DNA from: a virus
Direction: 5' to 3' (one strand)
DNA length: 64,000 nucleotides
IMG/VR virus record: IMGVR_UViG_3300043436_002865
Location: 1-64,000 of that record
How positions within the stretch are numbered: position 1 is the stretch's first letter; every line of letters begins with the position of its first letter. Below are positions 1 to 64,000 of the stretch, one piece after another. Both the position numbers and the translations under genes were made by a program. The notes below the pieces were generated by a model. It ran no database searches. It saw only the letters and a list, made by a program, of their open reading frames with translations, and was not told the origin of the DNA.

Positions 1-33
1 CTAAATGCTCCTTCTTAAAATCAAAGTCAAAAC

Positions 34-588
34 TCAAATATTATCTCCTTTAACGAACTCAGGATGTATTATAACTCGTATTCCTGCTTCGTTATATCTG
101 TTACTAGCAACTAAAATATCCTTAGTATATCTTAGCAGTCTAGCCTCTTCTCTTTGGGTAACGATAGTAGCATAGCCTTTATCGTACATCCAATGCTTCA
201 AGTCGTTTAGCGACCAAGAATGGTACATCAATCCGTCTTTAGCTATTACTAGCGGATATTGATGTTCTACAGTCCAATAACGCTTGTTATTTTCGTCTTT
301 AGCATTACAAATTTGACGGTGAGTAGCGGCTTTGCCGTTTCTTTGCTCTGTAAGTTCTTCACTCACTAGCTCATACAAACTATACGCTTCTTCGCTCCAG
401 CGCTTACACCACTGCAACATACTCATAGTATTATTGTTTACACTTACGCTTTCACAAGAAATAATATCACTCGCGCCACGTAGGCAGCGATCTAATATAG
501 ACTTTTTATACTTTTGAGATAAGCTGGTGTGTGCTATATGATATGCTAACAGTAGGTATTCGTCTACTTGAGTTTTCCACTCACTCAT
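34..588 (-). CDS. hypothetical protein, 184 aa
   Basis: Not recognised. The protein is soluble-looking with no signal peptide or membrane segment, and has several Trp/Tyr clusters. It is the last complete gene of a minus-strand run whose members overlap by 4 nt; its start codon overlaps the stop of the gene above it. It ends in TGA. Downstream, towards base 1, an AAGGAG-type ribosome site at about 8-17 shows that another minus-strand gene starts beyond the window edge. No function can be proposed. Confidence 0.75.
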   Translation of the reverse strand: MSEWKTQVDEYLLLAYHIAHTSLSQKYKKSILDRCLRGASDIISCESVSVNNNTMSMLQWCKRWSEEAYSLYELVSEELTEQRNGKAATHRQICNAKDENNKRYWTVEHQYPLVIAKDGLMYHSWSLNDLKHWMYDKGYATIVTQREEARLLRYTKDILVASNRYNEAGIRVIIHPEFVKGDNI

Positions 589-944
589 TTGCCAGATTCT
601 AGTGATTTTAAATATTGAGCAGCTGTTTCTTCGTCGGCAAAATAATTATTACTATCTAGCTGCTTGTAGGTTAGAATAAGGTTATCATTGGTATGAGTAT
701 TCTTAACGTAAAAACTAGGCTTAGCATCTTCTAGCTTAGATTCATCCCATAAACCTATAATAGATTTTTGAAGCACTCCAAGCACTTCTAGTTTTACTAC
801 AGCGTCACAATATTCACTGCCAGAATATCTAAACCACCAGTTGCCTTCGTGATCTGTGTATTCTGTTTTCTGCCGGTTAACATTTTTAACTCTTTGTATT
901 TCAAAAAATGTACTTCCTGGAATTAGTTTATAATAGTTAATCAT
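585..944 (-). CDS. hypothetical protein, 119 aa
   Basis: Unrecognised small soluble protein. It starts with MINYYKLIPG and contains the stretch DHEGNWWFRYSG, which looks like part of a small beta-rich fold, and a C-terminal ADEETAAQYLKSLE helix. It overlaps its upstream neighbour and its downstream neighbour by 4 nt each, so translation is probably coupled. No catalytic motif is visible. Confidence 0.75.
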   Translation of the reverse strand: MINYYKLIPGSTFFEIQRVKNVNRQKTEYTDHEGNWWFRYSGSEYCDAVVKLEVLGVLQKSIIGLWDESKLEDAKPSFYVKNTHTNDNLILTYKQLDSNNYFADEETAAQYLKSLESGK

Positions 945-1171
945 TGATTTGCAAAACGCCCCATCGCTATTTCAAAATTTTGAGCGTCTAGCACATTTTC
1001 AAAATGAAATGTATGTTCGTACACAGCAGTCCAAATTGATACGCTCCACTGATGCCTTTGTAGGCATTTTCTACACCAAGCTTTTCCTTGATCTACCACA
1101 TCACTATGAAGCCTGACAGTAAATCCTGGAAGCCATTTTAACTTATATTCGTGGATCTCTATTGGTTCCAT
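941..1171 (-). CDS. hypothetical protein, about 76 aa
   Basis: Unrecognised small protein. The start at 1171 is preferred over an upstream in-frame ATG at 1204 because AGAGGA lies 6 nt before it; the resulting protein begins MEPIEIHEYKLKW. It overlaps the end of the kinase-like gene by 13 nt. A pair of cysteines (CRKC) lies about a third of the way in, too few to call a zinc finger. It belongs to the same co-transcribed run as its neighbours. Confidence 0.65.
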   Translation of the reverse strand: MEPIEIHEYKLKWLPGFTVRLHSDVVDQGKAWCRKCLQRHQWSVSIWTAVYEHTFHFENVLDAQNFEIAMGRFANQ

Positions 1172-1797
1172 GATTGGTCCTCTAAATTTTCTTCTGCCCA
1201 ACAAGATAAATCAGGAATATCTTGCATATCAATATTACACCAAGGATCAGTGATTACAATCACTCCATCCCTAAGCATAAGATTACCTGTATGTATATCT
1301 AAACACCGGTCCTCATAGCCTTCATACCAAATTTCATCTAAAGTATTGCCTTGCGAATCTAACTTTTTAGAGTTAAATACTGTGTTAGTTTTAATAATAT
1401 TTACAGCCTGCATAAACTCATTAACATTAGGAACCATATCGGGAAAAGCTTCTAGCTCGTCCTTAATATCGTCTTCCGTTATAATAGTATCAATGTAGTC
1501 TCTTACTAGATCAGCAATCTTGCAAGCGCTAGGATGCTTATAAACTTCTGTAAGACGCTCCATAGTAGCAATATAGTAAGAATCTTCAGCATGGAATGAA
1601 TGAACACGCGGAATATGGGTGTTAGCTTGTAAAGGCTTAACAACCATATGATAGTAGTCTAACCACGGATCTCCCATGTCAGCGCCTACCTTAATAACTT
1701 TGTCGGAGCCTGAAGAGAGAACTGCACTATAGCAGCCAACTCCCAGAACACGAGTGCCCTTCTTAGTAAGATTCTTGATGATTTTATGTGCCGGCAT
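1159..1797 (-). CDS. protein-kinase-like phosphotransferase
   Basis: 212 aa with the landmarks of a minimal protein kinase fold. A glycine-rich loop near residues 18-25 (GVGCYSAV) is followed by the lysine motif KVIKVG near residues 33-38. Near residues 165-185 there is a catalytic-loop-like DIHTGNLML, then VITDPW, which resembles the metal-binding DxD/DFG position. Such compact kinases occur in many large phages and are thought to modify host proteins, but the substrate here is unknown. The gene ends with TAG, a rare stop in this window, and has its own promoter at 1819-1847. An aminoglycoside-phosphotransferase-like small-molecule kinase is the main alternative. Confidence 0.75.
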   Translation of the reverse strand: MPAHKIIKNLTKKGTRVLGVGCYSAVLSSGSDKVIKVGADMGDPWLDYYHMVVKPLQANTHIPRVHSFHAEDSYYIATMERLTEVYKHPSACKIADLVRDYIDTIITEDDIKDELEAFPDMVPNVNEFMQAVNIIKTNTVFNSKKLDSQGNTLDEIWYEGYEDRCLDIHTGNLMLRDGVIVITDPWCNIDMQDIPDLSCWAEENLEDQSWNQ

Positions 1798-1818
1798 GTT
1801 TATCTCCTATATTCTATT

Positions 1819-1847
1819 AATATATAGAAGATTGCAGCACAGAGCAA
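1819..1847 (-). promoter_or_regulatory. sigma-70-like promoter
   Basis: On the minus strand TTGCTC (1842-1847) and TATATT (1819-1824) are 17 bp apart, upstream of the kinase-like gene. The expected start is near 1812, followed by AGGAGAT before the ATG at 1797. Identified by eye only. Confidence 0.6.
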
Positions 1848-1862
1848 CTAGTTTATTACTAG

Positions 1863-2099
1863 TTACCGACTTTGACGTTCATACACAGCTAATTTAAAGT
1901 CGTTACTATTGATGTACAAAGCTAACAATATTACAGTTGCTACAATACTCAACCTTGCTAACGACAACAGCATGTACGTAGTAGGAATAAAAAACTCCCA
2001 GCTAATAAACATAACAGATGCAACAGCTGCTAAGATTACTAAAGCTACCATAAACAAAATATAGAAAAATGCTACTAAAGACTCTGTGATATAAGCCAT
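1863..2099 (-). CDS. small membrane protein, 78 aa
   Basis: Two or three hydrophobic segments: residues about 8-32 (VAFFYILFMVALVILAAVA), about 36-62, ending in a short polar tail. There is no signal-peptidase site, so it is probably an inner-membrane protein. Stop and start overlap with the upstream gene (TAATG). Size and topology would suit a holin or superinfection-exclusion protein, but nothing specific supports either. Confidence 0.65.
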   Translation of the reverse strand: MAYITESLVAFFYILFMVALVILAAVASVMFISWEFFIPTTYMLLSLARLSIVATVILLALYINSNDFKLAVYERQSR

Positions 2100-2284
2100 T
2101 AGTGCAATACCCTAGGTTGCGTATCAACATTAGTATTTTTATAGAATTTAGTTACTAAATACTTAATATAGTATCTGTATTGAGCCCGCTCAAACTCTAG
2201 CGTATCGTACAAATCTAGTACGGTACTAATTAGTTCTTCTTTGGTTAGTGATTCTATATTAATTAACTCTGCTGATTTTGTCAT
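2099..2284 (-). CDS. hypothetical protein, 61 aa
   Basis: Short, charged, probably helical protein (LTKEELISTVLDLYDTLEFE). Its start overlaps the stop of the 54-aa gene upstream by 4 nt (ATGA) and its stop overlaps the membrane-protein start, so the three form one translationally coupled unit. No known family recognised. Confidence 0.6.
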   Translation of the reverse strand: MTKSAELINIESLTKEELISTVLDLYDTLEFERAQYRYYIKYLVTKFYKNTNVDTQPRVLH

Positions 2285-2445
2285 GTTGCCTCTACTTTTC
2301 CTACGTACACATTACTTTTACTTTTGGCTAAATCTTTAGCTATAACAAGTCCTGATAGTAACCCATCGGCTTCTATAACCACTGTTTCTAGATATGAGAA
2401 TGTTTTGTTATCGTACAAGTGTACATTAAATTTTTTTAACTTCAT
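2281..2445 (-). CDS. hypothetical protein, 54 aa
   Basis: A short reading frame that begins MKLKKFNVHLYDN and ends in TGA overlapping the next start. AGGA stands 6 nt before the ATG. It looks like a small alpha/beta protein (VIEADGLLSGLVIAKDLA). It is first in the minus-strand run that follows the promoter at 2451-2479, whose predicted start point almost coincides with the ATG, so the message may be nearly leaderless. Confidence 0.6.
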   Translation of the reverse strand: MKLKKFNVHLYDNKTFSYLETVVIEADGLLSGLVIAKDLAKSKSNVYVGKVEAT

Positions 2446-2450
2446 GGCTA

Positions 2451-2479
2451 ATCCTATCAAAAATAAAAGCGGCTGTCAA
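2451..2479 (-). promoter_or_regulatory. sigma-70-like promoter overlapping a terminator
   Basis: On the minus strand TTGACA (2474-2479) and TAGGAT (2451-2456) are 17 bp apart. The -35 hexamer lies in the loop and 3' arm of the terminator hairpin of the preceding gene, so one unit's end and the next unit's start share bases. Confidence 0.55.
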
Positions 2480-2492
2480 GCCGCTTTTTTTA
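2461..2492 (-). terminator. intrinsic terminator
   Basis: A 9-bp stem, AAAAGCGGC (2465-2473) with GCCGCTTTT (2480-2488), and a 6-nt loop. On the minus strand it is followed by TATTTTT. It sits directly after the nucleotidyltransferase gene and ends that transcription unit. Confidence 0.85.
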
Positions 2493-2915
2493 AGTTTTAA
2501 TACTAGACTCACTAATACTCACTCTTTTTCGTAAATCGCTACTACTAAATCTGTGTTCTCGGTTGTTAAAGTAAAGTCTTATGCCTTTACGCTTACAAAT
2601 ATCTTTACCAGTAAAGTCTTTATCTCTATACTCTCTACCCATAATTTTTACTTCTATAGGATATAGTTGTAGTATATCTTCCAAATCAGCTTCAGTAGCA
2701 TAAGGAATTATTTCGTCTACATACTTTACGGCAGATAGTTGAGTGTGCCTCTCTACGAGAGTCTGCACAGGAGAATTTTTTTCTGGTCTGTCAATACTAG
2801 GATCTACTTGTAAACCACAAATTAAATAGTCACATTGAGTTTTAGCTTCACGTAGCATAGCTACATGACCCGCATGTAATAAATCAAAAGTAGAAGCTGT
2901 AAATCCGATTATCAT
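2490..2915 (-). CDS. cytidylyltransferase-like nucleotidyltransferase
   Basis: About 141 aa starting MIIGFTASTFDLLHAGH. The HxGH nucleotide-binding motif (HAGH) is at residues 14-17, and the C-terminal signature is FSSSDLRKR. This is the fold of glycerol-3-phosphate cytidylyltransferase (TagD) and of the C-terminal half of HldE, which activate a sugar phosphate with CTP or ATP. The start at 2915 is chosen over 2933 because AAGG lies 8 nt upstream and it gives the usual ATGA overlap with the oxygenase gene. A second HxGH enzyme (25313) and a PfkB kinase (50070) also occur in the window. The substrate cannot be read from the sequence. Confidence 0.85.
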   Translation of the reverse strand: MIIGFTASTFDLLHAGHVAMLREAKTQCDYLICGLQVDPSIDRPEKNSPVQTLVERHTQLSAVKYVDEIIPYATEADLEDILQLYPIEVKIMGREYRDKDFTGKDICKRKGIRLYFNNREHRFSSSDLRKRVSISESSIKT

Positions 2916-3532
2916 TGTATCTGCCTTAACCATGTAACAACAGCATATTTAGTTCCAGAAATAACTGGGTGGGCTATATGCGCATATGGGAAACTAGAAG
3001 GAAATAGAATATACATACCTGCTGATGGTTTTATTTTTACATCAAAGTATGGAAATTCTAACTCTCCGCCTTCATAGTCATCATTTAAATATAAAATAGC
3101 AGAGATATCTCTAATAACTACAGGCCCGCTATCAGCATGTGCTTTATATTCCTGGCCAGTACTGTATTTTAATACTTGTAATGATTCAGCTTGTAAAACT
3201 GCGTTATCATCCATAAATTTAGACTTAAAGTCTTCTATAGCACTTTGTAAAGTTAAAGATATTCCGTTATGTATAGCTTTAATATCTAAATTTTTTCCGT
3301 AGTTAGCCGCAAAAGTTAAATCCGCAGTTCTGTTAGTTCTATGAGTTTGATTAACGCCTGAACCGTGCGTCATTGCTCTGTACCAAACAAATTCGGATTC
3401 CTGATAGTTTTCGGATGCTTCTTCTAGAATTTTTATTGTAGTTTCCCATTCAGGCCACGCATCTTTATATACAGAAATACAACCGCCAGTAGTTATAACC
3501 GGTTGAATAGGATTTACAAACATATTACTCAT
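2912..3532 (-). CDS. 2OG-Fe(II) oxygenase, prolyl-4-hydroxylase-like
   Basis: 206 aa. The C-terminal half carries the iron-binding facial triad: HAD near residue 137 and a distal HP near residue 187, followed by KYAVVTW, where a Lys is in the place of the usual 2-oxoglutarate-binding Arg/Lys. The pattern YLNDDYEGGELEFP between them is typical of P4H-like phage oxygenases. These enzymes hydroxylate proteins or nucleobases with 2-oxoglutarate and O2; the substrate here is unknown. It is one of three such dioxygenases in the window (also 15637 and 31976). It follows the dUTPase with a TAATG-type overlap. Confidence 0.85.
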   Translation of the reverse strand: MSNMFVNPIQPVITTGGCISVYKDAWPEWETTIKILEEASENYQESEFVWYRAMTHGSGVNQTHRTNRTADLTFAANYGKNLDIKAIHNGISLTLQSAIEDFKSKFMDDNAVLQAESLQVLKYSTGQEYKAHADSGPVVIRDISAILYLNDDYEGGELEFPYFDVKIKPSAGMYILFPSSFPYAHIAHPVISGTKYAVVTWLRQIQ

Positions 3533-4086
3533 TAATGTACTCCAGTACTTCCAAACCCGCCAATTCTGTTGGTTTTTTGAACAGGTTTATTTTTTGTTTC
3601 TGCAAGCGAATAAAATTCGCTTTTAATAGCTTCACCCTGAGCTACTCGATCACCATCTAAAATTGTTACTGCAGAATCAGATGTATTGTATAGAGTGATA
3701 AATGTTGGATCAACATAATCACTATCAATAACACCCTCACAGTTGATAAGCGTAATGCCTTGCTTAAGAGCAAGTCCACTACGAGGATGAATCCTAACAG
3801 AATACCCTTCAGGAATATCTATAATGAGATTTGTAGGAACTAAGTATCTATGTCCAGGCTTGAGCACTAACTTTTTATCTTCTGTGATTGTATTAGTTTC
3901 TTTAGAGTTAAGCCAGCTGTATGACGTTACTTCTGAACCTTCAATTAAACTGGCTTTAAAATCAAAGCAAGCTGAGCCAGTAGTTGCAAACTCTGGAAGG
4001 TATGCTGATTCGTGTGTTTTATAAAATGATAAAGTAGGGGTCATTGCTGATTCGTGAGTTTTATAAAATGATAAGGTAGTGGTCAT
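3532..4086 (-). CDS. dut: dUTPase with duplicated N terminus
   Basis: 184 aa deoxyuridine triphosphatase, which hydrolyses dUTP to dUMP and PPi and so keeps uracil out of DNA and feeds dTMP synthesis. Motifs visible in order: GSACFDFKA (motif 1-like), HPRSGLALK (motif 2), GVIDSDYVD (motif 3), GDRVAQGE (motif 4) and GGFGSTG (motif 5) at the C terminus, which closes over the active site. The first 28 residues are two copies of a 14-residue unit (LSFYKTHESA core) encoded by a 42-bp tandem repeat, so a second in-frame ATG at 4044 could also start translation. An insert between motifs 1 and 2 makes it slightly longer than bacterial Dut. Confidence 0.93.
   Translation of the reverse strand: MTTTLSFYKTHESAMTPTLSFYKTHESAYLPEFATTGSACFDFKASLIEGSEVTSYSWLNSKETNTITEDKKLVLKPGHRYLVPTNLIIDIPEGYSVRIHPRSGLALKQGITLINCEGVIDSDYVDPTFITLYNTSDSAVTILDGDRVAQGEAIKSEFYSLAETKNKPVQKTNRIGGFGSTGVH
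4003..4086 (-). repeat. 42-bp tandem duplication at the dUTPase start
   Basis: Units 4003-4044 and 4045-4086 match at 39 of 42 positions. Each contains a start codon, so the duplication gives the gene two possible starts and a doubled N-terminal peptide. Confidence 0.95.
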
Positions 4087-4274
4087 TGCGTATCCATAAG
4101 GTCAATATCAGTAATCAAATCGAAAAGGTCTTCTAAAGTTGTACATACAATCTTTTTGTTGACCCAATCGTCTGTGTCAGTTCTTCCACTAATATTTACA
4201 ATATACCCATTTTCACAAAGAGTTATCTCAAAGCTGTCATTAACAGTTTTAAATTTTTCTAGAAAAACTTTCAT
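4083..4274 (-). CDS. hypothetical protein, 63 aa
   Basis: Small acidic-ended protein (C-terminal DLFDLITDIDLMDTQ) with two predicted beta strands. Overlaps its neighbours by 4 and 1 nt. No recognisable domain. Confidence 0.65.
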   Translation of the reverse strand: MKVFLEKFKTVNDSFEITLCENGYIVNISGRTDTDDWVNKKIVCTTLEDLFDLITDIDLMDTQ

Positions 4275-4516
4275 TAGTTGGCCTCTTTAATGTTTGTTTC
4301 GGGTTTAAACCAGTCTTTACCGTTAACCCGAATAAACGGCTTATTAGTTTCACTCTTGTTAGGGTTTGCAATAGCAACCATAGTACGCTTTCCAGCACGG
4401 AAAGCTTTAAGCTGATTCATCAGCTTATCTGCCGGGTTTTTAGTAGCAGTTTTAACCGACGAGCTACGCAAGCCCATCGACACTTTACCCTTAGACTTAC
4501 CGCCTTTTTTAGCCAT
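4274..4516 (-). CDS. basic hypothetical protein, 80 aa
   Basis: Starts MAKKGGKSKGKVSMG and is rich in Lys, Gly and Ser in its first half, then has a short strand-like IRVNGKDWFKP segment. The basic disordered N terminus would allow nucleic-acid binding, but there is no motif to support that. It is the first gene after the promoter at 4560-4588, with AAGGAA before its ATG. Confidence 0.65.
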   Translation of the reverse strand: MAKKGGKSKGKVSMGLRSSSVKTATKNPADKLMNQLKAFRAGKRTMVAIANPNKSETNKPFIRVNGKDWFKPETNIKEAN

Positions 4517-4559
4517 AGTATAATTCCTTTTTATTTGGTGTGTTGTTTGTTTATAATTA

Positions 4560-4588
4560 AATATACTCTATAAAACACGCGGCAGCAA
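4560..4588 (-). promoter_or_regulatory. sigma-70-like promoter
   Basis: Minus strand TTGCTG (4583-4588), 17-bp spacer, TATATT (4560-4565). The same hexamer pair occurs at 21574-21602. It drives the run from 4516 down to 2490. Confidence 0.65.
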
Positions 4589-4596
4589 CTAAAAAT

Positions 4597-4812
4597 TTAC
4601 ATAAAGTAGTGCAAGCCTAGCAGTCTTTTTACAATTTCAGAAATCGGATTATCTAGATTAGGTTTGGGAGCTAATTTTGTACTAATAGGCTCTTGTACGC
4701 TTAGGTATATTCTATATCCTATAGCTCTATGAATTTTCTTTAAATATTTTTTAAGCACAAAATACACTGTAACTACCATTCTTAAAATAAAATTATTTTT
4801 GCTACTTGCCAT
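4597..4812 (-). CDS. hypothetical protein, about 71 aa
   Basis: Short protein starting MASSKNNFILRMVVTVYFVLKKYLKK: one hydrophobic stretch of about 14 residues flanked by lysines, possibly membrane-associated. The start at 4812 is preferred because the longer reading frame would run through the divergent promoter at 4806-4834. There is no convincing ribosome site, so the gene is uncertain. Confidence 0.4.
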   Translation of the reverse strand: MASSKNNFILRMVVTVYFVLKKYLKKIHRAIGYRIYLSVQEPISTKLAPKPNLDNPISEIVKRLLGLHYFM

Positions 4813-4834
4813 TTTTATCAACCTGCGGTATAAT
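4806..4834 (+). promoter_or_regulatory. sigma-70-like promoter of the envelope operon
   Basis: TTGCCA (4806-4811), 17-bp spacer, TATAAT (4829-4834). The expected start (about 4841) is only a base or two before the ATG at 4843, so the first gene would be translated from an essentially leaderless message. This is the only strong plus-strand promoter before 12954. Confidence 0.75.
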
Positions 4835-4842
4835 AGACTTAT

Positions 4843-5343
4843 ATGAAACATACTATGTTATTATTAAGTTTATTGCTGCTATTAGGTTGCAATAAGTTTG
4901 AAATCACAAAAAAAGAAGCTACGCCAGTAACTGAAAGTCTTATATACTCTGCTTGGAGTTACATAGGTAAAAGCGAAAGATATGATAGACGCTATTTGTC
5001 GGAACTACTAACAGTAGATCCGGTAACTACTGAGTGGTGTGCTGCTTTTGTTAATTCAGTACTAAAAGAAAATAACATACCTACTAGCGACCATAATCTA
5101 TTAGCTAAAAGTTTCTTAGAGTGGGGAACTAAAGTTCCTAAAGAAGAAATACAAAAAGGCGATATAGTTATATTTCCAAGAGGGAATATGAGCTGGCAGG
5201 GGCATGTAGGTTTTTACGTTGGTTCTACTAAAATAGGAGTAACAGAATTTTACTCTATACTCGGAGGAAACCAAGAGAATAAAGTTAGTATAGACTTATA
5301 TAGAGCCAGTCGTGCTATAGGTATCAGACGTTATATACCTTAA
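4843..5343 (+). CDS. lipoprotein CHAP/NlpC-type cell-wall peptidase
   Basis: 166 aa. A lipoprotein signal ends in the lipobox LLLGC (Cys16), so the enzyme is probably tethered to a membrane. The mature part resembles the TIGR02594-type cysteine peptidases found in phage endolysins: EWCAAF (catalytic Cys near residue 66), KGDIVIF, then GHVGFY (catalytic His) and LGGNQ. It would cut peptide bonds in peptidoglycan. As first gene of the operon, ahead of a holin-like gene, it could be a lysis enzyme or could open the cell wall locally for the CsgG channel. Membrane anchoring is unusual for an endolysin. Confidence 0.85.
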   Translation: MKHTMLLLSLLLLLGCNKFEITKKEATPVTESLIYSAWSYIGKSERYDRRYLSELLTVDPVTTEWCAAFVNSVLKENNIPTSDHNLLAKSFLEWGTKVPKEEIQKGDIVIFPRGNMSWQGHVGFYVGSTKIGVTEFYSILGGNQENKVSIDLYRASRAIGIRRYIP

Positions 5344-5384
5344 CAAAAATATAAGCAAATGTCAAGTTTAAAAAGGATTTATAC

Positions 5385-5663
5385 ATGGATTTTCTAAATT
5401 TAGTAACAGAAGTAGGATTTCCTATAGCTTCTTCATTAGCTGGTGGGTTTTTCGTATTCTTAACACTTAGATTTATTCTTGATGGCGTGCTTGGCAGTAT
5501 TAAAACTCAGCGATCATTTGTAATAGCTTTAGATAATAGAGTAAAGACTATGAATAATGAACTAGTGAGAATTGACGTACTTATATGTAACGCTTTTAAT
5601 GTTAGACCAGACTTAGATAGAATTGCAAGAGCTGATGGCCAGAAAGATGCCAGAAAAGATTAA
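5385..5663 (+). CDS. holin-like/YvrJ-like membrane protein, copy 1
   Basis: 92 aa, beginning MDFLNLVTEVGFPIASSLAGG. One membrane segment spans about residues 10-32, followed by an amphipathic helix (LDNRVKTMNNELVRIDVLI). The GFPI start and coiled tail resemble YvrJ- and BhlA/UviB-type holin-like proteins. The product at 7817 has the same architecture and shared residues (GFPI, then a Gly-rich membrane segment, then a D-R heptad helix), so the two are probably paralogues. AAGGA precedes the ATG. Confidence 0.65.
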   Translation: MDFLNLVTEVGFPIASSLAGGFFVFLTLRFILDGVLGSIKTQRSFVIALDNRVKTMNNELVRIDVLICNAFNVRPDLDRIARADGQKDARKD

Positions 5664-5682
5664 AACTAATAAGGAGTAGTCT

Positions 5683-6024
5683 ATGGATTTTCTTATAGGA
5701 CTAGCACTAACTGCTCATTTAGGGTTTGGAAATAATGTTAATGATTTTCATCCTACGTTGCAGTTACAAAATAATTCTTTTATAGCAGGAGCATTTTATA
5801 ATAGTGAGTCTAATGCTAGTTTATATGCTGGATTTATACGGGATATAGGTAAGATAGATATTGAATTTGGACTAGCTACAGGATACTCTACGAGTTCTGT
5901 AGTGCCTTTTGTAAGAGGCGTTTATAATGTAAATGATAATATTAATGTATTTGTGGTGCCCGCACCAAGAAAGGACGGTAATTTAGGAATAGTACTAGGT
6001 ACCCAGATACACTGGAGAAATTAA
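5683..6024 (+). CDS. small exported beta-rich protein
   Basis: 113 aa. A short hydrophobic start (MDFLIGLALTAHLGFG) may act as a signal peptide. The rest alternates like beta strands (LYAGFIRDIGKIDIEFGLATGY, VPFVRGVYNV, INVFVVPA, LGIVLGTQIHW), as in small outer-membrane barrels or surface proteins. AGGAG lies before the ATG and the next gene begins one base after its stop. Family not recognised. Confidence 0.65.
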   Translation: MDFLIGLALTAHLGFGNNVNDFHPTLQLQNNSFIAGAFYNSESNASLYAGFIRDIGKIDIEFGLATGYSTSSVVPFVRGVYNVNDNINVFVVPAPRKDGNLGIVLGTQIHWRN

Positions 6025-7800
6025 GTGAATAAAATAATACTAAACAGTTTAGCAGTTTTAATGATTACTACTGCGGCTCTTGCAGATAGTTCTAGTTTGC
6101 AAGGTTCTGGAATGGGTCTACTAGAAAATCAATGGGTAAAAGCAGGAATAAATAAAGACTCGGGAACCTTTGGGTCTGGAGGAAATACTTCTCCTGGATT
6201 GTTATTTGACCCAACAGGTACTGGAACATTTAATGCTGGTTATGACTACCTAACTCCAGGTGCTCCTTTTGACGGTCAGTCACTAAAAATTGATGGTACA
6301 AACTATACCAATAATAATGGTGGAGGAAGTACTATAGCTGCAACCGATACTTTAGTAGATGGTACAGATAGTTTAACTTGGACTGGCTCAGTAGCTGGAT
6401 GGATTATTGAAAATATATTTACACTTGGCGACGATAAACCCTACGTTGATGTAACTACTAGAATTACGGCTGGCAGTGCAGCTACAGACGTGTGGTATTC
6501 TAAATTTATAGATCCAGATTCTCAAGGTATGCCCGGAGATAGTTCTGCTACCGATAACGTATTAGGTTATGGTACTATTCCTATTGATAATGTTGCTTTT
6601 TCTGAAGCTACAGTATCAAGATATGCTCTTGGTTTATACTCTACCGATTCTTATGTTTCTGCGGGTATAAATAATTGGAGTTCTCAAGCAGACTCTTATA
6701 CTAATGCAGATATATATGGCAGCGGTGCTACATATGGTAATGGTGACGACACTATAGGACTAAGCTGGTATTGGTCTGGAGTATCTGTTGGAGATATTCT
6801 TGAAGCTAATTATGCTTATATATTTGGCCCTAGTTCTTTTGCCGCTCTAACTAGTGCAATTTCTGGCGGAGCTGGTGGTGGTGTTGATGTTACTGGAGGA
6901 GCAGGAGTTACTGATATTGGTTCTGCTACAGATGCAGCTGCAGGTGGCGGTAGTACTCCAGTTATTACTACTGCGACTATTGTAAACTCAGCTCTACCAG
7001 TACTAACAGCTAGTATAACAAGTCATACTTCTAGCGTAGCTGACGACGTTCAAACTATCTCTAGAGCACTTACCACAACTACAACTACTCCTATGGTAAC
7101 AGTTACTTATACTGATGGAGTCGAAACTTCTAGAGTAACTACAACTAGCGTAATTAGCACTGTAGTAACTAATCCAGGTGCTTTTACTGGTAGAGTAGAT
7201 CAAGTTAAAATACTATCCCTAGATAATCAAAAACTACGTTTTAAGGCAGGTATTACTGGTGTATATAATGAAGCTATGTACGTAGGCTTAGGAAAAGATT
7301 TCGATAGCGGACTGAACTTAGCTTTTGGATTTGTTAAAAAGGACGGCGACAAAAAGATTGGTCTATCTGTAAACAGCAACGGTTTTAGTTTAGGAGTTGC
7401 TAAAGTTATGGCTAATCACGAATACTCTAGAACTATAGGTGATTTTACTAATGCAGGAAGCACCTCTGAAGATGGTTATGAGTTACTAGTAGATTATAAA
7501 AGCGATAAAAAAGGGTTTTCTCCTATTTTAGGGCTTACTATAGGATCTACAACTGTAAGCAGTTGGGCTGAAAGCGGTGCTATTCAATCTGCATTATCTT
7601 ATGATGAAATTAAACAATCATATAACATATTAACTCTAGGTGCTGGATATAATACTGATAATTTTGGTATTTATACTTCTTACAACACAGCTTCAGAACT
7701 TGATGTTTCACTAACCGTAAAAGATATAGAAGTTGGCATGGTTAGAGACATGGATAATGACACTAGTGCTTTTGCGCTAGGATACTCTTTTAGCTTTTAA
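6025..7800 (+). CDS. exported barrel-ended surface protein
   Basis: 591 aa, GTG start with GGAG 7 nt upstream. Signal peptide MNKIILNSLAVLMITTAALA. The passenger (about 21-280) is rich in Gly, Ser, Thr and Asp, like bacterial surface proteins; residues about 280-390 are a low-complexity Gly/Thr/Val linker. The last 200 residues show alternating strands and end in ALGYSFSF, a C-terminal aromatic signal like that used by the outer-membrane assembly machinery. The architecture suggests an autotransporter-like outer-membrane protein. It stands between the two holin-like genes and just before csgF, so it may be part of the same surface structure. No family was recognised. Confidence 0.75.
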   Translation: MNKIILNSLAVLMITTAALADSSSLQGSGMGLLENQWVKAGINKDSGTFGSGGNTSPGLLFDPTGTGTFNAGYDYLTPGAPFDGQSLKIDGTNYTNNNGGGSTIAATDTLVDGTDSLTWTGSVAGWIIENIFTLGDDKPYVDVTTRITAGSAATDVWYSKFIDPDSQGMPGDSSATDNVLGYGTIPIDNVAFSEATVSRYALGLYSTDSYVSAGINNWSSQADSYTNADIYGSGATYGNGDDTIGLSWYWSGVSVGDILEANYAYIFGPSSFAALTSAISGGAGGGVDVTGGAGVTDIGSATDAAAGGGSTPVITTATIVNSALPVLTASITSHTSSVADDVQTISRALTTTTTTPMVTVTYTDGVETSRVTTTSVISTVVTNPGAFTGRVDQVKILSLDNQKLRFKAGITGVYNEAMYVGLGKDFDSGLNLAFGFVKKDGDKKIGLSVNSNGFSLGVAKVMANHEYSRTIGDFTNAGSTSEDGYELLVDYKSDKKGFSPILGLTIGSTTVSSWAESGAIQSALSYDEIKQSYNILTLGAGYNTDNFGIYTSYNTASELDVSLTVKDIEVGMVRDMDNDTSAFALGYSFSF

Positions 7801-7816
7801 TTATTAAGGAATAAAT

Positions 7817-8140
7817 ATGGATCTAACAAACATTGCTTCAGCAATTAATCAATACGGATTTCCGATTATAGCAGCTTTTGGGCTAGGATACTTTATATAC
7901 TATATATGGACTTGGGTTACCCAAGAAGTTGATCCGGTTGTAAATGAATCTCATATGACACTAATAGCTCTTATAGACAGAATACGAATGCTAGATAATG
8001 ATATTATAAGATTAAATACAAAACTAAACATGATTCTACAAGAACAAGAAAGAAAAAATAGAGGAGCAAACAATGAGAATACTGCTGATAGCGATACTAG
8101 CACTAGCCCCATTCAAAGCAATAGCTCAAGAAGCTTATAA
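7817..8140 (+). CDS. holin-like/YvrJ-like membrane protein, copy 2
   Basis: 107 aa with a GFPIIAAFGLGYFIYYIW membrane segment (about 13-34), an amphipathic helix (LIDRIRMLDNDIIRLNTKL), then a polar Asn/Ser-rich tail. Probable paralogue of the protein at 5385. The last 68 nt overlap csgF in another frame, which explains the low-complexity tail. It could be a holin or an inner-membrane partner of the secretion channel. Confidence 0.65.
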   Translation: MDLTNIASAINQYGFPIIAAFGLGYFIYYIWTWVTQEVDPVVNESHMTLIALIDRIRMLDNDIIRLNTKLNMILQEQERKNRGANNENTADSDTSTSPIQSNSSRSL

Positions 8141-8510
8141 CTTTAATAATCCTTCTTTTTCTGGAGTCGGATATTCTTCTCATGTGTTAACGCTAGAGCA
8201 GATGACACAGAACGCCGAACAAAAAGAAAAAGATAGAATACAGGCAGAAATAGACGAAGCTCTAAGAGACGAAGAAAACTCTAACTTAAATAGATTTATA
8301 AACAACTTTGAATCTAGAGTTTATGCTCAATTATCTAAAAAACTAGTAGAAACACTATTTAGTGAAGATGCTACTTCTTATGGATCTTTTGAACTGGCTG
8401 GTAATACTGTAGAATATGTAAACGATGGAATTGATGTTAGTCTAACTATAATAGGTCCAGACGGTAGTACTACAAGTATAACTATACCTATAGGGAGTTT
8501 AGGCTTATGA
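8073..8510 (+). CDS. csgF: CsgF-like curli assembly protein
   Basis: 145 aa with signal peptide MRILLIAILALAPFKAIA. The mature N terminus (YNFNNPSFSG) matches the CsgF pattern FxNPxFGG, the segment that plugs into and lines the CsgG pore. The C-terminal half (VSLTIIGPDGSTTSITIP) matches the strand-rich CsgF C terminus. CsgF couples the outer-membrane CsgG channel to curlin nucleation at the surface. It lies immediately before csgG (4-nt overlap) and has a strong GAGGAG ribosome site inside the previous gene. Confidence 0.9.
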   Translation: MRILLIAILALAPFKAIAQEAYNFNNPSFSGVGYSSHVLTLEQMTQNAEQKEKDRIQAEIDEALRDEENSNLNRFINNFESRVYAQLSKKLVETLFSEDATSYGSFELAGNTVEYVNDGIDVSLTIIGPDGSTTSITIPIGSLGL

Positions 8511-9238
8511 GGCTATACTTACTACCATTACTTCTACTAGCATCTTGTTCTACTGCTACAGTACAACCGCTGTTAGAGCCAAAAATAGTTGAAGATATTC
8601 AATATAGTAGTCCAGCTCCTAAAAAAGGTCCTATAATAGTAGGAGTATACTCTTATACAGATATGACAGGGCAGAGACAAGGAACTGGGCTATCTTCTGC
8701 AGTTACTCAGGGGGCTGAAAACTATTTAATAGATGGTCTAAAAGACTATAGTAATGGAACATGGTTTAGAGTTCTAGAACGAAAAAATATAGAGAATATT
8801 ATTAAAGAAAGACAGATAATAAGATCAGCTATGGATGAAGTTAATCCTGAGTCTGAGCTTCCTTCTATGTTATACGCAGGTATGTTAGTAGAAGGTGGTA
8901 TAGTTGGTTATGATGCAAATACTTTATCAGGCGGCGATGGTGTAAGAGTTTTTGGAATAGGTGTTTCTGAAAAATATACTAAGCACACGGTTACTGTAGC
9001 TATAAGAGCTATATCAGTAGCTACTTCAGAAGTACTAGCATCTATTCTGGTAGAGAAAGAAATATTAAGTACTACAGACAACTTAACAACCACTAAATTT
9101 TTTGACTTAGATAGAAAGGTAATAGAGATAGAATCAGGTACTACTACTAACGAAGCTTCTAACTACGCAGTACGCTCAGCTGTTAACAAAGCTGTTCACG
9201 AACTAGTATTAGAAGGTTTAAGCAATAAATTGTGGTAG
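8507..9238 (+). CDS. csgG: CsgG-like outer-membrane secretion channel
   Basis: 243 aa lipoprotein: lipobox LLLASC, Cys14. Family signatures run through the protein: TGLSSAVTQGAENYL, WFRVLER, NIIKERQIIR, MLVEGGIVGYDAN, GVRVFGIG, then the strand-forming segment and FFDLDRKVIEIESG, TNEASNYAVRSA. CsgG forms a nonameric outer-membrane pore that exports unfolded curlin subunits. The protein is slightly shorter than E. coli CsgG (277 aa), lacking its C-terminal tail. It ends with TAG; read-through would add only four residues. CsgG/CsgF pairs are known in some marine phages; here they sit with a putative substrate and a cyclase. Confidence 0.95.
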   Translation: MRLYLLPLLLLASCSTATVQPLLEPKIVEDIQYSSPAPKKGPIIVGVYSYTDMTGQRQGTGLSSAVTQGAENYLIDGLKDYSNGTWFRVLERKNIENIIKERQIIRSAMDEVNPESELPSMLYAGMLVEGGIVGYDANTLSGGDGVRVFGIGVSEKYTKHTVTVAIRAISVATSEVLASILVEKEILSTTDNLTTTKFFDLDRKVIEIESGTTTNEASNYAVRSAVNKAVHELVLEGLSNKLW

Positions 9239-9249
9239 GGAGAAACAAA

Positions 9250-9933
9250 ATGAAAAGCTTATTATGGGCTATACCCTTAATAATAATAGCTTCAAGTGTG
9301 TACGCAGATCAAAGCGTATACATTGATCAAGTAAGTGGTGATAACCTAATATTTGATGTTATTCAAAGAAACGGAGATGGTAACAAAGTTGGAGATTCAT
9401 CTGCTCCATCTCCATATTTAGTGATAGACGGTTCTAATCAGACAATAACTGTTTTACAAGATGGTTCTAGCAATAAGCTAACAGGCACTATAGAGGCTAC
9501 CACTCTATCTTTTAACTTAACTAATACTGGTGACTCTAATTTAATGGATTTTATAATAGCTAACGGTGACAATAGCGATTATTTGATCTCTTATACCGGT
9601 AGTGGAAATGAGCTAAGCTGGACTTCAGGCTCTTCTGTTTCTTCATCCTACGCAGATATAGATTATGATATTATAGGAGACTACAATATATTTACTATAG
9701 GTGTAGAATCTGATGGAGCTAAACAAGACTTAACTTACTCTGGAGACGAAAACGAAGTTACTATAACTCAAATAGGATACGGCTCTGCAGTAGGTGGGCA
9801 TATTATTATACATAACTTAGTTGGAGATTCTAACATAGTTGATATTACGCAAGAAACTACTCTAGCAGCCTCGGTGATTAACCTTGATACGAATGGCAGT
9901 AATCAAACTATTACTATTACTCAGTCTGACTAA
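9250..9933 (+). CDS. curlin-repeat exported protein, putative CsgG substrate
   Basis: 227 aa starting MKSLLWAIP with signal peptide ending SSVYA; GGGAG lies before the ATG. The mature part contains degenerate curlin-like repeats with the G-x-x-N-x-x-x-I/V-x-Q pattern: GSNQTITVLQ, GSSNKLTG, GDENEVTITQ, GDSNIVDITQ, GSNQTITITQ. In CsgA and CsgB such repeats stack into a beta-solenoid amyloid. Position directly after csgG suggests it is secreted through that channel. The spacing of repeats is irregular, so it may be a nucleator or cap rather than a fibre subunit. Confidence 0.8.
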   Translation: MKSLLWAIPLIIIASSVYADQSVYIDQVSGDNLIFDVIQRNGDGNKVGDSSAPSPYLVIDGSNQTITVLQDGSSNKLTGTIEATTLSFNLTNTGDSNLMDFIIANGDNSDYLISYTGSGNELSWTSGSSVSSSYADIDYDIIGDYNIFTIGVESDGAKQDLTYSGDENEVTITQIGYGSAVGGHIIIHNLVGDSNIVDITQETTLAASVINLDTNGSNQTITITQSD

Positions 9934-10924
9934 CTCTGCTTTTGCTAATATAGGATCTGTTACTGAGTATAAAGGTTCTGGCGTATTAGAGAGAGAAGCA
10001 GATATTTTAGAAACTACTTTAGATTTACCGGTAGAAACCAATGATTTTGTTGTTACAGCTAAAGGAGTTGTGGGAATAACTTTTGAAGATGACACTCAAG
10101 TAAGGGTGGGAGAACATAGTGAGCTATTAATAGACGATTTTGTTTATGATCCTAATAGCTCTTCTGGATCTTTAGGGTTAAAAGTAGCTATGGGTACTGT
10201 TAAATATGCTTCTGGTAGTATAGCTCATAACAACCCTGATACTGTAGATATACAAACTCCGTCAGCTACTATAGCTGTTAGAGGAACTGCATTTTCTATG
10301 ACTGTAGACGAACTAGGTAGTTCTTTAGTTATACTGCTACCTAACTTTGATGGTAGCGTAGGAGAAATTATTGTAGGCACAGATGCTGGTCAAGTAATAC
10401 TTAATAAAGCATTTCAAGCTACTTCAGTATCTGGAAGAGATGCTAAACCTAAACAGCCTGTGATACTAGCTATAGATGAAAGCATGATAAATAACTTATT
10501 AATTATTGCACCGCCTAAAAGAGTAGTTAAAGAGTTAGTAGAAGAAAATAAAAATAATCCGTTAGCTATAAATTTTTTAGACTATGACGAATTAGGTGAG
10601 GATCTATTAGCTTCTACAGATTTAGCATTTGATACTTTAACTATAAACGAATTAATAACAAATCTACTAGGTAATATGTTAGCTAATGTTTTTAATTCAG
10701 ATATTGACGGAAGAATAGCAGGTTTTAATAATGAGACAGGCGTATACACTTTTATAGACGATTCTAGGGCTAGAGTAGCAAGATATTCTGCTAATAGCTA
10801 TGTTGATGTATTTTTTACTCAAGAATCGGGTATAAATATGTCATTATTTCAAACGGATGCAGAAGTATATATAAATACACTAGATCCAGGATCAGATAAC
10901 TTACTAAGGATTAATCAACAATGA
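9893..10924 (+). CDS. FecR-domain exported protein
   Basis: About 343 aa starting MAVIKLLLLLSLTNSAFA (signal peptide). Residues about 20-170 form a FecR-type domain: VTAKGVVGITFEDDTQVRVGEHSELLIDDF, then KVAMGTVKYASG, IQTPSATIAVRGTAFSM, characteristic of FecR proteins encoded beside CHASE2 sensors. The rest, to VYINTLDPG, is unassigned. It overlaps the curlin gene by 41 nt and the cyclase gene by 4 nt. It probably acts in the periplasm as a partner of the CHASE2 domain. The start at 9893 lacks a good ribosome site, so coupling to the curlin gene is likely. Confidence 0.88.
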   Translation: MAVIKLLLLLSLTNSAFANIGSVTEYKGSGVLEREADILETTLDLPVETNDFVVTAKGVVGITFEDDTQVRVGEHSELLIDDFVYDPNSSSGSLGLKVAMGTVKYASGSIAHNNPDTVDIQTPSATIAVRGTAFSMTVDELGSSLVILLPNFDGSVGEIIVGTDAGQVILNKAFQATSVSGRDAKPKQPVILAIDESMINNLLIIAPPKRVVKELVEENKNNPLAINFLDYDELGEDLLASTDLAFDTLTINELITNLLGNMLANVFNSDIDGRIAGFNNETGVYTFIDDSRARVARYSANSYVDVFFTQESGINMSLFQTDAEVYINTLDPGSDNLLRINQQ

Positions 10925-12954
10925 AATTTTTATTATCTCCGCTACAAGCCTGCGTAACTTCGTTACTGTTAATATGGGCTATAATGTCTAACACTACACT
11001 ATTGCAAAACATAGAACTAAAGTTTTATGACCAGCTTATAGTGTCAGAAGTTATTGAGTCAAGCGATGCAGTGCTAATAGATATAGGTGAAGCATCTCTA
11101 GAACAATACGGTCAATATCCTTTTGAACGTAATGTTTATGGAGAACTAATTAGTAAACTTAGAGATGCAAATGCTGGTGTGATAGTATTTAATATGTCAT
11201 TCCCAGAAGAGGATAGAACAGGCAATGATGAGTCTTTTAAAGCTATGCTGGGAAATGGTGTTGTTATCTCACACTTCCCTTCGACACAAACTGACGGGCG
11301 AGCAGCCTATACTACTGGTATTGTGGAAGTTGGTCCACGTGCTCTTCCTTATGTTCCTAGCTATAGCGGCATTGCTGCTAATATTAGCGAGTATGAAGAT
11401 AGGGCTAGCGGAATTGGTATTGCAAACACTATACCAGAGATTGATGGAGTTGTACGTCGTCTTCCAATGATATCTGCAGTAGACGAAACACTATATCCGT
11501 CTATTGTTCTTGAGATTTTAAAAGTTTATATGAACACTAATACTTACCAAGTAAAATCTAATGATCTTGGTGTAGAAGCTGTACGAGTAAAAGGCTTTCC
11601 CACTATAAACACCGATGGTAACGCTAGAATATGGATAAATCCTAATTATAGTTTTAAGCGATACGAAATGACTGAAGAGTTTCCAGATTTACAAGGAGCT
11701 ACAGTTTTTATAGGAGTTACAGCTGAAGGTATATCAAATCCTGTACCAACAGCTACAGGAGCTGCCTTTGGTCATGAAGTTACTGCTAAAGCATTTACAT
11801 CAGTAGTTAATTCTTATAACATATCGTCTCCAGTATTTAGCGATGCTATAAAAATTCTTACAATGATAGCACTAAGTATTGCTATAATTAGTTTTTCATA
11901 TATTAAATATGGCTGGGTTGCTTCAATTATCGCAGTAGGCTATGCTATAGTATTTCCGTTTCAACAGTTCTATTTATACGCAGAGCTATATAACACAGCA
12001 CTACCAGCTATAATGAGCATACTAATATTTGCACATGTGTATGGGCTAAAGTATGGTCAAGAGTATTTTGCTAAACTTCGTATTAAAAAGCAGTTTGGAG
12101 GGTATGCGTCTCCTGAAGTTGTTGAGATATTACAACGCAATCCTGATCTTATTAAACACGGAATGAAACGAGAAGTTTCAATCTGCTTTAGCGATCTTCG
12201 CGGATTCACACCGCTTGGTGAATCGTTCGGGGATGATGTAAAAGGTCTAACAGAAGTAATGAACGGATATATGGATGCTATCACTCAGCCTGTTTTAGAT
12301 GCCAAAGGTATGATAATTAAGTATATAGGCGACGCTTCTATGCACATTCACAATGCACCTATTGAAGATCCTAACCATGCTAAATCAGCTGTTCAAACAG
12401 GTCTAAACATGTTAAAAGCGGTAGAAACTTTCAATGAAAAGCTAGTTGCAAGCGGTCGTCCTCGTGTAGGTATGGGTGCAGGTATTAATACTGGACTAGG
12501 TTATATTGGAGAAATGGGTAGTACTGCTAGACACTCTTACGATGTTCTTGGTGATGCGGTTTCAACTACTGCACGACTAGAAGGACAATGTAAAGCTTAT
12601 GGAGTACTACTGATAATTGGTCCTAGCACGTACGAGCAAACTAAAGATGACTTCTTTTATCTCAAACTTGATGATCTTGCTGTAAAAGGTAAGAGCGTTG
12701 GACTAGAAATATATACTGTGTTACAAGATCCCAAGCCTGAGTGGGCTAAGCTAAAAGAAATTCATACTGAAATGCTAAAACTATACAGACAAAAACAATT
12801 TAAAAAAGCAATAATTTTATGTGAGTCACTAAAAGGTAATTTTAATAATCAAATGAATGGATACTATGATATGTGGATTGAGCGTTGTAATTTTATGGAA
12901 ACTCAACCACTACCAGATAATTGGGATGGTATTTTTAGAGCTACCACTAAATGA
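10921..12954 (+). CDS. CHASE2-domain class III adenylate cyclase
   Basis: 677 aa. N-terminal membrane segment (about 5-23), periplasmic CHASE2 sensor (about 30-295: AVLIDIGEASLEQYGQYPF, RNVYGELISKL, IDGVVRRLPMI), three membrane helices (about 305-380), then a class III cyclase domain (about 415-605). Metal-binding Asp425 (FSDLRGFT) and Asp471 (YIGDA) are present, as are Lys467 and Asp541, the pair that selects ATP, and Arg552. The transition-state Asn is replaced by Ser548 (GDAVSTTARLE). It would make cAMP in response to an envelope signal. A short C-terminal helical tail (about 615-677) follows. The gene ends just before a strong terminator. Confidence 0.95.
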   Translation: MKFLLSPLQACVTSLLLIWAIMSNTTLLQNIELKFYDQLIVSEVIESSDAVLIDIGEASLEQYGQYPFERNVYGELISKLRDANAGVIVFNMSFPEEDRTGNDESFKAMLGNGVVISHFPSTQTDGRAAYTTGIVEVGPRALPYVPSYSGIAANISEYEDRASGIGIANTIPEIDGVVRRLPMISAVDETLYPSIVLEILKVYMNTNTYQVKSNDLGVEAVRVKGFPTINTDGNARIWINPNYSFKRYEMTEEFPDLQGATVFIGVTAEGISNPVPTATGAAFGHEVTAKAFTSVVNSYNISSPVFSDAIKILTMIALSIAIISFSYIKYGWVASIIAVGYAIVFPFQQFYLYAELYNTALPAIMSILIFAHVYGLKYGQEYFAKLRIKKQFGGYASPEVVEILQRNPDLIKHGMKREVSICFSDLRGFTPLGESFGDDVKGLTEVMNGYMDAITQPVLDAKGMIIKYIGDASMHIHNAPIEDPNHAKSAVQTGLNMLKAVETFNEKLVASGRPRVGMGAGINTGLGYIGEMGSTARHSYDVLGDAVSTTARLEGQCKAYGVLLIIGPSTYEQTKDDFFYLKLDDLAVKGKSVGLEIYTVLQDPKPEWAKLKEIHTEMLKLYRQKQFKKAIILCESLKGNFNNQMNGYYDMWIERCNFMETQPLPDNWDGIFRATTK

Positions 12955-12958
12955 AAAT

Positions 12959-12986
12959 AACGCCACCTTTTGGGTGGCGTTTTTTA
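12959..12986. terminator. bidirectional intrinsic terminator
   Basis: AACGCCACC (12959-12967) pairs with GGTGGCGTT (12973-12981) around a 5-nt loop, followed by a T run. It lies between the convergent cyclase gene and the minus-strand gene at 12987 and can serve both. Confidence 0.9.
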
Positions 12987-13178
12987 TTAACTAATTAAAA
13001 ACTGTAGATCTTTTAGGTCGTCTCTCAAGACAAAATCGTTTGGTAAACTTACAGCTTCACCATTTTTAATTTTATCACACAGCTTACTAGCTTCTGATAA
13101 ACTAATTGAGGTGTGCTTTGTTATAACTTTAGGAGCAGTTTTAAAATCTGCTCCTGCTTTATATCCAATAACTAACAT
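12987..13178 (-). CDS. hypothetical protein, 63 aa
   Basis: Small alpha/beta protein; residues 28-45 (SEASKLCDKIKNGEAVSL) look like a helix followed by a turn. Last gene of a minus-strand run, ending at the shared terminator. AGGAG-type site before the ATG. No family recognised. Confidence 0.65.
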   Translation of the reverse strand: MLVIGYKAGADFKTAPKVITKHTSISLSEASKLCDKIKNGEAVSLPNDFVLRDDLKDLQFLIS

Positions 13179-13202
13179 CTTATTCTCCTAACAGAGTCTA
13201 AG

Positions 13203-13622
13203 CTATATTGGACCTAATATTTCATAACCGCTTATATTTTCTTTGTATGGATGATGACCACCTAGATAATAGTATTTATAACCTAGTGCTTTATACCATG
13301 CACATTCATGAAAATTAGCTTTCCAACCTAACTGTAAACTCGGATTTTTATAATTCCATGCAAATTGTATTCCTCGAACGCTTATCTCATCTAAATGAGA
13401 AATTATAGAAAACGCTACTAGATCTGAGTTATCAAAATATCCAATAACGTCGCTGTTGAGAATTTCATAGTTAAAAAGAGGTTCTACAGAAGAAAATCTT
13501 TTATACCTACAATAATCTGTATATATAATGTTTAATGCTTCTATATTAGGATTAATTAATACAGAAGCATTATCATCTAGTTTGTAGTTTGTTTTTGTTA
13601 AATCTATTCTACCATACTTCAT
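13203..13622 (-). CDS. GNAT-fold, aminoacyl-tRNA-protein transferase-like protein
   Basis: 139 aa. The pattern VIGYFDNSDLVAFSIISHL, then QFAWNYKNPSLQLGWKANFHECAWYKALGYKYYYLGGH resembles the C-terminal acetyltransferase-like half of arginyl-tRNA-protein transferases, where a small aromatic-rich core binds the charged tRNA end. It is too short to be a full transferase. A general GNAT acyltransferase acting on a sugar or peptide is an equal possibility. It ends with TAG. It overlaps by 1 nt the gene upstream, with which it probably works. Confidence 0.5.
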   Translation of the reverse strand: MKYGRIDLTKTNYKLDDNASVLINPNIEALNIIYTDYCRYKRFSSVEPLFNYEILNSDVIGYFDNSDLVAFSIISHLDEISVRGIQFAWNYKNPSLQLGWKANFHECAWYKALGYKYYYLGGHHPYKENISGYEILGPI

Positions 13623-14302
13623 TACTTTACTAGAAATCCTAATCGCCTTTCAGTAGTATAAGGATATACATCACTCATATCTTCTTCGTCTGGCAGATAG
13701 GCATATCCTAAAGCAATATAAGAATCTATATCAATAGCATCAGATGCCCAAACAGGTATATACTCATTATAGTTTGAATCTAAACTTCCATCAGGATTGC
13801 CTGAACCTCTAAGATGTACTTCAATAGGATTCTGGCCTTTAAATTCTATATTGATAATAAACCCAGAGAGTTCATTAAACTCTCTTGGAACTTCTGGTAT
13901 GTAAGAACTACTACGCTCCCATTTAGTAAACTTAGTTAAATTGTTAGAGTTATTATATCCTATCCAACAATGTAACGGCTCCCAGTAAGGTTTACTAGTA
14001 TTAATTCCACCATGTCTAAATTTATAAGTAGCAGAATAGTGAAAGCCTTTAAAATACTCACACCAAAAATAACCGGGAGGTACAGCAGATTTATCTCCTG
14101 CATCAATCCATTTAACTGAAGCTCCCAGCCCCATTCCAGCTAAATTATAAATAGGTCTAACAACATAGTAATCAGAAACAGTAGGTGCGGTACCCGAAGG
14201 CCCGCACTTATAGTTTAAAAGCTCTGATATATATAGTTTATTAAACCATTTATGATATTTAGGATATTTATCCCATAATTCATAGTCTGCTAGATTTTCC
14301 AT
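13622..14302 (-). CDS. hypothetical protein, 226 aa
   Basis: Unrecognised, aromatic-rich soluble protein. It begins MENLADYELWDKYPKYHKWFNKLYIS and contains YYVVRPIYNLAGMGLGAS and PGYFWCEYFKGFHYSATYKF, strings that look like parts of an ATP-grasp-type or nucleotide-binding fold but lack clear catalytic residues. It is coupled to the GNAT-like gene after it and follows the tRNA cluster without a promoter, so it may be expressed by read-through from the tRNAs. Confidence 0.65.
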   Translation of the reverse strand: MENLADYELWDKYPKYHKWFNKLYISELLNYKCGPSGTAPTVSDYYVVRPIYNLAGMGLGASVKWIDAGDKSAVPPGYFWCEYFKGFHYSATYKFRHGGINTSKPYWEPLHCWIGYNNSNNLTKFTKWERSSSYIPEVPREFNELSGFIINIEFKGQNPIEVHLRGSGNPDGSLDSNYNEYIPVWASDAIDIDSYIALGYAYLPDEEDMSDVYPYTTERRLGFLVK

Positions 14303-14310
14303 TAAACCTC

Positions 14311-14384
14311 TGGTGCCGATAGAGAGAATCGAACTCCCGTCAGCTGATTACTAATCAGCTGCTAAACCACTCAGCTATACCGGC
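14311..14384 (-). tRNA. tRNA, anticodon AGU (Thr)
   Basis: 74 nt with encoded CCA. Acceptor GCCGGTA/TATCGGC, anticodon arm GCTGA-TTAGTAA-TCAGC, T arm GGGAG-TTCGATT-CTCTC, discriminator A. The anticodon reads AGU, so Thr by code. A34 is unusual in bacteria for Thr. Confidence 0.85.
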
Positions 14385-14391
14385 ATTAACT

Positions 14392-14467
14392 TGGCTGGGA
14401 AGGGTGGATTCGAACCACCAACCAACGGATTCAAAGTCCGCTACTCTACCAATTGAGCTACTTCCCA
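14392..14467 (-). tRNA. tRNA-Gln (UUG)
   Basis: 76 nt, encoded CCA, acceptor TGGGAAG/CTTCCCA with U1-A72 and discriminator G as in bacterial tRNA-Gln. Anticodon loop CTTTGAA gives UUG. Confidence 0.93.
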
Positions 14468-14617
14468 ATAAACTTTTGCGCATTAAATAAGGCAGGTGCG
14501 GTATCTGCTAGTTTATGAAACTAGGTGCCCATGCTCCTTTTACAGCGTTGCGCGGGTGCTGCTTCAAACCTATGCCTATGATCACTTGGCGTGTTTGAAC
14601 TTTCCTTACCTTAATTA
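14468..14617 (-). ncRNA. structured RNA candidate A in the tRNA cluster
   Basis: 150 nt without a plausible gene, locally richer in GC than nearby coding DNA. Minus-strand pairings seen by eye include TTCAAAC with GTTTGAA enclosing GCC/GGC, CAGC with GCTG, the perfect hairpin CTAGTTT-CAT-AAACTAG, and GCAG/CTGC. It lies between tRNA-Ser and tRNA-Gln and would be cut from the same precursor. It resembles in position the stable RNAs of unknown function in the T4 tRNA cluster. No known family matched from memory. Confidence 0.5.
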
Positions 14618-14705
14618 TGGCGGTGAGGGTGGGATTCGAACCCACGGTACGTTTCCGTACGCTGGTTTTCTAGACCAGTTCCTTAAACCACTCGGACACC
14701 TAACC
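14618..14705 (-). tRNA. tRNA-Ser (AGA)
   Basis: 88 nt, class II with long variable arm, encoded CCA and discriminator G as in tRNA-Ser. Anticodon arm CTGGT-CTAGAAA-ACCAG reads AGA. Acceptor GGTTAGG/CCTCACC has one mismatch (T4-C69). A34 is unusual. Confidence 0.88.
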
Positions 14706-14712
14706 TAAGTAT

Positions 14713-14997
14713 TTACTTGCTATTTAATTTATTTGTTAAGCTACTAATAGTATTTAGTAGTCTTGTGTTATTACAAGCTAGTGCAAAGTTTTTTACTTGT
14801 AAATTGATAATACTTGATAAGTAAATAATATCACGAGAATCAGCAGGAGTATTCATGTAATTCTTACACACAGCTCCTGCAACTACTTTATATAGATGCT
14901 CTTCGTCTATTTCTAACATTCCAAAGTCGAAGTATTCATCGCCGTCAGCAACTTTTGCCAATTCTACTAATTGGTCTAAAGTAATTTGCTTGTTCAA
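14713..14997 (-). CDS. hypothetical protein, 94 aa
   Basis: Helical, mildly acidic protein (LDQLVELAKVADGDEYFDFGMLEIDEEHLYKVVAG), possibly a small binding or regulatory protein. No motif is visible. It lies between the glycosyltransferase gene and the tRNA-Ser gene, in the same direction, with an AGGAGA site before its start. Confidence 0.65.
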   Translation of the reverse strand: MNKQITLDQLVELAKVADGDEYFDFGMLEIDEEHLYKVVAGAVCKNYMNTPADSRDIIYLSSIINLQVKNFALACNNTRLLNTISSLTNKLNSK

Positions 14998-15013
14998 ATA
15001 TTATCTCCTAATA

Positions 15014-15640
15014 CTACTGAGTAGAATATTTTAAAAAATTCTCTCTGTGTCTTCTGTAGTATAATAATGCTTGATTATGATAAGCTAGTGTAGCACCTCT
15101 TTTACGCATTTGCTGCCACAGATGCCAATCTTCATTAGGTTGATTACCGCTAAATGTTCTAGCTTCATAACCTATTTCTTGACCTAGTTTTGTTCTATAC
15201 AACATAGACCCATGATGAGCTGCTGTTCTAGTCCAATATAAATCACCGTTATTACAACTCACTTCAGGAGCTTCTAAACTAGGAGGCAATTTACCTTTAA
15301 GTTCTCCAGTAACCATTATATCATAAGTAACAATATCTGTAACAGGAGGACTTAAAACTTCTATAGCATCCGACCTAAACCAGTTATCAGCTCCTATAAA
15401 CATAACATATTCAGAGCGCACTCTCATAAGCATATCTTGAAAATTGCTTACAGTACCTAAGTTTTTATCTCTAAAAATATACTCTACTTCAGGGTATAAG
15501 CTAGGCAAATGAGTACAATCGCCAACACCATCATCAACAAACATTATGTGAGCTGGTTGAACAGTCTGACTTAAAATAGACTCAATGCAGTGGGCTGCTA
15601 AATGTCCATACTTATAAGAAGCTACTACTACAGTAATCAT
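15014..15640 (-). CDS. glycosyltransferase family 2
   Basis: 208 aa GT-A fold. N-terminal VVVASYKYGHLAAHCIESILSQT and FVDDGVGD form the nucleotide-sugar binding half. The metal-binding DxD-like position reads FIGADN near residue 82. The C-terminal part ends NEDWHLWQQMRKRG, like the acceptor-side ED motif. It would move a sugar from a nucleotide donor to an unknown acceptor. It follows the PhyH-like oxygenase gene by a 4-nt overlap and is shorter than most family members. Confidence 0.85.
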   Translation of the reverse strand: MITVVVASYKYGHLAAHCIESILSQTVQPAHIMFVDDGVGDCTHLPSLYPEVEYIFRDKNLGTVSNFQDMLMRVRSEYVMFIGADNWFRSDAIEVLSPPVTDIVTYDIMVTGELKGKLPPSLEAPEVSCNNGDLYWTRTAAHHGSMLYRTKLGQEIGYEARTFSGNQPNEDWHLWQQMRKRGATLAYHNQALLYYRRHRENFLKYSTQ

Positions 15641-16359
15641 ACTAATTGACCTATATTTATTTTGGGTACTATTGATCCATTTACTAAATAATCAGGATAC
15701 CCTATTACAGACTTAGCTCTGCAAAACCCATTCATATAAGTCATTCTGTTAGAATTAGAAGTATTTTGTTCGCTTCCATGAACAATATTTACAGACCAAA
15801 TTAGTACATCTCCAGCTTTAGCTTTATATTTAGTGCCAGTTAAATTGTTTCTCTCAAATACTCTTAAGTTAGGGGGAGAAGAAAAATTATCCCACTTATG
15901 AGAGCCTTCAATAAATTCTATTGCCCCGCTGTCTTCTGTTATGTCATCTATAGCAATTATAGTTTGAAAATAGTCTTCTGCTACTGTATCTTTGAAATTA
16001 TTAGATTCTCTAAACATGGAATCTCTATGCCAAGCAAATTGATCTCCATCTCCCGATTCTCTAAAATAAATTTGATTATTAATTTGCTTTACATCATTAC
16101 CTATAAATTGCTTAACTAATTTAATCAATCTACTATCAATTCTAATTGAATTTATATATTCATTAGACAATGCTGGAAAGAAAACTAAAGATCTTTTATT
16201 ATTTTTGTACTCTGCAGGAGCATGATTATATCCAGAATCTGATATATCTTTGTCTACAATAGAATATGCTTCTTTTTTAATATTTAAGCATTCTTCTTTT
16301 GTAAAAACATTAGGAATTAATATAACTCCTTTATCTAAGTATTCTACTATTTTATCCAT
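15637..16359 (-). CDS. phytanoyl-CoA dioxygenase (PhyH)-like oxygenase
   Basis: 240 aa Fe(II)/2OG oxygenase. The motif WHRDSMF (His/Asp pair near residues 113-115), the later HGS (about residue 195) and the Arg of NSNRMTY make the iron and 2-oxoglutarate site, all in PhyH order. PhyH-like proteins hydroxylate small molecules, sugars or bases. Placed between a polysaccharide-deacetylase-like gene and a glycosyltransferase, it may modify a glycan component. Overlaps both neighbours slightly. Confidence 0.85.
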   Translation of the reverse strand: MDKIVEYLDKGVILIPNVFTKEECLNIKKEAYSIVDKDISDSGYNHAPAEYKNNKRSLVFFPALSNEYINSIRIDSRLIKLVKQFIGNDVKQINNQIYFRESGDGDQFAWHRDSMFRESNNFKDTVAEDYFQTIIAIDDITEDSGAIEFIEGSHKWDNFSSPPNLRVFERNNLTGTKYKAKAGDVLIWSVNIVHGSEQNTSNSNRMTYMNGFCRAKSVIGYPDYLVNGSIVPKINIGQLV

Positions 16360-16871
16360 GATATATAGCTCCTATTTATTTTATACTGCCAGTCTTTTGT
16401 AGAAGCATCCCAAGTTCCTTGATGAACGCTCCAAGCACGCTCGTATCCTGCATCTTTTACTGCTTGCACAACAGTATCATTAAATGAGCCATATGGATAA
16501 GCAAAGTATTTACAATCAAAAGGAGCTTTTAGTTCTTGCTCTAATTGTGCAATAGATATTTGGGTTAAGTCGGGATGGCTCCAAGTATGCCAACCTAATT
16601 CAAAGTTATAGAGTTCGCAAAGCTCCTGAACTTGTTCTAGAGTGCAGTAACGTTCTAAAGCAGGTACATATTGTAAATCAAATGAGTTATCTTTACCTAG
16701 ATAATTACCCATAATAAACATAATACCAGATTTGTTGGCTAACACATCTTGATTTTCATATACATTTAAGTATATACCATCAAAACCTATTTCATCTGTG
16801 CAAGCTAGAATTTCTTCTCTAGTATGGTAATTAGAATGTTTATGATTTCCGATATTATGAGCTAACTTCAT
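16347..16871 (-). CDS. polysaccharide deacetylase (NodB-like)
   Basis: 174 aa. The metal-binding motif HTWSH (about residues 99-103) and the FAYPYGSFND motif (about 123-132) are those of carbohydrate esterase family 4 deacetylases, which remove N-acetyl groups from glycans. The first motif normally reads TFDDG; here the matching place reads GFDG, so one of the two aspartates that provide base and metal ligand seems to be missing. The enzyme may be inactive or use altered chemistry. The domain is compact and lacks a signal peptide, so it acts in the cytoplasm. Confidence 0.75.
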   Translation of the reverse strand: MKLAHNIGNHKHSNYHTREEILACTDEIGFDGIYLNVYENQDVLANKSGIMFIMGNYLGKDNSFDLQYVPALERYCTLEQVQELCELYNFELGWHTWSHPDLTQISIAQLEQELKAPFDCKYFAYPYGSFNDTVVQAVKDAGYERAWSVHQGTWDASTKDWQYKINRSYISWIK

Positions 16872-17340
16872 ATACCAATACCTGTTGTCCTAAAATATCT
16901 CGATAATTAAATTCAACAGTCTTCACTAACGTACCGAAGCTAAAAGGCACGAACCATTGTTTGATTCCTGCTACTAAAACTATTTTGCTAGCTGACTCAT
17001 TAATCCAATCTATTATTTGCTTACTGTTGTATTCTTTGTACAAAGTGCCAGTAGTCATAACTAAATCGTATTTGCCTTCAGGACTTAGCACTCTTTGTAC
17101 ATTAGCGGGAAGTCTAGATGCAGCTAAGTCCGATATTTCAATACCATGTATAGTTTTTGCTGCTATATCTTTAGTTATAAAACCTTCGCCACAACCTATA
17201 TCTAGAGCTTTATCAAAAGGGCCAAATTCTTCTATAATGCTTAATAGCACTTGTTTTCTATATTCATCATCTGGATTACCTTTGTAACCCCACGGATCGC
17301 TGTTTTTATAGAACTCTTCAAGCCATTCTTTGTGTGACAT
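16855..17340 (-). CDS. SAM-dependent methyltransferase
   Basis: 161 aa Rossmann methyltransferase. Motif I ALDIGCGEGFIT (about residues 45-56) binds S-adenosylmethionine, followed by GIEISD, the acidic residue for the ribose. The beginning DPWGYKGNPDDEYRKQ is typical of NodS-like sugar N-methyltransferases. Neighbouring deacetylase and glycosyltransferases make a sugar amine a reasonable guess for the acceptor: deacetylation followed by N-methylation is the NodB-NodS order. That is inference only. Confidence 0.82.
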   Translation of the reverse strand: MSHKEWLEEFYKNSDPWGYKGNPDDEYRKQVLLSIIEEFGPFDKALDIGCGEGFITKDIAAKTIHGIEISDLAASRLPANVQRVLSPEGKYDLVMTTGTLYKEYNSKQIIDWINESASKIVLVAGIKQWFVPFSFGTLVKTVEFNYRDILGQQVLVYEVSS

Positions 17341-17356
17341 AATTCCTCAATATAGT

Positions 17357-17441
17357 TGGTGCGGGTAGAGGGACTTGAACCCCCACGCCTTGCGGCGCTA
17401 GAACCTAAATCTAGTGCGTCTGCCAATTTCGCCATACCCGC
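17357..17441 (-). tRNA. tRNA-Leu (UAG)
   Basis: 85 nt class II tRNA with encoded CCA, discriminator A, acceptor GCGGGTA/TACCCGC. Anticodon arm CTAGA-TTTAGGT-TCTAG reads UAG, for CUA codons. Confidence 0.95.
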
Positions 17442-17654
17442 ATAAGCGCTCGTCTCTCCGAGCTGTCACACCGATCCATAGAGCCGGAGCCAAGGATCAC
17501 TTCACGCTAGTGTAACGTGGGTTAGACTCATATCACGTACTATCCACAAATTAATAACTGGATGGTCTGTGGACCTCGATGATACTATCATAACCGCATG
17601 AACATGTAAGTTACCTTACTTGCTTGGTTGCAGTATCCATCCAAATAGTATATA
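17442..17654 (-). ncRNA. structured RNA candidate B
   Basis: 213 nt with no credible gene, clearly more GC-rich than flanking genes. Minus-strand hairpins seen by eye: GTAAG-GTAA-CTTAC, ATGAT-AGT-ATCAT, GGTC-CACA-GACC, ACGTG...CACGT, GATCC...GGATC and GCTCG-GAGAGA-CGAGC. Long-range pairings GGATGG/CCATCC and TCCACA/TGTGGA are also possible. It lies between a protein gene and tRNA-Leu, immediately 5' of the tRNA. The density of complementary segments suggests a folded, processed RNA. Confidence 0.55.
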
Positions 17655-18116
17655 TCAGCTTTCAATCCAAGTCTTTACTTTTTCGCAGTGAGCCTTCCAA
17701 GGTTCTGCGTCGTACTCATAACGCTTACGCTCGTTGTTCCACTTCTTGCTCAGTTTATCAGCAGCAGGTCCATACTTGTTTATCATCTCGCAAACACGAG
17801 GAAGTATATGAGCACGAAGTACAGATGTATCATTGCACTTATTCTCAACAGACTTATATGATTTGCCAGCGAGATAAGCACGAGCAAGGAAGGTAGCACG
17901 ATTCTCGTTACGAACATCCCAACGACGATGGCGATTGAGCGAATTATAACTAATAAACGCTTTATCATGCCAGCGTGGGTATATGTCGTTGTGTCCAGCT
18001 TCTCTATATTTGCTGAGAGACCACTGATGCTGCTTGAGTAGCTTGCGCTCTTCAAAACGAATGATACGAGCTTCTTCTGAAAGGTGCTTTGATTTGATTT
18101 TTAGTTCTATAGACAT
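17655..18116 (-). CDS. hypothetical protein, 153 aa
   Basis: Very basic, helical protein rich in Arg, Lys, His and Trp (RFEERKLLKQHQWSLSKYREAGH, YPRWHDKAFISYNSLNRHRRW). Basic aromatic composition suggests RNA or DNA binding; it is flanked on both sides by the structured RNA regions B and C and has its own promoter at 18138-18166. A role with those RNAs is an attractive but untested idea. No family recognised. Confidence 0.7.
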   Translation of the reverse strand: MSIELKIKSKHLSEEARIIRFEERKLLKQHQWSLSKYREAGHNDIYPRWHDKAFISYNSLNRHRRWDVRNENRATFLARAYLAGKSYKSVENKCNDTSVLRAHILPRVCEMINKYGPAADKLSKKWNNERKRYEYDAEPWKAHCEKVKTWIES

Positions 18117-18137
18117 TATTTTCTCCTTGATTAAGTT

Positions 18138-18166
18138 AATATAAATTATAATTAAGCTGTAATCAA
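18138..18166 (-). promoter_or_regulatory. sigma-70-like promoter
   Basis: Minus strand TTGATT (18161-18166), 17-bp spacer, TATATT (18138-18143), just upstream of the basic 153-aa gene and of RNA region B. Confidence 0.6.
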
Positions 18167-18229
18167 GGTTAAGGTGGCTTTTTTATCTACGAATGAAACT
18201 CTTTCATTTGTAAGTCTCCCTCTTTTTGT

Positions 18230-18304
18230 TGGTGGTCCTAACAGGAATTGAACCTGCATTTCAGCGTTTTAGAGGCGCGTGCATAGCCATCATGCTCTAG
18301 GACC
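18230..18304 (-). tRNA. tRNA-like gene, anticodon CUA (possible amber suppressor)
   Basis: 75 nt, encoded CCA, discriminator A, perfect acceptor GGTCCTA/TAGGACC, D arm GCAT-GATGGCT-ATGC, T arm GCAGG-TTCAATT-CCTGT. The anticodon loop C-T-CTA-A-A reads CUA, complementary to UAG. The anticodon stem has only three good pairs, with mismatches at 27-43 and 31-39, so function is uncertain. UAG is a rare stop in this window. Confidence 0.65.
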
Positions 18305-18647
18305 AGATTTATACAGGATCATCTTTTTGCTACATCCAAGCTTTTTTAGTTGCTGAACTGATCCTAAAATACGGGATGCCCTATAGCCACCGCTACGCAG
18401 AAACTATTTTATTTCTTTTCACACCGACATCCAATGTGAAGATAGACTATTACTAATTTCGAGTTAATTCTCGATCAGATAGATTTACAACAGCCTAAGT
18501 CCTCTATCTTATCATCCTGATACAGGATGAATAAAACTAATACGGTTTTTATCTACATCTTACCCTTGGGCTAACTTTCATACCGCAACTTAATCGAGCC
18601 AAGCAGCTTGCCAGTAGTAGACCGGACTTAACCGAAAACCGGTAAAT
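18305..18647 (-). ncRNA. structured RNA candidate C
   Basis: 343 nt without a plausible gene, the longest such gap in the window. Minus-strand elements seen by eye: ACCGG...CCGGT, the perfect hairpin TCATCCTG-TAT-CAGGATGA, TCGAG-AATTAA-CTCGA nested in GATAGA/TCTATC, TTCACA...TGTGAA, and a 7-bp closing pair AGGATCA/TGATCCT at the 3' end. It lies between tRNA-Gly and the CUA tRNA and is probably processed from the same transcript. Size and position recall large ornate phage RNAs found beside tRNAs, but I could not match a known family. Confidence 0.6.
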
Positions 18648-18722
18648 TGGAGCGGGTGAAGGGGATCGGACCCTCGACATTCTGCTTGGAAGGCAGACGC
18701 TCTACCACTGAGCTACACCCGC
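18648..18722 (-). tRNA. tRNA-Gly (UCC)
   Basis: 75 nt, encoded CCA, discriminator U as in bacterial tRNA-Gly, acceptor GCGGGTG/CACCCGC. Anticodon arm TCTGC-CTTCCAA-GCAGA. Confidence 0.95.
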
Positions 18723-18728
18723 GTATTA

Positions 18729-18803
18729 TGGTGCGGAATGAGAGATTCGAACTCCCGACAATCTCGGTGTAAACGAGGGGCTCTACCACTGAGCTAATTC
18801 CGC
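18729..18803 (-). tRNA. tRNA-Val (UAC)
   Basis: 75 nt, encoded CCA, discriminator A, acceptor GCGGAAT/ATTCCGC. Anticodon loop TTTACAC gives UAC. Confidence 0.94.
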
Positions 18804-18808
18804 ATTAT

Positions 18809-18979
18809 TCAATAACTTGTATTTAACCAGGAAGCTAAGTATAACATACGTTCTTCTGGCGTTTTAGTTGGTTCAATACCTAAATCTTCAGGATCTTCAC
18901 CTACAATAATAGCATAATAATTCTTAAAAGCTTGTTCTAGTTGAGCCAATGCTTTTTGTTCTTTTACTAAAAGAGCCAT
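18809..18979 (-). CDS. hypothetical protein, 56 aa
   Basis: Short reading frame starting MALLVKEQKALAQLEQAFKNYY and ending WLNTSY. It is a helical acidic-tailed protein with AGGA 8 nt before the ATG. It fits tightly between tRNA-Ser and tRNA-Val. No homologue recognised. Confidence 0.55.
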   Translation of the reverse strand: MALLVKEQKALAQLEQAFKNYYAIIVGEDPEDLGIEPTKTPEERMLYLASWLNTSY

Positions 18980-18996
18980 AAACTATATCCTAATAA

Positions 18997-19088
18997 TGGC
19001 GGTGAGACAGGGATTCGAACCCTGGGTACCATTTTACTGGTACGACGGTTTAGCAAACCGCTCCTTTCGGCCTCTCAGGCACCTCACC
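18997..19088 (-). tRNA. tRNA-Ser (GCU)
   Basis: 92 nt class II tRNA, encoded CCA, discriminator G. Anticodon arm GCGGT-TTGCTAA-ACCGT. Long variable arm present. Confidence 0.95.
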
Positions 19089-19098
19089 AATACTATTT

Positions 19099-19127
19099 AT
19101 AATAACAAATAACAATTAAACTAGCAA
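19099..19127 (-). promoter_or_regulatory. sigma-70-like promoter of the distal tRNA block
   Basis: Minus strand TTGCTA (19122-19127), 17-bp spacer, TATTAT (19099-19104), placed to start transcription at about 19092, a few bases before tRNA-Ser. Confidence 0.7.
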
Positions 19128-19135
19128 GCTAATTT

Positions 19136-19657
19136 TTAATTTGAGTATATCCAATTATTCCAACTATCATGCTTTATAGCATAGAAAGGTAACTTCTTAC
19201 GTTTTTCTACTAATTCAAAATAGCTAGGTTGATAAGGAGCATATCTTGGTTTAATTTTTGTTTTATTGCTTTTTTTATGATTACAAGGACCACATGCAGT
19301 AGCAATATTAGTCCAATTTGTTTTACCACCTAGAGATAGCGGTAACACATGATCCATTGTAGCAGTTTTATTGCTTAGTTGAGAATTACAATATAAACAC
19401 TTATACTCATCTCGTAAGTACACATTACTTCTAGAAAATCTAACTGACGTTTTACGCTTTAAATAATCTTTAAGCATAATAACTGCAGGAACACGAGTTT
19501 CCCAATTGGCTGAATGCACAACCCAATCATCATACCATTCTAATACATCACATTTGTCGTGATACATATATAGAATAGCTTCTCGCCAGCTCACTGCGCT
19601 CAAAGGCACTACACTAACTGGTAGTCCATCGGCATTTAAAACTAAAGTATCAGACAT
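19136..19657 (-). CDS. HNH endonuclease
   Basis: 173 aa. The HNH core lies at about residues 82-125: YKCLYC, then TMDHVLPLSLGGKTNWTNIATACGPCNHKKSN. The two CxxC pairs hold structural zinc and the DH of MDHV is the catalytic position. The family includes homing nucleases and McrA-like enzymes. The first 80 residues, with VLNADGLPVSVVPLSAVSWREAILYMYHDK, are typical of stand-alone phage and bacterial HNH proteins. Location inside the tRNA cluster is a common site for mobile nuclease genes, but no intron is evident. Confidence 0.9.
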   Translation of the reverse strand: MSDTLVLNADGLPVSVVPLSAVSWREAILYMYHDKCDVLEWYDDWVVHSANWETRVPAVIMLKDYLKRKTSVRFSRSNVYLRDEYKCLYCNSQLSNKTATMDHVLPLSLGGKTNWTNIATACGPCNHKKSNKTKIKPRYAPYQPSYFELVEKRKKLPFYAIKHDSWNNWIYSN

Positions 19658-19830
19658 TATTTATTTCCTGTGTGTCTCTTTTTTACTCTTATAGCCGCTG
19701 CATAATGATCTGGACTCAATACTGATAGCATACTTAAACAAATTTGTTCTTCTTTAGAGTTGCGTGCTATTACAGCTTTAGCAAATCTTTTTAAATAACT
19801 GTCGAGTATGGGTTGTAATACTGATTTCAC
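19657..19830 (-). CDS. hypothetical protein, 57 aa (GTG start)
   Basis: Reading frame starting with GTG and ending in a TAATG overlap with the HNH gene, which supports it being real. Basic helical protein (YLKRFAKAVIARNSKEEQICLSMLS, then AAAIRVKKRHTGNK). AGAG lies about 8 nt before the GTG. Function unknown. Confidence 0.5.
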   Translation of the reverse strand: MKSVLQPILDSYLKRFAKAVIARNSKEEQICLSMLSVLSPDHYAAAIRVKKRHTGNK

Positions 19831-19851
19831 TACTAATCTCTTTAATAGGCG

Positions 19852-20277
19852 CTATATAACTTGGTAAACTACTAGACCCAAGGATCGCCACATTTCCACG
19901 GAGTACGGGTTATCTTCGTACACGGCTACTGGATTATAACCTTTTTCTTTAATTCTTTCAATCATAATTCGTTTGACTTCCGCATTTTTTACATAACCGT
20001 CTTGCGGTTGTCTCATGAATAAATCGTGTGCGGGTACATTATGTTTCTCTAACCATTGTACAGTTAGGTTTCTGTATTGCTCTGGACGACCCGTACACAA
20101 AATAATATTGTGACCATCATTGTACAGAGCTTCTAGAACTGCTACTGAGGGCGGTATAGTAGGATCATTAACCAGCTCTTTATAGTGACTATCCCAATCT
20201 TTGCGCTCTTGATTTAAGTAGTGAGAACGGTGATTATCGTTACTTATAGTGCTGTCAATATCAAAAATAAAATCCAT
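19852..20277 (-). CDS. HAD phosphatase, polynucleotide 3'-phosphatase-like
   Basis: 141 aa. HAD motif I is FDIDSTISND (nucleophile Asp and acid Asp at residues 6 and 8), motif II is LCTGR, and motif IV is VYEDNPYSVEMW. The layout matches the phosphatase half of T4-type polynucleotide kinase-phosphatase, which removes 3' phosphates at nicks in RNA or DNA. No kinase domain is attached. Its place in the tRNA cluster would suit tRNA repair, though a nucleotide phosphatase is also possible. Confidence 0.8.
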   Translation of the reverse strand: MDFIFDIDSTISNDNHRSHYLNQERKDWDSHYKELVNDPTIPPSVAVLEALYNDGHNIILCTGRPEQYRNLTVQWLEKHNVPAHDLFMRQPQDGYVKNAEVKRIMIERIKEKGYNPVAVYEDNPYSVEMWRSLGLVVYQVI

Positions 20278-20304
20278 TAATTACTCTTAAAAGTTTATTG
20301 TTTA

Positions 20305-20381
20305 TGGTGCCCCAACACGGATTCGAACCGCGGACCTACCGCTTACAAGGCGGTTGCTCTGGCCAGCTGAGCTATTAGGGC
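20305..20381 (-). tRNA. tRNA-Thr (UGU)
   Basis: 77 nt, encoded CCA, discriminator A, acceptor GCCCTAA/TTGGGGC. Anticodon arm ACCGC-CTTGTAA-GCGGT. Confidence 0.95.
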
Positions 20382-20386
20382 ATTAT

Positions 20387-20477
20387 TGGTAGAAGTGGGT
20401 GGATTCGAACCACCTCAAAGGCGCTAATCTGGCGCAAAGAGCTTATAAGACTCCTCTGACTACCAAGTCTCACTTCC
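20387..20477 (-). tRNA. class II tRNA with anticodon UAU, isotype unclear
   Basis: 91 nt, encoded CCA, discriminator A. Acceptor GGAAGTG/CACTTCT, T arm GGTGG-TTCGAAT-CCACC. Anticodon arm GGAGT-CTTATAA-GCTCT reads UAU (Ile AUA codon), yet there is a long variable arm with a GCGC/GCGC stem, a feature of Leu, Ser and Tyr tRNAs. The D arm is atypical. Confidence 0.75.
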
Positions 20478-20478
20478 A

Positions 20479-20619
20479 TTATTTCTTAGTCAAATATTCT
20501 ATTCTAGCTTTTAGCCATGCTAGTACTTCATAAGGAGTAGTAGAATCCAAATTAGCACGGGATAGTGCTGTCATTAACCCATTTAATTCAGAATAATCAA
20601 TACTACTTTTCTTACTCAT
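20479..20619 (-). CDS. hypothetical protein, 46 aa
   Basis: Small reading frame MSKKSSIDYSELNGLM ending IEYLTKK. Helical, with a promoter (20644-20672) just upstream. It stops one base before the next tRNA. Function unknown. Confidence 0.55.
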   Translation of the reverse strand: MSKKSSIDYSELNGLMTALSRANLDSTTPYEVLAWLKARIEYLTKK

Positions 20620-20643
20620 ACAAAATCTCTATTCTATATTAAT

Positions 20644-20672
20644 ATAATAGTATATAACTCATCGATAGTCAA
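20644..20672 (-). promoter_or_regulatory. sigma-70-like promoter within the tRNA cluster
   Basis: Minus strand TTGACT (20667-20672), 17-bp spacer, TATTAT (20644-20649). It would transcribe the 46-aa gene and the tRNAs below it. Confidence 0.75.
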
Positions 20673-20694
20673 GCTATATTTTGTTTTTAGTTAT

Positions 20695-20771
20695 TGGTCC
20701 GGGTGGCAGGATTTGAACCCACGACATCTTGCTCCCAAAGCAAGCGCTCTACCAAACTGAGCTACACCCGG
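20695..20771 (-). tRNA. tRNA-Pro (UGG)
   Basis: 77 nt, encoded CCA, discriminator A, acceptor CCGGGTG/CACCCGG. Anticodon loop TTTGGGA gives UGG. Confidence 0.95.
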
Positions 20772-20776
20772 ATATA

Positions 20777-20929
20777 TTATTTGTTTTCAGGTTTGACTAA
20801 ACTTTCTTTACTGAAAGATCTCCAGCCATAGATACCTGCTTTTTGTGCCTTTTTAGGAGTAGCAGATTTGTAAAAAGGATTCTTGCACTCTTGTTCTGTA
20901 GCATAATAGTTAGAAGGCCATTTTTTCAT
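20777..20929 (-). CDS. hypothetical protein, 50 aa
   Basis: Reading frame starting MKKWPSNYYATEQEC, basic and aromatic, with the string YKSATPKKAQKAGIYGWRSF. It fills the gap between tRNA-Leu-like and tRNA-Pro genes. A TAAG site before the ATG is weak. No family known to me. Confidence 0.5.
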   Translation of the reverse strand: MKKWPSNYYATEQECKNPFYKSATPKKAQKAGIYGWRSFSKESLVKPENK

Positions 20930-20945
20930 ATCTTACTCCATTTAT

Positions 20946-21022
20946 TGGTGTCCCCGGTCGGACTCGAACCGACACTACGCAGATTTTAAGTCTGCTGACT
21001 CTACCTATTGGCCTACGAGGAC
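20946..21022 (-). tRNA. class I tRNA with anticodon UAA, isotype unclear
   Basis: 77 nt, encoded CCA, discriminator A, acceptor GTCCTCG/CGGGGAC, T arm GTCGG-TTCGAGT-CCGAC. Anticodon arm GCAGA-CTTAAAA-TCTGC reads UAA, the Leu UUA codon, but the variable loop is short (5 nt), whereas bacterial tRNA-Leu is class II. Confidence 0.8.
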
Positions 21023-21027
21023 AATAT

Positions 21028-21104
<77 letters not shown>

Positions 21105-21112
21105 TAATTCTG

Positions 21113-21310
21113 TTATTTACTATTATACGCTTTTTTAAAGCCTGTAACAAAGTTAATTGCGAAACCTATAGCTGCAGGAACTAGAATAGGACTTAAGATT
21201 AACAACCAGTTCCAAGCTATAAAGCTAGTGAGTTTTAAAGCAATAAACAGTATAGTTAATGCGTACAAGAAGGCTACAAACAATACTCTGTCTAATTCTT
21301 TGGTAGTCAA
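21113..21310 (-). CDS. small membrane protein, 65 aa
   Basis: Two membrane segments (about residues 8-27 and 32-55: FVAFLYALTILFIALKL, then NWLLILSPILVPAAIGFAI), both short and neutral. Inner-membrane location is likely. Its start is 1 nt after the stop of the upstream SWIM-like gene. No specific function. Confidence 0.65.
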   Translation of the reverse strand: MTTKELDRVLFVAFLYALTILFIALKLTSFIAWNWLLILSPILVPAAIGFAINFVTGFKKAYNSK

Positions 21311-21311
21311 A

Positions 21312-21548
21312 TTAAATCTCCATAAGCCTCAGTGAGAAAGGCTGAACCTCAGTCCCAATAAACTCAAAACCCCAGGCCCCATGTTCAAGTTCCTTGAAAG
21401 CGTTTACAATCTTTTGATGCTTGCAAGGGTTACGAGCAGGGCATGAGCAACGTTTTGCATTAATATAGTAAATAGCGGTAGGCTCTTTATAGTCGTCGAA
21501 AGATGCAATCTCAAATCGTTCTTTAGAAAGCTGTTTGATGGTATACAT
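21312..21548 (-). CDS. SWIM-type zinc-finger-like protein, 78 aa
   Basis: Starts MYTIKQLSKERFEIAS. The core KRCSCPARNPCKHQKIV matches the CxCx(n)CxH zinc-binding pattern of SWIM domains, which bind DNA or proteins. The start at 21548 is chosen because GAGGAA stands before it and the promoter at 21574-21602 lies just upstream; a longer frame runs through that promoter and a terminator. Function in the phage unknown. Confidence 0.7.
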   Translation of the reverse strand: MYTIKQLSKERFEIASFDDYKEPTAIYYINAKRCSCPARNPCKHQKIVNAFKELEHGAWGFEFIGTEVQPFSLRLMEI

Positions 21549-21573
21549 GCTATATTCCTCATTTGTTATAAAC

Positions 21574-21602
21574 AATATAGCATATAAACAGTATGTCAGC
21601 AA
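21574..21602 (-). promoter_or_regulatory. sigma-70-like promoter
   Basis: Minus strand TTGCTG (21597-21602), 17-bp spacer, TATATT (21574-21579), directly after the terminator of RNA region D. Confidence 0.75.
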
Positions 21603-21642
21603 GAGAAAAATAAAGGCGTAGTGAGAAATCGCTACGCCTTTA
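21603..21642 (-). terminator. intrinsic terminator of RNA region D
   Basis: Stem TAAAGGCGTAG (21611-21621) with CTACGCCTTTA (21632-21642), 10-nt loop; on the minus strand the stem is followed by TTTTTC. Confidence 0.85.
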
Positions 21643-21790
21643 TTAGTCATGCCAACTGCACAAGTTGGACTTGGCTCAGAGAGCGACCAAATCTCCTAAA
21701 CTAGTTTTGTGCTAGGTTAGTTTAGTCACCTAAAAAGGTTTTCTTGTTTACCTGATTACCTTTAACAGGCCCCTCACCGCAAAATATTAT
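21603..21790 (-). ncRNA. structured RNA candidate D with its own terminator
   Basis: 188 nt without a gene. Minus-strand hairpins: CCTG...CAGG, ACCT-TTTT-AGGT, CTAAACTA...TAGTTTAG (8 bp), a bulged TTGG-GCTC-TCT-GAGC-CAA element, and CCAACT-TGTGC-AGTTGG, ending in a 10-bp terminator. It begins right after the helix-turn-helix gene at 21791 and is followed by a new promoter, so it is either a long structured 3' UTR or a separate small RNA. Confidence 0.6.
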
Positions 21791-22114
21791 TTAGCTAGAG
21801 GGATCAGTATTTTTTAAGTATACAATTAGAGTTGTAAGTGCTTCTTTGGTTGAACCGTTAAATCCAGTAGTGTCGAATCCTACAAGTTCTTGAAGAGTGT
21901 TAAGCATTTCTTTTTTGGAAGGCCCATTCTTGCGATCTGGAAGCTTTTGAGGTGGGACGTATACGCCCTCTCTAACTAGCTTAGAGCGGACAGATCTAAC
22001 CGGCTTGCCAAGTTGATCTGCAATATCCTCAATTTTGTCTGTTCCTAGTTTGTGATATAGCTCAAGTAGTTGTTCTGTTTGTTCTTCTGTGTAATTTTGT
22101 TGTGCGGCTGTCAT
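21791..22114 (-). CDS. helix-turn-helix DNA-binding protein, paralogue 1
   Basis: 107 aa. Residues about 8-50 (YTEEQTEQLLELYHKL, then IEDIADQLGKPVRSVRSKLVREGVYVPP) form a helix-turn-helix like those of SANT/Myb- or GcrA-type proteins. The C-terminal segment (KKEMLNTLQELVGFDTTGFNGSTKEALTTLI) is shared with the product of 46265, so these two are full-length paralogues, while 46798 carries four copies of the DNA-binding unit. Probably a phage transcription regulator or DNA-organising protein. Promoter at 22143-22171. Confidence 0.75.
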   Translation of the reverse strand: MTAAQQNYTEEQTEQLLELYHKLGTDKIEDIADQLGKPVRSVRSKLVREGVYVPPQKLPDRKNGPSKKEMLNTLQELVGFDTTGFNGSTKEALTTLIVYLKNTDPSS

Positions 22115-22142
22115 TTATGTACCCTCGTTAAAACATATTTAT

Positions 22143-22171
22143 ATATTAACCCATGTTTGAGCAGTGTGCAA
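22143..22171 (-). promoter_or_regulatory. sigma-70-like promoter
   Basis: Minus strand TTGCAC (22166-22171), 17-bp spacer, TAATAT (22143-22148), upstream of the helix-turn-helix gene. Confidence 0.65.
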
Positions 22172-22194
22172 GTATAATTTTCAAAAATAAAAAG

Positions 22195-22440
22195 TTAGTC
22201 ATCAAAGTTGTGAGATCGCCTTACGTACAGAGGAGATAGCGTACCATCTCTAAATTCTAAAAAGCCTTGTGCACCATAGTCTGAAATAGCTTGATAGCCG
22301 CTATAGCTATCAGGGCAAGTAAACCATAGATCAGTTTCAAACCCTAAACTAGTTTTCTTTTCTAGTACAAAGCCTTGTTCTGAGTAAGCTTCTACTGTGC
22401 TAGCAACCTCTTGAGTACCACAAGTTATTTTTATTAACAT
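22195..22440 (-). CDS. hypothetical protein, 81 aa
   Basis: Soluble mixed alpha/beta protein (MLIKITCGTQEVASTVEAYSE) with no motif that I recognise. It is at the end of the ligase transcription unit; the promoter of the next unit lies in the gap after it. Confidence 0.65.
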   Translation of the reverse strand: MLIKITCGTQEVASTVEAYSEQGFVLEKKTSLGFETDLWFTCPDSYSGYQAISDYGAQGFLEFRDGTLSPLYVRRSHNFDD

Positions 22441-22446
22441 ACATTT

Positions 22447-22713
22447 TCATCCTACAACGCTATGCTTTAGCTTGTCTAAAAGAATTTGGCTAGGGTGAGA
22501 TTCTCCTTGAGAGCGATGAGCCATACCTCTCATTAAAAACTGAATAGTTGCAATATCAAAAGCAATATCCTCATTATTTATGTTTACATCGTGAGCTACT
22601 AGATTATACATATAACTATCTGTAAATGCTTCTAGAATTCGTTGAGTAACATTGTCTTTTACTACTGCTGCTGTACGCTTTTCAAAATATTCTTGAAAAT
22701 TTATTACTGTCAT
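22447..22713 (-). CDS. hypothetical protein, 88 aa
   Basis: Helical, acidic-neutral protein (FQEYFEKRTAAVVKDNVTQRILEAFTDSYMYNLV). Its start codon abuts the stop of the DNA ligase gene, so it is co-translated with it. No domain recognised. Confidence 0.65.
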   Translation of the reverse strand: MTVINFQEYFEKRTAAVVKDNVTQRILEAFTDSYMYNLVAHDVNINNEDIAFDIATIQFLMRGMAHRSQGESHPSQILLDKLKHSVVG

Positions 22714-24423
22714 TTAGAACATACCCTTCAGGATCAAAGAACGATTATTCCAATAGTTAAAAATCGGAATACCGTGCTTTGTCGCTTGTTTTGTTTTTAT
22801 AGATTCTTCTCCAGCTGTGATTAGGGCATAACAATCTTTAGTTAGTGAGTCTGTCACTTCGAAACCAAATTTTTGAAGATGTTCAGCAAGCTGAGCTTTA
22901 GTCATATCTAACTTGCCGGTGATACAGATTTTTTTATAATCTGCTAAATCCTCAGACTTATAGGTGTCAGTGTCAGTCTCTAAGTCATAAGGCAGTTTCT
23001 GTACCCAATCTTCATTAACTTCAAGCCAGCTAAGAATATTTTCTACAGTAGTAGGTCCAATACCTTTGATTGGTGTTTGAGCAATCTTATGTAGTTGATC
23101 GAATTTAGGAAGATGTTTAGTGATAAGTAAAGCTGTAGACTTACCAACACCAGGAATACCTAGTGCTGCTAAAACTGTAGGATAATCTTTTGGTCTAGAG
23201 ACTTCGTCTCTAACCTTTTCCCCGTTTCTACCTAGCACATCCCAATAAACTTTATCGTAAAGTTCAGAAGGGTGAGAAATATCTAGTTTTTCAATAGAAG
23301 CCGGACCCAATCCTTTAATGCCCATAGTTTTGACAAAGTGTTCTACTAAACGCTTGCCATCTTGTTTATCCATATAAATCTTAGGGCCAATACGCTTTAG
23401 TTTAGAACCTACACTTCTTTCGGCATCTTGAATACTAAACGGTTCGTAGTTAGAATGTTTCAACACTCTAACAAACTGAGGAGTGATTCTACGCTCAATG
23501 AGAATAGAGTCCCCAGGCCGCAAATCGTTCTCCAGAACGAAATCTAAATTGTGCAGAATAACACGAGATACTGTTGCACCGTCTAGCACAACAGGATCTA
23601 CAATACCCACAGGAGTAACAACGCCACTACGACCAGCAGTCCAAGCAATATCTTTAAGATTAGTTGCAGCGGTAAAATGCTCTTTTTGTTTTAAAGCTAC
23701 GGCAAATCTAGGATGCTTAGAAGTGTGACCCATGTTAACTTCTTTTTGATAAGAGTTAACACGATACACAATACCATCTTGAGGATATTGTGTATAATCA
23801 CTATCTGTTACAGTTGCAAAGCCCATAGAACGAGCAAGTGCAATTCTATCTAAATAGTCTTTTTCAACTCCATACACGTCGTGAACAATGAATCGTAGAT
23901 TTCTATCTTGAGCATCTTTAGCACTCTTAAGCCCGAGAGCTCCCGCAACATAGTTACGGAAATTATCTACATCTTCATTATCAGTTACAACTTCGCCTAC
24001 AAAAGTAACATTCTCAGTTACACTAGCCGGAATACCTTTGATAACTTTAGATAAGTGAATGACATTCTCGCCATATTCACCATCACCTCGTGTTAGCATA
24101 TTAGCTAAACTATTATTAGCATAAGTAATAGATAGATTAACTCCGTCTAACTTAGGAGTTACAACAATAAACTCGCTATCAATATCTAGCTTATCATACA
24201 CTTTCTTAAGTGAATAAAGTTTGTGAGGATGCTTAATTTTACCTGCACTAGAAGCAATACGTATAGTAGGGCTGTCAGGATCTTTCCATCCCTGCAGCTT
24301 TTCCATTTCTACTAATTGGTCATACAAACCATCATATTCTGCATCAGATAAAACAGGCTTGCCTGCGTCATAGTAAAGTTTATCGTGATGTAGAACAATA
24401 GTTTTTAATGATTTATAATCCAC
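22714..24423 (-). CDS. ligA: NAD-dependent DNA ligase without zinc finger
   Basis: About 569 aa. It seals DNA nicks using NAD+. The adenylation domain begins DYKSLKTIVLHHDKLYYDAG and has the active-site lysine in TPKLDG; the OB-fold follows (GDSILIERRITPQFVR). Helix-hairpin-helix repeats (IKGLGPASIEKL, LGIPGVGKSTA, IKGIGPTTVENIL) and a C-terminal BRCT domain (KKICITGKLDMTKAQLAEHL) are present. The four-cysteine zinc finger normally between OB and HhH is absent. A GTG start at 24423 is chosen: it has AGAGGA just before it and gives the normal LigA N terminus. It overlaps the upstream gene by 11 nt. Confidence 0.93.
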   Translation of the reverse strand: MDYKSLKTIVLHHDKLYYDAGKPVLSDAEYDGLYDQLVEMEKLQGWKDPDSPTIRIASSAGKIKHPHKLYSLKKVYDKLDIDSEFIVVTPKLDGVNLSITYANNSLANMLTRGDGEYGENVIHLSKVIKGIPASVTENVTFVGEVVTDNEDVDNFRNYVAGALGLKSAKDAQDRNLRFIVHDVYGVEKDYLDRIALARSMGFATVTDSDYTQYPQDGIVYRVNSYQKEVNMGHTSKHPRFAVALKQKEHFTAATNLKDIAWTAGRSGVVTPVGIVDPVVLDGATVSRVILHNLDFVLENDLRPGDSILIERRITPQFVRVLKHSNYEPFSIQDAERSVGSKLKRIGPKIYMDKQDGKRLVEHFVKTMGIKGLGPASIEKLDISHPSELYDKVYWDVLGRNGEKVRDEVSRPKDYPTVLAALGIPGVGKSTALLITKHLPKFDQLHKIAQTPIKGIGPTTVENILSWLEVNEDWVQKLPYDLETDTDTYKSEDLADYKKICITGKLDMTKAQLAEHLQKFGFEVTDSLTKDCYALITAGEESIKTKQATKHGIPIFNYWNNRSLILKGMF

Positions 24424-24655
24424 GAGAATCCTCTTCCTCTTCTTCATATTCTTCAATGTAATCATCAGCTTCTAGATATTGCAATAGCGAAATCAAAAGT
24501 GTTTTGATGTTGTGTATATCTCTATAATACAATCTAGTTAAGTATAAGTCAAGCAAAATAATAGATCCACCTATTACTAGCCCTGTAGTATCAGTATAAC
24601 CTAGAATATGTAGTACAACTAGGCTTACACCCATAAGTCCAAAACTATTTGTCAT
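24413..24655 (-). CDS. small membrane protein with acidic tail, 80 aa
   Basis: Two membrane segments (about 5-20 and 25-45), then a helix and a strongly acidic tail (DDYIEEYEEEEEDSRGL). The Glu-rich end carries the ribosome site of the ligase gene in the complementary message (purine-rich GAGGAAGAGGA). No function evident. Confidence 0.65.
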   Translation of the reverse strand: MTNSFGLMGVSLVVLHILGYTDTTGLVIGGSIILLDLYLTRLYYRDIHNIKTLLISLLQYLEADDYIEEYEEEEEDSRGL

Positions 24656-24660
24656 ATAAA

Positions 24661-25215
24661 TTAAATTCCAAACAAGTGATTAAGTTCTTTTGTAGAAGCC
24701 ATCTTATAAGGCTTGATTGTATCTTTTAATAACTCTTCATATTGCTTTTTAGCCGTAACTTGATTGGGAAGTAGCTTATTAAAAATAGCAGCTCTAATAT
24801 TAGCATACGGAGTTTTAAAGTCAGGTCCATGAGGCTTACCTCGTTGGTGGCCTAAAGCTGCTACTCTATAGAACTGCACCGCATGTGCCATTTCATGGCA
24901 AACAGTCATACCTAGTACAAGATCAGGATCTTCAGCATAAAATCCGCCAATAATAGGGGATTCATCAAAACTAGGATATTCATACATACGATAAATATTA
25001 GTTTTAGGCTTAGTAGCAATGTTCATAGCTATATTAATACCAGGACCGCTAGAATACCAGCCACCTCTACTGCTTCGTCGTCTAGGAGACCAATCTAATA
25101 CGCAGTGATGAAGAGAAAAATCTTTGCAATCAGCCCAACTAGTAATTACGTCTTCACAGGCGCTTACCCATTTATAAGCAAGAACTTCTGTTCTATTTTT
25201 TTCTTTAGAGTTCAT
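24661..25215 (-). CDS. SprT-like zinc metalloprotease
   Basis: 184 aa. The zinc-protease motif CHEMAHAVQ (about residues 106-114) gives the HExxH pair and catalytic Glu, and a third His follows in KPHGPDF. The SprT/Spartan family cuts DNA-protein crosslinks or acts as a DNA-repair protease. The gene upstream of ligase and the rest of the unit fit a DNA-repair context. ATG at 25215 is preferred to GTG at 25218 because AGGA precedes it at 6 nt. No DNA-binding zinc ribbon is seen at the C terminus. Confidence 0.82.
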   Translation of the reverse strand: MNSKEKNRTEVLAYKWVSACEDVITSWADCKDFSLHHCVLDWSPRRRSSRGGWYSSGPGINIAMNIATKPKTNIYRMYEYPSFDESPIIGGFYAEDPDLVLGMTVCHEMAHAVQFYRVAALGHQRGKPHGPDFKTPYANIRAAIFNKLLPNQVTAKKQYEELLKDTIKPYKMASTKELNHLFGI

Positions 25216-25238
25216 CACACGTCCTATAGAATAAATAT

Positions 25239-25267
25239 ACCCAAAGACTAACTAAGTAGCTTTGGGT
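25239..25267 (-). other. leader hairpin
   Basis: ACCCAAAG (25239-25246) pairs with CTTTGGGT (25260-25267) in the leader of the SprT-like gene, just after its promoter. There is no good U run, so a leader structure or weak terminator are both possible. Confidence 0.4.
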
Positions 25268-25275
25268 TATATTAA

Positions 25276-25304
25276 ATATTATCATATATAATAAGAATAC
25301 GCAA
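25276..25304 (-). promoter_or_regulatory. sigma-70-like promoter
   Basis: Minus strand TTGCGT (25299-25304), 17-bp spacer, TAATAT (25276-25281), upstream of the SprT-like protease and ligase unit. Confidence 0.5.
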
Positions 25305-25312
25305 TAGTCATA

Positions 25313-25756
25313 TTACTTTTTATTCATCCAATCATTAAGAAATGTAGAACTACTTTGTGTCTTAGCTCCGCCAACATTGAATATAGGCATGATACCTAAA
25401 GCTATACAATGTTCTATTTCGAAATTACTAACATTGTCAGGAGTGCGATCGCCTCCATTTGCGAATAGTAAAAGATCGTCCGAGCGCTCATATAGCTCGT
25501 GAAATTTAGTAATTGCCCCGCAAGCTGTTCCATTTGAATCATCCCAATTAGTTAATACATCATGTACATATTTAATACTTCTAATAATGTTTACTCGCTC
25601 TTCTAAAGGCTGGAAAAAAGATCCTTTCTTTTTAGATAGCCATTCATCAGAGTTAGGAGCTACTATAAGTTTACCAAGATTACTAGCTTGCTCCATTGCA
25701 TTAATATGTCCAGAGTGAATAGGGTCAAAACCACCAGTAAACAAAACTATAGGCAT
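25313..25756 (-). CDS. HxGH nucleotidyltransferase, HldE C-terminal-like
   Basis: 147 aa. GGFDPIHSGHINAMEQA is the HxGH nucleotide-binding loop; LIVAPNSDEWLSKKKG and PLEERVNIIRSIKYVHDV follow in the order of the HldE/RfaE cytidylyl- and adenylyltransferase family, with SSSTFLNDW at the end. Such enzymes join a sugar 1-phosphate to AMP or CMP. The phage also has a PfkB kinase (50070) like the other half of HldE, so the two could supply an ADP-heptose-type sugar. Substrate unproven. Confidence 0.85.
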   Translation of the reverse strand: MPIVLFTGGFDPIHSGHINAMEQASNLGKLIVAPNSDEWLSKKKGSFFQPLEERVNIIRSIKYVHDVLTNWDDSNGTACGAITKFHELYERSDDLLLFANGGDRTPDNVSNFEIEHCIALGIMPIFNVGGAKTQSSSTFLNDWMNKK

Positions 25757-26016
25757 AGATCAATAATCTCCTGAACTCGCTTAGTTTTTTCGTCTAATTC
25801 GTCTGCATTCTGCTTCTTTAAAATAGTTGCAGCTGTGCGAACATCTGACTTATTTAAGCCGTAGGTATCACTAAGATGTTTAATTTTTGTGGTAATTAAC
25901 TCTCTAGAAGCATCCATACTTTCCATAAGGCTTACTATTGTGTCAATTGTTTTTGATACATCTTCAGGATCAATTGCCGTAATTTGTTTTGGCTCTTTTT
26001 CTTTTTTATTATTCAT
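25747..26016 (-). CDS. small helical protein, possibly DsbA-like transcription factor
   Basis: 89 aa, almost entirely helical and charged. Its length and the pattern in SRELITTKIKHLSDTYGLNKSDVRTAATILKKQNADE are reminiscent of T4 DsbA, a double-strand-DNA-binding protein that assists late transcription. The resemblance is weak and there is no diagnostic motif. It overlaps both neighbours by a few bases. Confidence 0.6.
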   Translation of the reverse strand: MNNKKEKEPKQITAIDPEDVSKTIDTIVSLMESMDASRELITTKIKHLSDTYGLNKSDVRTAATILKKQNADELDEKTKRVQEIIDLCL

Positions 26017-26350
26017 TTTCCACTCTTAATTGCTGTAATATGTTTTGTAATAGTGTTCTAGATTTTATAGGTAAATCTGTATTATTTGAGTCTTGATCTT
26101 TAAAAGATAATACCATATAGTGCTTGTCTTTATCACTAAAGCTACTAACAGTAATACTTTCATCACTTAAGTTATTTGTATCAACTAGCTTAGGAGTAAC
26201 AATAGTATAAGCAGCCCAATATTGATCTTCGTGCGGAGTATCGTCTGATAAACTTATTTCTGGAAACCACTTGATTAAGTCTCTAAAAAATTTTCTACCT
26301 TGTAGCTCGTTTACAGGTACTTCTCTAGGCAGTTCATTAAGTAATTGCAT
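26009..26350 (-). CDS. hypothetical protein, 113 aa
   Basis: Soluble protein starting MQLLNELPREVPVNELQGRKFFRDLIKWFPEI, then several strands (YTIVTPKLVD, HYMVLSFKD). It overlaps the glycosyltransferase by 14 nt and the DsbA-like gene by 8 nt. No family recognised. Confidence 0.65.
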   Translation of the reverse strand: MQLLNELPREVPVNELQGRKFFRDLIKWFPEISLSDDTPHEDQYWAAYTIVTPKLVDTNNLSDESITVSSFSDKDKHYMVLSFKDQDSNNTDLPIKSRTLLQNILQQLRVENE

Positions 26351-27131
26351 TTTCTATTATCTTTCTATTAAATATAACATACTCTTCTTCACTTGGAAAC
26401 TGAGAAATCAATTCGCTAGGAGTATTTGCATAATAAATTTTACGTATTCTTGGACTTATAGGTATATAGTCTATACTACGATCTTTAAATGGTAGCTTGT
26501 ACTCAAAAGGAGCTTGCATATCATTCCTGGCGTGTTGAGAAGGATGAATACTATCCCCCCATTTAAATCTTAAATACTCTCTGTTATATAAGATTCTATT
26601 CATATCAGGGTTTTTTGCAATAGTTAAGCTTTTATTAGAATCTTTAGATGGAATCATAAGTGAACTTACTATTATGTTACTTAATATACAACGTTGTTTA
26701 TAATCTGCATCTTCACTATATACATATATAAAGTTTTCATCAAATCTTCCAACAGTTTTCCATATATCTTTGTGTAGCGCAAAACAGCTAAACTCAAAAT
26801 ATGGTTGATATACTCCCGTTAAACAATTAGAATTTGTTTCGGCTAGTGCATCTTCTAACTGTTCTTCCGTAAAGGTAGCATCATCTTGAGTTATTATGAT
26901 TTTTTCTAGGTTAAGACTATCAAAAGCTATATCACATATCAAATTCCAGCCACCAGCACAACCTAAATTTTTAGATGTAGTGTATATAAAACATTCAAGG
27001 TCATTAGTAGAATAGTGCTGTTGTCCATTGTCTATAAAGTAAAACTTAGTATTAGAAAACTTAGATATATCTATAGAGTCAAAAAATTCTTGAGCACCGC
27101 AATAGCTAAGAACAAACACATGATTAGTCAT
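26337..27131 (-). CDS. glycosyltransferase family 2-like
   Basis: 264 aa GT-A-type protein. The first strand is followed by FIDNGQQHY, NLGCAGGWNLIC, then IITQDDATF at the DxD position (about residue 81) and VGRFDENFIYVYSEDADYKQR at the acceptor side, all in family order. The last third is family-specific. Adjacent sugar-nucleotide genes (UDP-glucose-dehydrogenase-like and phosphomannomutase) suggest it uses one of their products. Confidence 0.82.
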   Translation of the reverse strand: MTNHVFVLSYCGAQEFFDSIDISKFSNTKFYFIDNGQQHYSTNDLECFIYTTSKNLGCAGGWNLICDIAFDSLNLEKIIITQDDATFTEEQLEDALAETNSNCLTGVYQPYFEFSCFALHKDIWKTVGRFDENFIYVYSEDADYKQRCILSNIIVSSLMIPSKDSNKSLTIAKNPDMNRILYNREYLRFKWGDSIHPSQHARNDMQAPFEYKLPFKDRSIDYIPISPRIRKIYYANTPSELISQFPSEEEYVIFNRKIIENAIT

Positions 27132-27885
27132 TTCTTATCCTATTATTATACTCTACTGCGGCTTCAATCACACTTAAATCTACATTAAATAATTCAGACG
27201 TTGATAGAATTGCGGCAGTATCTTTTGGAAAACAATACCCACCAAAACCTCTGTCAGATGAAGACACGTAAGTATGGCTATCACCAATTCTATCGTCTAA
27301 AGCAATTCCAAGTCTTACTTTACTAAAATCAGCTCCAAGTTCATTACAAAAATCAAATACTTGATTAAAGTAAGACACCTTAGTAGCTAGAAAAGAATTT
27401 CTAAAATACTTAATTAGTATTGCCTCTTCTACTGAAGTTTCATAAATTGAAGCTTTATGAAAAACAGCGCTATAAACTCTTTTCCAGAAGTCTACGTTAC
27501 CGCCAGCTACAATTATGTTTTTAGTAGCTAACACATCTTCATTAGCTGTGGCAGCTCTTAAGAACTCAGGACTAAATGTGATAGCATGATTTGGAAATCT
27601 AATAGATAGCTCTTCCCAACCTTCTAAACTAATAGTACTTTTTATCATAATAGGCATATCTTCAGGTACTTGTTTTATAACTGAAAATACGTAAGACATA
27701 TCACAACTTCCATCATCTGATTGAGGAGTTGGAACACACACTATAATCCCTTCATAATCTAAAAAATCCTTAACCGTGTGGGAGTCTAGTTTAGGATCTA
27801 CTACACTAATATTGTGATGATTTTTAAAAGCATTATGATAGGCTTTTCCTACAAAGCCAAATCCTGCAAGTATTATACTACTCAT
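27124..27885 (-). CDS. UDP-glucose/GDP-mannose dehydrogenase-like protein, truncated family form
   Basis: 253 aa. The N-terminal NAD-binding loop is GFGFVGKAYHNAF; CVPTPQ, IKSTI, FSPEFLRAA and the catalytic-Cys motif GFGGYCFPKDTA follow in the correct order. These enzymes oxidise a UDP- or GDP-sugar to its uronic acid. Full-length members have about 400 residues; here the C-terminal nucleotide-sugar-binding domain is missing without frameshift. Many phages carry the short form. It probably acts on a sugar-nucleotide or other substrate made by neighbours. Confidence 0.85.
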   Translation of the reverse strand: MSSIILAGFGFVGKAYHNAFKNHHNISVVDPKLDSHTVKDFLDYEGIIVCVPTPQSDDGSCDMSYVFSVIKQVPEDMPIMIKSTISLEGWEELSIRFPNHAITFSPEFLRAATANEDVLATKNIIVAGGNVDFWKRVYSAVFHKASIYETSVEEAILIKYFRNSFLATKVSYFNQVFDFCNELGADFSKVRLGIALDDRIGDSHTYVSSSDRGFGGYCFPKDTAAILSTSELFNVDLSVIEAAVEYNNRIRND

Positions 27886-28607
27886 TATATTACTTTCACT
27901 ACGTTACTAAGAATGTTTAGAATTTTATAAGTATGTTTCCAGTCGTTAACTGCAAAAACATCACCTAATTTAGATTCTGTTATTACTTTTCCTAAAGGAT
28001 AATCATTGCCTCCAGGATTCATTTTATCACCAAAAAAATACAACTTATCTTGTTTAGAAAAGTATTTTACTATCTGGCTTTTATCATTGCCTTTTTCAAA
28101 AATATCAATTCCGGTTTCGCCACCTATACAAGCGTATAAGTCAGGAAATAGATTGTTAAATCTATTAGAAATATCTTCTCGCTCTTTAGCAACTTCGTCA
28201 TACTTAACATACTCTAGTCGTTGAAACTCATTTGCATTACGTCCAACAACGCTAAAATTAAGTGATCCCGGTCTTGTTTCTAAATGATTACCTGATCTTA
28301 TACTAAAGCTACTTTTAGCTAACTCTTGTTCTAACCAATTTTGCGCTTCTTGCGAGATAGTCCAAGAGTTTGTATATATGTTTTTATCTTTTTTACGGAC
28401 ATCATTACCAGAACAATTAAATACGTACTCTACTTTATCAAGTATTTCTGCATCTAATTGCTCTAGGGTTTTAGAATAGTCAGAACCAGTTACTAAGCAT
28501 ACGTAGTTAGTATTGCAAAAATCTAAAAAGAAATCTCTAAACATAGAGTTTATTTTTCTTCTGCTTGGAGTTAGTGTTCCATCTACGTCAAATAAAAATA
28601 TATTCAT
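27885..28607 (-). CDS. eukaryotic-type phosphomannomutase (HAD IIB)
   Basis: 240 aa. It interconverts mannose 6-phosphate and mannose 1-phosphate for GDP-mannose synthesis. Motifs of the Sec53/PMM2 family are clear: FDVDGTLTPSR (nucleophile and acid Asp), VTGSDYSKTLEQL, LETRPGSLNFSVVGRNA, and FFGDKMNPGGNDYP at the magnesium site. This is not the usual bacterial ManB family (alpha-D-phosphohexomutase). Next to a dehydrogenase-like gene and glycosyltransferases, it fits a sugar-nucleotide route. Confidence 0.92.
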   Translation of the reverse strand: MNIFLFDVDGTLTPSRRKINSMFRDFFLDFCNTNYVCLVTGSDYSKTLEQLDAEILDKVEYVFNCSGNDVRKKDKNIYTNSWTISQEAQNWLEQELAKSSFSIRSGNHLETRPGSLNFSVVGRNANEFQRLEYVKYDEVAKEREDISNRFNNLFPDLYACIGGETGIDIFEKGNDKSQIVKYFSKQDKLYFFGDKMNPGGNDYPLGKVITESKLGDVFAVNDWKHTYKILNILSNVVKVI

Positions 28608-28618
28608 TTTAGGTTACA

Positions 28619-28903
28619 TTAAGTAGTTGGTGTAGTGGGGAACCAAGTTTCTTCAGTATCATCGTCTATATTAGGGTTAAAATTCTCATCATCATCTTCT
28701 GACGGCGTGTATTCTGACTCAGACGCTTTAACCTGGACTTCTATAGAAGTACCATCAAATAGTGCAAAAATTTCTTCTTCTGACCAATCATCTTTATGTT
28801 TCCATAAATGTTCTGGAACTACAGCTACTGCTTCATCAAAATTTCTTTGCCACTTCCATACATTACCTGTATTTTTATCTACTCTTACTGGAGTATAATC
28901 CAT
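28619..28903 (-). CDS. acidic hypothetical protein, 94 aa
   Basis: Starts MDYTPVRVDKNTGNVWKWQRNFDEAVAVV, with Trp-rich N-terminal half and an Asp/Glu-rich end. AGGAG stands 8 nt before this ATG, so it is preferred to an in-frame ATG at 28930 that overlaps the UV-endonuclease gene. Unknown function. Confidence 0.65.
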   Translation of the reverse strand: MDYTPVRVDKNTGNVWKWQRNFDEAVAVVPEHLWKHKDDWSEEEIFALFDGTSIEVQVKASESEYTPSEDDDENFNPNIDDDTEETWFPTTPTT

Positions 28904-28914
28904 TAGTAATTCTC

Positions 28915-29994
28915 CTATAAAGAACTGCAAGTAATTTGTTCACCTGCATATGTTTCTTCGTCTTTAATATATTTGTAAAACGCATCAACAGATTCTTCTT
29001 TGTTTTTTGCTTCAATATCGAAGTCAGCAAACTGAAGCATTGGTACTGTTAGTGCTAAAAGTTCTTCATCCCACAAAAACTCTGCATGAGCGTTAGGCTT
29101 CATCCAATAATCTTCATTTGATTCTTCAAAAGGATGGCTAGTATGAAATAGCGGCCTATTATTCTTCCAAGTTTTTACAGCTTCTTTAAATAAAGAATCG
29201 TTAGCTGTTATATGTTTTACGTCTCTAATCTTTTTATTAACAACTGCGCCTACAGAATTTTTTACTTTCTCAGTTTGTACCATTCGGTGGCAGGCATAGT
29301 GATGCGTGTCGAGAGTGCATCGTACAGGAATTCTCTGCGCAAGTTCAACTGTGTGTTCAATGTCGTATCCGTTGGGCTTATCTTCGTTTTCGACTGCAAG
29401 ACACTTTTGCGCGTAATCGGATAAGTAGTGAAAGTTCGATGCGAAACGTTTAATACCATCTTCGTGTTTACCACCGTACAAACCTTGTAAATGAATATTC
29501 ATAACAAATTCTTCGGCAGGAATATTCATTAGAATACCATATAACGCATGATACTCTAGATCTTTAATAGAACTCTTGACAACTTCTTCATTGTTAGAGC
29601 CTAATACCGTATATTGGCCGGGATGAACGCTAAGTCTGACATTATGCTTTTTAGCAGCTTCTCCAGCTTTAGCTAAGACTCTAGAAATATCGCCCCAGAT
29701 TTCTGAATACCAATCATGAGTAAAATCTAGTGTATAGCACGGAAACATTTCAGAAGAGATCCTGAAACTACGAAGATTAATGGGTCTAGTAGGGAACCAG
29801 GTTTCTAGAATATCTACTAGTTTATTGCAATTCTCTAACGCTTTAGATTGCACTTTTTGCTTACCCCCATCTTTCAATGCGTAAGTTTTAGTGGTAGTTC
29901 CAAAGTTATAGCGTTTGGCTTTTTGTTTATCAATAAACTGACAGCATTGAGAAATTCTCCAGTCAGTAGAGCCAACATTAAAGTATTCGTTCAT
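28915..29994 (-). CDS. uvsE: UV-damage endonuclease (UvdE/UvsE)
   Basis: 359 aa TIM-barrel nuclease of the AP-endonuclease-2 superfamily. It nicks DNA 5' of UV photoproducts. Metal-ligand motifs in order: FRISSEMFPCY, RLSVHPGQYTVLGS, NIHLQGLYGGK, LAVENEDK, CTLDTHHYACH and LFHTSHP. It has its own promoter at 30026-30054 with AGGA-type ribosome site. UvsE in phages fits life in sunlit water. Confidence 0.93.
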   Translation of the reverse strand: MNEYFNVGSTDWRISQCCQFIDKQKAKRYNFGTTTKTYALKDGGKQKVQSKALENCNKLVDILETWFPTRPINLRSFRISSEMFPCYTLDFTHDWYSEIWGDISRVLAKAGEAAKKHNVRLSVHPGQYTVLGSNNEEVVKSSIKDLEYHALYGILMNIPAEEFVMNIHLQGLYGGKHEDGIKRFASNFHYLSDYAQKCLAVENEDKPNGYDIEHTVELAQRIPVRCTLDTHHYACHRMVQTEKVKNSVGAVVNKKIRDVKHITANDSLFKEAVKTWKNNRPLFHTSHPFEESNEDYWMKPNAHAEFLWDEELLALTVPMLQFADFDIEAKNKEESVDAFYKYIKDEETYAGEQITCSSL

Positions 29995-30025
29995 AATTAT
30001 TCCTGTTGTTAGGTGTGATAACTAA

Positions 30026-30054
30026 TTTATATCAGCTTATGAACGTTATTGCAA
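30026..30054 (-). promoter_or_regulatory. sigma-70-like promoter of the UV endonuclease
   Basis: Minus strand TTGCAA (30049-30054), 17-bp spacer, TATAAA (30026-30031), starting about 30019, roughly 25 nt before the ATG. Confidence 0.75.
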
Positions 30055-30062
30055 TAATAAAA

Positions 30063-30716
30063 TTAATTTACTTCGTGTTTTATTGTTACGAATAGTGAGT
30101 TTTGGGCCATTTCCATATAGTCTTCAGACATTTCATCTTCTAACTCTTCATTTTCTTCGGAATTAGAAACTCCAGCTAGTTCTTTAAATTTAGCTAAATG
30201 TACGTCTTCTATATAAGAATGCTCTTCTAAAAGATTCATCTGCTCTGCGTTATTCATAATAAGTTCTGCAAATTCTTCAGCTTTTTCTAAGTCGTCTTCA
30301 TCAATGGAACCTTGAGCTATAGCTTGTTTTTCAAGTCTAAACAATAAGTCTTGTAGCATCATTGTTTCTACAATTAAATGAATCATAACTGTTTTATCTT
30401 TAATAGTGGAATAAAGTTTTTGAGCAGAAGGGCAAATATCAAAATGCTTAGTTTTGTAGTCTCCTACAGTAATTTGACCATCAGAATCTGCATAAGTCTG
30501 ATTTTCATATTCTTTAATTGACTCAACAGGTTCATCCATATCTTCACCGAACTTATAATAACCATACACAGCTTCTATATAATGATCCATATCATTAATT
30601 TTTGCTTGTATCCAAGGCTCTAATTCATCTGTAGCACTTATCATAGATAGCAGTTCAGTAGAATAAGCTATTGCTTTTCTAAGACTATTTCTTGCCATTT
30701 TTCCTTCATAACTCAT
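30063..30716 (-). CDS. conserved phage protein of unknown function, 217 aa
   Basis: Begins MSYEGKMARNSLRKAIAYSTELLSMI, then EPWIQAKINDMDHYIEAVYGYY. The string SYEGxMARxxL...EPWIQAKI...DHYIEAVYGY resembles a short helical domain I have seen in T4-like cyanophage proteins, without known function. The rest is helical and very acidic at the end (EENEELEDEMSEDYMEM). It is the last gene of the unit that runs from 38137 or below. Confidence 0.65.
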   Translation of the reverse strand: MSYEGKMARNSLRKAIAYSTELLSMISATDELEPWIQAKINDMDHYIEAVYGYYKFGEDMDEPVESIKEYENQTYADSDGQITVGDYKTKHFDICPSAQKLYSTIKDKTVMIHLIVETMMLQDLLFRLEKQAIAQGSIDEDDLEKAEEFAELIMNNAEQMNLLEEHSYIEDVHLAKFKELAGVSNSEENEELEDEMSEDYMEMAQNSLFVTIKHEVN

Positions 30717-30726
30717 TTCTTACTCC

Positions 30727-31089
30727 TTATTTCTTTCTAGGACCACCGGGTTTAGGTCTAGCTACAGACCCGCCAGCTCCTGCCCATAATTTTTTTCTAG
30801 CCCAGTAATTAGCACTAAACTTATCATCTTTAGTAAGATTGCCACTAGCGTCCCTAATACCTGCACTTCTATCCAAGTAATTGCTTCTAGCTTCTGTACT
30901 ATAATTATGCCCGTAATCTTTGTGACCAAATCTAACTAATTTAGCTTCATCACCTTTTTTTGCTAAAACTACTTGTTTGTGTTTGGAACCAGAAGTATTA
31001 CGTTTAGGCTTATTAAAGCCCTCAAACTGTTCACCTCTATATTCTATTTTACCACTAGGTAGCCTTTTAACGTCTTTTGCTTTTACCAT
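30727..31089 (-). CDS. basic conserved small viral protein, 120 aa
   Basis: Start at 31089 chosen because GAGGA lies 8 nt upstream. The central block KHKQVVLAKKGDEAKLVRFGHKDYGHNYSTEARSNYLDRSAGIRD, ending ANYWARKKLW, is a pattern known to me from other phages and large viruses, without assigned function. The protein is strongly basic and ends ARPKPGGPRKK, so nucleic-acid binding is plausible. It stands in a cluster of small basic genes (31067-31973). Confidence 0.7.
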   Translation of the reverse strand: MVKAKDVKRLPSGKIEYRGEQFEGFNKPKRNTSGSKHKQVVLAKKGDEAKLVRFGHKDYGHNYSTEARSNYLDRSAGIRDASGNLTKDDKFSANYWARKKLWAGAGGSVARPKPGGPRKK

Positions 31090-31297
31090 TATTAATTTCC
31101 TCAGCTTCTCTGGCTTTCCAAGCAGCTTCAAACCCTATATTATGCACAGAGGTAGCTTCATGGTTATGCCAAATTCTTTGTATGTAAGAATTATATATTT
31201 CTATTACATCTTTTTCAGACCAAGAAGTAGGTATTAACATACCCTTTACTATCCAATAGTATCTGTTAGCTTCTTTAATCTGATACTGGGTAGCCAT
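31067..31297 (-). CDS. hypothetical protein, 76 aa
   Basis: Small protein with Trp-rich helical segment (NRYYWIVKGMLIPTSWSEKDVIEIYNSYIQRIWHNH) and basic end. The start overlaps the upstream stop (TAATG) and the end overlaps the next gene by 23 nt. Function unknown. Confidence 0.65.
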   Translation of the reverse strand: MATQYQIKEANRYYWIVKGMLIPTSWSEKDVIEIYNSYIQRIWHNHEATSVHNIGFEAAWKAREAEEINNGKSKRR

Positions 31298-31548
31298 TAC
31301 TTACGAAACTTTCTTACTTTTTTTGCTATTTTTTCAGGCTGAGCCACAAACTGTTCTCCTGATTTAGAACCTTGTCTTTTGGCTCTATTGGTTGCAGCTT
31401 TTTCACCGCTGCTCAGAGACTTCCAAGCTTTTTCTGGTAAATATCTACCTCTATCAGATTTAGGTTTATCACTTTCTTTTTCAGAAGAATATCCCCATTT
31501 TTGCTTAGTCCACTTTTTAAGTGACTCTTGTGGCTCTTTTAGTGCCAT
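31297..31548 (-). CDS. basic protein, DUF5872-like C-terminal module, 83 aa
   Basis: SLKKWTKQKWGY near the start, then GRYLPEKAWKSLSSGEKAATNRAKRQGSKSGEQFVAQP and a Lys/Arg-rich end. This is the C-terminal half of a two-part small protein family seen in large viruses and phages (DUF5872 as I remember it). The N-terminal half is a separate gene here (31709). Strongly basic, probably nucleic-acid binding. Confidence 0.7.
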   Translation of the reverse strand: MALKEPQESLKKWTKQKWGYSSEKESDKPKSDRGRYLPEKAWKSLSSGEKAATNRAKRQGSKSGEQFVAQPEKIAKKVRKFRK

Positions 31549-31697
31549 TACTTTTTCTTCTTCTTAAGAATAGCTGCTTGTAGCGCAGGAGGTAATTTTT
31601 TCTGACCAGCAGAAAGCCCATTACCGTTGCTAGGCATCTTTTCTTCTTTACCTTTCATCTTTTCTTCTTTATCTTTCATCATAGGTTTTTTAGCCAT
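31548..31697 (-). CDS. basic lysine-rich protein, 49 aa
   Basis: Short gene with ATG at 31697 and a TAATG overlap with the next gene. It has the internal repeat KDKEEKMKGKEEKM and ends LKKKKK. It lies in the basic small-protein cluster. Function unknown. Confidence 0.55.
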   Translation of the reverse strand: MAKKPMMKDKEEKMKGKEEKMPSNGNGLSAGQKKLPPALQAAILKKKKK

Positions 31698-31708
31698 TAA
31701 TACTCTCC

Positions 31709-31894
31709 TTAGTTTTTATAGCCTCCTCCGGCTTTTTTATATTCTACAGCTAACAACTGTGCTTTTCTTGCGCTCCACTCACCCGGAGAACCGCCTTTTG
31801 AGCCAGCTTTAATGCTTTCAAATAATCTCTTTCGTAGCGTAGGTTTAGTATAATTACCTGCTTCGTTTACTCGGCTTTTTGGTTTTTCCACCAT
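31709..31894 (-). CDS. basic protein, DUF5872-like N-terminal module, 61 aa
   Basis: Contains KGGSPGEWSARKAQLLAVEYKKAGGGY, the pattern of the first half of the same two-part family whose second half is at 31297. In other viruses I recall the two halves joined in one protein, so the split here is notable. Basic and probably nucleic-acid associated. Confidence 0.7.
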   Translation of the reverse strand: MVEKPKSRVNEAGNYTKPTLRKRLFESIKAGSKGGSPGEWSARKAQLLAVEYKKAGGGYKN

Positions 31895-31973
31895 TAGATT
31901 CCACCTTTTTTGGTTTTATTATTTTTGGTTTTTTAGTTAAAATTGTAGATTGAAACGCAGGTGCTATAGTCAT
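31854..31973 (-). CDS. possible basic protein, 39 aa
   Basis: Short frame starting MTIAPAFQSTILTKKP and ending GGKTKKPSKRSR. It overlaps the 61-aa gene by 41 nt in another frame. An AGGTAG site precedes the ATG. It may be real because its composition matches the other genes in the cluster, but overlap makes this uncertain. Confidence 0.35.
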   Translation of the reverse strand: MTIAPAFQSTILTKKPKIIKPKKVESNGGKTKKPSKRSR

Positions 31974-31975
31974 TA

Positions 31976-32548
31976 TTATTCTACCTTAGATTGTTTTCTA
32001 GCAGATTCTTTCTCTGCTTCATCAGAGTATGGCCCATTTACATCTACATAATGTAAAAATACTTGTGTTTGCCATTGTCCTGCAAAAGCATTTCTCCAAT
32101 GAATTACTTCACAGCCTTTATATACTACTAAGTCTCCAACATCAAGAAGCACTTCATTAATTTTTCCACCATTTTCCCAAACATAAATAGGCCAACAATT
32201 TTTAGAGTCCATACCTAATGTAAGTGTTGCACTGTATTCGCAAGCGTGTCTGTCTATATGAGGTTTTAAAACCTCTCCAGGTCTATATATTCTAGCATAT
32301 GCATAGGTAGGAGCTAATGATTTATCGGTTGCTTTTTCAAGTATAGGTTTTAAAGATTCTAATAAAGACTCTAATACTGGATCCCCGTAAATTGCATCTG
32401 ACTTATTGCATTGGTCATCTATAGTTGTTTTATTTTCGTTTTTTAATTGAAATAATCTATCAGAAAACTTTTTACAGTGTTCTTTAGATAATACACCTTC
32501 TAAAGTAACATATTTATTAATGCTAAAGTATTTATTAATATCATCCAT
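31976..32548 (-). CDS. 2OG-Fe(II) oxygenase
   Basis: 190 aa. Iron-binding triad: HIDRHACEYSATLTL (His/Asp) and the distal His in KGCEVIHWRNAF. GDLVVYKG is the double-stranded-helix strand before it. It is the third oxygenase of the window and resembles small prolyl-hydroxylase-like proteins common in marine phages. Substrate unknown. Confidence 0.85.
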   Translation of the reverse strand: MDDINKYFSINKYVTLEGVLSKEHCKKFSDRLFQLKNENKTTIDDQCNKSDAIYGDPVLESLLESLKPILEKATDKSLAPTYAYARIYRPGEVLKPHIDRHACEYSATLTLGMDSKNCWPIYVWENGGKINEVLLDVGDLVVYKGCEVIHWRNAFAGQWQTQVFLHYVDVNGPYSDEAEKESARKQSKVE

Positions 32549-32575
32549 TTTATGCCTAACTTAATTTGTTAATAA

Positions 32576-32995
32576 TTATTCACACCAAGATTCTTTTTTA
32601 TCGCCGAAATACGGCTTTGCTAATCCAGAAGCTATTAGTTTTTCAGAGTATAACTGTCCGTCTAAGTATACATTAGTTAATATACGACCGCCATACTTAT
32701 CCCAATCTATATCTTTAAATTCAATTACTGTAGCTGATTTAAAAAGAGAGTTAGCTAATTCTCTAGCTTTTTTAGCTAGTTCTTTTTCAGTTTCGCACTC
32801 ACCTCTAATTTCTGGAGTGTCAATACCTAAAATTCTAATACTCATACTTTGTAGTTCTTCGGGTAATGAGGGCACTGTTACATAGCAAGTATCTCCATCA
32901 TAACATAAATTTCCTCTAAATTCCCTCATCTGCACCCAGTCAGCAAAAGCTGCTGTAGGTATAATAAGTAGTAGTGCTAAAATAAACTTATACAT
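32576..32995 (-). CDS. exported thermonuclease (SNase family)
   Basis: 139 aa. Signal peptide MYKFILALLLIIPTAAFA. The SNase OB-fold motifs follow: CYDGDTCYV, MSIRILGIDTPEIRG (metal and catalytic Asp, Arg), AKKARELANSLF and WDKYGGRILTNVYLDG. It cleaves DNA and RNA with calcium. Export to the periplasm separates it from phage and host genomes inside the cell, so it may degrade incoming DNA or scavenge nucleotides. No nearby immunity gene is expected for a periplasmic nuclease. Confidence 0.92.
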   Translation of the reverse strand: MYKFILALLLIIPTAAFADWVQMREFRGNLCYDGDTCYVTVPSLPEELQSMSIRILGIDTPEIRGECETEKELAKKARELANSLFKSATVIEFKDIDWDKYGGRILTNVYLDGQLYSEKLIASGLAKPYFGDKKESWCE

Positions 32996-33000
32996 TATAA

Positions 33001-33264
33001 TTAATTACCTTTGCCTTTTCCATTTATTTCATTTCCGCTTGAACCATAAAAATACCCTATTACAGTCGATACACAAGTACCTAATAGAAATCCTAAAATG
33101 ATATTAGCAAAGCCTTCCGCAGCAGCGTGTATTGGTAAGAATGTTACTGCAAAGAAATAAATAGAGCTTACTATAGACCAAAACCATGCAAAAATATATA
33201 CAAATTTAGATGCCATTTCATCGCCTTTCTTTATTAGTTGTTCGTGCGCATTATCTTCTGTCAT
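33001..33264 (-). CDS. holin-like membrane protein, 87 aa
   Basis: Two membrane segments (about 21-45: FVYIFAWFWSIVSSIYFFAVTFL; about 50-72: FANIILGFLLGTCVSTVIGYFYG) and a polar Gly/Lys tail. Its form is familiar from marine phages, where it is often called a holin-like protein. Together with the EF-hand membrane protein next to it, it may form a membrane complex. Direct lysis role unproven. Confidence 0.7.
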   Translation of the reverse strand: MTEDNAHEQLIKKGDEMASKFVYIFAWFWSIVSSIYFFAVTFLPIHAAAEGFANIILGFLLGTCVSTVIGYFYGSSGNEINGKGKGN

Positions 33265-33275
33265 AAAATAACTCC

Positions 33276-33593
33276 TTATTTGCTCATATAAGCACTAGCC
33301 CCAAAAAAGGTTGCAACAGTTCCTGCTTGGGCTATGTAAAACATTGATAGTATATTGTCTAATGCTGCTAATCTATCAATAGTTATAAAAGGTAAAAACA
33401 ACATTATAGTAAAACCAACCATAGATAACATTGCAACCCATGCCATTTGTCTTAGTTGATCTTCTTTTCTATCCCTATTCTCAGTTTCTATCATAGATTG
33501 TGCTTTTATCATTTCTTCGTCGGTAACTACTCCATCACCGTCAACATCGAATTTTGCATAAGCAGAGCCTGTTTCTAGCGTCTTAGCGTTCAT
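33276..33593 (-). CDS. EF-hand membrane protein, 105 aa
   Basis: Residues about 14-30, KFDVDGDGVVTDEEMIK, form a canonical calcium-binding EF-hand loop (D-x-D-x-D-G...E). Two membrane helices follow (about 50-70 and 78-102). The combination suggests a calcium-sensing membrane protein; partner may be the holin-like protein next to it. Known from some marine phages, function unknown. Confidence 0.8.
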   Translation of the reverse strand: MNAKTLETGSAYAKFDVDGDGVVTDEEMIKAQSMIETENRDRKEDQLRQMAWVAMLSMVGFTIMLFLPFITIDRLAALDNILSMFYIAQAGTVATFFGASAYMSK

Positions 33594-33604
33594 ACGCTAT
33601 CTCC

Positions 33605-33796
33605 TTATTTTTTAGTTTTTCCAGCTTTTGATAAAGCAATAGCAACAGCTTGTTTGCGTTGAGCTTCATCTAAACTTAATCCAGAACTCTTTGCTAGTGC
33701 TTTTACGCCTTTAGAACGAGTTTTACCTGGTTTTTTCATTAATTCTTTAATATTAGCAGATATTGTTTTCTGCGAAGAGCCTGACTTAAGAGGCAT
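33605..33796 (-). CDS. small basic DUF6496-like protein, 63 aa
   Basis: Begins MPLKSGSSQKTISANIKELM and ends RKQAVAIALSKAGKTKK, a pattern common in small phage and prophage proteins (DUF6496-like as remembered). The segment between is longer than usual. Function unknown. Confidence 0.7.
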   Translation of the reverse strand: MPLKSGSSQKTISANIKELMKKPGKTRSKGVKALAKSSGLSLDEAQRKQAVAIALSKAGKTKK

Positions 33797-33811
33797 ATAG
33801 TTTCTCCTAAC

Positions 33812-33994
33812 TCACTTCTGCGTTATATACTTATTGTGTATAGACCAAAACAATAAATATTTTCCATATGTAAGAAGTGGGTATTCTTTTTGAGCCTTAT
33901 ATAAACTCATTACTACTGCCTTATCCTTCTCCGACAACGGCTGGTCTAGTAAATTCTGAAATGTTTCTTTTGGCAATCTTCTTACTTTTATCAT
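33812..33994 (-). CDS. hypothetical protein, up to 60 aa
   Basis: Overlaps the end of phoH by 74 nt in another frame. The non-overlapping part (KEYPLLTYGKYLLFWSIHNKYI) looks protein-like. An internal ATG at 33910 with AAGG about 10 nt upstream would give 32 aa with no overlap and may be the real start. Confidence 0.45.
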   Translation of the reverse strand: MIKVRRLPKETFQNLLDQPLSEKDKAVVMSLYKAQKEYPLLTYGKYLLFWSIHNKYITQK

Positions 33995-34637
33995 CGTGAA
34001 GCTCTATAAATTTCAATAGGGTTTTAACTAATCCGCTCCTAACAACATGATCGTTAGAGTACTTAATCTTAGCAATTTCATCACAGTTTTCTAATACTTT
34101 AAGTGCCCAAGATAAACCGTTTTCTCCTGGAATATCACTTTGACTTAAGTCTCCAGTTATAACAACCTTAACATTTTCACCAAACCTAGTTAGAAACATT
34201 CTCATTTGATCGATAGTAGTATTCTGTGCTTCGTCTAAGATTATAAAAGCATCTGAAAAAGTTCTACCACGCATAAAGGCTAAAGGAGCTATTTCTATCT
34301 CACCAGTTTGAGTTAAATCTTGTATTCTTTTTGGATTTGATAAAGAAATAAAAGCATCCATTAGTGGTAATAAATATGGGTCAAGCTTTTCTTTCATATC
34401 ACCTGGTAAGAAGCCTATCTGTTCTGTAGCTACTACCGGCCTAACAATAATTATTCTATCTACAAATGCAAAATCTAAGTATTCTAAAGCTTTTGCTGCT
34501 GCTAAAAATGTTTTTCCTGATCCTGCTGATCCTGTTGCAAAAACTACGTTTTTATTTGTTACAGCATTAATAAAGTCTTTTTGTAAGTGATTCTTAGGCT
34601 CTACTCTGCTAACGTTACTGCTCTTTTTTCTGGTCAT
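33921..34637 (-). CDS. phoH: PhoH-like ATPase
   Basis: 238 aa. Walker A motif GSAGSGKT (about 35-42) and Walker B LDEAQN near 134-139, with the conserved IVRPVVATEQIGFLPGDMKEK and TRFGENVKVVITGDLSQSD blocks of the PhoH family. It is a P-loop ATPase linked to RNA metabolism and carried by many marine phages, often in relation to phosphate limitation though that link is debated. No fused nuclease domain. Confidence 0.95.
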   Translation of the reverse strand: MTRKKSSNVSRVEPKNHLQKDFINAVTNKNVVFATGSAGSGKTFLAAAKALEYLDFAFVDRIIIVRPVVATEQIGFLPGDMKEKLDPYLLPLMDAFISLSNPKRIQDLTQTGEIEIAPLAFMRGRTFSDAFIILDEAQNTTIDQMRMFLTRFGENVKVVITGDLSQSDIPGENGLSWALKVLENCDEIAKIKYSNDHVVRSGLVKTLLKFIELHDDKSKKIAKRNISEFTRPAVVGEG

Positions 34638-34640
34638 TAA

Positions 34641-35354
34641 TTACCTATCTATTGGAAAACATAAAAAGTTTTCGGTTAATATTTCTTTAATTTCATAACC
34701 TAGTTCTTCTATTTGTTTTTTAAGTTTCTTAGAGTCTGATTTTAAAAACTCAATGAATATTACTGGTTTACATCTTTTTATAGTTTCAGTAGCTCCAAGC
34801 AATACTTTTTCTTCCATTCCTTCAACATCAATTTTCAACAAGTCTAGTTTAGAAAAAGTAAAGTAATCTAAAGTACGTAAATTTACTGATTCAAACTTAA
34901 TAGCACGTTGTCCGATATATTCTTTATTAGATCCTCTATGCTCAAGCTCAACCCCGCCGAAATTTGAAGTTAACGAATAATTAAATATCGGTACTTTTAT
35001 ACTCGAATTAATATCCCCTATAGCTGTATGAGATACATATACATTATTAAAAGAATTTAAAACAATAGAATCACATATCATATTATATAACGTTTTTTGC
35101 GGTTCAAAGGCAAAAACAGTTGCAGATGGATTAGCATTTCTTAATTCAAAAGAAAACCAACCTAAATTAGCACCTACATCTACTATAACTGGATTATCTA
35201 TATTTTTTACTATAGATACTAATCTATCTATATGTTTTTGATCTATATGTTTTTTATGTTTTTTATAATACAAACCTTGATTAACATCTGCAGTAAGAAT
35301 CAAAATCTTACCAAAATGTGTTTCTAGTACTTCAGAGTAGGGTTTTTTCGTCAT
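34641..35354 (-). CDS. FkbM-family methyltransferase
   Basis: 237 aa. SAM-binding motif VIVDVGANLGWFSFEL, then FAFEPQKTLYNMI, and the FkbM signature LDLLKIDVEGMEEKVLLGA. FkbM enzymes O-methylate sugars, lipids or glycans. Its start overlaps the RecB-like gene by 23 nt. Many glycan genes in the genome suggest a sugar acceptor. Confidence 0.9.
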   Translation of the reverse strand: MTKKPYSEVLETHFGKILILTADVNQGLYYKKHKKHIDQKHIDRLVSIVKNIDNPVIVDVGANLGWFSFELRNANPSATVFAFEPQKTLYNMICDSIVLNSFNNVYVSHTAIGDINSSIKVPIFNYSLTSNFGGVELEHRGSNKEYIGQRAIKFESVNLRTLDYFTFSKLDLLKIDVEGMEEKVLLGATETIKRCKPVIFIEFLKSDSKKLKKQIEELGYEIKEILTENFLCFPIDR

Positions 35355-36030
35355 AAAATTTCTTTACTCTGAATTTAAGTTCAGGTGCATATACTGAAGG
35401 ACTACCTGTAAATACTTGGGAGCTTCCATCTTCTACTGCCATTAGTATTATAAAACGATTTACAGAAGAATTAAATTGTTTATTGTGCGCGTTACAATAA
35501 AATGTAGCTTGCAAATAATAGTCTTTAATTTGAGAAACTGATTTCTTTTTTCTAGACGTTTTATAATCGATAACCACTAGGCTATCATTCCAGTATCCTA
35601 CACCATCACATCTTCCAGCAACTTTAAGTTCATCATCCCAAACTACAAATTCTTGAGAAACTGAACGAAAATTATTAACTAGTAAATGCTTCATTAGCTC
35701 TACTGTCATAGTCTTAATAAATGGTTTTTCTTCTGTTAGACCAGAAGATTGGATAAAACTACGTGCTTGCTCTTTTGTGGGGCTATCATACTCTTCGTAA
35801 AAACGTTCTAAATAGTTGTGAAGTATTGTCCCACGCTCAGCAGCTGCATTTTTAATTCTATCGGCTTCTTCTTGTCCTACAGATTCAATCCATTTTTGTA
35901 ACCATGCTTTATTAGCAGTAGCACCTAAAACTGTTGTAATACTAGGATAAGTTCCAGTAGGCGTATTGTATACTCTACCAGATTCGCTATCTATATTTTT
36001 TATTTCTTTACACTGATTATATGTTAACAT
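35332..36030 (-). CDS. PD-(D/E)XK nuclease, RecB-like
   Basis: 232 aa. The catalytic core is VAGRCDGVGYWNDSLVVIDYKTSRK (Asp, then D-x-K) near residues 139-164, preceded by ERGTILHNYLERF and followed by YLQATFYCNAHN, the QxxxY helix of RecB/Cas4-like nucleases. It would process DNA ends in recombination or degrade host DNA. No iron-sulfur cysteines are seen. Confidence 0.87.
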   Translation of the reverse strand: MLTYNQCKEIKNIDSESGRVYNTPTGTYPSITTVLGATANKAWLQKWIESVGQEEADRIKNAAAERGTILHNYLERFYEEYDSPTKEQARSFIQSSGLTEEKPFIKTMTVELMKHLLVNNFRSVSQEFVVWDDELKVAGRCDGVGYWNDSLVVIDYKTSRKKKSVSQIKDYYLQATFYCNAHNKQFNSSVNRFIILMAVEDGSSQVFTGSPSVYAPELKFRVKKFYDEKTLL

Positions 36031-36049
36031 ATTGTCCTAGATTTGGCAA

Positions 36050-36095
36050 TTAAAAAATTTAAAAACCAAGGAGGTTATTATACGCTCCTTGGTTT
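36050..36095 (-). terminator. intrinsic terminator
   Basis: AAACCAAGGAG (36063-36073) pairs with CTCCTTGGTTT (36085-36095); on the minus strand the stem is followed by TTAAATTTTTT. It separates the Hsp20 unit (36124-38137) from the nuclease/PhoH unit. Confidence 0.85.
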
Positions 36096-36123
36096 ACTAT
36101 AATTTATATATACAAGCTCATAA

Positions 36124-36345
36124 TTAATCTTTTGTAGACACAAAAGAATACATTTCTTTTGCTTTACTCATAAGATCTTCAGTAGAGTACATCTTTACAG
36201 CTTCTTGATACTCTTCAAAAGTTTTTCTACCTTCATCCATAGCTTTTTGCATGAAAGTCATATTCATATGATAGCTCTGATCCATATAGTCTTTTGCAAG
36301 CTGAAGGATCTCTGCACGAATTTCAAAGGGATTCTTATTTGCCAT
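36124..36345 (-). CDS. small helical protein, 73 aa
   Basis: Helical, Met-rich protein (FEIRAEILQLAKDYMDQSYHMNMTFMQKAMDEG) with 11-nt overlap with its upstream neighbour. Both resemble phasin-like helical proteins in composition but no family can be assigned. Confidence 0.65.
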   Translation of the reverse strand: MANKNPFEIRAEILQLAKDYMDQSYHMNMTFMQKAMDEGRKTFEEYQEAVKMYSTEDLMSKAKEMYSFVSTKD

Positions 36346-36613
36346 TGGTATTGCCTTTCATAAGTTTAGCTGACTTTTCTACTGCTTCGTCCATAGTAGC
36401 TATTTGATCTTTAAAAAAGTTCATAGTATAAGCATTGAAAGCTTTGCTGTAAGAGTTCCAACCTACAGTTTTTAGATCTATAAAAGAATCCCAAAACTTC
36501 TTATTGTGCTCTAGCATTTGTTTGTAATTAGTAATCATATCCTTACTCCTTTTGATGTTACCGCAGGGAGTAGGTACAAATTCCGGTTGTCCATAATATG
36601 GAATGTGTGACAT
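36335..36613 (-). CDS. small helical protein, 92 aa
   Basis: Starts MSHIPYYGQPEFVPTPCG, then long helices (NYKQMLEHNKKFWDSFIDLKTVGWNSYSKAFNAYTMNFF) like phasins, which coat polymer granules. No decisive motif. It is paired with the next gene and both lie between terminator and Hsp20 genes. Confidence 0.65.
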   Translation of the reverse strand: MSHIPYYGQPEFVPTPCGNIKRSKDMITNYKQMLEHNKKFWDSFIDLKTVGWNSYSKAFNAYTMNFFKDQIATMDEAVEKSAKLMKGNTNGK

Positions 36614-36643
36614 TTTCTATCTCCTGTGTTGTGTGTGATTGGT

Positions 36644-36666
36644 TGAGGGCTAACCGTAGGCCCTCA
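36644..36666 (-). other. intergenic hairpin
   Basis: TGAGGGC (36644-36650) pairs with GCCCTCA (36660-36666), 9-nt loop, between the DUF1127 gene and the phasin-like gene. No U run on the minus strand, so an RNA processing or stability element is more likely than a terminator. Confidence 0.45.
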
Positions 36667-36690
36667 CGAGTTTATTACGTAACTACCCGT

Positions 36691-36945
36691 TTACCATCGA
36701 CGATCAACTCTACCATGAGCTATATCTTCGATATCGCCTCTACAAATACCTACATCTCTTAGTTCTTCATCGCTTAAAGCTTCTAATTGTTTAATAGTAA
36801 CTTTAATGTCTCTGCGTTTAATATATTCTTCGCTACTTTCATCTAAAACATTTACAGTTTTAGAAAATAGCGCGCGAATCATTTTAATCAATTCTGCGAT
36901 TGGACTGTGTAGATAGTTGCTTAGTGTTAGTGCTATGTGTGTCAT
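36691..36945 (-). CDS. DUF1127-domain protein, 84 aa
   Basis: The last 40 residues (QLEALSDEELRDVGICRGDIEDIAHGRVDRRW) match the DUF1127 pattern LxxLsdxeLrDIGisRxdI, common in alpha- and gammaproteobacteria, where such proteins bind RNA and influence phosphate and carbon metabolism. The first 62 nt overlap the end of the Hsp20 gene; an AGGAG ribosome site 7 nt before the ATG supports this start. Its presence hints at a proteobacterial host. Confidence 0.85.
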   Translation of the reverse strand: MTHIALTLSNYLHSPIAELIKMIRALFSKTVNVLDESSEEYIKRRDIKVTIKQLEALSDEELRDVGICRGDIEDIAHGRVDRRW

Positions 36946-37369
36946 TTAAGATCTCCTCGTTTTTTCCAATTGGGATAAGACGAGAACGCATTTCTTCTGG
37001 GACTACATATTTCAGTTCAACTGACAATACTCCATCTTTAAGATCTGCTCCGTGTACTTTTACATGTTCAGACAGCCTAAAAGTACGTTTAAATTTCTTC
37101 GTAGATATACCACGATGAATATATTCACGCTTATTAGTATCAAAATCGCCAGTAATTGTTAATGTGCGATCTTTAACTTCTATTGTTAGCGCATCAGCTG
37201 GGAATCCGGCTACTGCAAGCTCGATTAAATAATCGCTTTCGCCTGTTCTTATAATATTGTGTGGGGGATAGTGGTCGTTCGCATGTCGAACTGCGCTATC
37301 CAATTCATTTAGTAGATGATCGAATCCCACAAACGATGCTCTGGGGAATAGTTGTTGTACGCCTGTCAT
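36884..37369 (-). CDS. Hsp20/IbpA small heat-shock protein
   Basis: 161 aa starting MTGVQQLFPRASFVGFDHLLN. The alpha-crystallin domain spans about residues 35-125 (YLIELAVAGFPADALTIEVKDRTLTITGDF, then RTFRLSEHVKVHGADLKDGVLSVEL). It holds unfolding proteins in an ATP-independent way; in phages it may help virion assembly. The start at 37369 has AGGAG before it. The C-terminal IxI anchor reads LIPIGK. Similar Hsp20 genes are widespread in T4-like marine phages. Confidence 0.93.
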   Translation of the reverse strand: MTGVQQLFPRASFVGFDHLLNELDSAVRHANDHYPPHNIIRTGESDYLIELAVAGFPADALTIEVKDRTLTITGDFDTNKREYIHRGISTKKFKRTFRLSEHVKVHGADLKDGVLSVELKYVVPEEMRSRLIPIGKNEEILNDTHSTNTKQLSTQSNRRID

Positions 37370-37419
37370 ATTTTTTCTCCTTTTCACAAGCAAGAATTTT
37401 TGAGCCCCTAAAAGGCAGC

Positions 37420-37818
37420 TCACTCGTTATTAACTATTAGCTTAATTTTACTTTGAGCTACTAGTTTTATTTCTCGCATAAATCTTTCGTCTATTAGACT
37501 TTGCAAGAAATTCTCCCATTCGTTATCGAATGAAATTTTTTCTTCATCAGTTAAGTCTGATGTATAATATTTATCAGTTGATTCTTTACATACTAAAGTA
37601 GCAGCTACAAATAAATTAGCACTGCCTATTGTTTTTGTTAAATCATTGCCTTCTTCATCAAAGTAGTCATCTTCATCTTTAATATAACTAACATCTTTTC
37701 TTGAAGTTAATAATTCATATGCAGAATGGCTTACAGTTTCTTCTTCTTCTGAGTATATGTCTAAAGGCCTAGAAGATAGCACCTCTTTAATATACTCTCT
37801 TAATTTATTAGAAATCAT
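37420..37818 (-). CDS. acidic hypothetical protein, 132 aa
   Basis: Acidic protein (YSEEEETVSHSAYELLTSRKDVSYIKDEDDYFDEEGND) with a hydrophobic helix (SANLFVAATLVC). Unknown family. Follows the coiled-coil membrane gene in the same unit. Confidence 0.65.
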   Translation of the reverse strand: MISNKLREYIKEVLSSRPLDIYSEEEETVSHSAYELLTSRKDVSYIKDEDDYFDEEGNDLTKTIGSANLFVAATLVCKESTDKYYTSDLTDEEKISFDNEWENFLQSLIDERFMREIKLVAQSKIKLIVNNE

Positions 37819-37819
37819 A

Positions 37820-38137
37820 CTATCCCTTAAACCATGCTGCTAATAAAGCTAATGCTCCTGCTACCATCCCACCTAAAACCCATAGAGTTTTTAAACTTGT
37901 TTTTCCTTGAGAAGCCAAATCTTGTAACTCAGTGATTCTAGATAGTAGTAATTCCATATCTTTTGCTATTTTAGATTCTAACGTAGATATTCTTTGCTCT
38001 AATCTTTCAAATCTATCTATCATGTACTGATGTCTTTCTGCTCTTAAAGCATCAGCAACTAATATGGCTGATTCAGCAGACTGAAGTCTCTTAGATATAT
38101 CGTCTATTTCTCTTTTTATATACTGAATCTCTTCCAA
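37820..38137 (-). CDS. coiled-coil protein with C-terminal membrane anchor, 105 aa
   Basis: A long heptad helix (residues about 5-75: IKREIDDISKRLQSAESA... RLEQRISTLESKI) ends in one membrane segment (LWVLGGMVAGALALLAAW) and FKG. This is the shape of XhlA-type hemolysin/holin accessory proteins. It is first in the unit, behind a strong promoter at 38177-38204. Confidence 0.7.
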   Translation of the reverse strand: MEEIQYIKREIDDISKRLQSAESAILVADALRAERHQYMIDRFERLEQRISTLESKIAKDMELLLSRITELQDLASQGKTSLKTLWVLGGMVAGALALLAAWFKG

Positions 38138-38176
38138 TTAATATCTCCTGATATAATAGTAATGCTTAATAATACT

Positions 38177-38204
38177 ATTATAGCAGATAAGACCTAATAG
38201 TCAA
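38177..38204 (-). promoter_or_regulatory. strong sigma-70-like promoter
   Basis: Minus strand TTGACT (38199-38204), 16-bp spacer, perfect TATAAT (38177-38182), heading the Hsp20 unit. Confidence 0.8.
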
Positions 38205-38239
38205 AAGGAATTTTTTATAAATTTAAATATAAGTGTATA

Positions 38240-38563
38240 TTATACTAAGCTAGAAAAATAAGGATAATTATTAAAGGCCCAAGAATAAGAAACTTGAAGC
38301 TTAGTTTTTTTATGCTCTAAAGAAGAATCTTCTTTAATAATATTAAGCATTTCGTTAATAGAAATAAGAATTGGATTAATAGTTTTATTATTGTAATATC
38401 CATGCTTATTTGCAGGATGTTTACAAGTATGTTTAGAGTAATAAGTTGGATTATTTAATTTTAGTAGAGTTTTCTTAATAGAGTCGATAATGGGTTGAGA
38501 CATTTGATTTTTTAACTGTAAAGCAATTTCAAAAAATTCAATATCAAAAGCTGTTAGTTTCAT
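38240..38563 (-). CDS. hypothetical protein, 107 aa
   Basis: Helical protein starting MKLTAFDIEFFEIALQLKNQM, with the central HTCKHPANKHGYYN and C-terminal VSYSWAFNNYPYFSSLV. Unrecognised. It stands alone after the promoter at 38626-38654. Confidence 0.65.
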   Translation of the reverse strand: MKLTAFDIEFFEIALQLKNQMSQPIIDSIKKTLLKLNNPTYYSKHTCKHPANKHGYYNNKTINPILISINEMLNIIKEDSSLEHKKTKLQVSYSWAFNNYPYFSSLV

Positions 38564-38625
38564 TTGTTACCTTATTCTGCTAAATCTGTAATTAATAACA
38601 ACAATATTTATTGGTTGTTAAGTTA

Positions 38626-38654
38626 AATATAGACTTTAAAATAGCAATAATCAA
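38626..38654 (-). promoter_or_regulatory. sigma-70-like promoter
   Basis: Minus strand TTGATT (38649-38654), 17-bp spacer, TATATT (38626-38631), same hexamers as at 18138-18166. The divergent region 38564-38792 holds this and the plus-strand promoter at 38747; nothing else was seen there. Confidence 0.55.
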
Positions 38655-38746
38655 TAATAATTTTATAGTTAATGCTGCTTAGCTACCAATATTCTAAATT
38701 TATTCGTTTTAGGATATGTATATTATTATTCTATTTAATTTTTGTT

Positions 38747-38774
38747 TTGACTTTGCTAGGCTTTAGTGTATAAT
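38747..38774 (+). promoter_or_regulatory. strong sigma-70-like promoter
   Basis: TTGACT (38747-38752), 16-bp spacer, perfect TATAAT (38769-38774), upstream of the thioredoxin-like/bS21 genes; GAGGTGGA ribosome site before the ATG. Confidence 0.8.
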
Positions 38775-38792
38775 TTATTTTAGAGGTGGAAT

Positions 38793-39041
38793 ATGAAAAT
38801 AATAGGCGTATACAATAGTGTTACGGAAAAATACGTAAACAAACAGGTAACCGAGTTAAAACAACTTGGTTATGAAGCAGACGCTATTACAGTAGAAGAA
38901 GCTAAAAACTATTTAGATAGCATTAGTACTCCTAGTTTCTTTTTAATAAAAAATGACAAGTTTGGTTATGCGCTAAACGGAAAACACGATTTCACAAAAA
39001 TTTTACAATGGGTAAAGAATTCAGGTATAGTATGCAAGTAA
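38793..39041 (+). CDS. thioredoxin-fold protein, 82 aa
   Basis: Small thioredoxin/glutaredoxin-like fold: KIIGVYNSVTEKYVNKQVTELKQLGYEADAITVE, then the cis-proline region STPSFFLIKNDKFGYALNGKHDFTKILQWV. The active-site CxxC is missing (NSVTEK at that place), so it is probably not an oxidoreductase by itself. Coupled to bS21 by overlap. Confidence 0.7.
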   Translation: MKIIGVYNSVTEKYVNKQVTELKQLGYEADAITVEEAKNYLDSISTPSFFLIKNDKFGYALNGKHDFTKILQWVKNSGIVCK

Positions 39042-39289
39042 ACACAAAAAAATATGGTGGAGATGCTCTTAGAAGTTATAAAGCTTTAATGAGAAAATTG
39101 AGCAGAGAAGGTCTCTATCAGGAACTTAAAGAACGAGAGTTCTTTAAAAGTAAAGGCCAAAGAAAAAGAGAAGAAAAAGTTCAAGGAACTTTAAGAGTAG
39201 CAAAAAAACAGCGCCTTAGAATGGAACACTTAGCTAAAGAATTGCCTATAGTAAAACCTAAACCAAAACCCTTTAAGCAAAAAAAGTAA
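39032..39289 (+). CDS. rpsU: ribosomal protein bS21 homologue
   Basis: About 85 aa starting MQVNTKKYGGDALRSYKALMRKLSREG, then ELKEREFFKSKGQRKREEK and a basic tail, the pattern of bS21 (lone helix with REFY/REFF core that wraps near the anti-Shine-Dalgarno end of 16S rRNA). Phage bS21 copies are thought to replace the host protein and bias initiation. Start at 39032 is used because CAGG stands before it; the upstream ATG at 39008 is possible. Confidence 0.88.
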   Translation: MQVNTKKYGGDALRSYKALMRKLSREGLYQELKEREFFKSKGQRKREEKVQGTLRVAKKQRLRMEHLAKELPIVKPKPKPFKQKK

Positions 39290-39337
39290 AATTAAGCTTG
39301 CATTATAGGAGTAAGTTATATATTCTTATATTAAGAA

Positions 39338-39369
39338 AGTGCTTTATTTAACTTTTAGCACTAGTTTTT
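39338..39369 (+). terminator. weak intrinsic terminator
   Basis: AGTGCT (39338-39343) pairs with AGCACT (39357-39362), 13-nt loop, followed by AGTTTTT. It would end the bS21 unit; downstream genes may be partly expressed by read-through. Confidence 0.4.
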
Positions 39370-39383
39370 ATATCGGATATTAT

Positions 39384-40085
39384 ATGCTAATTTACTTTAG
39401 AGCTTGCGAAAAACAAAATACTATTTCCTACGTAACTCGTTTTAATAATATTAATAAAACAATTATACTGAAAAAATGCTGGTTGTCAATTCAAAATAGT
39501 ATTTCATCTGAAGATAAAGTAATCTTAATTGAAGATTCTTTATCTTCAGATACTTTAAATTGGTTATATGCCAATAGTAAAACAGAAATTGTAAAAGTTT
39601 CAGTTCCTAATCATTCTTGGGAATTTCACCAGCACACAGTAACTCTAGTAGAAGCACTAGCACAATTCTCAGAACAATTTCCAGAAGAGTTACACTATAT
39701 TGTAGAGGATGATTATCTACATACTCCCGACGCACTAAATGTGCTTCGGGATACTTTATTTTCATGGAACTATTTTGCAGTTCCCTATGATTATCCAGAT
39801 AGATATAATCCTCCAAAACCTTGTAACGTATTAGTAGGGAAAGATAGGCATTGGAGAACTATAGACAGTGGCACAATGACTGCAATAGCAAAAGGTAAAA
39901 CATGGTTAACTTATATGAGTGCGCTAAAAGAAGCAGCTCCAACTAGTAACGATAAAGTATTTGAAGAAATATACTCAAAAGTTCCATGTATTAACCCATT
40001 ACCGGGAGTAGCAAGTCATATGACAGACAAGCACCATACTCCGCTAGTAAACTGGAATCAAATATGGGAGAATATAAATGTATAA
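39384..40085 (+). CDS. glycosyltransferase-like protein
   Basis: About 233 aa starting MLIYFRACEKQNTISYVTRF. YIVEDDYLHTPDALNVL places a DxD-like metal motif (EDDY) in the middle, as in GT-A proteins, and GTMTAIAKGKTWL and PLPGVASHMTDKHHTP close the fold. It is the first of a plus-strand glycan block (39384-45960). The start before the first predicted strand is inferred. Confidence 0.7.
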   Translation: MLIYFRACEKQNTISYVTRFNNINKTIILKKCWLSIQNSISSEDKVILIEDSLSSDTLNWLYANSKTEIVKVSVPNHSWEFHQHTVTLVEALAQFSEQFPEELHYIVEDDYLHTPDALNVLRDTLFSWNYFAVPYDYPDRYNPPKPCNVLVGKDRHWRTIDSGTMTAIAKGKTWLTYMSALKEAAPTSNDKVFEEIYSKVPCINPLPGVASHMTDKHHTPLVNWNQIWENINV

Positions 40086-40638
40086 ACTACAATACGATCA
40101 CTTAAGACACTTTACTAGTTCAGAAGGATATTGGTCTACTATAGACTGCATAACAGTAGCTAATAGTATTATATCAATAACAAAAGCTAGCTCTATGTTA
40201 GAAATAGGTTTTAATATTGGATATAGCGCAGCCACCTGGCTACAGTCTGGTATAAAAACTTTGTATATAATTGATATAAACTATCATGCAGATACAGAAA
40301 AAGCCTTGCACGCAACGAAAGAAACTTTCTCAGATGCTACAGTAGAATGGTTACTAGCTAATTCAACTCATCAAGTAGCAAGAGATTGGAATATTCCAGC
40401 AGTAGATATAGCTTTTATTGATGGAGAGCATACATATGAAGCTACTATGTCTGACAGTATGCTATCAATAGAAAAAGGCGCTAAATGGTTAGCTTACGAT
40501 GATGTAATAGAAAATCACTCTAATGGAATTCATAAAGCTATAAGCAAACTAGAAGAACAAGGACTTATTGAATTAGTGCAGTCTTGGCCTATGACATGGA
40601 CTGAACAAGGGTACGTAGTATTAGCAAAGGTATTATAA
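40078..40638 (+). CDS. class I SAM methyltransferase (family 24-like)
   Basis: 186 aa. SAM motif MLEIGFNIGYSAATWL, then IIDINYH, and VDIAFIDGEHTYEATMSD, as in the Methyltransf_24 group that often methylates sugars. It overlaps both neighbours by 1-8 nt. Probable acceptor a glycan made by this block. Confidence 0.82.
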   Translation: MYKLQYDHLRHFTSSEGYWSTIDCITVANSIISITKASSMLEIGFNIGYSAATWLQSGIKTLYIIDINYHADTEKALHATKETFSDATVEWLLANSTHQVARDWNIPAVDIAFIDGEHTYEATMSDSMLSIEKGAKWLAYDDVIENHSNGIHKAISKLEEQGLIELVQSWPMTWTEQGYVVLAKVL

Positions 40639-41147
40639 TGAAACTAAATAATTTTCAAAGCAAAAACTATCCTGATTATATAAGTCAGGGAAACCATGCT
40701 CAGTTTATATTGCCAGTAGCTAAGCATGTGCTAAAAGACAAAAGTCTAGGAGTAGATGTAGGTTGTAAAAAACCAGAATGGGCGTATCCAGGAGCGTTAC
40801 TAGTAGATTTAGATTTACCAGATGAATGGCACGCTAATAACCTACCAGAATCAGGTAATCTAGAATATATATTTTCTTCTCACTGTTTAGAACATATTGA
40901 AAATTGGGAAGAAACACTAGCATATTGGAAGAACTCTCTCGTATCAGGCGGTGTATTATTTTTATATTTACCTCATACAGATTGTGAATATTGGGATACT
41001 AGATTCATGCCTACTAAAAGACATGTGAATAACTTTACTCCTCAGCAAATAGAATATTATTTACGTTTTGTACTAGGTTTTAAAAATGTGTTTGCGTCTC
41101 AAAGAGATTCCGCATTTAGCTTTTGTGTGTATGGTGAAAAGCCATGA
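40638..41147 (+). CDS. SAM-dependent methyltransferase-like protein
   Basis: 169 aa. Motif I is degenerate (LGVDVGCKKPEWAYPGALLVDLDLP) but FSSHCLEHIENWEETLAYWKNSLVSGGVLFLYLPH matches the post-I region of type 11 methyltransferases. The poor glycine motif may indicate weak or no SAM binding. Coupled to the epimerase gene (ATGA). Confidence 0.7.
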   Translation: MKLNNFQSKNYPDYISQGNHAQFILPVAKHVLKDKSLGVDVGCKKPEWAYPGALLVDLDLPDEWHANNLPESGNLEYIFSSHCLEHIENWEETLAYWKNSLVSGGVLFLYLPHTDCEYWDTRFMPTKRHVNNFTPQQIEYYLRFVLGFKNVFASQRDSAFSFCVYGEKP

Positions 41148-42181
41148 AAAGCATAGTAATTACTGGAAGTGCTGGTCTTATTGGAAGTCATCTTTGCTAC
41201 AAGTTTATTGAACTTGGATACACAGTAATTGGAGTTGACAATCTAATTGGTGGTTATGCTTCTAACATGCCTGAACAGGGCAGAACTTTTTACTACTATA
41301 ATATAGATATTCTAAATACAGCTAAGTTATCAGAAGTTTTTAAGTTTCATAAACCAGAAGCCGTTATTCATTGTGCAGCGCTAGCGCATGAAGGATTAAG
41401 CGTATTTGCACCTAAAACAATAGTTGAAAATATATATGCGGGGACTGCTTCTGTAGCCAGCGCCGCTTGTGCAAACAAAGTTGCAACCTTTATTAATACT
41501 AGTTCTATGGCTAGATACGGAGCACAACAACCTCCATTTATTGAAGATGAAACTATTCCAACTCCTATTGATCCGTATGGTCTTGCTAAGCTACACGCAG
41601 AACAGCACTTAAAACTAATGAGTGACATATATGGCATTAAGATTATTACAATGGTTCCGCACAACGTATGCGGCCCGCATCAGTGCTATAGCGATCCATT
41701 TAGAAATGTTATGAGCATTTTTGCTAATCAGTTAAAACGTAGTAAACCAATATACATATACGGTGACGGATCACAAAAACGTTCGTTCTCACACGTTACT
41801 GATTGTGTAGCGGCTTATGTAACAGCTTATAACACTAGAGATGCTATTAAGTCTGGAGAAGTGTTTAATATAGGTCCAGATGATGGAACTGAGATAACGG
41901 TAAAAGAACTAGCAGTTAAAGTTAGTAGATACTTTAATGTTGATCCTAATATAACTCATTTGCCTGAGAGACCTAGAGAAGTAAAAGATGCTTGGGTTTC
42001 TACTGCAAAAGCTAAAAGCGTGCTAAACTATGCTACTAATAATTCCACAGACGATACTATTAGAGACACAGTGCATTGGATGAAAGATCAGCCTAATAGA
42101 GATTTTAAGTATCACTTAGAGCTAGAAATTATTACAGATCAAACTCCTAAGACTTGGACTGACAAGCTGTTTAACGCATAA
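41144..42181 (+). CDS. extended SDR NAD-dependent epimerase
   Basis: 345 aa GalE-like enzyme. TGSAGLIGSH is the NAD loop (GxxGxxG), INTSSMARYG and YGLAK (Tyr and Lys) form the catalytic site, and HNVCGPHQCYSDPFRN, IYGDGSQKRSFSHVTDC and FNIGPDDG are substrate-side blocks. It epimerises or dehydrates a nucleotide sugar. HldD, UDP-galactose and dTDP-sugar epimerases are all possible; with HldE-like partners elsewhere an ADP-heptose role could be proposed. Confidence 0.9.
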   Translation: MKSIVITGSAGLIGSHLCYKFIELGYTVIGVDNLIGGYASNMPEQGRTFYYYNIDILNTAKLSEVFKFHKPEAVIHCAALAHEGLSVFAPKTIVENIYAGTASVASAACANKVATFINTSSMARYGAQQPPFIEDETIPTPIDPYGLAKLHAEQHLKLMSDIYGIKIITMVPHNVCGPHQCYSDPFRNVMSIFANQLKRSKPIYIYGDGSQKRSFSHVTDCVAAYVTAYNTRDAIKSGEVFNIGPDDGTEITVKELAVKVSRYFNVDPNITHLPERPREVKDAWVSTAKAKSVLNYATNNSTDDTIRDTVHWMKDQPNRDFKYHLELEIITDQTPKTWTDKLFNA

Positions 42182-42190
42182 GGAAAATAT

Positions 42191-43171
42191 ATGAAAAATG
42201 TACTAATATACAACTCTCAAGCAGTTGGAGACTGCATACTAGGAACTCATACGGCTAGGTTGTATAAACAAAAGTTTCCTGATACTAATATTTACTTTTG
42301 TACTAGAGAAAACCTAGTACCAACAACTTCTGAAGGTGAACAAGAAAATATTGATATTTTACAGGTTCTATCGCTACAGCAAGGAATAGCTGGTGTAGGG
42401 CAAATAGTACGTACTGTAAATGGCCCAAGCGTAAAGCTATTCGGATCTGATAAACCTATAGAATTTAACGAGATAATTGAGCAACATGCTTGGTTTGGTG
42501 ATATTGGAATAGTTCGTAGTCAATCAGCTTCTCTATTTACAAAACATGGAGAAACAGATTTTTGGGATACTGAAACTAGTTTTAATGTTGGCAGCCAAAA
42601 AAACTTACCTAGCGATCATATAGTAATCTCAACTGTTGGGCCGCTAGATTGGAATAGAAAAACTAAAAATGAAGCTATGCGCTTAACGTTTTTATCAAAG
42701 TTAAAATACTTTTTAGAGCAAAATAAAGTTAGTGCTAAAATATCGCTACTAGGTAGAGACGTAGAATACGGGTCGTTATTAGATTCTTTGAGAAAGCTAA
42801 ACAATAGCCATATATTTATTGGGCCTATGGGTATACACTCTCATGTAGCGGCAGGTCTTGGAGTAGATACTATTACAATTCCATCAGTATTCCCTGCACA
42901 TTATGATAGTCCTGAGTATTATCACAGTGGCTGGCATAAAACTATAAAGCCAGCTATTCATTGTGGAAACTATCAATGCGTAAAGCCTAAAAATTATAGT
43001 GCAGAAAATAAGTTTCCTGAAGGTCCAGGAACTACTATGGGATTTTGGCCAAAAATGTGTGATGAAACTGAGAATGGATTTTCTTGTGTTCATAATGTAA
43101 GTCCAGAGGCTATTATGGAACTGTTCGCAGACTGGTATATTCAAAAAGGTAAAGATCTATGGAACCGTTAA
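42191..43171 (+). CDS. glycosyltransferase family 9-like protein
   Basis: 326 aa GT-B-like protein. VLIYNSQAVGDCILGTHTARLYKQKFP at the start and FIGPMGIHSHVAAGLGVDTITIPSVFP in the second half match ADP-heptose:LPS heptosyltransferases. The tail has a Cys-containing block (HCGNYQCVKPKNY). It would transfer heptose or a related sugar. The gene precedes a family 2 enzyme and starts 9 nt after the epimerase. Confidence 0.78.
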   Translation: MKNVLIYNSQAVGDCILGTHTARLYKQKFPDTNIYFCTRENLVPTTSEGEQENIDILQVLSLQQGIAGVGQIVRTVNGPSVKLFGSDKPIEFNEIIEQHAWFGDIGIVRSQSASLFTKHGETDFWDTETSFNVGSQKNLPSDHIVISTVGPLDWNRKTKNEAMRLTFLSKLKYFLEQNKVSAKISLLGRDVEYGSLLDSLRKLNNSHIFIGPMGIHSHVAAGLGVDTITIPSVFPAHYDSPEYYHSGWHKTIKPAIHCGNYQCVKPKNYSAENKFPEGPGTTMGFWPKMCDETENGFSCVHNVSPEAIMELFADWYIQKGKDLWNR

Positions 43172-43980
43172 TTGTAGTACCCTATGTAAATCCTAATGAA
43201 ATACAGGCTTTAAAATCAGCTATAAAATGGGATGCTCCTATAGTATTTTGGGAAGATAAAGGTAGAATAGGTAGTGATCTAGCTTATCAAACCCTGTGGA
43301 ATACCTACAGTGATAGAGATATAATACTTCTACACGCAGATATGATTCCAATGCCTGACGATACAAATAATAATTGGTATAAGCAATTATGTGATTATGC
43401 TAATAAATTCCCAGAAGCAGGAATATTAGGAACAACTTTATTATACCCAGCTAAAGATGAAGAAGGAAACTTCTATATACAACACGCTGGAGGAAGGTTT
43501 GAAAATGGCGAGGCAATACATTACGGAGGAGGGCTTGATCTCTCTAGCGGAAGCGCATCTAGAAAAGTGGAGTCAGATAAAGGACAGTACGACAAAAAAG
43601 TCAGAAACGTATCCTGGGTTACCTTTGGCGGTGTATATTTGCGTAGGTCCGCTCTTGTTGCTGTTGGCAATTTTGACCCCCTTTATCATTGGACTTACTA
43701 TCGCGATGTGGATTATTGTCTTTCTGCCCGCAGTCTTGGCTGGAAGATATATCAAACGCCAGTTAAACTACTTCACTTTGAAGGTAAAGACAACAAAAGA
43801 ATCCAATCAGAAAATCCAGCAAAAAAAGATAAGTGGCGAATAAATCATAATATATTCACCGAAAAATGGAAAGACAGTGATTTAATTAAGTCTATTGATG
43901 AGATTGTATATGAAGAAAATAAAGAATCAAACAGATATCAGAGCACAAAAAAGAGCACTAAAAGCGTCAAAAAGACGTAA
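43159..43980 (+). CDS. glycosyltransferase family 2
   Basis: 273 aa. LLHADMIPMPDD is the DxD-like site (about residue 58), and WVTFGGVYLRRSALVAVGNFDPLYHWTYYRDVDYCLSARSLGWKIY is the acceptor-binding ED motif region typical of rhamnosyl- or galactofuranosyl-type family 2 enzymes. The C-terminal tail is lysine-rich. It overlaps the upstream gene by 13 nt. Confidence 0.88.
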   Translation: MEPLIVVPYVNPNEIQALKSAIKWDAPIVFWEDKGRIGSDLAYQTLWNTYSDRDIILLHADMIPMPDDTNNNWYKQLCDYANKFPEAGILGTTLLYPAKDEEGNFYIQHAGGRFENGEAIHYGGGLDLSSGSASRKVESDKGQYDKKVRNVSWVTFGGVYLRRSALVAVGNFDPLYHWTYYRDVDYCLSARSLGWKIYQTPVKLLHFEGKDNKRIQSENPAKKDKWRINHNIFTEKWKDSDLIKSIDEIVYEENKESNRYQSTKKSTKSVKKT

Positions 43981-44074
43981 GGCTTATGCTCAGCAAAAAC
44001 ATTTATGGGATAGAGGAATAGGATTATATGAAGTCTACACAAAAGAAGAGCGTGATAAGTCTGATAAGCTATGA
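43910..44074 (+). CDS. possible small basic protein, 54 aa
   Basis: A frame that starts MKKIKNQTDIRAQKRALKAS and ends in TGA, overlapping the tail of one glycosyltransferase by 71 nt and the start of the next by 47 nt. Basic and helical; ATG is preceded by GATGAG. It fills the only gap between the two larger genes, which supports it, but coding overlap on both sides makes it uncertain. Confidence 0.4.
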   Translation: MKKIKNQTDIRAQKRALKASKRRKAYAQQKHLWDRGIGLYEVYTKEERDKSDKL

Positions 44075-44861
44075 TGCGCATTATTTACCAGAAAGTATCA
44101 AAAGTTATTATAACTATGTTGATGAAATAGTTTTGGGATTAGACAAAGATAGAATTAGTTGGAGTAATAACCGATTCAGCTTTAATGAGTCTGAGCTGTG
44201 GGAAGCATTATCTAAACTAGATGTTGATAACAAAATTACAGTTGTAGAAGAAAACTTTCATCGCAGTACTATACCAATAGAAAATGATACTCATGAACGT
44301 AACTTTTTAAAAGAACAATGCAGTAATGACTGGATTTTTTCTTTTGACGCTGACGAAATACTAATAAACGCAAAAGAGTTCTTTGTTGATTTTTGCCCGT
44401 TAGTAGAGTCTTATAAAGACGTAGAGTTAATGTTTACTTGGTTTTTACTATATAAAGAACTAGATGAAGGATATCTAATAATAGCTGATGAAAACAGAGA
44501 ACACGTATTTAATAAAGACATACAAGGATTTACTGCGCGTAAAGACTTACACACCTATACTTATTGTAGATGGACTAATGCTCCTAAGAAACTAAGATCA
44601 CCACTAGGAATACTGCACTACAGCTTTTGCAGACCTGATAAAGATCTAAGCGTTAAAGTAAATAACTTTGGCCACTCTATTGAAAGTAAGCGAGATCCGT
44701 TTTATGACATACAAAAAACAGTAAACGCTTCTAATTATTTAAATATGAGAAACTTTAAAACAAGTAATATGGGCCCACAATGGCCTACGCTAAAACTAAT
44801 ACCAAAAAATGAATTAGAAAGCTATTGTAAAGAAGAGGCGAGGTTATTATATGGCAATTAA
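44028..44861 (+). CDS. glycosyltransferase-like protein
   Basis: 277 aa. VISLISYDAHYLPESIKSYYNYVDEIVLGLD and FSFDADEILIN (DxD near residue 105) indicate a GT-A fold of the type that handles short glycans. ILHYSFCRPD provides a possible C-terminal His. Acceptor unknown. Coupled to the next gene by an 11-nt overlap. Confidence 0.8.
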   Translation: MKSTQKKSVISLISYDAHYLPESIKSYYNYVDEIVLGLDKDRISWSNNRFSFNESELWEALSKLDVDNKITVVEENFHRSTIPIENDTHERNFLKEQCSNDWIFSFDADEILINAKEFFVDFCPLVESYKDVELMFTWFLLYKELDEGYLIIADENREHVFNKDIQGFTARKDLHTYTYCRWTNAPKKLRSPLGILHYSFCRPDKDLSVKVNNFGHSIESKRDPFYDIQKTVNASNYLNMRNFKTSNMGPQWPTLKLIPKNELESYCKEEARLLYGN

Positions 44862-45960
44862 TGTAGAGCTAATAGGAAAAGTATTTGATAATCATTCGTT
44901 AGCAATAGTTAATAGAAATATTGCATTACAGTTAAAAGATAAAGTTAATCTAAGCATTTCTGCATTGGACACGTATTCGCAAGAGCACAAACTAACTAAA
45001 GAAGATGCTGAGACAGTAAGTAGTATAGTTAACAAGCCTTTAGACCGTGTAGACGTGCAGATTAGACATTCTTATCCTCCAATGTGGCGATGGCCGGTTG
45101 ATAATAAAACTAAAGTTATATTTATTCAACCGTGGGAGTATATGGCTGTGCCATTTGAATGGCAGTATAAGTTTGAAACTTTTGCGGATTTACTTATAAC
45201 TCCTAGTGATTGGACTAGAGAGGTATACTTAAATAGTGGAATGAATCCAGATCGTGTACTTACAATACCTAACGGTTATAATCCAGGTATATTCTATCCA
45301 GCAGATAAAGCTGATAACAAGATAACTGTATTATATGTAGGCTGTCATCAATTTAGAAAAGGATTAGACGTACTATTAAGTGTGTGGAGTCAAATAACCA
45401 AGCAAGGCACTCCTATAGAGCTAATAATTAAAGATACTCCTCAAGTTTATGGAGCTTCTAATACTCAAGAAGATATAGTTAAGCTGCAATATAAAACAAA
45501 ATGTGCTTCTATTGTATATGACGATAGTGTTAGAAGCGAAAAAGAAATGGCAGATTTATATAGACAAGCCCATATCATAGTCCACCCTTATAGAGGAGAA
45601 GGTTTTGGTATGCACATACAAGAAGCTATGGCTTGTGGTTGTATTCCTATTGTTACTAAAGGCGGACCCACTGATGAGTTTGTTGATAACTTTAAAGTAG
45701 AAAGCTCAAAAAGAATTGTTAATATGTATGAAATTTTTGGCCTAAAAGCAGAAGATGCTATGACTCAAATGGGAGGTCATAAGTGGGTTCTGGAGCCTAA
45801 TCAAAACGATTTAGCAAAACAACTACATCACGTAATAAACAATATAAAATCTATTAAAGTAGATAAATCAAGGTTAAATACTTGGGAATCTGTAGGTAAT
45901 GCATACTATAATGCTATAGAAAGAACAGTTACGCAAAGAGAAGTAACTGTTAGAGGTTAA
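44851..45960 (+). CDS. glycosyltransferase family 1/4 (GT-B)
   Basis: 369 aa. VLYVGCHQFRKGLDVLLSVW begins the C-terminal Rossmann domain and RGEGFGMHIQEAMACGCIPIVTKGGPTDEFVD is the nucleotide-sugar binding signature with the E-x7-E pair. IFIQPWEYMAVPFEWQYKFETFADLLITPSDWTREVY is typical of the N-terminal domain. It adds a sugar to a growing glycan. Last clear enzyme of the glycan block. Confidence 0.92.
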   Translation: MAINVELIGKVFDNHSLAIVNRNIALQLKDKVNLSISALDTYSQEHKLTKEDAETVSSIVNKPLDRVDVQIRHSYPPMWRWPVDNKTKVIFIQPWEYMAVPFEWQYKFETFADLLITPSDWTREVYLNSGMNPDRVLTIPNGYNPGIFYPADKADNKITVLYVGCHQFRKGLDVLLSVWSQITKQGTPIELIIKDTPQVYGASNTQEDIVKLQYKTKCASIVYDDSVRSEKEMADLYRQAHIIVHPYRGEGFGMHIQEAMACGCIPIVTKGGPTDEFVDNFKVESSKRIVNMYEIFGLKAEDAMTQMGGHKWVLEPNQNDLAKQLHHVINNIKSIKVDKSRLNTWESVGNAYYNAIERTVTQREVTVRG

Positions 45961-45962
45961 AA

Positions 45963-46268
45963 ATGAAAAGTGAAGGATTTTCTTATGATTTAGGCTTTAT
46001 TGCTCCACCAATAGGAACTAGAGGTTTTAAAGTAACTGTTAGTGAATTTGGTACTAGTATAAAGGTGCACACTAGGGAATATTATCAAGATGGGGATACA
46101 GGAGAATGGTTCCCAACTAAAAATGGAATATCTATAGGCGAAGAACATGTAGACACTTGGAAAAACTTATTAGATGAAGCGTCTGATCTAGTTGCCCATA
46201 TTTGGAAACAGCGTGTTACTACCTTAATAGATGAAGGAAAAACACAAAATGAGGACACCACAGAATGA
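45963..46268 (+). CDS. PC4/YdbC-like ssDNA-binding protein
   Basis: 101 aa. KVTVSEFGTSIKVHTREYYQDGDTGEWFPTKNGISI matches the PC4 transcription-coactivator domain, with the conserved aromatic strand and K-G-I-S-I (usually KGISL). Members bind single-stranded DNA and influence transcription or replication. It is coupled to a helix-turn-helix gene and so may be a regulator. Confidence 0.8.
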   Translation: MKSEGFSYDLGFIAPPIGTRGFKVTVSEFGTSIKVHTREYYQDGDTGEWFPTKNGISIGEEHVDTWKNLLDEASDLVAHIWKQRVTTLIDEGKTQNEDTTE

Positions 46269-46585
46269 ACGGAAAAGCTTGGAGCGATGAAGAAGAAGTT
46301 GAACTAATTAAACTATACACAGAAGATGAACTAGATATTCAAGATATTGCTGATCATTTTGGTAAAAAAACCAGAAGTATTATTAGTAAGTTAGTACAGC
46401 TTAAGATATATAGAAAACCGGAAGACGAAAAGACTAGTAAGAGAAGTGTTAAGAGCATGGTCATTGAACTAGAGAATATACTAGGTATAGATATAGAAGG
46501 TTTGAACCTTACTAAAAAGTCTAACCTAGAAAAGGTAGTAGACGGCATAAAACTTAAAATACAGGAAAGCGGTAATTTAAAGTAA
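46265..46585 (+). CDS. helix-turn-helix DNA-binding protein, paralogue 2
   Basis: 106 aa. WSDEEEVELIKLYTEDELDIQDIADHFGKKTRSIISKLVQLKIYRKP corresponds to the unit of the protein at 21791, and the C-terminal VKSMVIELENILGIDIEGLNLTKKSNLEKVVDGI matches that protein's tail, so the two are full paralogues. Overlaps the PC4-like gene by 4 nt. Likely regulator. Confidence 0.78.
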   Translation: MNGKAWSDEEEVELIKLYTEDELDIQDIADHFGKKTRSIISKLVQLKIYRKPEDEKTSKRSVKSMVIELENILGIDIEGLNLTKKSNLEKVVDGIKLKIQESGNLK

Positions 46586-46593
46586 AATTACAT

Positions 46594-46622
46594 TTGCATA
46601 CCGTGTTGAAAAGAGTTATAGT
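46594..46622 (+). promoter_or_regulatory. sigma-70-like promoter 1 of the four-HTH gene
   Basis: TTGCAT (46594-46599), 17-bp spacer, TATAGT (46617-46622). It gives a leader of about 170 nt before the ATG at 46798. Confidence 0.6.
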
Positions 46623-46693
46623 TATTTTATCGAAACAATAAAAGTAATTAACGACTACATAAGACAAGAGTAACTAAAAAAGTAATATTTCTC

Positions 46694-46722
46694 TTGCTTG
46701 TCATAAAAAAGTTTGTTAAGAT
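46694..46722 (+). promoter_or_regulatory. sigma-70-like promoter 2 of the four-HTH gene
   Basis: TTGCTT (46694-46699), 17-bp spacer, TAAGAT (46717-46722). An overlapping option is TTGTCA (46698-46703) with TACTTT. The leader then is about 70 nt; a strong AGAGGA ribosome site precedes the gene. Confidence 0.6.
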
Positions 46723-46797
46723 ACTTTAGTTGTTGAGAAAAACAACATAATGACAACCAAACCAAAATACATATTATTATAAAGAGGAAACAAAAAT

Positions 46798-47484
46798 ATG
46801 GCTAAATTTGAATACACAGAAGAAATGGTAGCTCGCATGGAAGAGCTTTGCGGAAGCGGGGTGACTGAAGATATTATCTCTCAGCTCTGCGATGAGTTTG
46901 AATTCCCTCGTCGTAGCGTAACTGCTAAACTACGCAAGCAGGGTTTTGACGTCCCACACAAGCCAAAGGCAGCTCCAACCTTCTCTGACGAAGAAACTAA
47001 TGAACTTCGTGACTTCTTGGAAGCAAATGACGGTGCTTTCACTGCAGAAGAAATTGCTGAGCGTATTGCTGACGGCAAATTCAACGCCCGTCAAATTAAT
47101 GGTAAGGCTCTTAGCCTTGAAATGACTGGCGCTATTAAGCCAGCCGACAAGAAAGTGGCTCCACGTTCTTACACTGAAGCCGAAGAAGCTCAAATTGCTA
47201 AAATGGCTGAAAGCGGTTCGTTCATCGAAGATATCGCTGATGCTCTTGGCAAAAGCGTTCAAAGCATTCGTGGTAAGCTTCTTTCTATGCAACTTAAAGC
47301 ACCTCAGCGTGATAAGAAAGTTGCCCGTAGCGATTCTTATGAGGGGATCGAAGAACTTGCTACTCGTATGACTGTTGCTGAACTTGCTGAGCACTACGGT
47401 AAAACTGATCGCGGTGTCAAGACTGTTCTTAGCCGTCGTGGTCTTTCTGCTACCGACTACACTCCTAAAGCAGCTAAAGAGTAA
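46798..47484 (+). CDS. four-repeat helix-turn-helix protein, probably highly expressed
   Basis: 228 aa made of four tandem units: residues about 5-53 (YTEEMVARMEELCG..RRSVTAKLRKQG), 60-114, 120-168 (YTEAEEAQIAKMAE..VQSIRGKLL) and 176-220 (GIEELATRM..DRGVKTVLSRRG). The first and third resemble the single unit in 21791 and 46265. The gene has two promoters, a strong ribosome site, and visibly higher GC with codons such as CGT, GGC and GCT unlike its AT-rich neighbours, all signs of high expression. I infer an abundant DNA-binding, possibly genome-organising or transcription-switching, protein. Confidence 0.85.
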   Translation: MAKFEYTEEMVARMEELCGSGVTEDIISQLCDEFEFPRRSVTAKLRKQGFDVPHKPKAAPTFSDEETNELRDFLEANDGAFTAEEIAERIADGKFNARQINGKALSLEMTGAIKPADKKVAPRSYTEAEEAQIAKMAESGSFIEDIADALGKSVQSIRGKLLSMQLKAPQRDKKVARSDSYEGIEELATRMTVAELAEHYGKTDRGVKTVLSRRGLSATDYTPKAAKE

Positions 47485-47497
47485 TTTTTTTATTATA

Positions 47498-47521
47498 AAG
47501 GGCGGCAGTTATGCCGCCCTT
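47498..47521 (+). other. stable hairpin after the four-HTH gene
   Basis: AAGGGCGGC (47498-47506) pairs with GCCGCCCTT (47513-47521), 6-nt loop. On the plus strand no U run follows, so it probably protects the 3' end of the abundant message or slows, rather than ends, transcription. Confidence 0.6.
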
Positions 47522-47524
47522 ACC

Positions 47525-47857
47525 TTGAGAGAAGTATTGAATCCAGATTCCCATCTATATTTATACGACCTAGACGATAGTACCTTAGATTTTATATTAG
47601 AATTACCTTATGACGAGCTAGACAAGTATGTCTCAGCTCTAATTAGTCGTTTCTACGGTGATCTTTCTGATAAAGAACCAAAAGATATAATAGAGCTTCG
47701 TCATAGTTATAAAGCTAGTTTTGCAACAGAAAAGCTATATAGAGTTAATCCGCTTATAAATAAAAATTATACGGCTATATATACAAAAACAGGATTACTA
47801 CGAGAGCTAGTTCTAGACATATATGGAATAGGTCCGGAAAAGGTAGTAATTAATTAA
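47525..47857 (+). CDS. hypothetical protein, about 110 aa, non-ATG start
   Basis: The coding-looking frame LREVLNPDSHLYLYDLDDSTLDFILELPYDELDK... runs to 47857 but has no ATG after the four-HTH gene ends. TTG at 47525 or 47537 is the best start; the second has GAGAG just upstream. The preceding hairpin may hold back or help initiation. Helical and acidic, no known family. Confidence 0.5.
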   Translation: MREVLNPDSHLYLYDLDDSTLDFILELPYDELDKYVSALISRFYGDLSDKEPKDIIELRHSYKASFATEKLYRVNPLINKNYTAIYTKTGLLRELVLDIYGIGPEKVVIN

Positions 47858-47866
47858 AAATTTGTC

Positions 47867-47895
47867 TTGACTATTACTATATTTTTTGGTAATAT
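47867..47895 (+). promoter_or_regulatory. sigma-70-like promoter of the replication module
   Basis: TTGACT (47867-47872), 17-bp spacer, TAATAT (47890-47895). The start point (about 47902) falls inside the inverted repeat that follows. Confidence 0.75.
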
Positions 47896-47896
47896 G

Positions 47897-47926
47897 ATCC
47901 TATCAACTAATTGATAGGATTTTTTT
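47897..47926 (+). terminator. terminator/inverted repeat overlapping a promoter and ribosome site
   Basis: Perfect 10-bp inverted repeat ATCCTATCAA (47897-47906) and TTGATAGGAT (47911-47920), 4-nt loop, then seven T. It can end the upstream transcript. It also overlaps the start point of the promoter, and its right arm contains the AGGA ribosome site of the next gene, so it could be an operator too. Confidence 0.75.
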
Positions 47927-48697
47927 ATGGCAAAAAAACAAGAACAACCTTCAACTGAGATTTCAGAAGCTAAGATCAGAAATGCTATATGGTATATCAA
48001 GACAGGTAAGACTAAAAAGTTTATCTGTGAATTTTTAGGTATTGCATATAACACCAAGCGACTTGATAAGATTATTGAAGATTTTAAAGCTAAAGAACTG
48101 CGTGAAAAACAGTTAAAAGAAAAAGCTAAAAATACTGAGTTAACCGACGCCGTTAAGAAAGAGATTATCAAATCATATTTAAATGGTGAGGCTCAAACAG
48201 CTATCGCCAAGTTGTACTATATTTCTGCGCCTAGAGTTAAAAAGGTGCTTATGGAAGCTAATATTCCTCTAAGAGCTAGAGGTAAAAATGCCGAAGCCAA
48301 AACAGAACATATTGTTCAAGATTTAGATATTAAGTTTAAGGTAGGAGACAGAGCGTTTTCTGGTCCTGAAAATTCTTTTGTAACTATACAAAAAGTATTT
48401 GATGAAGAATATGCAGAATCTTTACGTCAAGGCAGACAAAGATGGATTGAGCTTTATCCGTGGAAAGAAACAAGTAGATACTCAGAACCTAGAATAGGTA
48501 TTCATTATGAAATCTATTGGGAGCTAGAAGATGGTAGCTCTTGGAAACTTAACTCCTTAAAAAATCATGTAAGAAGAGTGGAAACATTAATTGAAGAAAC
48601 GGGCAGAGAAACTTATGAAGTGTGGATTGAAAATGAATCTGCGTTCAGAAAGATGTTTGTTCCTAGAGCAGAATTATTCCCAGTGGTAAATAAATAA
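47927..48697 (+). CDS. DNA-binding-like protein, 256 aa
   Basis: The N-terminal region (AKIRNAIWYIKTGKTKKFICEFLGIAYNTKRLDKII) and the next (DAVKKEIIKSYLNGEAQTAIAKLYYISAPRVKKVLME) are two helix-turn-helix-like units. The C-terminal half is a Trp/Tyr-rich beta domain (VGDRAFSGPENSFVTIQ, WELEDGSSWKL) unlike anything I recognise. First gene of the replication module and 1-nt overlap with the helicase, so a role in replication initiation or its control is plausible. Confidence 0.72.
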   Translation: MAKKQEQPSTEISEAKIRNAIWYIKTGKTKKFICEFLGIAYNTKRLDKIIEDFKAKELREKQLKEKAKNTELTDAVKKEIIKSYLNGEAQTAIAKLYYISAPRVKKVLMEANIPLRARGKNAEAKTEHIVQDLDIKFKVGDRAFSGPENSFVTIQKVFDEEYAESLRQGRQRWIELYPWKETSRYSEPRIGIHYEIYWELEDGSSWKLNSLKNHVRRVETLIEETGRETYEVWIENESAFRKMFVPRAELFPVVNK

Positions 48698-50073
48698 TGA
48701 CTGTAGATATACAAAAAATTGCTCTGCGTAGGCTGCTGTCTACGCAGAGTACAGACTTTTATAATAAGCTGGTTAGTAAGTTTTTTAACGATACTAATCT
48801 GATTATATTTCGTAAAATTGTAAAGTTTTACGAGAAGAACATGCGCATACCTACTATGCAAGAGTTTTATGAGTCTCAAAAAATTGAAAACATAAAAGAC
48901 TATTTAAGCTCTCAGATATACGCAGAAATTCCTGAAGAGCAATACCTATCTAGCCAGTTTATTGCAGATCAACTACAAGACTATTTCATCCGTGAAGAAA
49001 CTATCAACTGGTTAGATAAGTTCATGGATCAGCTAGAACACTTAGAACGTCTTGAAATAATTGATAGTATTCAGAATCATATTTTAGAGCTACATAAGTT
49101 TCTGCCAGAAGGCGAGGAACTATTTGACGTTGCAACAATTGATTCTTTCTTAGGTGAAGAACAATTTGTTATGTATTCTAGTGGGTTATCTACTGAATAC
49201 GATGTTGTTAACGGCGGGTTCGGTTTAGAAGAACTAATCATGCTTGGTGGTCGTCGCGGTAGCGGTAAGTCTATTATCACACTAAATACAGCTAAACATC
49301 AGTTTGAAAAAAATAACAACTCAGTACTATTTATGAGTATTGAAATGCGTTATGTAGAAGTGTATTACCGATTGATGAGTATGCTTTCTGGCGTTTCTTT
49401 TATGCGGTTTATTAAGAATGATCTTAACACTGCCGATAAACTATTATTAGCCAAAACTAAACTAGAAACTTTCTATGAAGCTACTGAAGAAGCCTCCCAG
49501 CTATACTCAGACTTAGTAAAAACTGGAAATCTAAAAGAATTTGATTATGGTTTAAAGACTGGTAAAGCTAAATTTAAAGAAAAGCGTTTTCATATTGTAG
49601 ATGATGTGAACTTATCTTTAGCTAAAATTGATCACTATCTTAACTTAATGACTAAAAAGTATGATGTGAAAATGTGCGTCATCGACTATCTTAATATTGT
49701 TAAGGTAGAAGATCGCATGGATTGGAAGTCTCAGATTGCTATTGCCGATCAGCTAAAAACTCTTAGCCGTAAATACAAAGTTATGATGGTTTCTCCTTAT
49801 CAGATTGATGCTACAGGTGAAGCTCGTTTTGCTAAGGGTGTGTTAGACTCCGCCGATAGAAGCTTTAGATTTACGCCCGCAGACTTAAATGAAGATCCTA
49901 GTGTTTTACCTTTTGAAATTACTAAGATTCGTAATGGTAAGTCTATGAAGTTTAATGTGCATATGGACTGGGAATGTTTAAAGATTGTTCCTGAAAGCAG
50001 TAAGGTTATTGAAGGCAAGATTTTAAATAAGTATGGTAACGATCAGAAAGAGTTTGCAGGTGATTTAGGATGA
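48697..50073 (+). CDS. DnaB-like replicative helicase
   Basis: 458 aa. Walker A GGRRGSGKSIITLN (about residues 184-197), SIEMRY, Walker B VCIDYLNI and the arginine-finger-type region MVSPYQIDATGEARFAKG are in DnaB/T4 gp41 order. The N-terminal 150 residues (IALRRLLSTQSTDFYNKL) fit the primase-interacting domain. It unwinds the replication fork 5'-3'. The primase is a separate gene (51311). Confidence 0.9.
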   Translation: MTVDIQKIALRRLLSTQSTDFYNKLVSKFFNDTNLIIFRKIVKFYEKNMRIPTMQEFYESQKIENIKDYLSSQIYAEIPEEQYLSSQFIADQLQDYFIREETINWLDKFMDQLEHLERLEIIDSIQNHILELHKFLPEGEELFDVATIDSFLGEEQFVMYSSGLSTEYDVVNGGFGLEELIMLGGRRGSGKSIITLNTAKHQFEKNNNSVLFMSIEMRYVEVYYRLMSMLSGVSFMRFIKNDLNTADKLLLAKTKLETFYEATEEASQLYSDLVKTGNLKEFDYGLKTGKAKFKEKRFHIVDDVNLSLAKIDHYLNLMTKKYDVKMCVIDYLNIVKVEDRMDWKSQIAIADQLKTLSRKYKVMMVSPYQIDATGEARFAKGVLDSADRSFRFTPADLNEDPSVLPFEITKIRNGKSMKFNVHMDWECLKIVPESSKVIEGKILNKYGNDQKEFAGDLG

Positions 50074-50963
50074 TAGCAGTTATTGGTGATATCATGTTAG
50101 ATAAGTATATTTATGGAAGTAGTACTCGGATGTCTCCTGAGTGTCTAAGCGCTCCAGTAGTAAAAGAGTATACTACTGAAGTATATGTAGGCGGAGCAGG
50201 GAACACAGCTCTTAATATTAAAAACTTACAATCCACTGTTACTTTATTTTGCGCTATTAATAAAAACTCGGAATTAAAAAACTTAATAAGGAATGAGGAT
50301 CTTAGCTGCCATTACGTATCTAACTATAACAATGATGTTATTAAAACTAGGCTATACAGCAATGGGCAATACTTAGCTAGATTAGATTACGATTACGAAA
50401 TAGATTGTTCTGAGGATGAATTATGTGATACGCTATTTACTTACAACCCTGATTTAATTGTATTTAGCGATTATGATAAAGGAACAATATTAAATCCCTC
50501 AAAGTTTATAGAAAAAGCTAATAACAAAAATATACCGGTATTAGTAGATCCTAAAAAGAATCTGCACAACTATACTGGAGCTTTCGTATTGAAACCTAAC
50601 TTTAAAGAGTTTTGTGAATGGCTTGAGTGGGATGAAATAGATTATTCAGATGAAGGCATAAATTGTTTAACTCCATCAATACTTAGCGATGCTGTGCAAA
50701 CGCTAAAGGTAGACAACTTAATAGTTACTCTAGGATCTGAAGGATGTATATTAGCTACAAAATCAGGATTGATAAAAAGATTTGAAGCTTTTCAAGTAAA
50801 AGCAATTGATGTTACAGGGGCTGGAGATAGCTTTATGGCCGGATTAACTGTAGCATTACACGAAGGAAAAAGTATAACCAAGGCAATAGAGTTTGCAATT
50901 AAGATTGCAGGTATTGCCGTAACAAAGAAAGGTACAGCATATGTCAAACGTAACGAGATTTAG
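50070..50963 (+). CDS. PfkB-family sugar kinase, HldE N-terminal-like
   Basis: 297 aa. IGDIMLDKYIYGSSTRMSPE and GGAGNTALNIKNLQ open the fold as in RfaE/HldE kinases, and IDVTGAGDSFMAGLTVAL is the ATP-binding catalytic GAGD motif. In bacteria this domain phosphorylates heptose-7-phosphate at C1 and is fused to an HxGH nucleotidyltransferase; here that partner activity may come from the genes at 2490 or 25313. Ends with TAG. Confidence 0.88.
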   Translation: MIAVIGDIMLDKYIYGSSTRMSPECLSAPVVKEYTTEVYVGGAGNTALNIKNLQSTVTLFCAINKNSELKNLIRNEDLSCHYVSNYNNDVIKTRLYSNGQYLARLDYDYEIDCSEDELCDTLFTYNPDLIVFSDYDKGTILNPSKFIEKANNKNIPVLVDPKKNLHNYTGAFVLKPNFKEFCEWLEWDEIDYSDEGINCLTPSILSDAVQTLKVDNLIVTLGSEGCILATKSGLIKRFEAFQVKAIDVTGAGDSFMAGLTVALHEGKSITKAIEFAIKIAGIAVTKKGTAYVKRNEI

Positions 50964-51324
50964 TGGATACGTAAAAAAGGGTTGGGGATATGAATACATA
51001 TTTGCAACAAATGAATTATACTGCGGTAAGTTATTGCACTTTGCTAAAGTAGGAAATAAGTTCTCTATGCACTTTCATAGAGAAAAAGACGAAACTTGGT
51101 ATGTTCAGCACGGTAGTTTTACTCTAAGATTGATTAACACTGAAAATGGATCTATTACCGAACAGCCACTGAATAAGGGTGACGCTATTAGAATTTTACC
51201 TCTAGTAGTACATCAGCTAATTGCTTTAGAAGATGATAGTGAAATTATTGAAGTTAGCACTGCTGATTCTGCAGAAGATAACTTTAGAGTAATGCCAGGA
51301 GATAATCAGAATGCAGAGCGTTGA
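50941..51324 (+). CDS. cupin, ManC C-terminal-like
   Basis: 127 aa. KKGWGYEYIF, KFSMHFHREKDETWYVQHGSF and GDAIRILPLVVHQLIAL are cupin motifs 1 and 2 with the His and Glu metal ligands, as in phosphomannose isomerase/GDP-mannose pyrophosphorylase C domains. It could isomerise or epimerise a sugar phosphate, supporting the sugar-activation genes. Overlaps the kinase by 23 nt. Confidence 0.82.
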   Translation: MSNVTRFSGYVKKGWGYEYIFATNELYCGKLLHFAKVGNKFSMHFHREKDETWYVQHGSFTLRLINTENGSITEQPLNKGDAIRILPLVVHQLIALEDDSEIIEVSTADSAEDNFRVMPGDNQNAER

Positions 51325-52198
51325 AGATGTGCTTAAGGATAGTGGCATTAATTATGTTATTAATCCTAATAAGCCGTCTGAACTTACTGTAAGATGCTTT
51401 AGTGGCTTACATGTTGATACGAATCCTAGCCTTTCTCTAAATCTAGAGAAAGGCGCTTTCCATTGTTTTGCATGCGGTCATAGAGGTAATACTCAACAAT
51501 TTCTGGACTCTTTAGGCATTAAGTCTACAGTACAAATTGCTTCTAAAATGTCTTTTAAAATTAAAAAGCTTAAAAGCAAACTAGATAATATTAAGTATCA
51601 GGGAGAAGTTAGACTGCCTGAGCCAACAATTGCTATTAATCATGATTTTAAAGGAATATCAGCAAAAACTTTAAAGAATTTTGGTGCATTTTTTACCGAC
51701 GCTAGCGGATTAAGCGACTATGCCTGTATACCAGTATATCAACATAAGAAATTAAAGTTTATAGAAGGTCGTTATAAGGTTCTCAGTAACTCAGGAAGTT
51801 TTCCTAAGTATTTAAGAAAGCCTGCTGGTGCGTCAGTTAGCGATATTTTGTTTCCGCTAGATAAGATTACAGACTTTTCACATGTAATATTAGTAGAAGG
51901 AATGTTTGATATGCTAAAACTACACGATCTAGGTTATACCAATAGTCTGTGTATTTTTGGAACTCAAAATTTTACAGCTCAAAAAGCTAAGCTACTAGAT
52001 GAATACGGATGTAGAAAGGTTACTATACTTATGGATGGTGATTCCGCGGGAAAACAAGCAGCCGCTAAAATAGAAAAACTGTTAGAACAGCGTAATATAG
52101 AAACTAATAACATAGTATTGTCTGAAGGTCTTGATCCAGGTAGTTTTAATAAAGAAACAGCAGAATACTTTTTAGGCAATATTGAAGACAATTTATAA
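51311..52198 (+). CDS. TOPRIM DNA primase
   Basis: 295 aa. N-terminal zinc-binding motif (VRCFSGLH then HCFACGH, CxxxxH and CxxC-type) of DnaG/T7 gp4 primases, and TOPRIM motifs VEGMFDMLKL and ILMDGDSAGKQAA. It makes RNA primers and must work with the helicase coded just before. No helicase fusion. It overlaps the cupin gene by 14 nt. Confidence 0.9.
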   Translation: MQSVEDVLKDSGINYVINPNKPSELTVRCFSGLHVDTNPSLSLNLEKGAFHCFACGHRGNTQQFLDSLGIKSTVQIASKMSFKIKKLKSKLDNIKYQGEVRLPEPTIAINHDFKGISAKTLKNFGAFFTDASGLSDYACIPVYQHKKLKFIEGRYKVLSNSGSFPKYLRKPAGASVSDILFPLDKITDFSHVILVEGMFDMLKLHDLGYTNSLCIFGTQNFTAQKAKLLDEYGCRKVTILMDGDSAGKQAAAKIEKLLEQRNIETNNIVLSEGLDPGSFNKETAEYFLGNIEDNL

Positions 52199-52227
52199 TT
52201 GACGAATGCTTAAAATTAAAATATTAT
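52199..52227 (+). promoter_or_regulatory. sigma-70-like promoter of DNA polymerase
   Basis: TTGACG (52199-52204), 17-bp spacer, TATTAT (52222-52227). The bases after the -35 (AATGCT) are shared with the promoter at 57939. Confidence 0.75.
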
Positions 52228-52262
52228 AACTAATATCCCATCTATAACTGTAAAGAGAATCC

Positions 52263-54509
52263 ATGACACAAAAATTTCTATTAGTCTTACCTTCCCCACT
52301 GAAAAATGCCGTACCAACTCTGCTAAAAGAATATAACGCTAAAATTAAATTTGAAACTGCATATCTAAGCTCAGAGCCTAAAGATAAGATTCTCAAGAAA
52401 GATGTGGATCTTGATATGTCTATTTTCGATGAGTATGATATTGTTTGTCCTGTAGGAGCTGAGTCTCTTAAATATACTTGTGGTGTCACAGGTATTACTA
52501 AATATAATGGTCATGTGTTAAATGACAAGTTTATTCCCATATTAGACCCTAATATGGTGTTCATCAAGCCTCAATATGCTGATGATATTAAAAAAGCTTT
52601 TGCTAAAATATCAAGCATCGTTTCTGGCGAACAACCTTTAGTACATAATAAAAGCTATACACACTATACCGACGAACTAGACTTTCTTAAGTATTTAGAC
52701 AAACTGCGACAAGCAGACGTTATCTCTGTCGACACTGAGACCACTAGCTTATCCCCTAGAAAAGGTAATATTTTGGGTTTCGTATTTAGTACGGAACCAC
52801 ATGAGGGCGTATATGTAGATGCAGATATTATTGAACACTACTATGATGAAATAGAAGAAATCTTTAGAACAACTAAGTGCGTATTTCATAACGCTAAGTT
52901 CGATATTCAGTTTATTAGCTATGAGTATGGATTTGAGTTTCCAGACTTTGAAGATACACTGCTAATGCATTATTGCTTAGATGAAAGTGTTGGTAGTCAT
53001 GGTCTAAAGCAACTTGCTATGAAATTTACTGATCTTGGCGACTATGAAAAAGAGCTTGACGACTATAAAAAGACATGGTGCAGACAGCACAAAATAAAGC
53101 TAGAAGAATTTAATTATGGAATGCTTCCTCCTGAAATTCTAGCTCCATACGGCTGTAAAGATGGTGATGCTACTATGCAGCTTTATAAAAAGTTTAAGCC
53201 TCTTATTGATAAAAATACTCATTTTAGTAGTCTTTATAATGATTTACTAAAACCAGCGATCATGTCTATTATTCACTTAGAGTCCAATGGCGGACCTATT
53301 AATATCGATATTCTAGATGATCTTATTCAAGACTATAGAATTGATATTGAAGAAACTATGAATGAGTTAGCTTTTGATCCCGCTATTCAAGAATTTGAAG
53401 AGGTTACTGGTAAAACCTTTAATCCTAATAGCGTATACCATCTAAGACAAGTGCTGTTCGATATTCTAAAGCTAAAGCCAATTAAGAAAACTGATACTGG
53501 AGCCTTCAGTACCGATGCCGAAGTGTTGGAACAACTAAAGCATCCTATTACCGAAGCAATCTTAGACTTACGTAAAAAGGTAAAACTAAGTCAAACCTAT
53601 CTAAAAAATATCAAAGATGGAGTAGATTCAGACTCTCGTCTGCGTTCTAGTTTTAACTTAACTGGTACTACTTCCGGTAGATTAAGTTCTAGTGGTGTAC
53701 TTAACTATCAAAACTTACCTAGAGACAAAGATGCAGGTATTAAAAAGATCTTTAAAGCTAGAGAAGGTTATAGTATTGTGCAGGCCGACTTAGGTACTGC
53801 AGAAGTTTATGTTGCGGCAGCTTTGTCTAATGATAAGTTTTTACAGCAAGCTTTTATTGAAAAGCTAGACTTCCACTCTTATGTAGCTAAAAACATGTTT
53901 AAGCTAGATTGTGCAGTTAACGATGTAAAAAATACTTATCCAGATGAGCGTCAATATGCCAAAGCTATTACTTTCGGTATTCTGTATGGAGCTGGACCTT
54001 CTAAAATTAGTGAAACAGCTAATGTTACTATGGAAGAAGCTAAAGACTTTATTAAAAAGTACTTTAGAGAAGCTAGCAGCCTACGTAAGTGGATTGATGC
54101 ATGCTTGTCTACAATCGAAACTAACTACTTCATCTATAGTGCCTTCGGTAGAAAGCGTCGACTTCCAGAAGTAGGTTCTGATAATAAAGGAGTAGCGGCA
54201 CACGCTGCTCGTAGCGGACTAAACTTTCTAATTCAAAGTGTTGCTAGTGATATCAACATTTATGGATTGATTGACACTGTAAAATGGGTAAAAGATAATA
54301 ATCTGCAAGAAGATATTAGATTATTTGCTACTGTTCACGACTCAGTTGTTGCAGAAGTTAAAAATGAACTATTACCTTTATACGCTAAAACTCTAGTTAC
54401 AAATCTACAAAAAGATAGAGGAGTATTTATTCCTGGATGTCCTATTGTAGTTGACGTAGAAGTAGGCCCTTCCTGGGGTGAATTAAGTAAATATGAGCTT
54501 CCGAAGTAA
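52263..54509 (+). CDS. polA: family A DNA polymerase with 3'-5' exonuclease
   Basis: 748 aa. The proofreading domain shows Exo I VDTETTSLSP (about residue 158), Exo II CVFHNAKFDIQF and Exo III-like YGCKDGDATMQ; the polymerase domain has SGRLSSSGVLNYQNLPR, motif A VQADLGTAEVYVAAAL, motif B RQYAKAITFGILYGAG and motif C VHDSVVAEV. The residue equivalent to E. coli Phe762 is Phe (KAITF). No 5'-3' nuclease domain. Phe at this site has been linked to faster, more accurate replication in lytic phages. Main replicase. Confidence 0.95.
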   Translation: MTQKFLLVLPSPLKNAVPTLLKEYNAKIKFETAYLSSEPKDKILKKDVDLDMSIFDEYDIVCPVGAESLKYTCGVTGITKYNGHVLNDKFIPILDPNMVFIKPQYADDIKKAFAKISSIVSGEQPLVHNKSYTHYTDELDFLKYLDKLRQADVISVDTETTSLSPRKGNILGFVFSTEPHEGVYVDADIIEHYYDEIEEIFRTTKCVFHNAKFDIQFISYEYGFEFPDFEDTLLMHYCLDESVGSHGLKQLAMKFTDLGDYEKELDDYKKTWCRQHKIKLEEFNYGMLPPEILAPYGCKDGDATMQLYKKFKPLIDKNTHFSSLYNDLLKPAIMSIIHLESNGGPINIDILDDLIQDYRIDIEETMNELAFDPAIQEFEEVTGKTFNPNSVYHLRQVLFDILKLKPIKKTDTGAFSTDAEVLEQLKHPITEAILDLRKKVKLSQTYLKNIKDGVDSDSRLRSSFNLTGTTSGRLSSSGVLNYQNLPRDKDAGIKKIFKAREGYSIVQADLGTAEVYVAAALSNDKFLQQAFIEKLDFHSYVAKNMFKLDCAVNDVKNTYPDERQYAKAITFGILYGAGPSKISETANVTMEEAKDFIKKYFREASSLRKWIDACLSTIETNYFIYSAFGRKRRLPEVGSDNKGVAAHAARSGLNFLIQSVASDINIYGLIDTVKWVKDNNLQEDIRLFATVHDSVVAEVKNELLPLYAKTLVTNLQKDRGVFIPGCPIVVDVEVGPSWGELSKYELPK

Positions 54510-54999
54510 ATTTTATGGAATACAGTTTCCCGCTTTTGTTCTATATGCCGTACCTTTCGATTATAGTATAGGTATCGAAACTATAGAAATACAAAAGCGG
54601 GAATTCCATGATTGGCATATGATAGACAGATTTGATAGAAATAAAACAGTTTTAGAACGATATTTGTCTGTAAAGTCTAGTGATATTAATTTTGATGCTA
54701 CATGCCTAAATTTAACACAGTTAATTAGAAGTAAAGCTAAATGGCTTATAGACTCAAAAGCTAGAATATATGACATTAGTAAAAAACAAAAGTTTGAAGC
54801 TAAAAGCTTACCAATAATAAAAACAAGTAAAAATGCAATCTGGGTACCTTCCGTTAGTTACCCTTTTAAGCTGCCTAAAAATATGATTGATAGTAAAGAA
54901 CTAAAAAATCAATATTTAACAATAGTAAAAATAGATCATTTATGGGTGATATATCAAGTAACTCCTTTTAAGGTGAACATTGAATCAATAAATTTGTAA
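54493..54999 (+). CDS. hypothetical protein, 168 aa
   Basis: Basic, aromatic-rich protein starting MSFRSKFYGIQFPAFVLYAVPFDYS, overlapping the polymerase gene by 17 nt and the helicase gene by 1 nt. A role in replication is suggested by position only. No motif recognised. Confidence 0.7.
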   Translation: MSFRSKFYGIQFPAFVLYAVPFDYSIGIETIEIQKREFHDWHMIDRFDRNKTVLERYLSVKSSDINFDATCLNLTQLIRSKAKWLIDSKARIYDISKKQKFEAKSLPIIKTSKNAIWVPSVSYPFKLPKNMIDSKELKNQYLTIVKIDHLWVIYQVTPFKVNIESINL

Positions 55000-56309
55000 T
55001 GAATAGCAAAATAAAATATAAAATACGTAAAGCAACTATTTCAGATAAGATATACTTTAATAAGCAAGACATATTAGACATACCTTTTCATGACTTTAGA
55101 TACGTATTATTTAACTATAACTTAGGGGATACCTTTTTTTCTACTCTAGAGTATGATGAAGAAACTGGAATGTGCAGCGTTCCCAGTGGATCTTGGCATA
55201 AGCTAGACATACTAGAACTTGAAGACCTAAGAGCTAATACAGATGTTCAAGAATGGGCTTTTAAAGGTAAACTAAAAACAGAACAGCAATCGGTTGCTGA
55301 TAAGCTACTACAGAATAACAAGCTTTACAGTGGATTAGTTAAAGCCGATTGCGGCTGGGGAAAAACATATTTAGGTACTTACTTAATTGGTACATATAAA
55401 AAACCAACTATTATTATATGTCATACTAAACTGTTAGCTTATCAGTGGTTAGACTCTATAAAAGAACTAATAGACGTAGAAGAAGTAGGATTTATTGGTG
55501 ATGGAAAAGAAAGTATAAAGCCAATAACTATAGCCATATACAAATCACTACTAACTAGATTAGATAAGGTTATGGATCAGTTTGAAGTTTTATTTGTTGA
55601 CGAAGCACACTTATGCCCAGCTGAGACGTTTAGTAGAGCTGTTAATGGCGTAAATGCTAGAGTTAAAATAGCGCTTAGTGCCACTCCTATTAGAAAAGAT
55701 GGCTTACACATAATTTTACCAGACTTCTTTGGTCCTAATAGAATAATTGCTGAAAATGTAGATAAGTTATCCGCTACCGTACAAGTAATACAGACCGATA
55801 TACCTTTTAGAGTTATTAATCCTAACAGAGATTGGACTAGGCAACTAACAAAATTAGCTAAAAACAGCTCGTACTTAGATTTAATAGCTAAAACTGCAAG
55901 AGATAAAATAAGTCATGGAAGATGCCCTCTCATTGTTAGTGAGAGAATAGAAATGCTAGAAGAGCTTCAAAGCAGAATACCAGGAAGTGTATTGTTGGTT
56001 GGTAGTACTAAAAATGCTCAGAGAGAAGATATATTAAAAAATGCAGGTACTAAATATTCGGCTATATTATCTACCAAGATTTTTGATGAAGGTATTAGTT
56101 GTCATAGATTAGATACGCTTATGTTTACGTGTCCCGGCAATAACTATGCAAAACTAGAACAAAGAATAGGTCGAATACTAAGAAAACACCCTGATAAAAA
56201 AGATCCTCTTATAATAGATTTTTGGTTAACAGGTCCTATAGTATACAACCAGCAAAAAGGTAGATTAGAATGGTACAGAAAACAAAACTACGAGACAATA
56301 GAGAATTAA
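54999..56309 (+). CDS. UvsW-like SF2 DNA helicase
   Basis: 436 aa. Walker A ADCGWGKTYLGTYL (about residue 111), DEAH box VDEAHLCPAETF, SATPIRKDGL and the C-terminal KIFDEGISCHRLDTLMFTCPGNNYAKLEQRIGRILRKHPDKK are the six-motif SF2 set, closest to T4 UvsW. UvsW resolves R-loops, stalled forks and recombination intermediates. N-terminal 100 residues may bind DNA. Confidence 0.9.
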   Translation: MNSKIKYKIRKATISDKIYFNKQDILDIPFHDFRYVLFNYNLGDTFFSTLEYDEETGMCSVPSGSWHKLDILELEDLRANTDVQEWAFKGKLKTEQQSVADKLLQNNKLYSGLVKADCGWGKTYLGTYLIGTYKKPTIIICHTKLLAYQWLDSIKELIDVEEVGFIGDGKESIKPITIAIYKSLLTRLDKVMDQFEVLFVDEAHLCPAETFSRAVNGVNARVKIALSATPIRKDGLHIILPDFFGPNRIIAENVDKLSATVQVIQTDIPFRVINPNRDWTRQLTKLAKNSSYLDLIAKTARDKISHGRCPLIVSERIEMLEELQSRIPGSVLLVGSTKNAQREDILKNAGTKYSAILSTKIFDEGISCHRLDTLMFTCPGNNYAKLEQRIGRILRKHPDKKDPLIIDFWLTGPIVYNQQKGRLEWYRKQNYETIEN

Positions 56310-57946
56310 TCGTTATTAATAATGCCATTGATTTAGCTAATGCAGGTTGCTTTGATAAGGCTATTAATTTAGTAAAGCGAAAACTTAACAGTGTTCATTA
56401 TTTTTCTTTTTTTATTAGAGGTTGGAAGGAACAGGCTATTAATAATCATGCAAAAGCAATTAGCTATTTTGAACAATCTTTAATTAAGAATCCTCTTAAC
56501 GAAGATGCTATAACTGGTTTAGCTTCTAGCTATTTAGAGCTAGGAGAATTTTCTAAAGCAGAAGAATGTGCAGAACAGTTGTTACTGCTTAATAATAAAA
56601 GACCTCAAAATTATTTAACATACGCACTAGTATTAAGTAAGAAATACAAAGGAAATTTAGAAAAGCAATTAAAGGCTACAGACAATTTCTCTAAAGCGTT
56701 CCACATGCTTAGGGCTGAGTTTGATAATTCTAGTGAGCATATACGAATGCTTACAGACATACTAACAGGTTGGGGAGCTAGTCTACTTTCTACGCACAAC
56801 TACTCAGAAGCTGTAGCTCTACTAAATTCAGCAGAAGATTTTAGTCCTGGTGATCCTCTTATAAATAAGAATTTAGCTTCTGCACATTCTAGCTTAATGA
56901 ATATTGACGAAGCTATACAATCTTGTCAAAAAGCTCAAAAATCTGAAGAATATGAAATTGTAATGGATTCTCTTTATCAAGAAGGCATGTTACAGTTACT
57001 AAAAGGTGATTTTCAAAAAGGTTGGAGACTGTGTGAGTTTAGATTAAATACGCAACAGTTTCAAGGTTTGAAAAACTACAATATACCTAATTGGAATGGT
57101 GAACCTATACCTGAAGATAAAAAATTACTTATCTATCAAGAACAAGGATTAGGCGATTTATTACAATTTTCTAGATACATACCTTTAGTGCATACACGAG
57201 CTGCTAATATTGATATAGAGATAATAGCTAACCAATATGCTAAATGGGATGATGCTACCGCTGAACCTAAGTCTTTTAGAAGTTTTCTACATAATAACTA
57301 TAGTGAATTTGTAACAGACTCATTCGTAAGAGGTTGGCATAAAAACGACTATTCTAAGTATGCTTATAAAGTGTCGTTTATGAGTTTACCTAGAATATTT
57401 AGAACAGGTATTGATACTATACCTGCTATACCTAATTTTAAAGCTTTTGAAGTTAGTAGCGATGTGCAAGAGTTACCAATGTACGATATCGGAATATTAT
57501 GGCAAGGTTCTAAATCTCACAACAATGATATAAACAGATCCGTTCCGATAAAACATATAAAACAATTTGTGCAAAACAATAGTAATTTAAGCTTTATTAA
57601 TTTACAACTAAACAACGATGAAGACTTATCTGATATTAGTAATATAAGCTGCCATAGTGACAAGATAAAAACTCTAGATGATACACTAGTAATATTACAA
57701 AAATGTAAAATAGTAATAACTGTAGACTCTATGATAGCTCATTTAGCTGGAAGCGCTAATATACCCACATATATATTACATGCCTATTCACCTGATTGGA
57801 GATGGCTAATAGACAGAAGAGATAGTCCTTGGTATCCTTCAATTACTAATATACGACAAAAGCAACTAAGAGATTGGCATTCAGTGTTTGATCAATTGGA
57901 TCAAGAAATTAAATCAGTATTTGATAGTAAAATTAATATTGACTAA
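56270..57946 (+). CDS. TPR protein with C-terminal GT-B glycosyltransferase-like domain
   Basis: 558 aa. The first 240 residues are tetratricopeptide repeats (AKAISYFEQSLIKNPLNEDAITGLASSYLELGEFSKAEECAEQ). The rest has LLIYQEQGLGDLLQFSRYIP and VDSMIAHLAGSANIPTYIL..PDWRWLIDRRDSPWYPS, typical of bacterial TPR/GT9-like O-glycosyltransferases that modify proteins. It lies inside the replication block, overlapping the UvsW gene by 40 nt. Possible acceptor: a phage or host protein bound by the TPRs. Confidence 0.82.
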   Translation: MVQKTKLRDNRELIVINNAIDLANAGCFDKAINLVKRKLNSVHYFSFFIRGWKEQAINNHAKAISYFEQSLIKNPLNEDAITGLASSYLELGEFSKAEECAEQLLLLNNKRPQNYLTYALVLSKKYKGNLEKQLKATDNFSKAFHMLRAEFDNSSEHIRMLTDILTGWGASLLSTHNYSEAVALLNSAEDFSPGDPLINKNLASAHSSLMNIDEAIQSCQKAQKSEEYEIVMDSLYQEGMLQLLKGDFQKGWRLCEFRLNTQQFQGLKNYNIPNWNGEPIPEDKKLLIYQEQGLGDLLQFSRYIPLVHTRAANIDIEIIANQYAKWDDATAEPKSFRSFLHNNYSEFVTDSFVRGWHKNDYSKYAYKVSFMSLPRIFRTGIDTIPAIPNFKAFEVSSDVQELPMYDIGILWQGSKSHNNDINRSVPIKHIKQFVQNNSNLSFINLQLNNDEDLSDISNISCHSDKIKTLDDTLVILQKCKIVITVDSMIAHLAGSANIPTYILHAYSPDWRWLIDRRDSPWYPSITNIRQKQLRDWHSVFDQLDQEIKSVFDSKINID

Positions 57947-57967
57947 TGCTATTTAAAATTATATTAT
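57939..57967 (+). promoter_or_regulatory. sigma-70-like promoter upstream of SSB
   Basis: TTGACT (57939-57944), 17-bp spacer, TATTAT (57962-57967). The -10 overlaps the ATG at 57966, so it cannot serve that codon; it probably transcribes the SSB gene and those below it. Confidence 0.65.
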
Positions 57968-58397
57968 GGTAATACGATACAACTGGTGTGAAATAACATC
58001 AATAACAAAAGTACCTGAATCACAGCTTATCCTCATATTTGCTCTATGTGTAGGATTAAATAAGCCGTTATCAGGCAGCTTAGACTTATTAAAGAAAAAA
58101 CTATTTCTAGATACCATTCCTAGCACTCTTATGAATTATGGGTATATAGGAATTCATAGAACCGGTATATTTTCTCACTACAAAACTATCGAACCACAAA
58201 GCTATATACGTGATTGTTCTTTTTTACACATGAGATTTTCTGCAAAGCACAAAAGTGACTATCTTTACATATTAAGTCAGAGATCTATTATTAACGAAAA
58301 CAACTGGATACCTGAACACTACGTAGAACCGCAATACCACACAAACCCTTTGATACGTAAGATCAAAGATAAAATTATATTTCCACTGGAGAATTAA
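57966..58397 (+). CDS. hypothetical protein, up to 143 aa
   Basis: Frame beginning MVIRYNWCEITSITKVPESQL. The ATG overlaps the -10 box of the promoter at 57939 and lacks a ribosome site, so it would be read only from upstream messages or start further inside (the next Met is at about residue 56). It ends 2 nt before the SSB gene. Helical and basic; a helicase-loader role by T4 analogy (gp59 near gp32) is possible but unsupported by motif. Confidence 0.6.
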   Translation: MVIRYNWCEITSITKVPESQLILIFALCVGLNKPLSGSLDLLKKKLFLDTIPSTLMNYGYIGIHRTGIFSHYKTIEPQSYIRDCSFLHMRFSAKHKSDYLYILSQRSIINENNWIPEHYVEPQYHTNPLIRKIKDKIIFPLEN

Positions 58398-58399
58398 AA

Positions 58400-59053
58400 A
58401 TGGGAAGAGACTGGACACAACTTAAAAAACCACAAGCACAATCTAACAACTCACGCGATATCGAAAGAATCCGCATTGACGGAGCTGAAACCAGAGTGCG
58501 ATTCGTAGGACCTGTTATGCCTCGTTATGTTTACTGGGTAGTAACTAATGAAGGTAAAAAGTACCCTCTAGAGTGCTTAAGCTTCGATAGAGAAACTGAG
58601 CAATTCAACTCTAGCAGAGATCCTATCAAAGAACTGCCTGATTACATCTATTCTGAAAAACCTCAATTTGCATATATTTGTAATGTAATTGACAGAAAAG
58701 ATGGAAAAGCAAAACTTCTAGATCTAAAAACTACTATTTATAAGCAATTGGTAGATTATGCAATGAATCCTGACTATGGTAGCCCAGCAGACTCTGATAA
58801 TGGTTATGATATCACTATTAAAAGAGAAAAGACAGGCCCACAACCACAAAACGTAAAGTATACAGTTATGCCTAGTCGTAATACTATTCCATTGACTGCT
58901 GCTGAAAAAGAAATGGAACTGTTTAGCCTTGACACAATCTTCAAGCGCCAAACATATGAAGAACAAAAAGAATGGTTGCTAAAAAATACTAGTTACTTTA
59001 CCGAAGAAGTTGCTGGAGATCTTAATAGCACTGAGGGAATGGAAGATCTATGA
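58400..59053 (+). CDS. gp32-like single-strand DNA-binding protein
   Basis: 217 aa. IDGAETRVRFVGPVMPRYVYWVVTNEGKKYPLECLSFDRETEQFN looks like the OB-fold core of T4-type SSBs of large phages, with a basic N-terminal arm (WTQLKKPQAQSNNSRDIERIR) for cooperativity and an acidic C-terminal tail (EEVAGDLNSTEGMEDL) for partner proteins. It coats ssDNA in replication and recombination. There is no zinc site. It has a GGAG site and, at 57939, its own promoter. Confidence 0.78.
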   Translation: MGRDWTQLKKPQAQSNNSRDIERIRIDGAETRVRFVGPVMPRYVYWVVTNEGKKYPLECLSFDRETEQFNSSRDPIKELPDYIYSEKPQFAYICNVIDRKDGKAKLLDLKTTIYKQLVDYAMNPDYGSPADSDNGYDITIKREKTGPQPQNVKYTVMPSRNTIPLTAAEKEMELFSLDTIFKRQTYEEQKEWLLKNTSYFTEEVAGDLNSTEGMEDL

Positions 59054-59946
59054 AAAAAAAATCATTAAAAGATTTAGCAGCGAATTCTGGGCTTGAAAGA
59101 GCCCCGTCTTCTACTGTGTCTAATACTAATAATCTGCCAGCAGGGTTTAGTTCTATTGATGGTGATAAAGTAACTATTGATATGAATTTTCTAAGGAAGA
59201 TGAATATCTTTTTTGCCACTCCATGCTACGGCGGTGCTGTAACCGACCAATACTTTTTAAGTATGTTTAGAATGTCTCAAGTGCTTATGCAGCATGGAAT
59301 CCGTTTTAGGATTACTACATTAAGAAATGAAAGTCTGGTTACTCGTGCTAGAAATATTCTAACAGCTATGTTTTTAGAAGATAAAAGCTGCACTCATCTT
59401 ATGTTTATTGATGCGGATATTGAATTTGATCCCGATGCAGTTATTAGAATGCTTGCTATGGATAAAGATATTATTGCAGGTGCATACCCTAAAAAAACAA
59501 TTAATTGGGGACAGGTACAAAATGCTGTTCAATCAGGTAAAACTGAGCAGATAGCTACTTATGGTGCTGACTATGCTATTAATCTAAAAGCAGATCCAGA
59601 AACTAGAAGAGTAAGAACTCATATGGGAGCAGTAGAAGTGTTAGACGCATCTACCGGATTCTTTATTGTAAAGCGTGAAGTTATCGAACGTATGGTACAA
59701 GAGTTCCCAGAACTACACTATAAAAACGATTCTTCTATTGATCCAAAATTTAATCCACACTGCTACGCTTTCTGGGATACTGAAATTGATCCAGTAGATA
59801 GACGCTATCTATCTGAAGATTATGCTTTCTGTCGTAGATGGCAACGCATGGGCGGTGAGATTTGGGTTGATCCTAATACTAAACTAAATCACGTTGGAAG
59901 TTACACTTTTGAAGGTAATCTAGCAAACATACTACAAAGGGCATAA
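59050..59946 (+). CDS. glycosyltransferase family 2-like protein
   Basis: 298 aa. NIFFATPCYGGAVTDQYFLSMFRMSQVLMQHGIRFR, then HLMFIDADIEFDPDAVIRMLAMDKDIIAGAYPKK holds the DxD motif (DAD near residue 118), and SEDYAFCRRWQRMGGEIWVDPN is the acceptor-side ED motif. The gene sits between SSB and SbcD-like genes, so it may glucosylate phage DNA or another replication-linked target. First 55 residues look unstructured. 4-nt overlap with SSB. Confidence 0.87.
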   Translation: MKKKSLKDLAANSGLERAPSSTVSNTNNLPAGFSSIDGDKVTIDMNFLRKMNIFFATPCYGGAVTDQYFLSMFRMSQVLMQHGIRFRITTLRNESLVTRARNILTAMFLEDKSCTHLMFIDADIEFDPDAVIRMLAMDKDIIAGAYPKKTINWGQVQNAVQSGKTEQIATYGADYAINLKADPETRRVRTHMGAVEVLDASTGFFIVKREVIERMVQEFPELHYKNDSSIDPKFNPHCYAFWDTEIDPVDRRYLSEDYAFCRRWQRMGGEIWVDPNTKLNHVGSYTFEGNLANILQRA

Positions 59947-60905
59947 TGAAAATTTTACATGTAGCAGATATTCATATAAATCTTCACAAAAAGAAGATTC
60001 CATATGAGTGGCAATTAAATAGATTTAACGCTTTATTTCAAAAATTATTACAGTTAGAACAAGACTGTGATATTGTTGTATTAGCTGGAGATATATTTGA
60101 TAAAAAGCCAGAGCCGGATGAGATTTGTGTATTTCTGAGCTATGCTAATTCTGTTACAAAGCCCACACTTGCTATACCTGGAAACCATGAAGCTTCTACA
60201 AAAGGTAATACATTTTTAGAGCATTTTCAAACAGAGAATGCTATAAATAATCCTAATTTCATTCTTCATACTAAAAATGCTAGAAAAGTTATTAATGGTC
60301 AAGGATTTCAGTTATTTCCTTATGGGGAAATGCAAATAGGTAATACTCCTTCATACGTAGAAGGTGATATACTTGTTACGCATATCAGAGGAGAAGTTCC
60401 TCCGCATATTACAGCTGAATATGATTTCGATAAGCTAAAACCTTGGCCATTAGTACTATTAGGAGACTTACATTTTAATCATAAATATAAAGAGTATAAT
60501 GTATATTATTCTGGTAGCCCTATCAATACAACTTTTGATAGGGATGCTAGTAGAGAGTACGGTGTTAACGTAATAAACTATACTGGGCCTAACAATTATA
60601 CAGTAGAATTTGTTGACTTAGAACTTCCTAAGCTTATAAGAAAAACAGTAGATGTTTCAAAAGAGCTAGTAGCAGACAAGTTTCATCACGTTGTTTATGA
60701 AGTTACTGGAACTATTGATAATCTCAGCAAAATTAAGAATCACGAGCTTTTAGATAAGAAGATAGCTGATAAGCCTACAGAAAACTCGGTGCTAGACTTA
60801 ACAGATAAAACCTTAGAAGAAGAGCTTAGCTTGTATCTAGATTTTATTAAAGTAGAAAATAAAAATAGCGTACTACAGCTATTTTCTAAATTAGGTATAA
60901 AATAA
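59946..60905 (+). CDS. SbcD/gp47-like nuclease subunit
   Basis: 319 aa calcineurin-like phosphoesterase. Motifs: HVADIHINLH, LAGDIFDKKPEPDE, IPGNHEAS and LLGDLHFNH with metal ligands in the usual order of SbcD/Mre11. It pairs with the SbcC-like ATPase to process DNA ends and hairpins for recombination-dependent replication. The end of the gene overlaps the ATPase by 1 nt. Confidence 0.93.
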   Translation: MKILHVADIHINLHKKKIPYEWQLNRFNALFQKLLQLEQDCDIVVLAGDIFDKKPEPDEICVFLSYANSVTKPTLAIPGNHEASTKGNTFLEHFQTENAINNPNFILHTKNARKVINGQGFQLFPYGEMQIGNTPSYVEGDILVTHIRGEVPPHITAEYDFDKLKPWPLVLLGDLHFNHKYKEYNVYYSGSPINTTFDRDASREYGVNVINYTGPNNYTVEFVDLELPKLIRKTVDVSKELVADKFHHVVYEVTGTIDNLSKIKNHELLDKKIADKPTENSVLDLTDKTLEEELSLYLDFIKVENKNSVLQLFSKLGIK

Positions 60906-62734
60906 TGGGAGTAGTATTAAAAACATTAGAATTTAGTAATATGTTTAGCTATGGACCGAATAATAAACTAATACTAAATCAAAATAAAATAACACAACTA
61001 GCAGCTCCTAATGGTAGCGGTAAAAGTTCTTTAGCTCTAATAATACAAGAACTGTTATATAATAAAAATGTTAAAGGCTTAAAGAAGTCTGATATATTAA
61101 ATAAGTATAATAATGCAAAGACCTGGGAAGCTAAGCTAGTATTCAGTATTGATGACGATGAGTACGAATTAACGTCTAAAAGACAAGGCGCATCTACTAA
61201 AGTTTCTATTGTCAAAAACGGTGAAGATATTAGTGAGCATAAAGTACTAGATACTTATAAAGAACTATCTAATTCTATAGGAAGAGATTTTGAAACATTT
61301 AGTCAACTCACTTACCAAAGCAGTACGGATCTACTAGAGTTCTTAAAAGCTACTGACACTAACAGAAAGAAGTTTTTAGTAAATCTATTTAACTTTTCTA
61401 AATATCTAGAAATAGGCGATGAATTAAAAACTTTGAATAGCGCTAAAGAAAAAGAGCTAGCAGGTAAAAATGGAGAACTTAAAACTGTACAGCAATTTCT
61501 GTCTCAGAATCAGTTACCAGAAAAGGCAGAGCCTATAGAAGTTCCAGCAGTTGACGAGTTACTAGTTCCTGAAATAGATAGATTACAAGCAGAAATAAAT
61601 GAGCAAAAATCTATATGTTCTAATATAGATAAAAATAATCTACACATTCAAGAGCAGCAAGGCATAAAGTTTGACGTTGCAATGTCTTACGCAGATCTAG
61701 ATCCTAAGATACTAGAACAATTAGAGATTGAAAAGAGTGTGTCGTATAAAGAAGAATCTAGTAAATCCAAAGCGTTAAAAGATTTACAAGCACTAGATAC
61801 TTCAGATCACTGTTATGCTTGTAAACAATCAATAGATAACTCTAGGTCTAAAGAGCTAAGTGCTGAATTAAGCAGGGAAGTAGAAGCTCTAACTGCTTCT
61901 ATAGAGTCTAGAAAAGCTAATATAAAAGAACTATCTAATATTATAGCTAAAAACGCTAGTGATAAAAAAGCTTATGATAATAATACTAAAGCGATAGATA
62001 GATTTACTCAATTATCTCAACTTATAGATAATAGCATACCTAAAGAGTATCCGGACTTTAATGATATATCTAATAAGTTAAAAGCATTAAAAACTACTTA
62101 TGAGTCACAAAAGAAAAGTAGAGACGAAGCTCTTAACTTTAATGAAAGTGTTAAAATTAGAAACGCTAAAATAGATGCCCTAAAAGAGCAAATTAGAGAT
62201 TTTAAAGCTAGACAAGAGCTGATAAAAGATGATATAGTTATTATTCAAGAAGAGATAAGTAGCTTAACTGTTTTAAGAAAAGCCTTTTCTACTTCTGGAA
62301 TTGTAGCTTATAAACTAGAGAATATAGCAAAGCAACTAGAAGATAGTATAAACTATTATCTAGCGTTACTTAGCGATGGACAATTCCAAGTATTATTTAG
62401 ACTAACTGGTGATAAACTAAATATCGTTGTAGTTAATAACGGTGAAGAAGTAAGTATAGATTCTCTATCTGGCGGAGAATTTTCTAGAGTACAAACTTCT
62501 GTTTTATTAGCGGTTAGAGGAACTTTATCTAAAATAGGCGGTAAAAGTATAAACCTGCTATTTTTAGATGAAATAACTGGAGTATTAGATGAAACAGGTA
62601 AAGAACGCTTGTTTGAAGTACTTCAAGAAGAAAAAGACTTAAATGTCTTTTTAATATCACATGACTACTCTCACCCCCTAATTCCACGAATAGAGATTGA
62701 GAAAAAGAATAATATAAGCACTATCCGCTCTTGA
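60905..62734 (+). CDS. SbcC/gp46-like ATPase subunit
   Basis: 609 aa SMC-type ATPase. Walker A PNGSGKSSL (about 37-45), central coiled coils with a zinc hook CYAC (about residue 303), ABC signature SLSGGEFSRVQ (about 519) and Walker B LLFLDEITGVLDE. Shorter than bacterial SbcC (about 1,000 aa) but like T4 gp46. It powers the SbcD-like nuclease. Stop codon overlaps the terminator hairpin. Confidence 0.93.
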   Translation: MGVVLKTLEFSNMFSYGPNNKLILNQNKITQLAAPNGSGKSSLALIIQELLYNKNVKGLKKSDILNKYNNAKTWEAKLVFSIDDDEYELTSKRQGASTKVSIVKNGEDISEHKVLDTYKELSNSIGRDFETFSQLTYQSSTDLLEFLKATDTNRKKFLVNLFNFSKYLEIGDELKTLNSAKEKELAGKNGELKTVQQFLSQNQLPEKAEPIEVPAVDELLVPEIDRLQAEINEQKSICSNIDKNNLHIQEQQGIKFDVAMSYADLDPKILEQLEIEKSVSYKEESSKSKALKDLQALDTSDHCYACKQSIDNSRSKELSAELSREVEALTASIESRKANIKELSNIIAKNASDKKAYDNNTKAIDRFTQLSQLIDNSIPKEYPDFNDISNKLKALKTTYESQKKSRDEALNFNESVKIRNAKIDALKEQIRDFKARQELIKDDIVIIQEEISSLTVLRKAFSTSGIVAYKLENIAKQLEDSINYYLALLSDGQFQVLFRLTGDKLNIVVVNNGEEVSIDSLSGGEFSRVQTSVLLAVRGTLSKIGGKSINLLFLDEITGVLDETGKERLFEVLQEEKDLNVFLISHDYSHPLIPRIEIEKKNNISTIRS

Positions 62735-62755
62735 GAGAGCGGATAGATTCTTTTA
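62721..62755 (+). terminator. terminator-like hairpin
   Basis: CTATCCGCTCT (62721-62731) pairs with AGAGCGGATAG (62736-62746), 4-nt loop, then ATTCTTTT. It covers the SbcC stop codon. The U run is short, so termination may be partial before the reductase gene. Confidence 0.6.
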
Positions 62756-62773
62756 TGCGTAAGGAGAACGTAA

Positions 62774-64000
62774 ATGATTACAATTGGAAAAAATCCAATT
62801 AACTTTAAACTAAAGCAAACTTTTAAAGACGAATTAAATGCTACACCTGTAATTTGGGGATATGGTGGTTTATCTGCTTTCACTTATTACAGAACATATG
62901 CCAGAAAAAAAGATAATGGAAAACTGGAAACATGGGCTGAATGTGTTGTCAGAGTTATTGAGGGAATGTTTTCTATCCTAAAAACTCATTCTATTACTTC
63001 TGGACATACTTGGGACGAAAAGCGTGCTCACAAGCTAGCAGAAGAAGCAGCTGGCAGACTATACAGCTTTAAATGGACTCCTCCAGGTCGCGGACTTTGG
63101 ATGATGGGTACAGACTTTGTATGGGAAAAAGGTGGAGCCTGTTTAAATAACTGTGCTTTTGTTAGCACCGAAAATATTGACGCAGAACTATCAAAGCCGT
63201 TCGCATTCTTAATGGATATGAGTATGGTAGGAGTTGGTGTAGGTTTTGATACTAAAGGAGCTGGCAAGATAGCTTCATCAGTACCCACTGGTGATCTTGA
63301 AGTTATTACTGTTGAAGATAGCCGTGAAGGTTGGGTAGAACTTATCTCTTGCTTGATCGACTCTTATTTAGAAGAAGGTTCTAATCCTGTTCAACCTGAT
63401 GTTAGCTTGGTACGTGCTTACGGAGAACCAATTAAAGGATTTGGCGGTGTAGCTTCTGGACCAGAGCCTCTAGTTCAAGGATTTTATGGCATTAGAGATA
63501 TTCTAGACAATCGCGCTCGTAGTGAAAATACGCTACTAACTTCTGTAGATATTACCGACATAATGAATATTATTGGTAAGATTGTTGTAGCTGGAAACGT
63601 TCGTCGTACTGCTGAAATTGCTTTTGGTGAACCAGAAGATGAAGAATTTACGACAATGAAAGATTGGCAACAATTTGGAGTAGAAACTGGATCAGTTGCT
63701 CCTATTGAGCTAAAAGATCTAAGCGAAGAAGACTATAACACTTATAATAGCGATTGGAACTCTAGAGCGTTAATTGCTAAAAAGTATTCAGATGCTGAGT
63801 GGGCCTACAAGTTTGGAGGATGGCGCTGGGCATCTAACAACTCATTATTCGCTAGAATTGGTATGGATTATACCAAAGCTGCTGAAAGTATTGCTATAAA
63901 CGGTGAGCCAGGTTTTGCTTGGTTAGAGAATATGCAAGCTTATGGCCGTATGAAAGATCCAGCAGATTGGAAAGATAGCAGAGTTCGTGGTGGCAACCCT
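62774..64000 (+). CDS. class II (B12-dependent) ribonucleoside-triphosphate reductase, partial
   Basis: 409 residues, cut by the window edge. PPGRGLWMMGTDFVWEKGGACLNNCAFVST, then MVGVGVGFDTKG and VVAGNVRRTAEIAFG match monomeric adenosylcobalamin-dependent reductases (RTPR type), with the first redox Cys in CLNNC. It makes dNTPs from NTPs without oxygen need, but needs B12 from the host. AAGGAG ribosome site before the ATG at 62774. The C-terminal cysteines lie outside the window. Confidence 0.92.
   Translation, partial: MITIGKNPINFKLKQTFKDELNATPVIWGYGGLSAFTYYRTYARKKDNGKLETWAECVVRVIEGMFSILKTHSITSGHTWDEKRAHKLAEEAAGRLYSFKWTPPGRGLWMMGTDFVWEKGGACLNNCAFVSTENIDAELSKPFAFLMDMSMVGVGVGFDTKGAGKIASSVPTGDLEVITVEDSREGWVELISCLIDSYLEEGSNPVQPDVSLVRAYGEPIKGFGGVASGPEPLVQGFYGIRDILDNRARSENTLLTSVDITDIMNIIGKIVVAGNVRRTAEIAFGEPEDEEFTTMKDWQQFGVETGSVAPIELKDLSEEDYNTYNSDWNSRALIAKKYSDAEWAYKFGGWRWASNNSLFARIGMDYTKAAESIAINGEPGFAWLENMQAYGRMKDPADWKDSRVRGGNP

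Follow-up and report, generated by a model that had tools for sequence, protein, structure and literature searches.

A probable curli-type (type VIII) secretion module with a FecR and CHASE2-cyclase pair in a T5-like phage

Marine virology has yet to explain how a phage benefits from a curli machine that is absent in its streamlined hosts. The question is raised here by a block of ten genes (positions 4843-12954) in the window, the whole stretch of 64,000 nucleotides that was analysed, taken from a 67,931-bp virus contig (IMG/VR record IMGVR_UViG_3300043436_002865). We propose, with a probability of about 0.6, that the block is a phage-borne type VIII secretion module joined to a FecR and CHASE2-adenylate cyclase sensor pair and that it alters the surface of the infected cell.

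Layout of the block and its carrier

The ten ORFs are tightly packed on the + strand with short gaps or overlaps (Table 1). CsgF and CsgG, like FecR and the cyclase, overlap by 4 nt and small-B and CsgF by 68 nt; the improved starts of the curlin-like and FecR genes are the ATGs at 9250 and 9893. The parts list drawn up in an earlier note on this DNA was borne out by the ORFs and by family searches. Both flanking genes are on the - strand, giving the strand change described there on either side of the block, and the strong terminator was found at its 3' end. The single promoter claimed for the whole block is plausible from the sequence, as the best sigma70-like site ends 8 nt upstream of the first ATG (ORF1), but such sites are no commoner in the region than in shuffled sequences (32 versus 38.4). 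Recoding of TAG via a CTA tRNA was also considered and has no bearing on these ten genes: TAG is the stop codon of 9 of 71 ORFs, and the csgG stop is normal.

Table 1. Features of the block and its flanking signals (positions in the window).
Feature	Position	Strand	Description
Promoter	4806..4834	+	best sigma70-like site, TTGCCA-17-TATAAT, 11/12 matches
ORF1	4843..5343	+	lipoprotein, NlpC/P60 (TIGR02594) peptidase domain
small-A	5385..5663	+	92-aa single-TM membrane protein, phrog_18771
ORF3	5683..6024	+	113 aa, small beta-barrel-like; weak PagP-family match (4.6e-8)
ORF4	6025..7800	+	591-aa secreted protein, signal peptide, module-specific cargo
small-B	7817..8140	+	107-aa membrane paralogue of small-A
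CsgF	8073..8510	+	Pfam PF10614, 1e-15
CsgG	8507..9238	+	outer-membrane secretion channel lipoprotein; Pfam PF03783, 1.5e-42
Curlin-like	9250..9933	+	beta-solenoid protein, presumed substrate; weak profile matches, GxxN motifs, AF2 model
FecR	9893..10924	+	FecR-domain periplasmic protein, signal peptide; Pfam PF04773, 3.5e-9
Cyclase	10921..12954	+	CHASE2 and class III adenylate cyclase; Pfam domains
Terminator	12959..12981	+	intrinsic, could serve both directions; folding z -6.3

Judged by its T5-type replication genes (polymerase, SbcCD and NAD ligase), the carrier is a marine-type, T5-like phage, of which the record covers a fragment. The best matches of the polymerase are all to T5-like phages of about 110-118 kb, and no paper on T5-like phages with curli was found in the literature.

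The channel, its presumed substrate and the accompanying proteins

Profile searches placed CsgF, CsgG, FecR and CHASE2 above the cut-off, as the earlier note had expected, but the curlin repeat fell below it. The curlin-like protein scored 17.2 bits against PF07012 (cut-off 20.7, E 0.0052) and 9e-5, again under the cut-off, against the NCBIfam CsgA model. It carries seven GxxN motifs (p 0.0008) and is predicted to form a strand-turn-strand beta-solenoid, its AF2 model (pLDDT 80.5) being a strand-GxxN-strand solenoid. The best structural match of this model is the solved CsgA 8c50 (Z 18.9, 22% identity, rmsd 8.8, 208 residues), which SufB/D beta-helices equal on Z. With Foldseek alone, no match of the model reached significance (E 0.06 or worse), and the CsgA fibril 8enq came at rank 18. 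In the modules the gene always lies between those of CsgG and FecR and its product is presumed to be the secretion substrate.

ORF1 has a lipobox (LLLLLGC), is above the Pfam cut-off for NLPC_P60 and also matches TIGR02594; its homologues adjoin the small-A gene on four contigs (L016, L018, L356 and L358). The two small proteins are true paralogues (both phrog_18771), in keeping with one half of their previous description as holin-like paralogues; the other half found no convincing family support, since a holin-family search gave a marginal phrog_4898 match for small-B (E 0.78) and none for small-A. Identity of small-A between contigs was 46-68% in one comparison and up to 87% in another. Such pairs of membrane paralogues of about 100 aa were seen only with the module, in 37 of 38 contigs, and Pfam and NCBIfam-type profile searches found no kinase domain in them. 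In the published phage modules one or two 'HK' genes precede the core (Wittmers et al. 2022, PMC9599517). The small pair lies where these genes are placed and, judged by its position in HTVC008M, is apparently what is labelled 'histidine kinase' there; this would remove a likely misannotation.

No signal peptide was seen in ORF3, whose homologues are located inside other modules. The 591-aa ORF4 protein matched no Pfam family; module genes are present on all 13 contigs carrying relatives of it, a distribution that marks it as a module-specific, movable cargo gene. Its structure model is too poor for use (pLDDT 41) and the 'barrel-ended' surface protein envisaged previously was not confirmed.

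The proposed sensor pair, conservation and possible roles

Both domains of the cyclase are above the Pfam cut-off (CHASE2 1.3e-36, Guanylate_cyc 6.5e-16). The protein retains Asp425/Asp471, Lys467/Asp541 and Arg552, which from class III cyclases in general we take to be the metal-binding Asp pair, the specificity pair and the catalytic Arg. The transition-state Asn is needed for full activity, not for membership of the class III family; residue 548 is a Ser at this position, and activity of the cyclase is uncertain because of the replacement. Ser stands at this position in 29 phage sequences, Asn in 32. No cNMP-binding protein or cAMP receptor was found in the phage record, so any cAMP must work through host proteins. 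The FecR gene is directly upstream of a CHASE2-cyclase gene in three bacterial loci (L255, L256 and L258) with no curli nearby, which suggests that the two are a sensor unit in their own right. An anti-phage defence reading was rejected: Pycsar cyclase models match the cyclase domain only, and many class III cyclases would match them.

A survey of related contigs recovered the full CsgF-CsgG-curlin-FecR-cyclase set, in the same order, in all 38 that were well covered. The set persists even where genes are inverted, and the module therefore appears to be a functional unit. FecR and cyclase genes without an intervening second curlin also occur in L022, L028, L032 and L415. The large secreted proteins vary (591 aa, 630 aa) yet travel with the module. 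The whole module thus occurs in a third phage lineage, its core (small pair, CsgF, CsgG, curlin, FecR, cyclase) fixed and its secreted cargo exchangeable. This suggests that signalling and secretion are selected together as one unit, and the fixed core names a minimal gene set.

Most likely, infected cells would bear an amyloid on their surface and a sensor in their envelope, and the gene families support the previous idea of a secreted curlin with a periplasm-facing cyclase. During infection CsgG and CsgF would form an outer-membrane channel through which the curlin-like protein, perhaps together with the 591-aa product, would reach the cell surface; local trimming of murein would fall to the NlpC/P60 lipoprotein. 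Periplasmic FecR would sense the condition of the channel or of what is exported and, through the CHASE2 domain, influence the cyclase in the inner membrane and hence cAMP. The two small proteins would be indispensable partners in the inner membrane. The benefit would be a changed cell surface, through superinfection exclusion or adhesion and aggregation.

A more specific and tentative version of this reading is that the small paralogues, FecR and the cyclase form a single trans-envelope relay by which the cytoplasm learns of curlin export during infection. It would be a phage-encoded checkpoint on surface assembly, its Ser-type cyclase altered in catalysis, and would have spread as a mobile unit among T4-like phages, podoviruses and T5-like phages, entering a Hyphomonas chromosome once. 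CsgG of Hyphomonas sp. TMED17 (L149) branches within the phage group, a placement (AU p 0.028, long branches) compatible with transfer in either direction.

Control of lysis timing, as proposed for phage Melnitz, is unlikely. CsgG would be a gated or pinholin-like pore, the small proteins holin-like and the NlpC lipoprotein a murein hydrolase. The operon does encode an NlpC/P60 lipoprotein beside the small TM paralogues, and in L415 a lysis cassette adjoins the module; but L415 has an endolysin of its own together with both spanins, and L356 has an endolysin with one spanin, so that the module need not serve lysis. The pore-only idea is further weakened by the curlin-like gene, needless for a pore yet kept in 38 of 38 contigs, and by the lack of a convincing holin family match. 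Equally doubtful is the proposal that the secreted proteins coat released virions or debris, or serve as particle adhesins, rather than changing the cell surface: the variable large proteins that accompany the module would suit it, but an outer-membrane channel works only before lysis. Uptake of nutrients or cofactors through the channel, with FecR and the cyclase as nutrient sensors, has been suggested in the literature and recalls the role of FecR in iron-citrate signalling; it is improbable, leaving CsgF and the conserved curlin-like genes unexplained in a block where Pfam searches found no FecA-type receptor or sigma factor. An origin of the block as a bacterial island or through chimeric assembly was rejected as highly improbable. 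In its favour, no second contig of the strain reaches the module (the 100% identical one ends at window position 15,437), nor do the contigs of near-identical strains. Against it, the module of L356 is bordered on either side by the flanking genes found here, L415, a second T5-like contig, joins a T5-like polymerase to the module, GC is uniform, and polymerase and SbcCD agree with the phage origin assumed at the outset.

Comparison with known systems

The earlier note knew of no phage combining CsgG/CsgF, a substrate and a cAMP sensor. The modules of HTVC008M, Melnitz and Wittmers et al. 2022 all do so. A phage type VIII secretion module with curlin substrate and cyclase has been described, in which a second curlin after FecR is frequent but not universal (PMC9599517), and the HTVC008M and Melnitz annotations already hold the core order. 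The module presented here is thus not a first: such modules have been published for two other kinds of marine phage, and this is a rearranged form of them in a third. The roles envisaged for it are not new either: superinfection exclusion (Wittmers 2022, PMC9599517), cell aggregation or 'sibling capture' (Zaragoza-Solas 2020) and lysis control (Buchholz 2022) were all proposed before. New are the T5-like carrier, the module-exclusive small pair without a kinase domain, the movable 591-aa cargo, the predicted curlin-like solenoid and the Ser-type cyclase.

Pelagiphage modules (HTVC008M, HTVC023P-type podoviruses) share the core order. In contrast to these, the block is carried by a T5-like phage and lacks the second curlin between FecR and cyclase; an NlpC lipoprotein and the 591-aa protein are added upstream, and the small pair is without a histidine kinase domain. 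Methylophilales phage Melnitz has the same core order, the small pair and a likewise Ser-type cyclase, 46% identical over its full length to that described here, but is a Kyanoviridae phage with a second curlin. Its authors reported no CsgA/B, proposed lysis control and saw no clumping of infected cultures (PMC9004378), the last of which speaks against the reading proposed here. Hyphomonas sp. TMED17 carries csgF, csgG, curlin, FecR and CHASE2-cyclase genes in one cellular operon, like the block, but without the small pair and with an Asn-type cyclase. The bacterial FecR and CHASE2-cyclase pairs have the same gene order, in short loci without curli genes and with cyclases of 733-766 aa. No match to CsgE, CsgC or CsgD was found among the ten genes. 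With E. coli curli (CsgA-G) the block has CsgG, CsgF and a solenoid substrate in common, and to these it adds FecR and the cyclase.

The gene block and its carrier

The ten genes described in the earlier note were borne out as a single tight + strand block with - strand genes on either side. In the profile searches that the note had proposed, CsgF, CsgG, FecR and CHASE2, together with the class III cyclase domain, were all matched above curated cut-offs, and the curlin repeat only weakly, in the curlin-like protein. ORF1 is an NlpC/P60 lipoprotein, and the phage family phrog_18771 takes in both ORF2 (small-A) and ORF5 (small-B), which are paralogues. There are 4-nt overlaps between the CsgF and CsgG genes and between those of FecR and the cyclase, and lipoprotein or cleavable signal sequences are seen on ORF1, ORF4, CsgF, CsgG, the curlin-like protein and FecR. 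The block has a strong terminator and a candidate promoter with a good match, promoter-like sites being no commoner than chance region-wide. The module is real and well conserved.

The DNA polymerase of the window finds its best matches in T5-like phages (Providencia PSTCR5, Aeromonas AhSzq-1, Salmonella S114). SbcCD-type genes, an NAD-dependent ligase, a DnaB helicase, a primase and 13 tRNAs are also encoded; one tRNA is a possible amber suppressor, and TAG is the stop codon of 9 of the 71 long ORFs. Since a single contig (L415, 72 kb) among 51 other module contigs tested has a related polymerase (59% identity), the T5-like link is seen twice. In a separate test, a T4-type capsid protein was present in 5 of 27 module contigs. 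In L356 (62.6 kb) the module is flanked on both sides by homologues of the window's own flanking genes, which argues strongly against a chance chimera; positions 15,437 to 34,912 are supported by a 100% identical contig.

Positions of features in the window and, where named, in another contig
Feature	Position	Strand	Remark
Left-flank gene shared with L356	1162-1797	-	Resembles T7 gp0.7-type kinase/host transcription inhibitor family (phrog_15752, 7e-15)
Left-flank genes shared with L356	2493-2933, 3535-4086, 4277-4516		
Curlin-like gene, preferred start	9250	+	
FecR gene, preferred start	9893	+	
Right-flank gene shared with L356	13206-13622	-	Arginyl-tRNA-protein transferase C-terminal (ATE_C) similarity; kept beside the module in L356
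Right-flank gene shared with L356	13625-14302		
tRNA	18230-18304	-	Anticodon CTA; ARAGORN label tRNA-Pyl
Two small proteins predicted to be membrane-bound, one carrying an EF-hand motif	33004-33264, 33279-33593	-	Homologues between small-A and small-B (L356), beside csgF (L067), beside the cyclase gene (L013)
Hyphomonas sp. TMED17 operon (contig L149)	9456-15479		Cyclase of CHASE2 type

Fixed and exchangeable parts of the module

A related CsgG occurs in at least 587 IMG/VR contigs. Each of the 38 surveyed contigs with sufficient span has CsgF, CsgG, curlin, FecR and cyclase, and 37 of these 38 have two copies of the small family. The pair lies directly 5′ of csgF, except in a minority where it is on the opposite strand past the cyclase gene. 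Conversely, 73 of the best 80 contigs by similarity to small-A carry module genes, the remaining 7 being short or having the contig end close to the gene, and among 50,697 phage records the family is found only in those of HTVC008M and Melnitz, two annotated phages which both have CsgG. The small family is therefore as fixed a part of the module as the CsgG channel.

Other parts are exchangeable. The 591-aa secreted ORF4 has 13 relatives in IMG/VR, all on contigs with module genes, and no detectable relative in the annotated phage collection. Its usual site is between a second curlin gene and the cyclase gene, along with the small barrel-like ORF3; L427 has it between csgF and csgG, and in the window, whose module has no second curlin, ORF3 and ORF4 are both upstream, between small-A and small-B. 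L415 carries a different 630-aa protein between small-B and csgF, and its FecR and cyclase genes abut as in the window. Because ORF4 relocates and L415 has another protein, the module is a fixed core with exchangeable large secreted proteins. Homologues of two small predicted membrane proteins encoded 20 kb away in the window lie within or next to it in other phages.

Seven contigs assigned to MAGs of Flavobacteriaceae, Rhodobacteraceae and Pelagibacter (L104, L105, L106, L111, L117, L124, L145) have the phage module in whole or in part, the small pair included in most, and are likely misbinned phage DNA. The module or parts of it are also present in three contigs of 217-340 kb (L075, L076, L396) and thus reach jumbo-size phage contigs. 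A 1.5-kb unverified and unannotated "Salmonella phage" contig with csgG (L004, OR851715.1) is probably host DNA.

Presumed substrate, putative sensor and possible role

The curlin-like protein has seven GxxN motifs spaced 22-30 residues apart (p 0.0008 by shuffling). In its AlphaFold2 model, built with 13 phage sequences (pLDDT 80.5, pTM 0.75), strand pairs flank most GxxN turns. Foldseek alone gave no significant match to this model; re-alignment of its matches gave the top rank to the solved Pontibacter CsgA (8c50; Z 18.9, 22% identity), with generic beta-helices, SufD among them, scoring close behind. Given the motifs, predicted strand pairs, CsgA match and fixed place 3′ of csgG, the protein is most likely a curlin-type solenoid.

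The cyclase retains Asp 425 and 471, the metal aspartates of class III cyclases, the Lys467/Asp541 pair typical of ATP specificity, and Arg552. Position 548, where class III cyclases usually have Asn, is Ser; as Ser is shared by 29 aligned phage enzymes (Asn in 32), it is an inherited subtype, including Melnitz and contig L005, rather than a random lesion, and cyclase activity is plausible. FecR lies directly 5′ of a CHASE2-cyclase in three bacteria related to Hyphomonas with no curli genes nearby, so that the two would form a sensor pair existing apart from secretion genes. No cNMP-binding protein was found in the phage record; any cAMP signal would therefore act on host receptors.

In the best reading, the infected cell would export a curli-like protein via CsgG/CsgF, with FecR and the cyclase reporting the state of export or envelope. 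The benefit may be superinfection exclusion, adhesion or aggregation, among which the sequence does not choose. Buchholz et al. 2022 (PMC9004378) proposed a lysis role. It is less likely that the module replaces phage lysis functions: L415 encodes an M15 endolysin and both spanins of its own, L356 likewise has an endolysin and a spanin, and every covered contig carries a curlin gene.

Bacterial loci and phage precedents

Neither FecR nor cyclase was found near 20 sampled ordinary alphaproteobacterial curli loci. On a 705-kb chromosome contig of Hyphomonas sp. TMED17, csgF-csgG-curlin-FecR-cyclase recur in this order among ordinary bacterial genes, and the small pair is absent. In light of this contig, the published statement that bacterial curli operons lack FecR and cyclase needs qualification. 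The TMED17 FecR matches the phage-built profile, which itself includes that sequence, at 2.7e-139, the next of 385 alphaproteobacteria reaching 1.1e-35. In the CsgG tree TMED17 nests inside the phage group (100% split from bacteria), and holding the phages together to its exclusion was rejected (p 0.028). This suggests passage from phage to bacterium, uncertain given the long branches.

The earlier note took a phage joining CsgG/CsgF to a candidate substrate and a cAMP-making sensor to be without precedent, which proved wrong. By tblastn, cyclase and CsgG were matched in HTVC008M and Melnitz. In both annotations CsgF and CsgG are followed by a curlin-associated protein, then FecR (which HTVC008M leaves unnamed), a second curlin and the cyclase. 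Exactly such a unit, FecR and adenylate cyclase included, was described by Wittmers et al. 2022 (PMC9599517) from pelagiphages of the Myoviridae and Podoviridae, with superinfection exclusion and aggregation proposed as roles; sibling capture had been proposed earlier by Zaragoza-Solas et al. 2020 (PMC7029224). Wittmers et al. also reported one or two histidine kinases always 5′ of the module genes. In HTVC008M two small-family members precede csgF, with one more short ORF annotated between; from this position, the "HK" is probably the small family (phrog_18771). These proteins (92-107 aa, one likely membrane segment) are too small for a histidine kinase, and profile searches gave no kinase match in small-A or small-B. 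The module is already known as a kind; the window places a rearranged form of it in a third lineage of phages and brings new information on its invariant parts, the exchange of cargo and the cyclase subtype.
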